The notes beneath the pieces are model-generated. The model saw nothing but the letters and a program-made list of their open reading frames with translations. It had not been told where the DNA came from and searched no databases. From a virus, in IMG/VR virus record IMGVR_UViG_3300000385_000030, positions 1 to 20,964 of that record: DNA of 20,964 nucleotides, one strand, 5' to 3'. This document shows positions 1 through 20,964 of this stretch, piece by piece. Each line of letters opens with the position of its first letter. Within the stretch, counting starts at the first letter, position 1. The position numbers were made by a program, and so were the translations under genes.

Positions 1-21
1 GTCAAGGGCAAGAAGAAATGA
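1..21 (+). CDS. 3' end of an upstream gene (partial)
   Basis: The first 21 bases read in frame as VKGKKK followed by TGA, and this stop overlaps the ATG of the next gene (ATGA). The same bases, including the stop and the overlapping ATG, recur at 660-680 at the end of the next gene. I infer that a related gene with the same basic C-terminus lies just outside the window. Nothing else about it can be seen. Confidence 0.7.
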   Translation, partial: VKGKKK

Positions 22-106
22 AAATATTAGAAGTAACCAAACCTAAAGAGATAGGAATACACCGTAGTGCTGAAGATTTTGCTACAATCGACTTAAGCAA
101 AAGCAG
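1..106 (+). repeat. 106-bp direct repeat, copy 1
   Basis: This stretch matches 660-765 with only two differences (62 against 721, and 98 against 757). Both differences are synonymous third-position changes in the gene that starts inside the repeat (CAC/CAT and AGC/AGT). The repeat covers the last seven codons of one gene and the first 29-30 codons of the next. After it the two copies diverge completely. The synonymous changes argue against an assembly artefact and suggest selection on the encoded N-terminal peptide. Confidence 0.95.
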
Positions 107-680
107 CACTGATTTGAGAAAGATGGCCATGGAAAACTTGTGCCACATAAATGAAATAGAAAGAAACCCAAAGATGAATCATGTTATTGATTATCGTGAC
201 TGGGCCGATTACAAAAATACCATGAAGAAAACTGGCAAGTCGATAGAGGGCTATAATATATGGACAGACGGTGCCAATCTGGTGCTGGAAAGTCCAGAAA
301 CCGGAGAGCCAGCTGGTGTGTTAGCAACTGATGATTTTAGCGGAATGAAACAGGTTGCTATTGAACTGAAACCAAATCTTCGAGGTAAGGACATAGCAGT
401 TAGGTTATATCTGTTTGCCATAGTAATACTGGGCTGGGATATTGTGTCAGATGGTGAACAGTCTCTAGGCAGCGAACGCATGTGGGATAAGTTAGCTCAT
501 ATGGTAAATGTTTATGTGTGGGACGCCGACAAAAGAAAAATCATCGGAAAGTACAATCCAGCAGACAAAAAACATGTGTATGACGATGATCATTATCATA
601 TCAGATTAGTAGCAACAAAAACAAAGATGGAAATAGAAGAAAACTTTGCTGATGGTAAAGTCAAGGGCAAGAAGAAATGA
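18..680 (+). CDS. Putative head-targeted protein with GNAT-like body
   Basis: This 220-aa protein shares its first 30 residues (starting MKILEVTKPKEIG) with the next gene, then differs entirely. Residues of about 85-200 have the flavour of a GNAT N-acetyltransferase: a strand-rich stretch, then RGKDIAVRLYLFA where an acetyl-CoA loop and helix would sit, then GWDIVSDGEQS and a MWDKL helix. The same layout occurs in small GNAT-like proteins of other phages. The match is by eye and remote, and I see no unambiguous catalytic residue. The start overlaps the upstream stop (ATGA), and the C-terminus is basic (VKGKKK). The N-terminus is a variant of the targeting-like peptides seen in the following genes. 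Possible job: a protein packaged in the head. The gene is certain, the function is not. Confidence 0.45.
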   Translation: MKILEVTKPKEIGIHRSAEDFATIDLSKSSTDLRKMAMENLCHINEIERNPKMNHVIDYRDWADYKNTMKKTGKSIEGYNIWTDGANLVLESPETGEPAGVLATDDFSGMKQVAIELKPNLRGKDIAVRLYLFAIVILGWDIVSDGEQSLGSERMWDKLAHMVNVYVWDADKRKIIGKYNPADKKHVYDDDHYHIRLVATKTKMEIEENFADGKVKGKKK

Positions 681-765
681 AAATATTAGAAGTAACCAAA
701 CCTAAAGAGATAGGAATACATCGTAGTGCTGAAGATTTTGCTACAATCGACTTAAGTAAAAGCAG
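660..765 (+). repeat. 106-bp direct repeat, copy 2
   Basis: This is the second copy of the repeat at 1-106. It carries the 3' end of the 220-aa gene and the 5' end of the 144-aa gene. The offset between copies is 659 bp, about one gene length. This fits a tandem gene duplication, or recombination that swapped the gene body while keeping the flanks. Confidence 0.95.
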
Positions 766-1111
766 TGACGGTACCTTTTGGTTAAACGGTGTTAACAACA
801 CTGACTGGGACAGCACAGTTACCTCAGGCAACAAAGTAGATATAGCATTTGAAATATCTCCTAAAGCAAACCTAGCTTCATATGATGATATAGACAAGTA
901 CAGCACAGATCAATTAGAAGACATGGGATACGATGGGGTACGCATGGTAGATGGCAATAACATTGCTTATCAAATATGGAATACAGATGTTTTAAAAAGA
1001 ATACAAGTTCAACAAGAAACAAAAGGTATACCATACCCCGGAACATACGAACAAGAATATGACCCATTTAAAACTAAAGGTCAAAGACGCACTACAGGAA
1101 TGACATACTAA
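677..1111 (+). CDS. Putative head-targeted protein, possible ADP-ribosyltransferase-like fragment
   Basis: This 144-aa protein has the same 30-residue N-terminus as its neighbour. The body contains VDIAFEISPKANL and later LEDMGYDGVRMVDGNN followed by YQIWNTDVLK. This order (a strand with a polar residue, a GYDGV turn, then a strand ending near an N or D and an LK tail) resembles the C-terminal half of ADP-ribosyltransferase-like domains in phage polyvalent proteins. The N-terminal half of such a fold would be very short here, so it could be a remnant or a different fold. T4 Alt, an internal head protein, is an ADP-ribosyltransferase, which makes the idea attractive, but the evidence is weak. 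The start overlaps the previous stop as ATGA. Confidence 0.35.
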   Translation: MKILEVTKPKEIGIHRSAEDFATIDLSKSSDGTFWLNGVNNTDWDSTVTSGNKVDIAFEISPKANLASYDDIDKYSTDQLEDMGYDGVRMVDGNNIAYQIWNTDVLKRIQVQQETKGIPYPGTYEQEYDPFKTKGQRRTTGMTY

Positions 1112-1647
1112 TGCAATATCTAGACGAGCAATCACCAGAAAGTTTTGAAGGCAGTATGTCTGATGAACAGATTATAAGTCGTTTATGGATGGCTCGTAGA
1201 TTAAAGGATACAAAAGTACCTATAAAAAAATGTGCGGTATTAGGTAGCTGGTATGGTATTTTGCCATATGTACTCAACCGCAATAACGACATTGAAAATA
1301 TTGTTGCGATAGATTCAGAACCAGGATGTGTAGGCGTTAGTAAAGAAATCAATCCTGACATAAAACACATTGTCAAAGATTGTAACAAACTAAAATATAA
1401 TGGAGCAGACTGTGTTGTTAATCCAAGTATTAATAACATTGGAAAATCTGACTGGTACGATAATGTGCCAAAGGGTTGTTTATGTTTATTTCAAACAGAA
1501 AATATTGCAAATGCACCCAATACTCCAGAAAATTTAAAAGAATTAAAAAAGAAATATCCACTTAAAGAATATCTATATGAAGGTACTTTAAAGTGCGAAG
1601 ATCGTGACGGCGAGTTCATGCGTAGTATGATCATAGGTTATAAATAA
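1111..1647 (+). CDS. SAM-dependent methyltransferase-like protein
   Basis: This 178-aa protein shows a Rossmann-type order. VLGSWYG at about residues 43-49 sits where the glycine-rich SAM loop would be, and IVAIDSEPGCV at about 65-75 has the acidic end of strand 2 (D/E). A VKDCNKL stretch that could be motif II follows. GSWYG instead of GxGxG is a variant seen in phage methyltransferase-like proteins. The substrate is unknown. Unlike its neighbours it has no targeting-like N-terminus. It joins the upstream gene through a TAATG overlap, so it is probably co-translated with it. A host or phage small-molecule, RNA or protein methyltransferase are all possible. Confidence 0.5.
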   Translation: MQYLDEQSPESFEGSMSDEQIISRLWMARRLKDTKVPIKKCAVLGSWYGILPYVLNRNNDIENIVAIDSEPGCVGVSKEINPDIKHIVKDCNKLKYNGADCVVNPSINNIGKSDWYDNVPKGCLCLFQTENIANAPNTPENLKELKKKYPLKEYLYEGTLKCEDRDGEFMRSMIIGYK

Positions 1648-1859
1648 TGGAACTATCAGAATTAAAAAGACTAGCCGGAATAACGGATAAAGAAAATAAT
1701 GATGATGGTTCTAACATTTCATTAACAGGAAATGAAAAGGGCGAGTTAATGAAAAAACACAATATCAAACCAGGAACTGATGAATGGTTCCAACTTTGGT
1801 TTAGCAGACCTTATTTAACCGGCGAAGAACCTATAGGTGAAAATAATGAGAGCAAGTGA
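1647..1859 (+). CDS. Small acidic hypothetical protein
   Basis: This 70-aa protein begins MELSELKRLAGI, an opening that resembles short N-terminal helices seen in T4-like marine phage structural and scaffold-related proteins. The rest is polar, with a motif-like segment TDEWFQLWFSRPYLTGEEP. I do not recognise a domain. It starts in a TAATG overlap with the methyltransferase-like gene, and its last codons overlap the start of the next gene by 14 bases. It is probably a real gene because of this tight packing. Confidence 0.5.
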   Translation: MELSELKRLAGITDKENNDDGSNISLTGNEKGELMKKHNIKPGTDEWFQLWFSRPYLTGEEPIGENNESK

Positions 1860-2085
1860 AATACTAAACGAAGGCGAAAATCTATTACCACAGCCCAACA
1901 CACTTTATGTTGATGTTCCTTCATATGATTTTAATAGATTAATGAAGGAATTCAGAGCCGAACAACAAACAAAAGGTGCAGGTGATAGGGGTTTAGTGAT
2001 GTTTTATACAGATCAAGAACAAAAAGAATTTGAAGAATTCTTAAAATCTAGAAATATAAAATACACTGACATCGGCGATGAGTGA
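1846..2085 (+). CDS. Small protein with capsid-targeting-like N-terminus
   Basis: I choose the ATG at 1846 over a GTG at 1837. It gives MRASEILNEGEN, in line with the other genes here, and has a GGTGA ribosome-binding-like site at 1836-1840. The protein is 79 aa. LNE followed by G at residues 7-10 is a good match to the T4 prohead protease site (L/I)xE|G. The remaining 70 residues contain LYVDVPSYDFNRL and an acidic C-terminal helix. No fold is recognised. I infer that it is delivered to the prohead and trimmed. Confidence 0.55.
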   Translation: MRASEILNEGENLLPQPNTLYVDVPSYDFNRLMKEFRAEQQTKGAGDRGLVMFYTDQEQKEFEEFLKSRNIKYTDIGDE

Positions 2086-2101
2086 GATACTAGAAAAAGC
2101 A

Positions 2102-2803
2102 ATGAGAGCACATGAATTCTTAATCGAAAACAAAGTCATCAATGAGGTCCCACTTCCTCCAGATTGGGACCCTGAAAAGATGAATGCTTATCAGAGTTTT
2201 GATAATCGTCTACAGTATGCACTAGACCGTGCCAAAGAAATAGGTACTGGTAGCAGTCGTGTTGCTATGATTATTGAATATCAAGGTCGTCCAACTGTGC
2301 TCAAGGTTGCCAGAAGCAAACATGGTCTGATACAAAACGAACAAGAGATTAGCGTGCTTGAAAACAGCCGTGTTAGTAAAATGCCTATTGTTATTCCGCT
2401 CATAGACTATGACAAAGAAAATAGTCGACCAGTGTGGATACAAACTGAACTGGCAAAAAAAGTCAAAGAACCAACTTTAAACAAGATATTTCGTACTCCC
2501 AATCTAAAATTTTTGGTTAAGTATGTAGATTTTAAATCAAAAAAATCCAACTATTTCACATGGGGGCGGGATTTTGAAACAACAAGTTTTAGCGAAATCA
2601 AAAAAACATATTTAGAAAACACAGAATATACAGAAAGAGACTGGCAAACATTTGAGAAGTATGCTGACCAGCTTGTTGAACTGGTATACAACACCGAACT
2701 AGAAACGGGGGATTTTGAATTTGATGAAAACTGGGGACTGTACAATGGCAATCCTGTTATTATCGATTTAGGTTTCACATCTACAACCAGAGAGTATTAT
2801 TGA
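2102..2803 (+). CDS. Kinase-like protein with capsid-targeting-like N-terminus
   Basis: The start at 2102 gives MRAHEFLIE, matching the family opening. An ATG at 2078 would add eight residues. The 233-aa protein looks like a small protein kinase. IGTGSSRVAMII near residues 47-58 is the glycine-rich loop, VLKVA gives lysine K68, and an E-rich helix follows (NEQEISVLE). A hinge-like WIQTELAK comes next. Near the C-terminus, GDFEFDENWG (D204, N210) and VIIDLG (D222) sit where the catalytic loop and DFG motif belong. The D-to-N spacing is not the textbook one, so activity is not assured. (L/I)xE sites at residues 7-9 and 13-15 could be cleaved. It is possibly an injected kinase that acts on host proteins, comparable in role to T7 gp0.7, though not shown to be homologous. 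Confidence 0.6.
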   Translation: MRAHEFLIENKVINEVPLPPDWDPEKMNAYQSFDNRLQYALDRAKEIGTGSSRVAMIIEYQGRPTVLKVARSKHGLIQNEQEISVLENSRVSKMPIVIPLIDYDKENSRPVWIQTELAKKVKEPTLNKIFRTPNLKFLVKYVDFKSKKSNYFTWGRDFETTSFSEIKKTYLENTEYTERDWQTFEKYADQLVELVYNTELETGDFEFDENWGLYNGNPVIIDLGFTSTTREYY

Positions 2804-2828
2804 TATATACATATATAGGTAAAAGAAA

Positions 2829-3131
2829 ATGAGAGCACATGAATTTATAACTGAACATAGATTAGTATTTAAAAGAAGCCCCAAAACAGGCACAGTAACT
2901 CTTAAATGGAGATGTGAAACTGGACCAAGAAAAGGCAGAACTGTTCCCAATGTAAACCAATGTTCGGCACCGCCAGATATTGCAAAGGCCGCTCGAATGA
3001 AGGCTACAAGAAAGCGCACCAAAGCCGCTCAAGCAAGAAAAACCAAAAAAACAAAACGTGTAGATCCAGCTTCAAGAACTGCGGCTAGATTAAACAAGAT
3101 TATGAGGTCTGCTACAAAGCGTAGAAGATAG
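2829..3131 (+). CDS. Very basic internal-head-protein-like protein
   Basis: This 100-aa protein begins MRAHEFITE, the closest match in the window to the T4 targeting peptide MKTYQEFIAE, with a cleavage-like ITE. A short Cys-pair module follows (WRCETGPRKGRTVPNVNQC), then a lysine- and arginine-rich tail of about 50 residues with almost no hydrophobic residues. Such a tail would bind DNA or the acidic head core. It lies 25 bases after the kinase-like gene, behind an AT-rich spacer, with AGGT upstream of the ATG. It is likely a packaged DNA-associated protein, analogous in role to T4 internal proteins. Confidence 0.6.
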   Translation: MRAHEFITEHRLVFKRSPKTGTVTLKWRCETGPRKGRTVPNVNQCSAPPDIAKAARMKATRKRTKAAQARKTKKTKRVDPASRTAARLNKIMRSATKRRR

Positions 3132-3141
3132 TATTGTTTTT

Positions 3142-3149
3142 GATAAATA
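3142..3149 (+). promoter_or_regulatory. Candidate T4-type late promoter box
   Basis: GATAAATA lies in the 41-base gap before the gene at 3173, 23 bases upstream of its ATG. The T4 late consensus is TATAAATA and cyanophage late boxes are often NATAAATA. In this AT-rich DNA a single 8-mer is weak evidence, but the position in a true gap and the distance to the ATG fit. Confidence 0.45.
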
Positions 3150-3172
3150 TTACTAAAGTAAGGATTTAAATT

Positions 3173-3679
3173 ATGAAAATTAGCGATTTATTTGAAAACG
3201 CAGAATATGAAGATTTTGCATACGATGAAATGGTAGTTCCAGACGATATGGAAGAGCCAGATGTAGACTTTGACGATAACGAAGAGCCTAATAGTAACCC
3301 AGACAAAGATGATGTCCCTCATATCTTAATGCAACTTAAAAAAGCAGTCGATGTTGAAGGGAATTACCCTATAAAATTTAAAGATGGTAGTGAAAGCAAA
3401 TTTCCAATGGGAGACATAGTTGCTTTTATTGAAATGTACATGGATGCTAAGCCTGAATTAAAAGACAAGATGCAAACATTGGGTGCTGAAAGCAAAGAAA
3501 ATTTTGAAAAAATTGTTAAATTTTCAACATCAAAATTAGATGAAACTAAAAAAGACGCTTGTTATCATAAGGTAAAATCACGTTACAAAGTATGGCCCAG
3601 TGCTTACGCTTCTGGTGCTTTAGTACAATGCAGAAAGAAGGGTGCTAAAAACTGGGGTAACAAGAGTAAGAAAAAATGA
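3173..3679 (+). CDS. Acidic protein with C-terminal KVKSRYKVWPSAYASG module
   Basis: This 168-aa protein opens MKISDLFENAE, a looser version of the targeting-like peptides (LFE|N). Residues of about 12-45 are extremely acidic. The middle holds a helical region, and the end is basic with ACYHKVKSRYKVWPS, AYASGALVQCRKKG and NWGNKSKKK. That C-terminal module is one I associate with virion or packaged proteins of T4-like marine phages. Its function is not known to me. A late-type box precedes it, and its last bases overlap the next ATG (ATGA). The charge layout, acidic head and basic tail, would suit a head-core protein. Confidence 0.5.
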   Translation: MKISDLFENAEYEDFAYDEMVVPDDMEEPDVDFDDNEEPNSNPDKDDVPHILMQLKKAVDVEGNYPIKFKDGSESKFPMGDIVAFIEMYMDAKPELKDKMQTLGAESKENFEKIVKFSTSKLDETKKDACYHKVKSRYKVWPSAYASGALVQCRKKGAKNWGNKSKKK

Positions 3680-4212
3680 GAGCACAAGAATTTATCACAG
3701 AAACTTGTTGGGACGGGTACGAGCGAGTTCCCGGTACTAAAAAATATGCGCCAGGAAGTTGCAGAAGAGTATCTGAAGATGAGGGTGAAAGTTGTCCAGC
3801 GCCAACACAAGATTTGGAACTTAATACAAAAAACAGAGACAGTGCTATCAAGGCTGATCATATCAAATACGGTCCACTAAATGTTGATGAACCAGGCGAT
3901 TATTGGCAAGAACTAGCAGATCACTGGGATACTACAGTTAAAGCCGCAAAAAAATCTTTATGCGGTAATTGTGTAGCCTTTGATATTTCTCCCAGAATGT
4001 TAGAATGTATGCCGGGAAAAATTAGTGATGATGACGGGCATTTAGGTTATTGCTGGATGCATCATTTTAAATGTCATAGTGCGCGTACTTGTCGAACTTG
4101 GGCCAAAGGCGGACCCATCAAAGAAGATGATGTTAGTTTAGATTGGCAAAGCAGAAATCCAATCGAAGAAGGATTTAATCCTGAACGTAAATTTTTTATT
4201 CAGGCAACATAA
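3676..4212 (+). CDS. Cys-rich protein with capsid-targeting-like N-terminus
   Basis: This 178-aa protein opens MRAQEFITE with an ITE cleavage-like site, directly followed by a CWDGYERVPG...SC module (C11, C29). A second cysteine cluster is C96, C99, C111, C126, C133 and C139, in the order CGNCVAF, LEC, GYCWMHHFKC and RTCRTW. The CxxC...C...C-x2-W pattern recalls high-potential iron-sulfur proteins, though spacing is only approximate, and a zinc site is an equally open choice. Translation is coupled to the upstream gene by ATGA. I infer that it is packaged in the head. The metal site is speculative. Confidence 0.5.
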   Translation: MRAQEFITETCWDGYERVPGTKKYAPGSCRRVSEDEGESCPAPTQDLELNTKNRDSAIKADHIKYGPLNVDEPGDYWQELADHWDTTVKAAKKSLCGNCVAFDISPRMLECMPGKISDDDGHLGYCWMHHFKCHSARTCRTWAKGGPIKEDDVSLDWQSRNPIEEGFNPERKFFIQAT

Positions 4213-4222
4213 AGGAATAGTA

Positions 4223-4651
4223 ATGAGAATTCAAGAGATAGTAGAAGGAACACGGTGCTGGAAAGGTTACGAAAAGAAAGGCATGAAAACTATGTTTGGA
4301 AAACGTGTACCTAACTGTGTTAAAAAAGAAAGCGCACAAGAAAGCAGTGAAGAAGAATTAGACGAAAACCTACGTGACTGGTTCGGCAAAGGCAAGAAAG
4401 GTGGCGCCGGCGGCGGAGGCTGGGACGCCTACAACAGCAAAGGTGAGCGCATTGGTAAATGTGGCGACACCAAAGGCAGTGCTAAGCCCAAGTGTTTAAG
4501 CAAAAGCAAGGCAGCTAGTCTTCGCAATGCTGATAAAAATAATGATGGCAAAAAAGACGGTAAAGCAGGTATTGCTCGTGCTGTAAAGCGTAAGCGTAAA
4601 AAAGACCCTAACAAAAATCGTAGGGGCAAGGCAAAAAACGTTAAAAATTAA
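4223..4651 (+). CDS. Basic protein with CWKGY module
   Basis: This 142-aa protein opens MRIQEIVEG, where IVE|G fits the prohead protease site. Immediately after comes RCWKGYEKKGMKTMFGKRVP ending in NC, a Cys-pair module related to the CWDGY one in the gene before. A glycine-rich linker follows, then a WDAYNSKGERIGKCGD stretch with more cysteines. A DKNNDGKKDG loop looks like a calcium loop but could be chance. The tail is strongly basic (KRKRKKDPNKNRR). I associate this C-terminal type with small T4-like marine phage proteins of unknown role. GGAATAG precedes the ATG. Confidence 0.5.
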   Translation: MRIQEIVEGTRCWKGYEKKGMKTMFGKRVPNCVKKESAQESSEEELDENLRDWFGKGKKGGAGGGGWDAYNSKGERIGKCGDTKGSAKPKCLSKSKAASLRNADKNNDGKKDGKAGIARAVKRKRKKDPNKNRRGKAKNVKN

Positions 4652-4654
4652 ATT

Positions 4655-4843
4655 ATGCGAGTAGCAGAAGTAGTAAAGCCATACAAAGTATACATAGCTA
4701 GAGTGTTTGTTAAAATGCCTACTTATACTGGTAATATGGATGTAACTGTTACTGCACAAAATTTGTTTCAAGCCAGACAGTTAATGAAAAAACAATATGG
4801 CGTGACTGACAATCTTATTGGTTCGTTAAGAGAAATGAAATAA
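4655..4843 (+). CDS. Small hypothetical protein (MRVAEVVKP)
   Basis: This 62-aa protein opens MRVAEVVKP, close to the MKILEVTKP opening of the first two genes, so a second sub-type of the shared N-terminus exists. The rest alternates strands and ends in a helix (AQNLFQARQLMKKQYG), a compact alpha-beta layout seen in many small phage proteins. It starts three bases after the previous stop and is the last gene before the structured gap. No function is recognised. Confidence 0.45.
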   Translation: MRVAEVVKPYKVYIARVFVKMPTYTGNMDVTVTAQNLFQARQLMKKQYGVTDNLIGSLREMK

Positions 4844-4850
4844 GAATTTT

Positions 4851-4916
4851 ACCCTAGGACCGTTAGGGTTACTGCGCGGCTTCTGCGCTACTTTAGGATT
4901 CGCTACCCTTAAAGTA
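4851..4916 (+). other. GC-rich structured intergenic element
   Basis: The 105-base gap between genes holds three inverted repeats: ACCCTA (4851-4856) with TAGGGT (4864-4869), GCGC (4874-4877) with GCGC (4885-4888), and TACTTTA (4889-4895) with TAAAGTA (4910-4916). AGGGT (4865-4869) could instead pair with ACCCT (4905-4909), giving competing folds or a pseudoknot. Of the 60 bases 4851-4910, 33 are G or C, well above the surrounding DNA. There is no T-run, so it is not a plain intrinsic terminator. A small RNA, an RNA processing site or a leader for the next gene are options. Confidence 0.5.
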
Positions 4917-4948
4917 AAAGTGAGCACTAATTAATATATGGATCCAAA

Positions 4949-5434
4949 ATGAAAGCAGATGAATTTGCGCCCAAAGTAGATTACGAAGACCTTACTCAAA
5001 GGTTGCCCTCTCTGCAAAAAAGAAATTACAGCGACTGGATCCAAGGCAAACTAAAAAGTAAACTTGAAGAAGAAGTTGATCCTGTGATACAAGATGAAGT
5101 TTCTAAGTTTGCTTCTTGGGCATGCAAACGCATGAGTATAAAAAATCCTCCAAGAGTTATATTAAGTTTAGATACAGATAAAGCACAATCAAATCCTGCA
5201 ACAGGGCAATTTGTGTTAGATGACGATAAAATTTGGGTTTACGCTAACAATAGAAATTTAGTTGACATCTTAAGAACCGTTTTTCACGAATTAGTTCATT
5301 ATCGTCAACATGAATTGGGTATGATTGACCCCGGCGATAGTTATCCAGGTAGCCCAATTGAGGCTATGGCAGACATGCTTTCTGGAAAATATATCAAGAT
5401 TTACGGCAAGAAAAATCCTCACATTTTCCAATAA
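4949..5434 (+). CDS. Zinc metallopeptidase-like protein
   Basis: This 161-aa protein contains FHELVHYRQHELG with the HExxH zinc motif (H113, E114, H117) and a downstream GSPIEAMADML helix whose E138 can serve as third ligand, a gluzincin-like arrangement. A strand PRVILSLD and a DDDKIWVYANN edge strand precede the helix as in minimal metalloproteases. No signal peptide or membrane segment is seen, so it would act in the cytoplasm or inside the virion. The opening MKADEFAPK is a loose match to the targeting-like peptides. Substrate unknown. It could be a head-associated protease or an injected effector. Confidence 0.65.
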   Translation: MKADEFAPKVDYEDLTQRLPSLQKRNYSDWIQGKLKSKLEEEVDPVIQDEVSKFASWACKRMSIKNPPRVILSLDTDKAQSNPATGQFVLDDDKIWVYANNRNLVDILRTVFHELVHYRQHELGMIDPGDSYPGSPIEAMADMLSGKYIKIYGKKNPHIFQ

Positions 5435-5503
5435 AAGTTAATATCTCTCGTTGCTAGTATAAGTAATTATGCTACTATGATTTTCTATTGGGCACCAAAT
5501 TGC

Positions 5504-5532
5504 TTGACCTCTCTACTAAATTCACTTATAAT
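5504..5532 (+). promoter_or_regulatory. Sigma70-like promoter upstream of the DsbA-like/polymerase operon
   Basis: TTGACC (5504-5509), a 17-base spacer and a perfect TATAAT (5527-5532) lie in the 121-base gap after the metallopeptidase gene. Transcription would start near 5539, leaving a leader of under 20 bases before the ATG at 5556. The leader contains GGAGA at 5546-5550. This is the strongest host-type promoter in the window and probably drives early transcription of the replication genes. Confidence 0.75.
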
Positions 5533-5555
5533 GTATCAACATCTTGGAGAATACT

Positions 5556-5726
5556 ATGAAAAAAGCAGATAGGCTAGAATGGTTAAAAAATGAACATTCT
5601 AAACTAGATAAGCAAGTGCAATTGATGGAACAAAATTATGCTTATCAAGAAGACATTGTTTATTTTAAAAAGAAAAAACTAAAAATCAAAGATGAAATTC
5701 AACAACTACAAAAGGAAATACAATGA
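5556..5726 (+). CDS. YdcH/DUF465-like small coiled-coil protein
   Basis: This 56-aa protein starts at the ATG at 5556 behind GGAGA; an in-frame TTG at 5544 is unlikely. The sequence is one long helical hairpin. EWLKNEHSKLDKQVQLMEQN and a later FKKKKLKIKDEIQQL match the DUF465/YdcH pattern (H..LD..I..LE, then LKK.KL.LKDEI). The bacterial family is small and of unknown function. The stop overlaps the next ATG (ATGA), so it is translated with the DsbA-like gene. Confidence 0.65.
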   Translation: MKKADRLEWLKNEHSKLDKQVQLMEQNYAYQEDIVYFKKKKLKIKDEIQQLQKEIQ

Positions 5727-5980
5727 GCAGAACTTTTAACAACGAAGGAAAAATTAAACTAACGCAATTGATTAATGAAGGCATGTCAGTAATGCATGAG
5801 ATTGATTCTTTAAACGAAGGATTAAATGATACTGTTAAAGCAATTGCAGAAGAATTAGAAATCAAACCCAGTGTTTTGAAAAAAGCAATTAGAGTTGCAC
5901 ATAAATCAAAATTATCTGAAACAAACCAAGAAAATGAAGAACTGAATACTATTTTGGAGACTGTAGGTAAAACTCATTAA
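5723..5980 (+). CDS. dsbA: DsbA-like dsDNA-binding protein (late transcription)
   Basis: This 85-aa protein has the size and helix order of T4 DsbA, a dsDNA-binding protein that supports late promoter recognition (not the disulfide oxidoreductase of the same name). The stretch DTVKAIAEELEIKPSVLKKA followed by IRVAHKSK aligns by eye with the T4 region that ends RLLALYHKDN. The C-terminus is acidic, as in T4. It sits between the YdcH-like gene and DNA polymerase, with overlaps on both sides. The assignment is from memory of the T4 sequence and is not verified by search. Confidence 0.65.
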   Translation: MSRTFNNEGKIKLTQLINEGMSVMHEIDSLNEGLNDTVKAIAEELEIKPSVLKKAIRVAHKSKLSETNQENEELNTILETVGKTH

Positions 5981-8694
5981 TGTCTTACGTTGATGCTATT
6001 TACAACCGAGACAAAGATCGGATTTTTGTAGTAGAACGTTCAACGGACGGGATTCGCCATTACCAGGAATATCCTGCAACATATACATTTTACTATGATG
6101 ATCCTAAAGGAAAACATCGTAGTATTTTTGGCGACCCCGTCTCTAGGTTTTCTACTAAAAAAAGATCGGAATATGAAAAAGAAAAAAGAATACACAGTAA
6201 CAAAAACTTGTTTGAAAGTGATATCCCTGTAGTATTCAGGTGCTTGAGTGAAAATTATTTAAATGCAGAACCTCCTAAACTGCACACAGCGTTTTTTGAT
6301 ATTGAAGTTGATTTTGATGCTGAAAGAGGATTTGCTCCTACTAATGATCCATTTAGCCCGGTTACAGCAATCGCATTATACTTAGATTGGTTAGATAAAC
6401 TAATATGCTTAGCTATTCCTCCTAAGCACATGAGCGATGAGACTGCACAAGAACTAATTTCCGAGTTTCCAAATACTTTTTTATTTAGAAATGAAGTTGA
6501 AATGTTCGAAACATTTTTTGAACTGATTGACGATGCAGATGTATTAACTGGCTGGAACTCAGAAGGCTTTGATATTCCGTATCTTGTAAATCGCGTAACA
6601 CGAATTATGAGTAAAGATGATACTCGTAAGTTTTGTTTGATGGGAGAAATGCCCAAAATGAGAACTTACGAACGATTTGGCAAAGAAGAACAAACTTTTG
6701 ACTTAGTTGGAAGAATTCATATGGATTATCTTCAACTATACAAAAAGTATAATTATGAATCTAGGCACAGCTATTCTCTTGATGCCATTTCAGAAATGGA
6801 GTTAGGTGATGTAAAAACTCCATATGAAGGAACATTAGATCAATTATATAATAAAGACTTCAAAGAGTTTATTAGATATAACAGACAAGACACTATGCTG
6901 GTTGCTAGGTTACACGAAAAACTAAAGTTTTTAGATTTAGCTAATGCAATAGCACATGAAAACACTGTACTAATTCCAACTGCTATGGGTTCGGTAGCTA
7001 TGATTGAAATGGCTATTATGAACGAGGCGCATGAACGCGGGGTAGTTGTTCCAGATAAAAAACGCAAAAGTTCAGACGAAGACGCTTCGCCGGCAGCCGG
7101 AGCATATGTAGCATATCCAAAGAAAGGAATTCATGAATGGATAGGCGCCGTCGATATTAACTCACTATATCCTTCTACGATCAGGGCACTTAATATGGCT
7201 CCTGAAACTATTGTGGGACAAGTTCGTCAAACACTAACTGAACGTTACATGCAAGAAAAAAGCACATCTCTAACAAAACAAAAACGTAAAAAGAAAAACG
7301 GTGATGATGCCGACGCAGTAACTGGTTCAGTGCTATGGGAAAACTTATTTGGTTCGCTTGAATACACTGCGATTATGAATCAAGAAAAAGGAACTATGCT
7401 GACTATCGATTATACAGATGGCAGAACAGAAGAAATGTCAGCCGCAGAAATTTGGAAAATGATTTTTGATAGTCACAAGCCTTACATTCTTTCGGCAAAT
7501 GGAACAATCTTTACTTATGAAAAAGAAGGCGTGATTCCTGGATTGTTGTCGCGTTGGTACACAGAACGACAATCCATCCAAAAACAAGCACGAGATGCAT
7601 ATGGAACTGACAAATTTGAATATTACGATAAGCGTCAGTTAGTTCGTAAAATTTTGCTTAACTCAGCATATGGCGCATTGTTAAATGAACATTGTAGATT
7701 TTACGATAAGCGTTTAGGACAATCTGTTACACTGACTGGCAGACAAATTACTAAACACATGATGGCTGCTGTTAATGAAATTATTGTAGGCAAATATGAA
7801 CACGATGGCAGTGCTATTGTATATGGTGATACTGATAGCGCCTACTTTACAGCATATCCTGCTCTTAAAGAGCAAATCGAAAAAGGAGAAATCGACTGGA
7901 ACAAAGAAACCGCTATCGCCTTATATGATAGTATTTCAGAGCAAGCAAATGATACGTTCCCTACATTCATGGAGCAAGCATTTCATTGTCCTAGAAAAAA
8001 TGGAGAGATTATTCAATCGGGCAGAGAGGTAGTTGGCGATAGAAGTTTGTTTATTACTAAAAAGAGATATGCAATTAACATTATCGATAAAGAAGGCAAA
8101 CGCACAGATATAGACAAGCCTGGCGAAATTAAAGCAATGGGACTTGATTTAAAGCGAGCAGATACTCCCAAATATGTGCAAGAATTTTTAATGTCTGTAT
8201 TAGAATTAGTTTTGGCAGGTGGTACAAGGGAAGAAGTTATTGAAAAAATTAAAGATTTCAAAAACGAGTTAAATGCGCAAGATGGTTGGACAAAAGGAAG
8301 CCCTAAAAGTGCAAACAAAATCACGTATTACGAAGAGTTAGAAAAGCGAAGCAAAACAGGAAAAGCCAATATGCCAGGTCATGTAAGAGCCGCAATTAAT
8401 TGGAATTATTTACGTGAACTTAATAACGATCAACATTCGATGAAACTAGTAGATGGGATGAAAGTAGTTGTTTGTAAACTTAAATCAAACCCTCTTAACT
8501 TTACTAGTATCGCTTATCCTACTGACGAATTAAGATTGCCAGATTGGTTTAAACAATTGCCGTTTGACGACAAAGAAATGCAAAAAACACTAGTAGACAA
8601 AAAAATCGAAAACTTGCTTGGTGTTCTTAAGTGGGATTTAGAATCTAATACCAACGTTGACACTACTTTTGATGATTTATTTGTTTTTTCATAA
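5980..8694 (+). CDS. 43: DNA polymerase, family B (gp43-like)
   Basis: This 904-aa replicative polymerase is close to T4 gp43 (898 aa). The proofreading exonuclease is intact: FFDIEVDF (D107, E109), GWNSEGFDIPYL (D198) and YNRQDTMLV (D304). Polymerase motif A is DINSLYPS (D392), motif B is KILLNSAYGA, and motif C is YGDTDS (D617, D619). KKRYA follows in the thumb-side region. The C-terminus is full length. The gene starts in a TAATG overlap with the DsbA-like gene and belongs to the operon from the promoter at 5504. A basic insertion TKQKRKKKNGDDADA lies between motifs A and B. No inteins, frameshifts or split are seen. Confidence 0.98.
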   Translation: MSYVDAIYNRDKDRIFVVERSTDGIRHYQEYPATYTFYYDDPKGKHRSIFGDPVSRFSTKKRSEYEKEKRIHSNKNLFESDIPVVFRCLSENYLNAEPPKLHTAFFDIEVDFDAERGFAPTNDPFSPVTAIALYLDWLDKLICLAIPPKHMSDETAQELISEFPNTFLFRNEVEMFETFFELIDDADVLTGWNSEGFDIPYLVNRVTRIMSKDDTRKFCLMGEMPKMRTYERFGKEEQTFDLVGRIHMDYLQLYKKYNYESRHSYSLDAISEMELGDVKTPYEGTLDQLYNKDFKEFIRYNRQDTMLVARLHEKLKFLDLANAIAHENTVLIPTAMGSVAMIEMAIMNEAHERGVVVPDKKRKSSDEDASPAAGAYVAYPKKGIHEWIGAVDINSLYPSTIRALNMAPETIVGQVRQTLTERYMQEKSTSLTKQKRKKKNGDDADAVTGSVLWENLFGSLEYTAIMNQEKGTMLTIDYTDGRTEEMSAAEIWKMIFDSHKPYILSANGTIFTYEKEGVIPGLLSRWYTERQSIQKQARDAYGTDKFEYYDKRQLVRKILLNSAYGALLNEHCRFYDKRLGQSVTLTGRQITKHMMAAVNEIIVGKYEHDGSAIVYGDTDSAYFTAYPALKEQIEKGEIDWNKETAIALYDSISEQANDTFPTFMEQAFHCPRKNGEIIQSGREVVGDRSLFITKKRYAINIIDKEGKRTDIDKPGEIKAMGLDLKRADTPKYVQEFLMSVLELVLAGGTREEVIEKIKDFKNELNAQDGWTKGSPKSANKITYYEELEKRSKTGKANMPGHVRAAINWNYLRELNNDQHSMKLVDGMKVVVCKLKSNPLNFTSIAYPTDELRLPDWFKQLPFDDKEMQKTLVDKKIENLLGVLKWDLESNTNVDTTFDDLFVFS

Positions 8695-8697
8695 ATA
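8690..8697 (+). promoter_or_regulatory. Candidate late promoter box before the accessory cassette
   Basis: CATAAATA overlaps the stop codon of DNA polymerase and lies 25 bases before the ATG at 8723. It fits the cyanophage-type late box NATAAATA. It would let the cassette at 8723-16022 be expressed late, apart from the polymerase operon. A single 8-mer in AT-rich DNA is modest evidence, but the position is right. Confidence 0.5.
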
Positions 8698-8722
8698 CAA
8701 ATGGATTGGATAAAGGCAGCAA

Positions 8723-10138
8723 ATGACGTATAAATTATACTACGACACTCTTCCTGGAAATAAACTTATGATAAACAGGTTGAGCCGCCATATAAAAGAT
8801 TTTACTTCTGGTCTCTGGAGAGGCACATCTGTAATACAGGACATGATGACGGTTCTAGGAATCGATTATAAATGGACTAACAATGCCAAGGATCCAGAAG
8901 CCATAGTAGTCATTGAAGTGGAAAGTCAACCTCCTGAAATTTTACATAAAGTTATTAATATGGCTAGCAATACATATAAAAAATGTATTGTAGCATGCAC
9001 GACAGAACAACCGTGTATGGAAACAATAGAGGCACTTCCCAGTTTACAAAAGTTACATCCCAACGTTCTTATAACTTTTGGAGGTAACCCTGAACTTAAT
9101 TTTAAATCAAGTAATATGGTTTTTTATCCTTATTATCTGCTAAAGCCTTTTATTTTTGACATCTCAGTTAAGTTGCACAATCATTTAAACTGCAATGGAT
9201 TAACTTCATCAAAGCCTTATATCTTTAATCATTTATCTAGAATGTGGGCAAGAGAAAAATATCATACTCACTATACGATTATGAATCATTTTGAGCGAAA
9301 ATATGATAAAGATCGTGGATATGGGGCAATGCTATCATATAGGCCTATTAACTTTCTTGGCGATGCGGGAGATAGGCACCAAAGGGCCGTTGAAGGTTTA
9401 AAATATCTAGCTATTGAGAATGATAAAAGAGGAGATGATCCATTAACAAGAGGGCTGTACAAAGAACTTTATCCCACCAAAGACTATATAAACAAAGCGG
9501 ACCCAAAACACCCAGATCATTATAAGTGGTTGAAATTAGATAATGATCCGATGTATGATAGCGAAGGCAAAATGCTTGATGTAGGGATGCGGGACCTTGC
9601 ACACCCTATAGGAGTTTATTCAAGAAGTCATATCGCACTAGTAACTGAAATTGAGTGCGGTGAATGGGATAGCACTTATTTGGCAAAAGGTCTTGGATTT
9701 AGTCATGAAAATCCTAACCCATTAACTATAAAAGAAAAAAGCAAATCTACCCCTACAACGGTTTTTAATAGTTTCATATCGGAAAAAACTGTTCAGCCTA
9801 TTTTAAACAAGCAAATTTTTATTGTTGGGAATACCGACTTGATAAATGGTAGTTATAATACAGATTTTTTAAAACGTTGTTTGGGATTTGAGTTATTTGA
9901 AGAAGTATTTGATTACCAAGATATAGAAAACGAAAACAAGTTTTTAACGACTGCTAAGGTTATAGAACAATTAAACGACTTTAAAGAAGAAGTTATTTTT
10001 GATAACGCTAGAGTTCTGGGAGAAAAACTGCATTATAACAGAGATTTAATGGCAAACCCAAATAGTGAGCTAAGACAAAAATTAAAAAAATGGTTTGTTG
10101 AAGATTTATTAGATAAGTTTTTAGAAATGGACTCGTAG
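8723..10138 (+). CDS. Putative glycosyltransferase-like protein, copy 1
   Basis: This 471-aa protein is a full-length paralog of the next gene. Shared blocks include KLYYDTLPGNKL at the N-terminus, IFNHLSRMW with KYHTHYTI near residues 168-188, and GLGFSHENPNP near 325. The most informative part is FISEKTVQPILNKQIFIVGN at about residues 349-368, followed by LGFELFEEVFDY. This SEKT..P......F...G....GF..F pattern is typical of a group of phage and bacterial glycosyltransferase-like proteins distantly related to fucosyltransferase/exostosin folds. No signal peptide or membrane segment is seen. Donor and acceptor (DNA, virion protein, host glycan or small molecule) cannot be told. It is the first gene behind the late-type box at 8690. 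Confidence 0.5.
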   Translation: MTYKLYYDTLPGNKLMINRLSRHIKDFTSGLWRGTSVIQDMMTVLGIDYKWTNNAKDPEAIVVIEVESQPPEILHKVINMASNTYKKCIVACTTEQPCMETIEALPSLQKLHPNVLITFGGNPELNFKSSNMVFYPYYLLKPFIFDISVKLHNHLNCNGLTSSKPYIFNHLSRMWAREKYHTHYTIMNHFERKYDKDRGYGAMLSYRPINFLGDAGDRHQRAVEGLKYLAIENDKRGDDPLTRGLYKELYPTKDYINKADPKHPDHYKWLKLDNDPMYDSEGKMLDVGMRDLAHPIGVYSRSHIALVTEIECGEWDSTYLAKGLGFSHENPNPLTIKEKSKSTPTTVFNSFISEKTVQPILNKQIFIVGNTDLINGSYNTDFLKRCLGFELFEEVFDYQDIENENKFLTTAKVIEQLNDFKEEVIFDNARVLGEKLHYNRDLMANPNSELRQKLKKWFVEDLLDKFLEMDS

Positions 10139-10146
10139 TTTCTAAA

Positions 10147-11556
10147 ATGTACAAATTATACTACGACACGGTGCCCGGAAATAAGTTGCTTTTTAATGAT
10201 CTTAATAGCAAGATTGGTAATTATTCTTCGGGACTTTGGGGTAGAACTGGAGTAATACACGATATGATGTCTATCTTAGGCATCAATTATAAATGGACCA
10301 ATGACATTAAAGACCCAAGTGTTATTCCTATCATAGAAGTAGATAGTCAGCAAGCAAAAGCATTTCATAATATTGTAGAAATAGCTAGTAAAAAATTTAA
10401 AAAATCTATTGTAGTTTCCACGACAGAAGCCCCCACAGTTGAAACGATAAATTTATTACCAAAATTAAAATACTATTTTCCTAATGTGCTATTAGTATTT
10501 TTAGGAAATCCAAAGTTAAATTTTCATTCAAGCAACATAGTTTTCTATCCATTTTTTTTATTAAGCCCTTTTGTTTTTAAAATGTCAGTAGAAACACATT
10601 GTTACGAAAATTGTAATTATTTAACATCAAAAAAAGGACATATCTTTAATCATTTGTCTAGGATGTGGTCACAAGACAAATATCACACACACTATACAAT
10701 ACAAAAATATTTTAAAAACAGACATCATCCAGAAAAACAACCTGGCTGTATTCTTTCTTACAGACCAATAAACTATACAGAGATCGAGGATAGAAAAAAA
10801 GCTGACCTAGAATCTCTTACACATGTAATAAGTAAAAACAATCAGCGCATCGAAGAAGAAAAAACAAAACGTTATGAAAAACTTTATCCTACAGAAGATT
10901 ATCTTGCATGTGCAGATGTTAATAATACCAAATGTTTTCCTTTGATGCAATTAGAAGATGATCCAATGTATGATACTCAAGGAAATGCGATTTCTTTAGT
11001 AGGAATGATGAAGTTGAAACATCCGAATATAATTTATACAGAAAGTCACATTTCTTTAATAACTGAAAATGGGTGTTGTTCGTGGGATTCTCGATATTTA
11101 GCAGAGGGACTTGGGTTTAGTCATGAGAACCCTAACCCAGAAACAGTATGTATCCACAATAGAGTACCCAGAACTAAAACCTTTAATCACATTATTTCCG
11201 AAAAAACCGTTCAGCCTATCTTAAATGGACATATTTTTATCGTAGGCAACGTTGATATGAGCAACGGTAAATATCATACTAATTTTCTTAAAAAGATTTT
11301 AGGATTCCAATTATTTGAAGAAGTTTTCGATTACAGATCGTTGGAAAATGATAGCAGGCACTTGTTTACCTATAATGTAATAAATCAATTGAATGATTTC
11401 AGAGAAGAAGTCATTTTTGATAATTCTAAAATTTTAATAGAAAAAATTCAACACAATAAAGATTTAATGATAAATCCAAATGGCGAACTAAGAATAAAAT
11501 TAAAAAAATGGTTCATTCAAGATATACTAAATAAGTTTTTAAAACTTGATCCTTAA
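10147..11556 (+). CDS. Putative glycosyltransferase-like protein, copy 2
   Basis: This 469-aa tandem paralog starts eight bases after copy 1 and aligns over its whole length. The signature IISEKTVQPILNGHIFIVGN at about residues 347-366 is kept, as are GLGFSHENPNP and LGFQLFEEVFDY. The middle (residues about 195-290) differs most, where an acceptor site could lie. Both copies keep the same core motifs, so both are probably active, perhaps on different acceptors. The start has no strong ribosome-binding site, which suggests re-initiation from copy 1. It ends in a TAATG overlap with the oxygenase gene. Confidence 0.5.
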   Translation: MYKLYYDTVPGNKLLFNDLNSKIGNYSSGLWGRTGVIHDMMSILGINYKWTNDIKDPSVIPIIEVDSQQAKAFHNIVEIASKKFKKSIVVSTTEAPTVETINLLPKLKYYFPNVLLVFLGNPKLNFHSSNIVFYPFFLLSPFVFKMSVETHCYENCNYLTSKKGHIFNHLSRMWSQDKYHTHYTIQKYFKNRHHPEKQPGCILSYRPINYTEIEDRKKADLESLTHVISKNNQRIEEEKTKRYEKLYPTEDYLACADVNNTKCFPLMQLEDDPMYDTQGNAISLVGMMKLKHPNIIYTESHISLITENGCCSWDSRYLAEGLGFSHENPNPETVCIHNRVPRTKTFNHIISEKTVQPILNGHIFIVGNVDMSNGKYHTNFLKKILGFQLFEEVFDYRSLENDSRHLFTYNVINQLNDFREEVIFDNSKILIEKIQHNKDLMINPNGELRIKLKKWFIQDILNKFLKLDP

Positions 11557-12668
11557 TGAGGCATGCAATGAACCAATATTTACAAAAGAACTTTAACAAC
11601 TCTACTTTAGACTATGATCTTAAAAAATATAACTGGCCCAGTTTGATTCTTGAAACCATTCAAAAGAAGTATCCCAACGTAGAATCTTTAGAACACATAC
11701 ATTTATTTTTAGATCGGGAACAAATCTCAGATGCAACAAAACTAGTTTCAGATAGTTTTTTAACTGAGCACATGAGCAAACTTATCGATGATTTCGCACA
11801 AGAATACATCTCTCCTTTAATCGGGGGATCCAGATATTTAGTAAAAAGACAACCTACACTAAATCTAGTAGTACCAAACCAAAGCAGGCTAGGAAGAAGA
11901 CTTCCATTTCATCAAGGAATATTTTATGACAATGGAAGAGGGCAAGGAACTATTTGGATGCCCCTAACAAAATGCTACGAGTCAAATTCTATGTGGGTAG
12001 TAGATTTACAAGAAAGTAGAGATTTGACTAAAAAAGTTATTGACAACAAATGGTCTGTTGAAGAGTTTGAAACAGAATGTTTAAAATATGCATGGCCAGT
12101 AACATTAGAGCCGGGGCAAGCGCATCTGTTTGCTCAAGAACATATTCATGGTAATGTCGAAAATACCACTGACATTACTAGGCTTGCAATCGATTGGCAT
12201 GTTTTGATAGAAGGCGAAGAGTATCATAGAAGGTATCCAGGAGCATTCTTTAGGCTTCCAGGAGATTATGTTGATACACCTCAGCCAGATAATAATAAAA
12301 CTTATATCGGTTATTTATCTCATAATAGTCACTTCGATGCTCACATAGGAAAACATGCACAACGTTGTACGATAGAGCACTATATTGGGCAGCAACAAAT
12401 TAAACTAAGCGGTTACCAATTTGAAAATGAATACTTAACGCATTTGCCTATTTTTGAGCACTTACTAGAACAGAATATTGATTGTATAGTAGTTTTTAGC
12501 ATGTATTCTATTACTGATGAGTTATTAAAAAAAGCAATTGACTTAGGAAAAGAAATACACTTTGCTAATGAATACATGATTATGCGAACAGAAAAAGATT
12601 TAGAAAAGGCACTTACATATAAAAACTTTGCTATATCTAAAAAAGAAAAATTGCCATTTGAGGAGTAA
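11556..12668 (+). CDS. PhyH/StrG-like Fe(II)/2-oxoglutarate enzyme with HxG motif
   Basis: This 370-aa protein has a PhyH-type double-stranded beta-helix core: PFHQGIFYDNG (H119), GTIWMPLTKC, LEPGQAHLF, then HIHGN (H196/H198) and TRLAIDWHVL (R209, expected to bind 2-oxoglutarate). In ordinary family members the first metal motif is HxD; here it is H119-Q-G121. Loss of the carboxylate is the hallmark of Fe/2OG halogenases such as SyrB2 (HxA) and the HxG group, where chloride takes the free site. A relation to StrG of streptomycin clusters is also plausible. Residues of about 245-370 form an extra C-terminal part without a recognised motif. An alternative ATG at 11568 exists. Oxygenase, halogenase and inactive protein are all still possible. 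Confidence 0.6.
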   Translation: MRHAMNQYLQKNFNNSTLDYDLKKYNWPSLILETIQKKYPNVESLEHIHLFLDREQISDATKLVSDSFLTEHMSKLIDDFAQEYISPLIGGSRYLVKRQPTLNLVVPNQSRLGRRLPFHQGIFYDNGRGQGTIWMPLTKCYESNSMWVVDLQESRDLTKKVIDNKWSVEEFETECLKYAWPVTLEPGQAHLFAQEHIHGNVENTTDITRLAIDWHVLIEGEEYHRRYPGAFFRLPGDYVDTPQPDNNKTYIGYLSHNSHFDAHIGKHAQRCTIEHYIGQQQIKLSGYQFENEYLTHLPIFEHLLEQNIDCIVVFSMYSITDELLKKAIDLGKEIHFANEYMIMRTEKDLEKALTYKNFAISKKEKLPFEE

Positions 12669-12669
12669 T

Positions 12670-13545
12670 GTGAATACGCTGAGAGGGGCAAGACCCATAC
12701 CCGACAAAGAAATTAAAAATTATTATAATAACTTTTCTTTTAATGAAGTATCTTTAGATCATTATAAAGATGCATGGGTATCTTGGATTAACAATACACA
12801 ATTAAAAAGTATTCAGGGTCTAGAAGCGTTTGGTTATTTCGATTATATTGCTGGCACTAGTCATGCCTTTGATCACTTTGTAATAAAAAATTCTAAAAAG
12901 ACTATCCTTACCCTCAGAGGAGACTTTCAGTACCATCATTGTATTTCCAAATTTAATAAATTTAAGTACATTGATTATTCGAATGTAAATGATTTAGAAA
13001 AAGCAGTGTCTAAAGACCAAAGTTATGCTATGATTATCAGCGTTCCCTTTAGCGATTTGGGTTGTGTTCACCCAGATTTCGATACTATTTTAAAGTTTTG
13101 TAGTAAAATGAACATATCGGTTTTATTAGATTTAGCTTATTGGGGAATTAGTAAAAATATTCACATTGATTTAAATAAGTATCCTTGTGTTGATGAAGTA
13201 GCATTTAGTCTAAGCAAATCTTTTTATACGTTAGAAAATCACAGAGTTGGAATTAGATTTACAAAACAATATGTTGACGATGGTATTAGCATGCTAAACG
13301 AAGTAAAAATGTATAACAAATACAGTATGAGCCTAGGCGTTTACTATATGAATCAGTTTGATCCAGATTGGAACTGGAACAAATACAAAACCAAATACAA
13401 CGAACTTTGTGTGCAAGAAAATCTAAAACAAACCGACACTGTTATTTTTGGATTAGGAGATAAAGAAAGACATTCTCACTTTAACAGAGGAATACCTGAT
13501 AACTTTAGAGTTTGTATTAGTGAAGCACTGGGAGATGAAGTATGA
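12670..13545 (+). CDS. Compact PLP aminotransferase-like protein, copy 1
   Basis: I place the start at the GTG at 12670, two bases after the upstream stop and behind GAGGAG, giving 291 aa. An in-frame ATG at 12628 would overlap the previous gene. The protein has fold-type-I aminotransferase landmarks: GTSHAFDHF (phosphate-side loop), SVPFSDLG in the position of the NPxNPTG turn, LLDLAYWG (Asp and Tyr to PLP), FSLSKSF with the Schiff-base lysine, and HRVGIRF. FRVCIS at the end fits the C-terminal substrate arginine. It is 60-100 residues shorter than usual for class I/II enzymes, the lost part being mostly the small domain. The donor and acceptor are unknown. Confidence 0.6.
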   Translation: MNTLRGARPIPDKEIKNYYNNFSFNEVSLDHYKDAWVSWINNTQLKSIQGLEAFGYFDYIAGTSHAFDHFVIKNSKKTILTLRGDFQYHHCISKFNKFKYIDYSNVNDLEKAVSKDQSYAMIISVPFSDLGCVHPDFDTILKFCSKMNISVLLDLAYWGISKNIHIDLNKYPCVDEVAFSLSKSFYTLENHRVGIRFTKQYVDDGISMLNEVKMYNKYSMSLGVYYMNQFDPDWNWNKYKTKYNELCVQENLKQTDTVIFGLGDKERHSHFNRGIPDNFRVCISEALGDEV

Positions 13546-14495
13546 CAACTCATACACAAATTCCTGATAATAAATCAAAAGTATACGGAGGTGCCTGGAG
13601 TGTTCATGATGCAGATGTTGTCAAAAAACGAGATGAATTGCTAAGAGAATTTTCTAATTTTGACTTGGGTAATAGAAAGTTAACACAAAAATTAAAAGAA
13701 GATTTTTTTGCTACTTTTAAAGATTGGATGTTCAACGACTTTGATTTTTCGGGAACCGATCTTTATAATAATTGCTGTGTTACAAATGGAACTACTGAGA
13801 GTTTTGCACAATTTTATTTAAGATATGGCAATAAAAAAAGATTAAGACTAGCAAAAGGAGAATATTTTTATCAGCAAATGATGAAAAATCTTTGGTATCA
13901 AGATAACTTTGCTTGGTTAGATGAAGACAAAATTCGAGAAAACGATTTCGTTTTGATTAGTGTTCCTTTTTCTGATACCGGCTCAGTACCCGATCAGTTA
14001 GAAGAAATGCTGTGTGAATGCGACAAACTTCAAGTTCCCGTTATGTTAGATATGGCATTTATAAATCTAACAAATCAAGAAGCACTTAACACAACAATTA
14101 ATTTAGAACACGAATGCATAGAATATATTGTAAGTTCTTTAAGTAAGGCACTGCCGATAGAAAATTATAGAGTAGGAATAAGACTTCAAAAACAAAAATT
14201 TGAAGATCAATTATATGTAATCAACGAAGACAATTATAATTATTTGAATTTTTGTAGCGTTTTTATTGGAACAGAATTAATGAAATCTTTTCCTGCAAGA
14301 ACACTATTTGACAAATATAGACCAAAACAACTTGAACTATGCAAAGAACTAAACTTAGTTCCTAGTCCTTGTTATATATTTGGAATAGATATCAACAATC
14401 AATATCCAGAATATTCTAGGGGAAATAAAACAAATAGATTATGTTTTTCTAGAGTATGGGACAATAGAGCAAAAAAAGAAGGATTAAAAACATGA
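13542..14495 (+). CDS. Compact PLP aminotransferase-like protein, copy 2
   Basis: This 317-aa protein is a divergent paralog of the previous one, starting in an ATGA overlap. It has CCVTNGTTESFAQFY (PLP phosphate loop), SVPFSDTGSVPDQ, VMLDMAFINL (Asp), SSLSKALPIENYRVGIR with the lysine and following arginine, and NRLCFSRVW near the end. Both copies replace the usual Asn of the NPTG turn by Ser in VPFSD. They may form a heterodimer, since fold-type-I active sites lie at dimer interfaces, or act on successive substrates. The next gene overlaps by four bases. Confidence 0.6.
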   Translation: MTTHTQIPDNKSKVYGGAWSVHDADVVKKRDELLREFSNFDLGNRKLTQKLKEDFFATFKDWMFNDFDFSGTDLYNNCCVTNGTTESFAQFYLRYGNKKRLRLAKGEYFYQQMMKNLWYQDNFAWLDEDKIRENDFVLISVPFSDTGSVPDQLEEMLCECDKLQVPVMLDMAFINLTNQEALNTTINLEHECIEYIVSSLSKALPIENYRVGIRLQKQKFEDQLYVINEDNYNYLNFCSVFIGTELMKSFPARTLFDKYRPKQLELCKELNLVPSPCYIFGIDINNQYPEYSRGNKTNRLCFSRVWDNRAKKEGLKT

Positions 14496-15544
14496 TAGTA
14501 AACACTCATAACGATTGGGATCCATTGGAAGAAATTATTGTTGGGCATGCTCATCATGCCAGAGTAACGCTTGACAGGTCTCAGCATAGTTTTAGTTATG
14601 CTGATAAAACATGGGACGAAATCAAAGACATGGAAGGCCCTCTTCCCGACTGGGTTATTGAAGAAGCCAACGAAGACATTCAAGGATTGGTAGATGTGCT
14701 TGAATCTATGAACATTAAAGTCCATAGACCAAAAATCATTGATTGGGATAACGAGTTTAGCACACTAGACTGGAAAAGCAAAGGTTGGTATAGTTGGTGC
14801 CCTAGAGATTTGATTTTGCCTCTTGGCGATATGCTTATTGAAACACCAAGTCCCACACGTTCAAGGTATTTTGAAACTAGGCTTTATGATGATATTTTAT
14901 ATGAAGCGTTTGAAGATGATGCACTATGGTTTAGTGCCCCCAAACCCAGACTATTAGATGACTTATATGACATCGAAAGTGACGTACGGGGTAGAAGCAC
15001 TTTATTAGACAAAGAAATTTGTTTTGATGCGCCAAATATTGTTCGCGTTGGTAGAGATTTACTTTATCAAGTTAGTAATAGCGGAAACATGAAAGGATTT
15101 AGATGGCTTAAACGTCTTTTAGAACCAATGGGCTATAGACTGCATTACAGTGAACTGTACAGTTATGCACACTTTGACAGCACGATAATTCCTTTAAGAC
15201 CTGGATTAGTATTATTAAATGGTAGTCGAGTTACGCCAGACAATTGCCCTGAAATATTTAAAAACTGGGACAAAATTTACTTTGATGATTGTATCGCTCA
15301 AGGATGTAAAGTTCCCGGCTATCATTCGCCATGTAGTCCATACATAGGATTAAACATTCTTAGTGTAGATGAAAACACTATTATTTGTGATAGTGCTCAA
15401 GAACCTTTAATGCGAGAACTAGAAAAATATAATATAACTTCTGTACCAGTTAAGTTTAGGCATGCCATGACACTTGCTGGGGGAATACATTGTACTACAC
15501 TAGATTTGCGTAGAAGAGGAACATTGGAGAGTTATTGTGATTAA
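14492..15544 (+). CDS. Arginine amidinotransferase (AGAT/StrB1-like)
   Basis: This 350-aa enzyme would move the amidino group of arginine to an amine, giving a guanidino compound and ornithine. Family landmarks are VNTHNDWDPLEEIIVGHA at the start, CPRDLILPLGDMLIETP with SRYFETRLY, YAHFDSTIIPLRPG (H227, D229), and AGGIHCTTLDLRRRG, whose C334 is the expected nucleophile. All are intact, so it is likely active. It resembles glycine and inosamine-phosphate amidinotransferases, and the sequence alone does not tell the acceptor. It overlaps the aminotransferase upstream (ATGA) and the oxygenase downstream (8 bases), so the three probably share a pathway: an amine made by transamination is a natural acceptor. 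Confidence 0.85.
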   Translation: MIVNTHNDWDPLEEIIVGHAHHARVTLDRSQHSFSYADKTWDEIKDMEGPLPDWVIEEANEDIQGLVDVLESMNIKVHRPKIIDWDNEFSTLDWKSKGWYSWCPRDLILPLGDMLIETPSPTRSRYFETRLYDDILYEAFEDDALWFSAPKPRLLDDLYDIESDVRGRSTLLDKEICFDAPNIVRVGRDLLYQVSNSGNMKGFRWLKRLLEPMGYRLHYSELYSYAHFDSTIIPLRPGLVLLNGSRVTPDNCPEIFKNWDKIYFDDCIAQGCKVPGYHSPCSPYIGLNILSVDENTIICDSAQEPLMRELEKYNITSVPVKFRHAMTLAGGIHCTTLDLRRRGTLESYCD

Positions 15545-16022
15545 CTTTGGACATATAGATTTTAAAATTCTCAAATCTGATTTAGATGAAATCAATTTTA
15601 GTGAATGTCAAACTTGCTATCGTCAATATGACGCATTAGAAAAATACTACAATGAACATAATAGCAGTGTTTGGCAAATGTTTGAAGAATCACCAAGTTA
15701 TATACATGATTTGGCTGATAAGGTACCCCAAAACTTTAAAAATCATGTAGTAAGCGTCATAAGAATTGATCCAGGAAACACTATACCAAATCATTTAGAT
15801 AAGCATTACAAACTCAAAGAAGAATTTGGTGATGGTGACATAAACAGATTTCTTATTTTTTTAGAAGATTGGAAAAAAGGACATTATTTTGAAGTTCAAG
15901 ATCAGCCTTATGTTAAATGGAAACAAGGAGACTGGGTTAGTTTTGGTCCAAATGATTGGCATTTAGCGGGGAACATGGGCGATCAACCCCTTTACTGTGC
16001 TCAAGTAACAACATTAAAATAA
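15537..16022 (+). CDS. Fe(II)/2OG oxygenase, Asp/Asn-hydroxylase-like
   Basis: This 161-aa protein starts at a GTG at 15537, behind GGAG at 15526-15529, inside the end of the amidinotransferase gene. Residues 83-90 read TIPNHLDK with the HxD motif (H86, D88). INRFLIFLEDW and YFEVQDQPYVKWKQGDWVSF form the core strands, and NDWHLAGN carries the second histidine (H142). The layout fits a small single-domain oxygenase like the aspartyl/asparaginyl hydroxylase group, or an Fe-binding cupin. The metal triad is complete, unlike the HxG protein upstream. It may finish the product of the preceding enzymes. Confidence 0.6.
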   Translation: MINFGHIDFKILKSDLDEINFSECQTCYRQYDALEKYYNEHNSSVWQMFEESPSYIHDLADKVPQNFKNHVVSVIRIDPGNTIPNHLDKHYKLKEEFGDGDINRFLIFLEDWKKGHYFEVQDQPYVKWKQGDWVSFGPNDWHLAGNMGDQPLYCAQVTTLK

Positions 16023-16046
16023 TTTTTACTTTGGTTAAATCAATCA

Positions 16047-16075
16047 TTGACTTACGCAATAAAATCCATTATTAT
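16047..16075 (+). promoter_or_regulatory. Sigma70-like promoter upstream of the sliding clamp
   Basis: TTGACT (16047-16052), a 17-base spacer and TATTAT (16070-16075) lie in the 92-base gap before the clamp gene. Each box has one mismatch to consensus. A weaker CCTAAATA late-like string sits at 16090-16097. This would separate the clamp operon from the upstream cassette. AAAGGAAATT before the ATG at 16115 contains the ribosome-binding site. Confidence 0.6.
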
Positions 16076-16114
16076 ACATAGTAAACATACCTAAATACTT
16101 TAAAAGGAAATTAA

Positions 16115-16846
16115 ATGAAAGACAATTTACAAGACTTAATTCAACACACTATGGGTTTAGGAGTAATCGAACTCGTTAAGATAGTTGGCACTGATCAAGA
16201 AACTGAAATTTCAGCAATTGCAGAGGATAAATCTGTTGTTGTAAATGGTAAGTTTAAAACTCCGGTTGCAGAGTTTATTGGTACATTTGGTATGCCCAAC
16301 TTGTCTAAGTTAAAAACAATTTTGTCATTTGACGATTATGATGAAAATGCAATCATTAATGTTACTAGAACAAACAAAGATGGTGAAGATGTCCCAACAG
16401 CAATTCACTTTGAAACAAGTGCGGGAGATTTTGTTAACGACTATCGGTTGATGTCAAAAAGTATTATCGAAGACAAAGTTCGTAATGTTACTTTTAAAGG
16501 CACTGCTTGGAACGTTGAGTTTGAACCTACGGTTGCTGGTATTATGCGTCTTAAAAAGCAAGCATCAGCAAATGCAGAAGAACTTAACTTTACTACAAAA
16601 ACTGACAATGGAGATTTGAAAATCTTTTTTGGTGATCCATCAACTCATTCGGGAAACTTTGTTTTTCATCCTGGTGTAACAGGAACATTATCAAAAAATT
16701 GGATGTGGCCGGTAAAAGTCTTTTTATCTATTATGGATTTGCCCGGTGACAAAACAATTAAAATTTCTGATCAAGGTGCTACTGAAATTACAGTAGACAG
16801 TGGTCTAGCAGTTTATCAATTCTTGTTGCCTGCACAAGCAAAATGA
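16115..16846 (+). CDS. 45: Sliding clamp, gp45-like
   Basis: This 243-aa protein fits the size of T4 gp45 (228 aa). The layout of strand pairs and loops is clamp-like: an N-terminal helix (LQDLIQHTM), VVVNGKFKTPVAEFIGTFG, LKTILSFDDYD, then a second half with WNVEFEPTVAGIMRLKKQ and TGDNG-like beta turns, and LAVYQFLLPAQAK at the end. The clamp trimer encircles DNA and tethers DNA polymerase gp43, which is encoded upstream; in T4 it also supports late transcription. The assignment rests on overall pattern and context, not on a signature motif. Confidence 0.7.
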   Translation: MKDNLQDLIQHTMGLGVIELVKIVGTDQETEISAIAEDKSVVVNGKFKTPVAEFIGTFGMPNLSKLKTILSFDDYDENAIINVTRTNKDGEDVPTAIHFETSAGDFVNDYRLMSKSIIEDKVRNVTFKGTAWNVEFEPTVAGIMRLKKQASANAEELNFTTKTDNGDLKIFFGDPSTHSGNFVFHPGVTGTLSKNWMWPVKVFLSIMDLPGDKTIKISDQGATEITVDSGLAVYQFLLPAQAK

Positions 16847-17175
16847 TCAGAATAACAAGCCATACTAGACCCGTTGTTTGGCAAGTTGAAAACAAACATC
16901 TATTACCCAATATTTCAGGAACAGTAAGATGGAACGGCTCTACAGCAGAGTTTGAAGTTTGTGATAATTCAGGTAAATGGCATAGAATAGATCCTACTGT
17001 AAGACTTGAATATAATGAAGACACTGCCGAAGTTATAGATTGGGCAAGAAAAAAGATGTTAGAAGAAAAACAATTAAATGAACTAATAGAAAAATATCCT
17101 TCTGTACGAGAAGCCAAACGAAACTTAGACTTAACATTAGAGTTAGTAAAAGATGACACAAGCGAATCTAACTGA
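16843..17175 (+). CDS. Unknown 110-aa protein in the clamp operon
   Basis: This 110-aa protein starts in an ATGA overlap with the clamp gene. The first 60 residues look like a small beta domain (PNISGTVRWNGSTAEFEVCD, then WHRIDPTVRLEY). The rest is helical and charged (WARKKMLEEKQLNELIEKYP). I do not recognise it. The tight position between clamp and transglycosylase suggests co-expression with both. Its last 23 bases overlap the next gene in another frame. Confidence 0.45.
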   Translation: MIRITSHTRPVVWQVENKHLLPNISGTVRWNGSTAEFEVCDNSGKWHRIDPTVRLEYNEDTAEVIDWARKKMLEEKQLNELIEKYPSVREAKRNLDLTLELVKDDTSESN

Positions 17176-18685
17176 TCAACACAATGATGATTGGGCATTG
17201 TTTTTGCCAGCAGTATCTAGTTTTTTTATTTCAGGATTAGGCAGACAACGCGAAGGTCAAGAATATTTTGATCAATCAAGAATTCCTCAAGGGTTCGGCG
17301 GTAGTGTAGAAAAGTTAAACTTTCTTAACAGCAGTGAGGGTTTGTACAACTATAAGTGGGGTTTGTACTCGGCAGGTCACGCTAACTTAGACACTACTAC
17401 AGATAATCCAAGCGAATCTATTATACGCAAGCGTGAAGCCGGAACTTTTATGTTAGGTGATTCTGGTGGGTTTCAAATTATGAAAGGGCAATGGCCCGCT
17501 GACTGGAAAGACCCCAATTGTCCCAAAGCCAAAAAGCAACGAGAACTTGTTCTTAGATGGATGGATGAGTATATGGATTATGGCATGTGCTTAGATGTTC
17601 CATCGCAAACCGTAAGAAATCAACATTTGTATGACAAACATGGCATTAGCACAATTGACGATGCTAGAAGCGCAACACATATCAACAACGAATATTTTAT
17701 TCAAAATCGCAATGGCAACTGTAAATTTTTAAATGTTCTTCAAGGACTAACTCACACTCAAAGTGATGAGTGGTATGAAGAAATGAAAAGATATTGTGAC
17801 CCAAATATTTATCCAGAAAATCATTTTAATGGCTGGGCATTTGGTGGTCAAAATAAAATTGATATTCATTTAATGTTGCGTAGACTAGTTAATATTATTC
17901 ATGATGGATTGTTAGAGCCAGGCAAACATGACTTAGTTCATTGTTTGGGCACTAGCATTTTAGAATACGCGGTGTTGTTTACTGATATTCAACGAGCAAT
18001 TAGAAAATATCATAATCCAAATTTAAAAATTACTTTTGATTGCGCATCGCCTTTCTTTTCGGCGGCAAAAGGTTTAGCATACTTTAACACACAAATCGAA
18101 CACGATAAAAAGTGGACTTATAGTATGGAAAAAACTGCTGAAAATAAAGACTACGCCAATGATACTAGAAAATTCAGTGATGCGGTTTTGCAAGATGGTA
18201 TTCACGAAATGTTTACAGACAGCCCGATAACAGAAAATATGGTTCTTAAAGACTTGTGTTATCGAGGGCATGGTTTTATTGGTCAACATGGCAAAGAAAC
18301 AAAAACAAGCTGGGACACACTTTCTTATACTCTTTTACAAGCACACAATGTTTATCAACACATTTGGTCAGTACAAGAAGCAAATCGCAGATACGAACAA
18401 GGTGTCAAACCAAAAATGATTATTCATCCTTTTGATGATATTAGTTTTGGTTCTATTGTTGACGAAATCTTTTCGTTAAATGACAGAGAAAAAAGTTTGG
18501 CACTGATAGACCATCATAGCGCATTTTGGACACAAATGAAAGCAGGTCAAGGATATAGCGGCAAAAAATCTGTAAATTCTCTAACTATGTTTGAACAGTT
18601 ATTTGAAACTTCTGGGGAAGAAACAAATGAGCCAGACGATGAGTTTGAGGATAGCGATGATGCTATGAGGGAGATTATAGAATGA
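17153..18685 (+). CDS. tRNA-guanine transglycosylase/DpdA-like enzyme
   Basis: This 510-aa protein belongs to the TGT superfamily, which swaps guanine for a 7-deazaguanine base. LGDSGGFQIMKG gives the conserved D103, GWAFGGQ corresponds to the GGLAVGE-type glycine loop, HCLGTS to the MGVGTP strand, and TFDCASPFFSAAKG to the segment with the catalytic nucleophile, here D296. The CxCxxC zinc motif of bacterial TGT is not visible, and it is longer than bacterial TGT (about 375 aa). Both points fit the phage DpdA group, which puts preQ0-type bases into DNA. A tRNA substrate remains possible. The acidic C-terminus (EPDDEFEDSDD) is low complexity. It shares an operon with the clamp and the next oxygenase. 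Confidence 0.75.
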   Translation: MTQANLTDQHNDDWALFLPAVSSFFISGLGRQREGQEYFDQSRIPQGFGGSVEKLNFLNSSEGLYNYKWGLYSAGHANLDTTTDNPSESIIRKREAGTFMLGDSGGFQIMKGQWPADWKDPNCPKAKKQRELVLRWMDEYMDYGMCLDVPSQTVRNQHLYDKHGISTIDDARSATHINNEYFIQNRNGNCKFLNVLQGLTHTQSDEWYEEMKRYCDPNIYPENHFNGWAFGGQNKIDIHLMLRRLVNIIHDGLLEPGKHDLVHCLGTSILEYAVLFTDIQRAIRKYHNPNLKITFDCASPFFSAAKGLAYFNTQIEHDKKWTYSMEKTAENKDYANDTRKFSDAVLQDGIHEMFTDSPITENMVLKDLCYRGHGFIGQHGKETKTSWDTLSYTLLQAHNVYQHIWSVQEANRRYEQGVKPKMIIHPFDDISFGSIVDEIFSLNDREKSLALIDHHSAFWTQMKAGQGYSGKKSVNSLTMFEQLFETSGEETNEPDDEFEDSDDAMREIIE

Positions 18686-19224
18686 TTCCTGTTGTTAAAA
18701 CTGTTCCTGATTTTCGAGTAGACCTTACAAAAATATTTTTGCAAGAAAATGCACTAACTCAAAAAGTTTCTAAAGAACTAACTAATTATGGTGAAGAACA
18801 TAAAAGTCAGGTGATCAAAAACGCAGATCAAAGCAACCAAGTGTCTAAAATTGAACATGTAGATTTCGTTCACTCTTTTTTAGGAAAAGTATGGGAAAAT
18901 GCTATTATGTTTTTTGATAGTAGGGTTGATTTTGTAGAACCATATGCACTCAAAAAGTATTCGTTTTCTAGTGGATATTTTAATAATCACACTGACCATT
19001 ACAAATGTGTTCAAGGAAATATAGATCGTAAATTGACTATGATAGTTCAACTATCAAATGAAAATGAATATATTGGGGGAGATTTAATAGTTGAGGGGAA
19101 AAATACACCCAAAACTATTGGAACTGCAATTGTTTTTCCAAGTTTTTTTTCTCATAGGGTAATATCAATCAAATGGGGAATAAGATGGTCACTGGTATCT
19201 TTTGCCTGGGGACCAGCATTTTAA
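18682..19224 (+). CDS. Prolyl-4-hydroxylase-like Fe(II)/2OG oxygenase
   Basis: This 180-aa protein has a full P4H-type core. SSGYFNNHTDHY carries HxD (H103, D105), RKLTMIVQLSN and IGGDLIVEG are the following strands, and IVFPSFFSHRVISI has H158 with R168 ten residues later to bind 2-oxoglutarate. The gene starts in an ATGA overlap with the transglycosylase gene, so the two are translationally coupled. Hydroxylation of a protein, of the modified base or of a sugar are all conceivable. It is not close to the two other Fe/2OG proteins of the window. Confidence 0.75.
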   Translation: MIPVVKTVPDFRVDLTKIFLQENALTQKVSKELTNYGEEHKSQVIKNADQSNQVSKIEHVDFVHSFLGKVWENAIMFFDSRVDFVEPYALKKYSFSSGYFNNHTDHYKCVQGNIDRKLTMIVQLSNENEYIGGDLIVEGKNTPKTIGTAIVFPSFFSHRVISIKWGIRWSLVSFAWGPAF

Positions 19225-19262
19225 CTTGTGTTCTAGTGTAACTGAGTAAATAACCATTTTAA

Positions 19263-19291
19263 TTGATTATAAACACAATTTAATATATCAT
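19263..19291 (+). promoter_or_regulatory. Possible sigma70-like promoter upstream of the T-fold gene
   Basis: TTGATT (19263-19268), 17 bases and TATCAT (19286-19291) lie in the 94-base gap before the gene at 19319. The match is weaker than the two other promoters here, and the gap is very AT-rich, so this is tentative. Confidence 0.35.
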
Positions 19292-19318
19292 TACAATTAA
19301 CAAAATAGAGACTATACG

Positions 19319-19759
19319 ATGTCAACGATAACATCTTTAAATCACGAAACGGCATTATTAGAAATGCGTAATAAAATTAAGCACCAAGCGATTCGCATGA
19401 TTTGGGTAAAATTTCAACGCGAAGGAATCCATTGTTATCCAGCCGCGCTTACAGACCCAAATTTAAAAACTAACGATGAGTATGATGTTAGTTTTTTGGG
19501 TCATCCACACAGACATATTTTTCACTTTAAAGTGGGAATTGAAGTATTTCACAACGACCGCGATATTGAATTTATACAATTCAAACGATGGTTGCAAAAC
19601 TTATATCAAGGAACACTAGAACTTGATTATAAGAGTTGTGAAATGATTAGTGATGAACTGTACGATGCAATCGCTAGTCGTTATCCTGACCGCAACATCG
19701 AAATTACTGTAAGTGAAGACGATGAGAACGGTGCAACAATCTATTACAATAAACTTTAA
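19319..19759 (+). CDS. QueD/6-pyruvoyl-tetrahydropterin-synthase-like T-fold protein
   Basis: This 146-aa protein resembles the T-fold layout of QueD/PTPS. HPHRHIFHFKVGIEVF (H64, H66) takes the place of the HGHNY zinc strand, DIEFIQFKRWLQNLY that of the MVxDFxxLK helix, KSCEMISDELYDAI that of the PTxEN helix, and NIEITVSEDDENG that of the VxVxET strand. H38-C39 upstream may correspond to the remaining ligand and catalytic Cys region. Several residues are non-canonical, so it could be a repurposed member or an unrelated protein. QueD makes a 7-deazaguanine precursor, which would suit the transglycosylase just upstream. QueE and QueC are not in the window. Confidence 0.4.
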   Translation: MSTITSLNHETALLEMRNKIKHQAIRMIWVKFQREGIHCYPAALTDPNLKTNDEYDVSFLGHPHRHIFHFKVGIEVFHNDRDIEFIQFKRWLQNLYQGTLELDYKSCEMISDELYDAIASRYPDRNIEITVSEDDENGATIYYNKL

Positions 19760-19788
19760 CATTATCCGTTTAATTAGGAGTTATAACA

Positions 19789-20013
19789 ATGGCAAGATCA
19801 AATAATAATATCCCTAAAACAGCAGATAAAATTTTTGATGATTTAGACAGTTATCGAGATTTTTGTCGAGAGTTTGGGCACGTTTTCAACGAGCGCGATT
19901 TGTATGCTCAAAGAAGTTACATTTATCGTCAGTATTTGAAACACATTGCAGGTAAACCAGTAAAAAATAATTGGGACCAAGATTCTAGGCCTAAGTATAG
20001 AAAGAGAAATTAA
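19789..20013 (+). CDS. Small hypothetical protein (DSYRDFCREFG)
   Basis: This 74-aa protein has a clear ribosome-binding site (TTAGGAGT) and a helical, charged sequence: KIFDDLDSYRDFCREFG, then FNERDLYAQRSYIYRQYLKH and a short basic tail. It looks like a conserved small T4-like marine phage protein, but I know no function. Its stop is one base before the next ATG, so it is linked to the glycosyltransferase gene. Confidence 0.5.
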   Translation: MARSNNNIPKTADKIFDDLDSYRDFCREFGHVFNERDLYAQRSYIYRQYLKHIAGKPVKNNWDQDSRPKYRKRN

Positions 20014-20014
20014 T

Positions 20015-20964
20015 ATGCGTAAACTGTTTTACATGGGGTTAGAACCCTACAATGCAAGGTATACACTTCAGTTAACAGACTGGAATACCGAAGTGTTTGA
20101 AAAGCGTGGAATTGATTTTGAAATCGTTCCCGGAGAAACACTTGATGCGAGCAAGCAAATTGTAACAGGGCAAGTACTAGATGCACATGGAAGATCATAC
20201 TTTAGTATGAGCCAAATGATGAATCTAGTTAAAATGATGCGAGAAGGCGAAGTCACTGGCGAAGATGTTATCTTTTTTGAAGACATGTTTCAGCCCGGCT
20301 TTGAATCATTGCCTTATATTTTAGATCAAGTGTCAGAAGATATGCGTCCAAGAATTTATGTTCGTTGTTTAGCGCAAACTGTTGATCCAGATGATTTTGT
20401 TCATGTATGGGGAATGTATCCCTGGATGAGTTTGTACGAAAAAATGGTTAGCAAAGTAGTAGATGGTGTTCTTGCTACAAGCGAAGAAATGGTAGCACAT
20501 ATTAAAGTTGCAGGCTGGGAAGTTCCTGTATACAACATTTCTGGTTTAGCATTTAGCAAAAACGAAGTTCGCAATCGATTAACAAACAGTGGCGAAAGTA
20601 TTAAACCATTTAACGAACGAAAAAACAGAGTAGCCTTTTCTGCACGTTGGGATCAAGAAAAACAACCTGATTTTTATATGGATTTGATTGAAGAATGGTT
20701 CAAACAAAATCCCAACTCAGATGTAGAGTTTGCTGTGTTTTCAGGTGCAGAACTGCGTAGTAATAATGATTCGTATATGGAAAGAACGCGGCAACTTCAA
20801 GCACAAGGCAAACTTAAAGTATATGAAAACTTAGATAAAAACGATTATTACTTACTGCTTAATGACACTAGAGTTGTCTTTAACTGTGCTTTACAAGACT
20901 GGGTAAGCAATACAGTAAGTGAAGGAGATGCATTGGGATGCAATGTATTGTTTCCTGCATATCG
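20015..20964 (+). CDS. GT-B glycosyltransferase (partial, runs off the window)
   Basis: The ATG at 20015 opens a frame that stays open for 316 codons to the end of the window, so the gene is cut at its 3' end. An N-terminal Rossmann half (KLFYMGLEPYNARYT, then VIFFEDMFQPG) is followed by the linker GVLATSEEMVAHIKVAGW. A second half begins VAFSARWDQEKQPDFYMDL and ends in a GT-B donor-site-like region VSNTVSEGDALGCNVLFPAY. In family members an E in this last stretch contacts the sugar nucleotide; E308 or so is a candidate. Donor and acceptor are unknown. Confidence 0.7.
   Translation, partial: MRKLFYMGLEPYNARYTLQLTDWNTEVFEKRGIDFEIVPGETLDASKQIVTGQVLDAHGRSYFSMSQMMNLVKMMREGEVTGEDVIFFEDMFQPGFESLPYILDQVSEDMRPRIYVRCLAQTVDPDDFVHVWGMYPWMSLYEKMVSKVVDGVLATSEEMVAHIKVAGWEVPVYNISGLAFSKNEVRNRLTNSGESIKPFNERKNRVAFSARWDQEKQPDFYMDLIEEWFKQNPNSDVEFAVFSGAELRSNNDSYMERTRQLQAQGKLKVYENLDKNDYYLLLNDTRVVFNCALQDWVSNTVSEGDALGCNVLFPAY

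Follow-up and report, generated by a model that had tools for sequence, protein, structure and literature searches.

Seven adjoining genes in an IMG/VR virus contig, analysed over its whole length of 20,964 bp (the window), belong to one gene set that is mobile and modular across several phage backgrounds, as the recurrence of its core genes in other viruses supports. On balance we think that they serve a viral pathway whose product is guanidinylated and probably sugar-like. This biosynthetic module recurs in hundreds of metagenomic virus contigs and is unreported in the papers searched. It brings into phage biology an antibiotic-type amidinotransferase, a nearly virus-only PLP family and a halogenase-type iron site.

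Layout of the cassette and its genomic setting

The cassette occupies 8723-16022 on the + strand as seven intact ORFs, arranged head to tail and near-contiguous, with gaps of 8, -1, 1, -4, -4 and -8 bp between neighbours, which confirms the tight packing with several overlapping ends described in the first-pass annotation. The first gene, GTA, starts 28 bp behind PolB, and the last one, 2OG2, ends 92 bp before the sliding clamp. The features are as follows.

5980..8694, + strand: PolB, upstream context (closest: jumbo phages Phosso and Atu_ph07)
8723..10138, + strand: GTA, 471 aa, unknown family, putatively glycosyltransferase-like
10147..11556, + strand: GTB, paralogue of GTA, 469 aa (54% identity to GTA)
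11556..12668, + strand: SpoCho, putative fusion of PhyH-like Fe/2OG and TIGR04323-like domains, 370 aa (NCBIfam and our own profiles)
11910..11918, + strand: codons of the SpoCho HxG iron site, H119-Q120-G121 (alignment of viral and bacterial proteins)
12670..13545, + strand: AT1, fold-type-I PLP enzyme, 291 aa (PF00155, predicted structure)
13542..14495, + strand: AT2, PLP enzyme of the SpoCho-2OG-AT-AMT cassette type, 317 aa (PF00155)
14492..15544, + strand: AMT, L-arginine:inosamine-phosphate amidinotransferase (StrB)-like, 350 aa (PDB match, catalytic residues)
15537..16022, + strand: 2OG2, double-stranded beta-helix 2OG oxygenase-like, 161 aa (invariant H86-x-D88...H142)
16115..16846, + strand: sliding clamp, downstream context (phrog_12062, which carries no function name)

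The twin contig IMGVR_3300000547_000182 has the identical cassette order with 99.7-100% amino acid identity, so the arrangement is not an assembly accident. The start of AT1 is most likely GTG at 12670, behind GAGGAG; the alternative TTG at 12628 would give 305 aa. A late-type box had been proposed in front of the cassette and did not hold: CATAAATA at 8690 overlaps the PolB stop codon, and sites with at most one mismatch occur in the window at chance level (53 against 65 expected). Weak matches in the window to Zincin, FixP_N, Cas1 and similar families were dismissed as chance.

PolB is most similar to that of Sinorhizobium phage Phosso (48%; 469 kb), followed by that of Agrobacterium phage Atu_ph07 (45%; 490 kb), and the source, an uncultured virus of bacteria, is therefore probably a giant one, a jumbo phage. 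The clamp is named after the earlier sequence-only annotation and a gene order as in Phosso. In relatives PolB and clamp lie closer together than in the window: Phosso has only a small ORF between them, with folE- and queE-like genes next, while the gap holds one 314-aa ORF in loci L011 and L240 and no ORF in L168. Because the two genes nearly adjoin in relatives, the cassette seems to have been inserted between them.

Such a position, with polB, the clamp and a TGT-like gene (motifs DSGGFQ and FDC) as neighbours, would suit DNA hypermodification, in which the cassette would decorate a base of the phage DNA. The folE- and queE-like genes of the syntenic Phosso region would suit it too, as would the QueC of the Campylobacter phages that bear an AMT. 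However, the location is not conserved, and the meaning given to it in the first-pass annotation fell away. Cassette genes occur in the polB region of jumbo-like phages (the window, L008, L087 and L217), between the tail-sheath stabiliser and the head-tail adaptor with tail sheath, after nrdA-nrdB-phoH in T4-like contigs, adjoining an endolysin (L159), and beside thyX and primase (L205). Also, QueC was not found in S-SCSM2R, Mosig, Phosso and three partial jumbo contigs (53-104 kb, incomplete). We regard decoration of DNA bases as quite unlikely. No match to the window PolB or TGT-like gene was found in 15 partial virus contigs, a result of no weight because these records are fragments; the Pfam TGT model matched 0/8 records and 14/14 controls, but as it also misses the TGT-like protein of the window itself it does not bear on such genes in the eight records.

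Linkage across viruses and the two cassette types

Scanning IMG/VR with an AT profile yielded 206 relatives, and 80 of them were retained. Linkage of the AT1 type was counted where the contig extends 2.5 kb or more downstream of the AT (57 loci) or 5 kb (45 loci). AMT lies within 2.5 kb in 57/57 and a 2OG gene in 55/57, and 44 of the 45 longer loci carry a nucleotide-sugar SDR. A B12 radical-SAM gene is present in 30/84 loci. The SpoCho profile found 86 relatives, 59 with adequate flank, and within 4.5 kb of SpoCho we counted AMT in 49/59, AT in 41/59 and 2OG in 39/59; the loci often come from related phages, so these counts and those above are not independent events. Gene order at SpoCho-type loci is variable, with 17 distinct strings (e.g. 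SXTM, GGSXTM, XTSM, STMG, SGM and SM). Scattering of the genes in related phages, which would speak against a common set, was looked for in IMG/VR and was not seen. Correlations of distance matrices are all positive, 0.75 for SpoCho-AMT, 0.54 for AT-AMT and 0.59 for SpoCho-AT; only the first is above all permutations, and the other two are just under the largest permuted value.

Could these be independent auxiliary genes, of creatine-like or host-nitrogen metabolism, that have piled up in a hypervariable insertion site? Variable metabolic islands are present in the marine phages Mosig and S-SCSM2R, and the creatine-pathway gene GAMT is reported to be enriched in ocean viruses (PMC11360552). 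Yet the linkage of AMT persists with permuted gene order and at different insertion sites, AMT is StrB-like and not of the glycine type, and there is no methyltransferase in the window cassette. Independent accumulation is thus very unlikely, and we retain the view of one mobile set.

Two types of cassette can be distinguished. Type I consists of SpoCho-2OG-AT2-AMT with genes of the EKT block described below, and type II of AT1-AMT-2OG(-2OG)-SDR, often with B12rSAM, where the SDR is of the nucleotide-sugar dehydratase/epimerase type. The ATs of SpoCho-bearing loci are of the AT2 type in 58 cases and of the AT1 type in one, and 94/95 AT1-type genes have no SpoCho nearby; as AT2-type loci were collected via SpoCho, only the directions from SpoCho to AT type and from AT1 to SpoCho are informative. 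The window is a merged cassette, with both AT types, SpoCho, AMT and one 2OG gene, and its two ATs are not a recent local duplication.

The encoded proteins

In a phmmer search of AMT against PDB, StrB (1bwd) came first over the full length (E 1.8e-83, 284 bits), with glycine amidinotransferase and SxtG next (about 203-205 bits). In the alignment AMT, as StrB, is without the 240s insertion of glycine amidinotransferase, and it has Ala before the catalytic His, where the latter enzyme has Met302 and StrB also has a small residue. Its D179, H227 and C334 align with StrB D179, H227 and C332, and H227 and C334 with AGAT H303 and C407; StrB C332 and the two AGAT residues are catalytic. Across the wider viral family, position 179 holds D or E, the His is kept in 71/71 and the Cys in 69/71, with two gaps. 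The amidinotransferase predicted for the cassette was recovered, with the catalytic Asp, His and Cys in place, and its sequence assigns it to the StrB type, nearer to StrB than to glycine amidinotransferase.

AT1 and AT2 both match Aminotran_1_2 (PF00155) above the Pfam cut-off and share about 29% identity, in agreement with the two aminotransferase-like paralogs first described. AT1 carries the SLSK lysine, and the PLP Lys, Asp and Arg are kept in 64/64 aligned ATs. The predicted structure of AT1 (pLDDT 89) is that of a fold-type-I PLP enzyme; its structural matches are class I/II PLP enzymes (Z ~22, rmsd 3.1-3.7, ~280 residues). We rejected the DegT/DnrJ/EryC1 type, as both proteins match PF00155 and not DegT, and the fold of AT1 matches class I/II.

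The pairing of PLP and 2OG enzymes is typical of guanidino amino-acid chemistry. The product might then be a guanidino amino acid or a cyclic guanidine (enduracididine, guanitoxin or capreomycidine-like), used as a diffusible effector or in peptide modification, with both enzymes acting on arginine-derived or AMT-made guanidino amino acids. The best PDB sequence match of the AT family, the O2/PLP-dependent desaturase Plu4 (7n79, E 4e-4), would fit such a product, and GntC, the enduracididine synthase, is among the many class I/II folds matched by the AT1 model. However, dozens of functions score equally in this fold comparison (Z ~22), the closest AMT is StrB, and the SpoCho and SDR partners point to carbohydrate. 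We consider an amino-acid product unlikely and continue with the sugar-like one.

SpoCho scored 65.8 bits (E 4.3e-18) against TIGR04324 (SpoChoClust_2) and 14.7 bits (E 0.022) against TIGR04323 (SpoChoClust_1), where the curated cut-offs are 150 and 55 bits, respectively; on these scores it is a relative of TIGR04324 and not a member. Our own profiles of bacterial genes matched it in separate regions, the TIGR04324-like one at aa 8-214 (E 3.5e-23) and the TIGR04323-like one (8 bacterial genes) at aa 250-352 (E 1.2e-4). The simplest reading is that SpoCho fuses the two, with a C-terminal domain that is probably a remote homologue of TIGR04323 (LIC12192-type). TIGR04324 sits directly beside a short TIGR04323-like gene in 7/7 loci of the cyanobacterial genomes that were retrieved for it. 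All seven lie among SDRs and most also have transketolase halves, HAD-like and kinase-like genes, the names of neighbours other than TIGR04324 being assigned by reading the sequences.

The HxG Fe/2OG enzyme of the first-pass annotation was confirmed in SpoCho, whose motif residues are H119-x-G121, H198 and R209. We aligned 62 viral and 8 bacterial TIGR04324-type proteins: HxG is fixed in the viral ones (62/62), as are the distal H198 and R209 (62/62), whereas all bacterial ones have HxD (8/8). The bacterial N-x-R is D213-x-H215 in the viral proteins, which could be a substitute ligand set. SpoCho unites in one protein domains related to both bacterial families and differs from them in this fusion, in Asp to Gly at the iron and in the exchange of N-x-R for D-x-H. 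Fe/2OG halogenases such as SyrB2 and BesD are recognised by retaining both His while lacking the carboxylate (PMC2767507, PMC13244439). SpoCho shares with them the two His, Gly for Asp and a presumed 2OG-binding Arg, but belongs to a different family. When Asp to Gly was engineered in prolyl hydroxylase the enzyme was dead, so this substitution alone makes no halogenase (PMC2767507), and halogenation by SpoCho is accordingly a possibility and not a finding. The second Fe/2OG oxygenase suggested for the cassette, 2OG2, proved to be an HxD...H 2OG oxygenase-like protein with H86-x-D88...H142 kept in 73/73 relatives.

For GTA and GTB, called glycosyltransferase-like paralogs before, the paralogy stands and the label is putative; no family match was found in Pfam, PHROG, NCBIfam or PADLOC. 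Both have a C-terminal EKT block, SEKTVQPILNKQIFIVGN...GFELFEEVFD (written out as SEKT...IFIVGN...GFELFEEVFD), which in profile comparison matches proteins of other cassette copies (probability 72%, E 3e-5; 62%, E 8e-5). Viral relatives of GTA were found only in the twin contig, and its AF2 model from a two-sequence alignment had pLDDT 35. Profiles of the related cassette families A7 and A8 gave nothing convincing against PDB.

Possible product and known systems

If these genes work as one pathway, then we can ask: What could it make? The transaminase would put an amine on a keto intermediate, and AMT would move the amidino group from host arginine to the new amine, giving a guanidine and ornithine. 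The HxD oxygenase 2OG2 would hydroxylate, and SpoCho, the PhyH-like HxG protein, may functionalise a further C-H bond, perhaps by chlorination. An acceptor such as a virion protein, a host surface glycan or DNA may receive the product from the EKT-block proteins. The StrB-like AMT, the TIGR04323/04324-like fusion and the nucleotide-sugar SDR of related cassettes speak for a sugar. Against it, there is no nucleotide-sugar enzyme in the window, which is a 21-kb contig fragment, and most sugar aminotransferases are of the DegT type, to which the AT family does not belong. Of the guanidino-bearing sugar or base first proposed, we keep a guanidinylated, probably sugar-like compound on account of the StrB-type AMT and the carbohydrate context, with the base as a lesser rival. 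A guanidino sugar, if true, would be a positively charged decoration that could mask virions or DNA, change the host surface or block superinfection. It is rather improbable that phages make a compound both guanidinylated and chlorinated through a virus-specific HxG halogenase-LIC12192-type fusion and attach it to virion, host surface or DNA. Each cassette enzyme is small and assayable, so the question of the pathway is directly testable.

A likeness to aminocyclitol pathways such as streptidine formation had also been suggested, and only part of it stood. The cassette shares with the streptomycin pathway (StrB1, StsC/StsA, StrG) a StrB-type AMT and the logic of transamination and amidino transfer, in a carbohydrate context. 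A streptidine-type pathway as such is not supported: the ATs are Aminotran_1_2 and not DegT/StsC, no inositol dehydrogenase, kinase or phosphatase was seen, and the HxG PhyH-like fusion and the DSBH oxygenase are extra.

SpoCho and GTA gave no tblastn match across 50,697 phage records, no annotated phage genome was found to have the full gene set, and the closest AMT among annotated phage records has 34% identity. TIGR04324 was absent from four reference phages, and open-access literature had nothing matching 'sporadic carbohydrate cluster' and the gene set. Within the collections and papers searched, the earlier statement that no described phage system has this set therefore stands. One caveat is the Campylobacter phages CP220/CPt10, in which a radical-SAM and amidinotransferase module is described as interchangeable (PMC2853527). 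Given this precedent, the cassette is not a new category of phage-borne biosynthesis. The Campylobacter module is likewise phage-borne; its amidinotransferase is related (25-29% identity), GT-like genes accompany it, and phage WX1 also has an aminotransferase. The module differs in being built on several radical-SAM genes, and no relative of SpoCho, AT1 or AT2 type was found there. In the island of Synechococcus phage S-SCSM2R a 2OG gene (28%) and an amidinotransferase (34%) adjoin, with annotated glycosyltransferases, but AT1/AT2 and SpoCho are replaced by radical SAM and an AHBA-synthase-like aminotransferase.

A further link to sugars is a StrB-like gene in a cyanobacterial cluster (L136) that is NeuB/CMP-sialate-synthetase-like, as judged by reading the sequences. 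The AT1 patterns had a single relative in 84,980 bacterial and archaeal genomes, located on a 3.7-kb contig of Synechococcus lacustris. Its gene order is AT-AMT-2OG-2OG-SDR, and this contig looks viral.

Genes around the cassette in the window and its twin contig

It is useful to consider the genes that lie beyond the cassette, both in the window and in L006, the twin contig (IMGVR_3300000547_000182) with the same cassette order.

Window 17153-18685: TGT-like protein, with DSGGFQ and FDC motifs recognised by eye
Window 18682-19224: third Fe/2OG oxygenase (PF13640, E 2.4e-8)
L006 17986-19008: GMP reductase (NF003470, E 5e-144)

The TGT-like protein, encoded downstream of the sliding clamp, has homologues in jumbo phages, PA5oct-type and others, and no match to it was found in Pfam, PADLOC or PDB. 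It is possibly a DNA 7-deazaguanine transglycosylase. The third Fe/2OG oxygenase gene overlaps the TGT-like gene and lies outside the cassette.

In L006 the PolB gene (2763-5478) is divided into two ORFs of 436 and 454 aa, whereas the window has a single 904-aa ORF; a frameshift or a sequencing error may account for this split. The GMP reductase gene of L006 lies immediately downstream of the region equivalent to the window.

Serial ORFs at the 5′ end of the window

About nine ORFs follow one another in window 18-5434, and by eye they have short N-terminal motifs such as MRAHEFITE, MRAQEFITE, MKADEFAPK and MRIQEIVEG, which to the eye resemble the capsid-targeting peptide of T4. Their products may be packaged in the capsid and then injected. 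Two neighbours, 18-680 and 677-1111, have identical first 30 residues (MKILEVTKPKEIGIHRSAEDFATIDLSKSS) and diverge thereafter.

Comparable loci in other genomes

Pelagibacter phage Mosig has a large metabolic island adjoining its tail-fibre genes, similar in flavour to the window cassette but different in gene set.

Mosig (L102) 1-12649: carbamoyltransferase, MoaA-like proteins, ArnB-like and other aminotransferases, TauD, desaturase

The StrB-like genes of cyanobacteria at three loci (L133, L134 and L136) match the cassette amidinotransferase at 34-44%. Two of them adjoin an aminomutase-like and an ATP-grasp-like gene, and one lies within a NeuB/CMP-sialate-synthetase-like cluster, these neighbour identities being putative readings of the sequence. 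A 3.7-kb contig from a Synechococcus lacustris draft genome (L101) carries a fragment of the type II cassette (AT1-AMT-2OG-2OG-SDR, often with B12rSAM). This contig is probably phage DNA, and its presence in that draft genome is a possible hint at the host.

At 43 of the 84 virus loci around transaminase relatives we found gene family f11, which encodes a protein with CHASE2 and class III nucleotidyl cyclase domains (PF05226, PF00211; for example, L021 2400-4424). These genes are carried by virus contigs of the jumbo-like group, close to tail genes. A FecR-domain protein is likewise encoded on L021.
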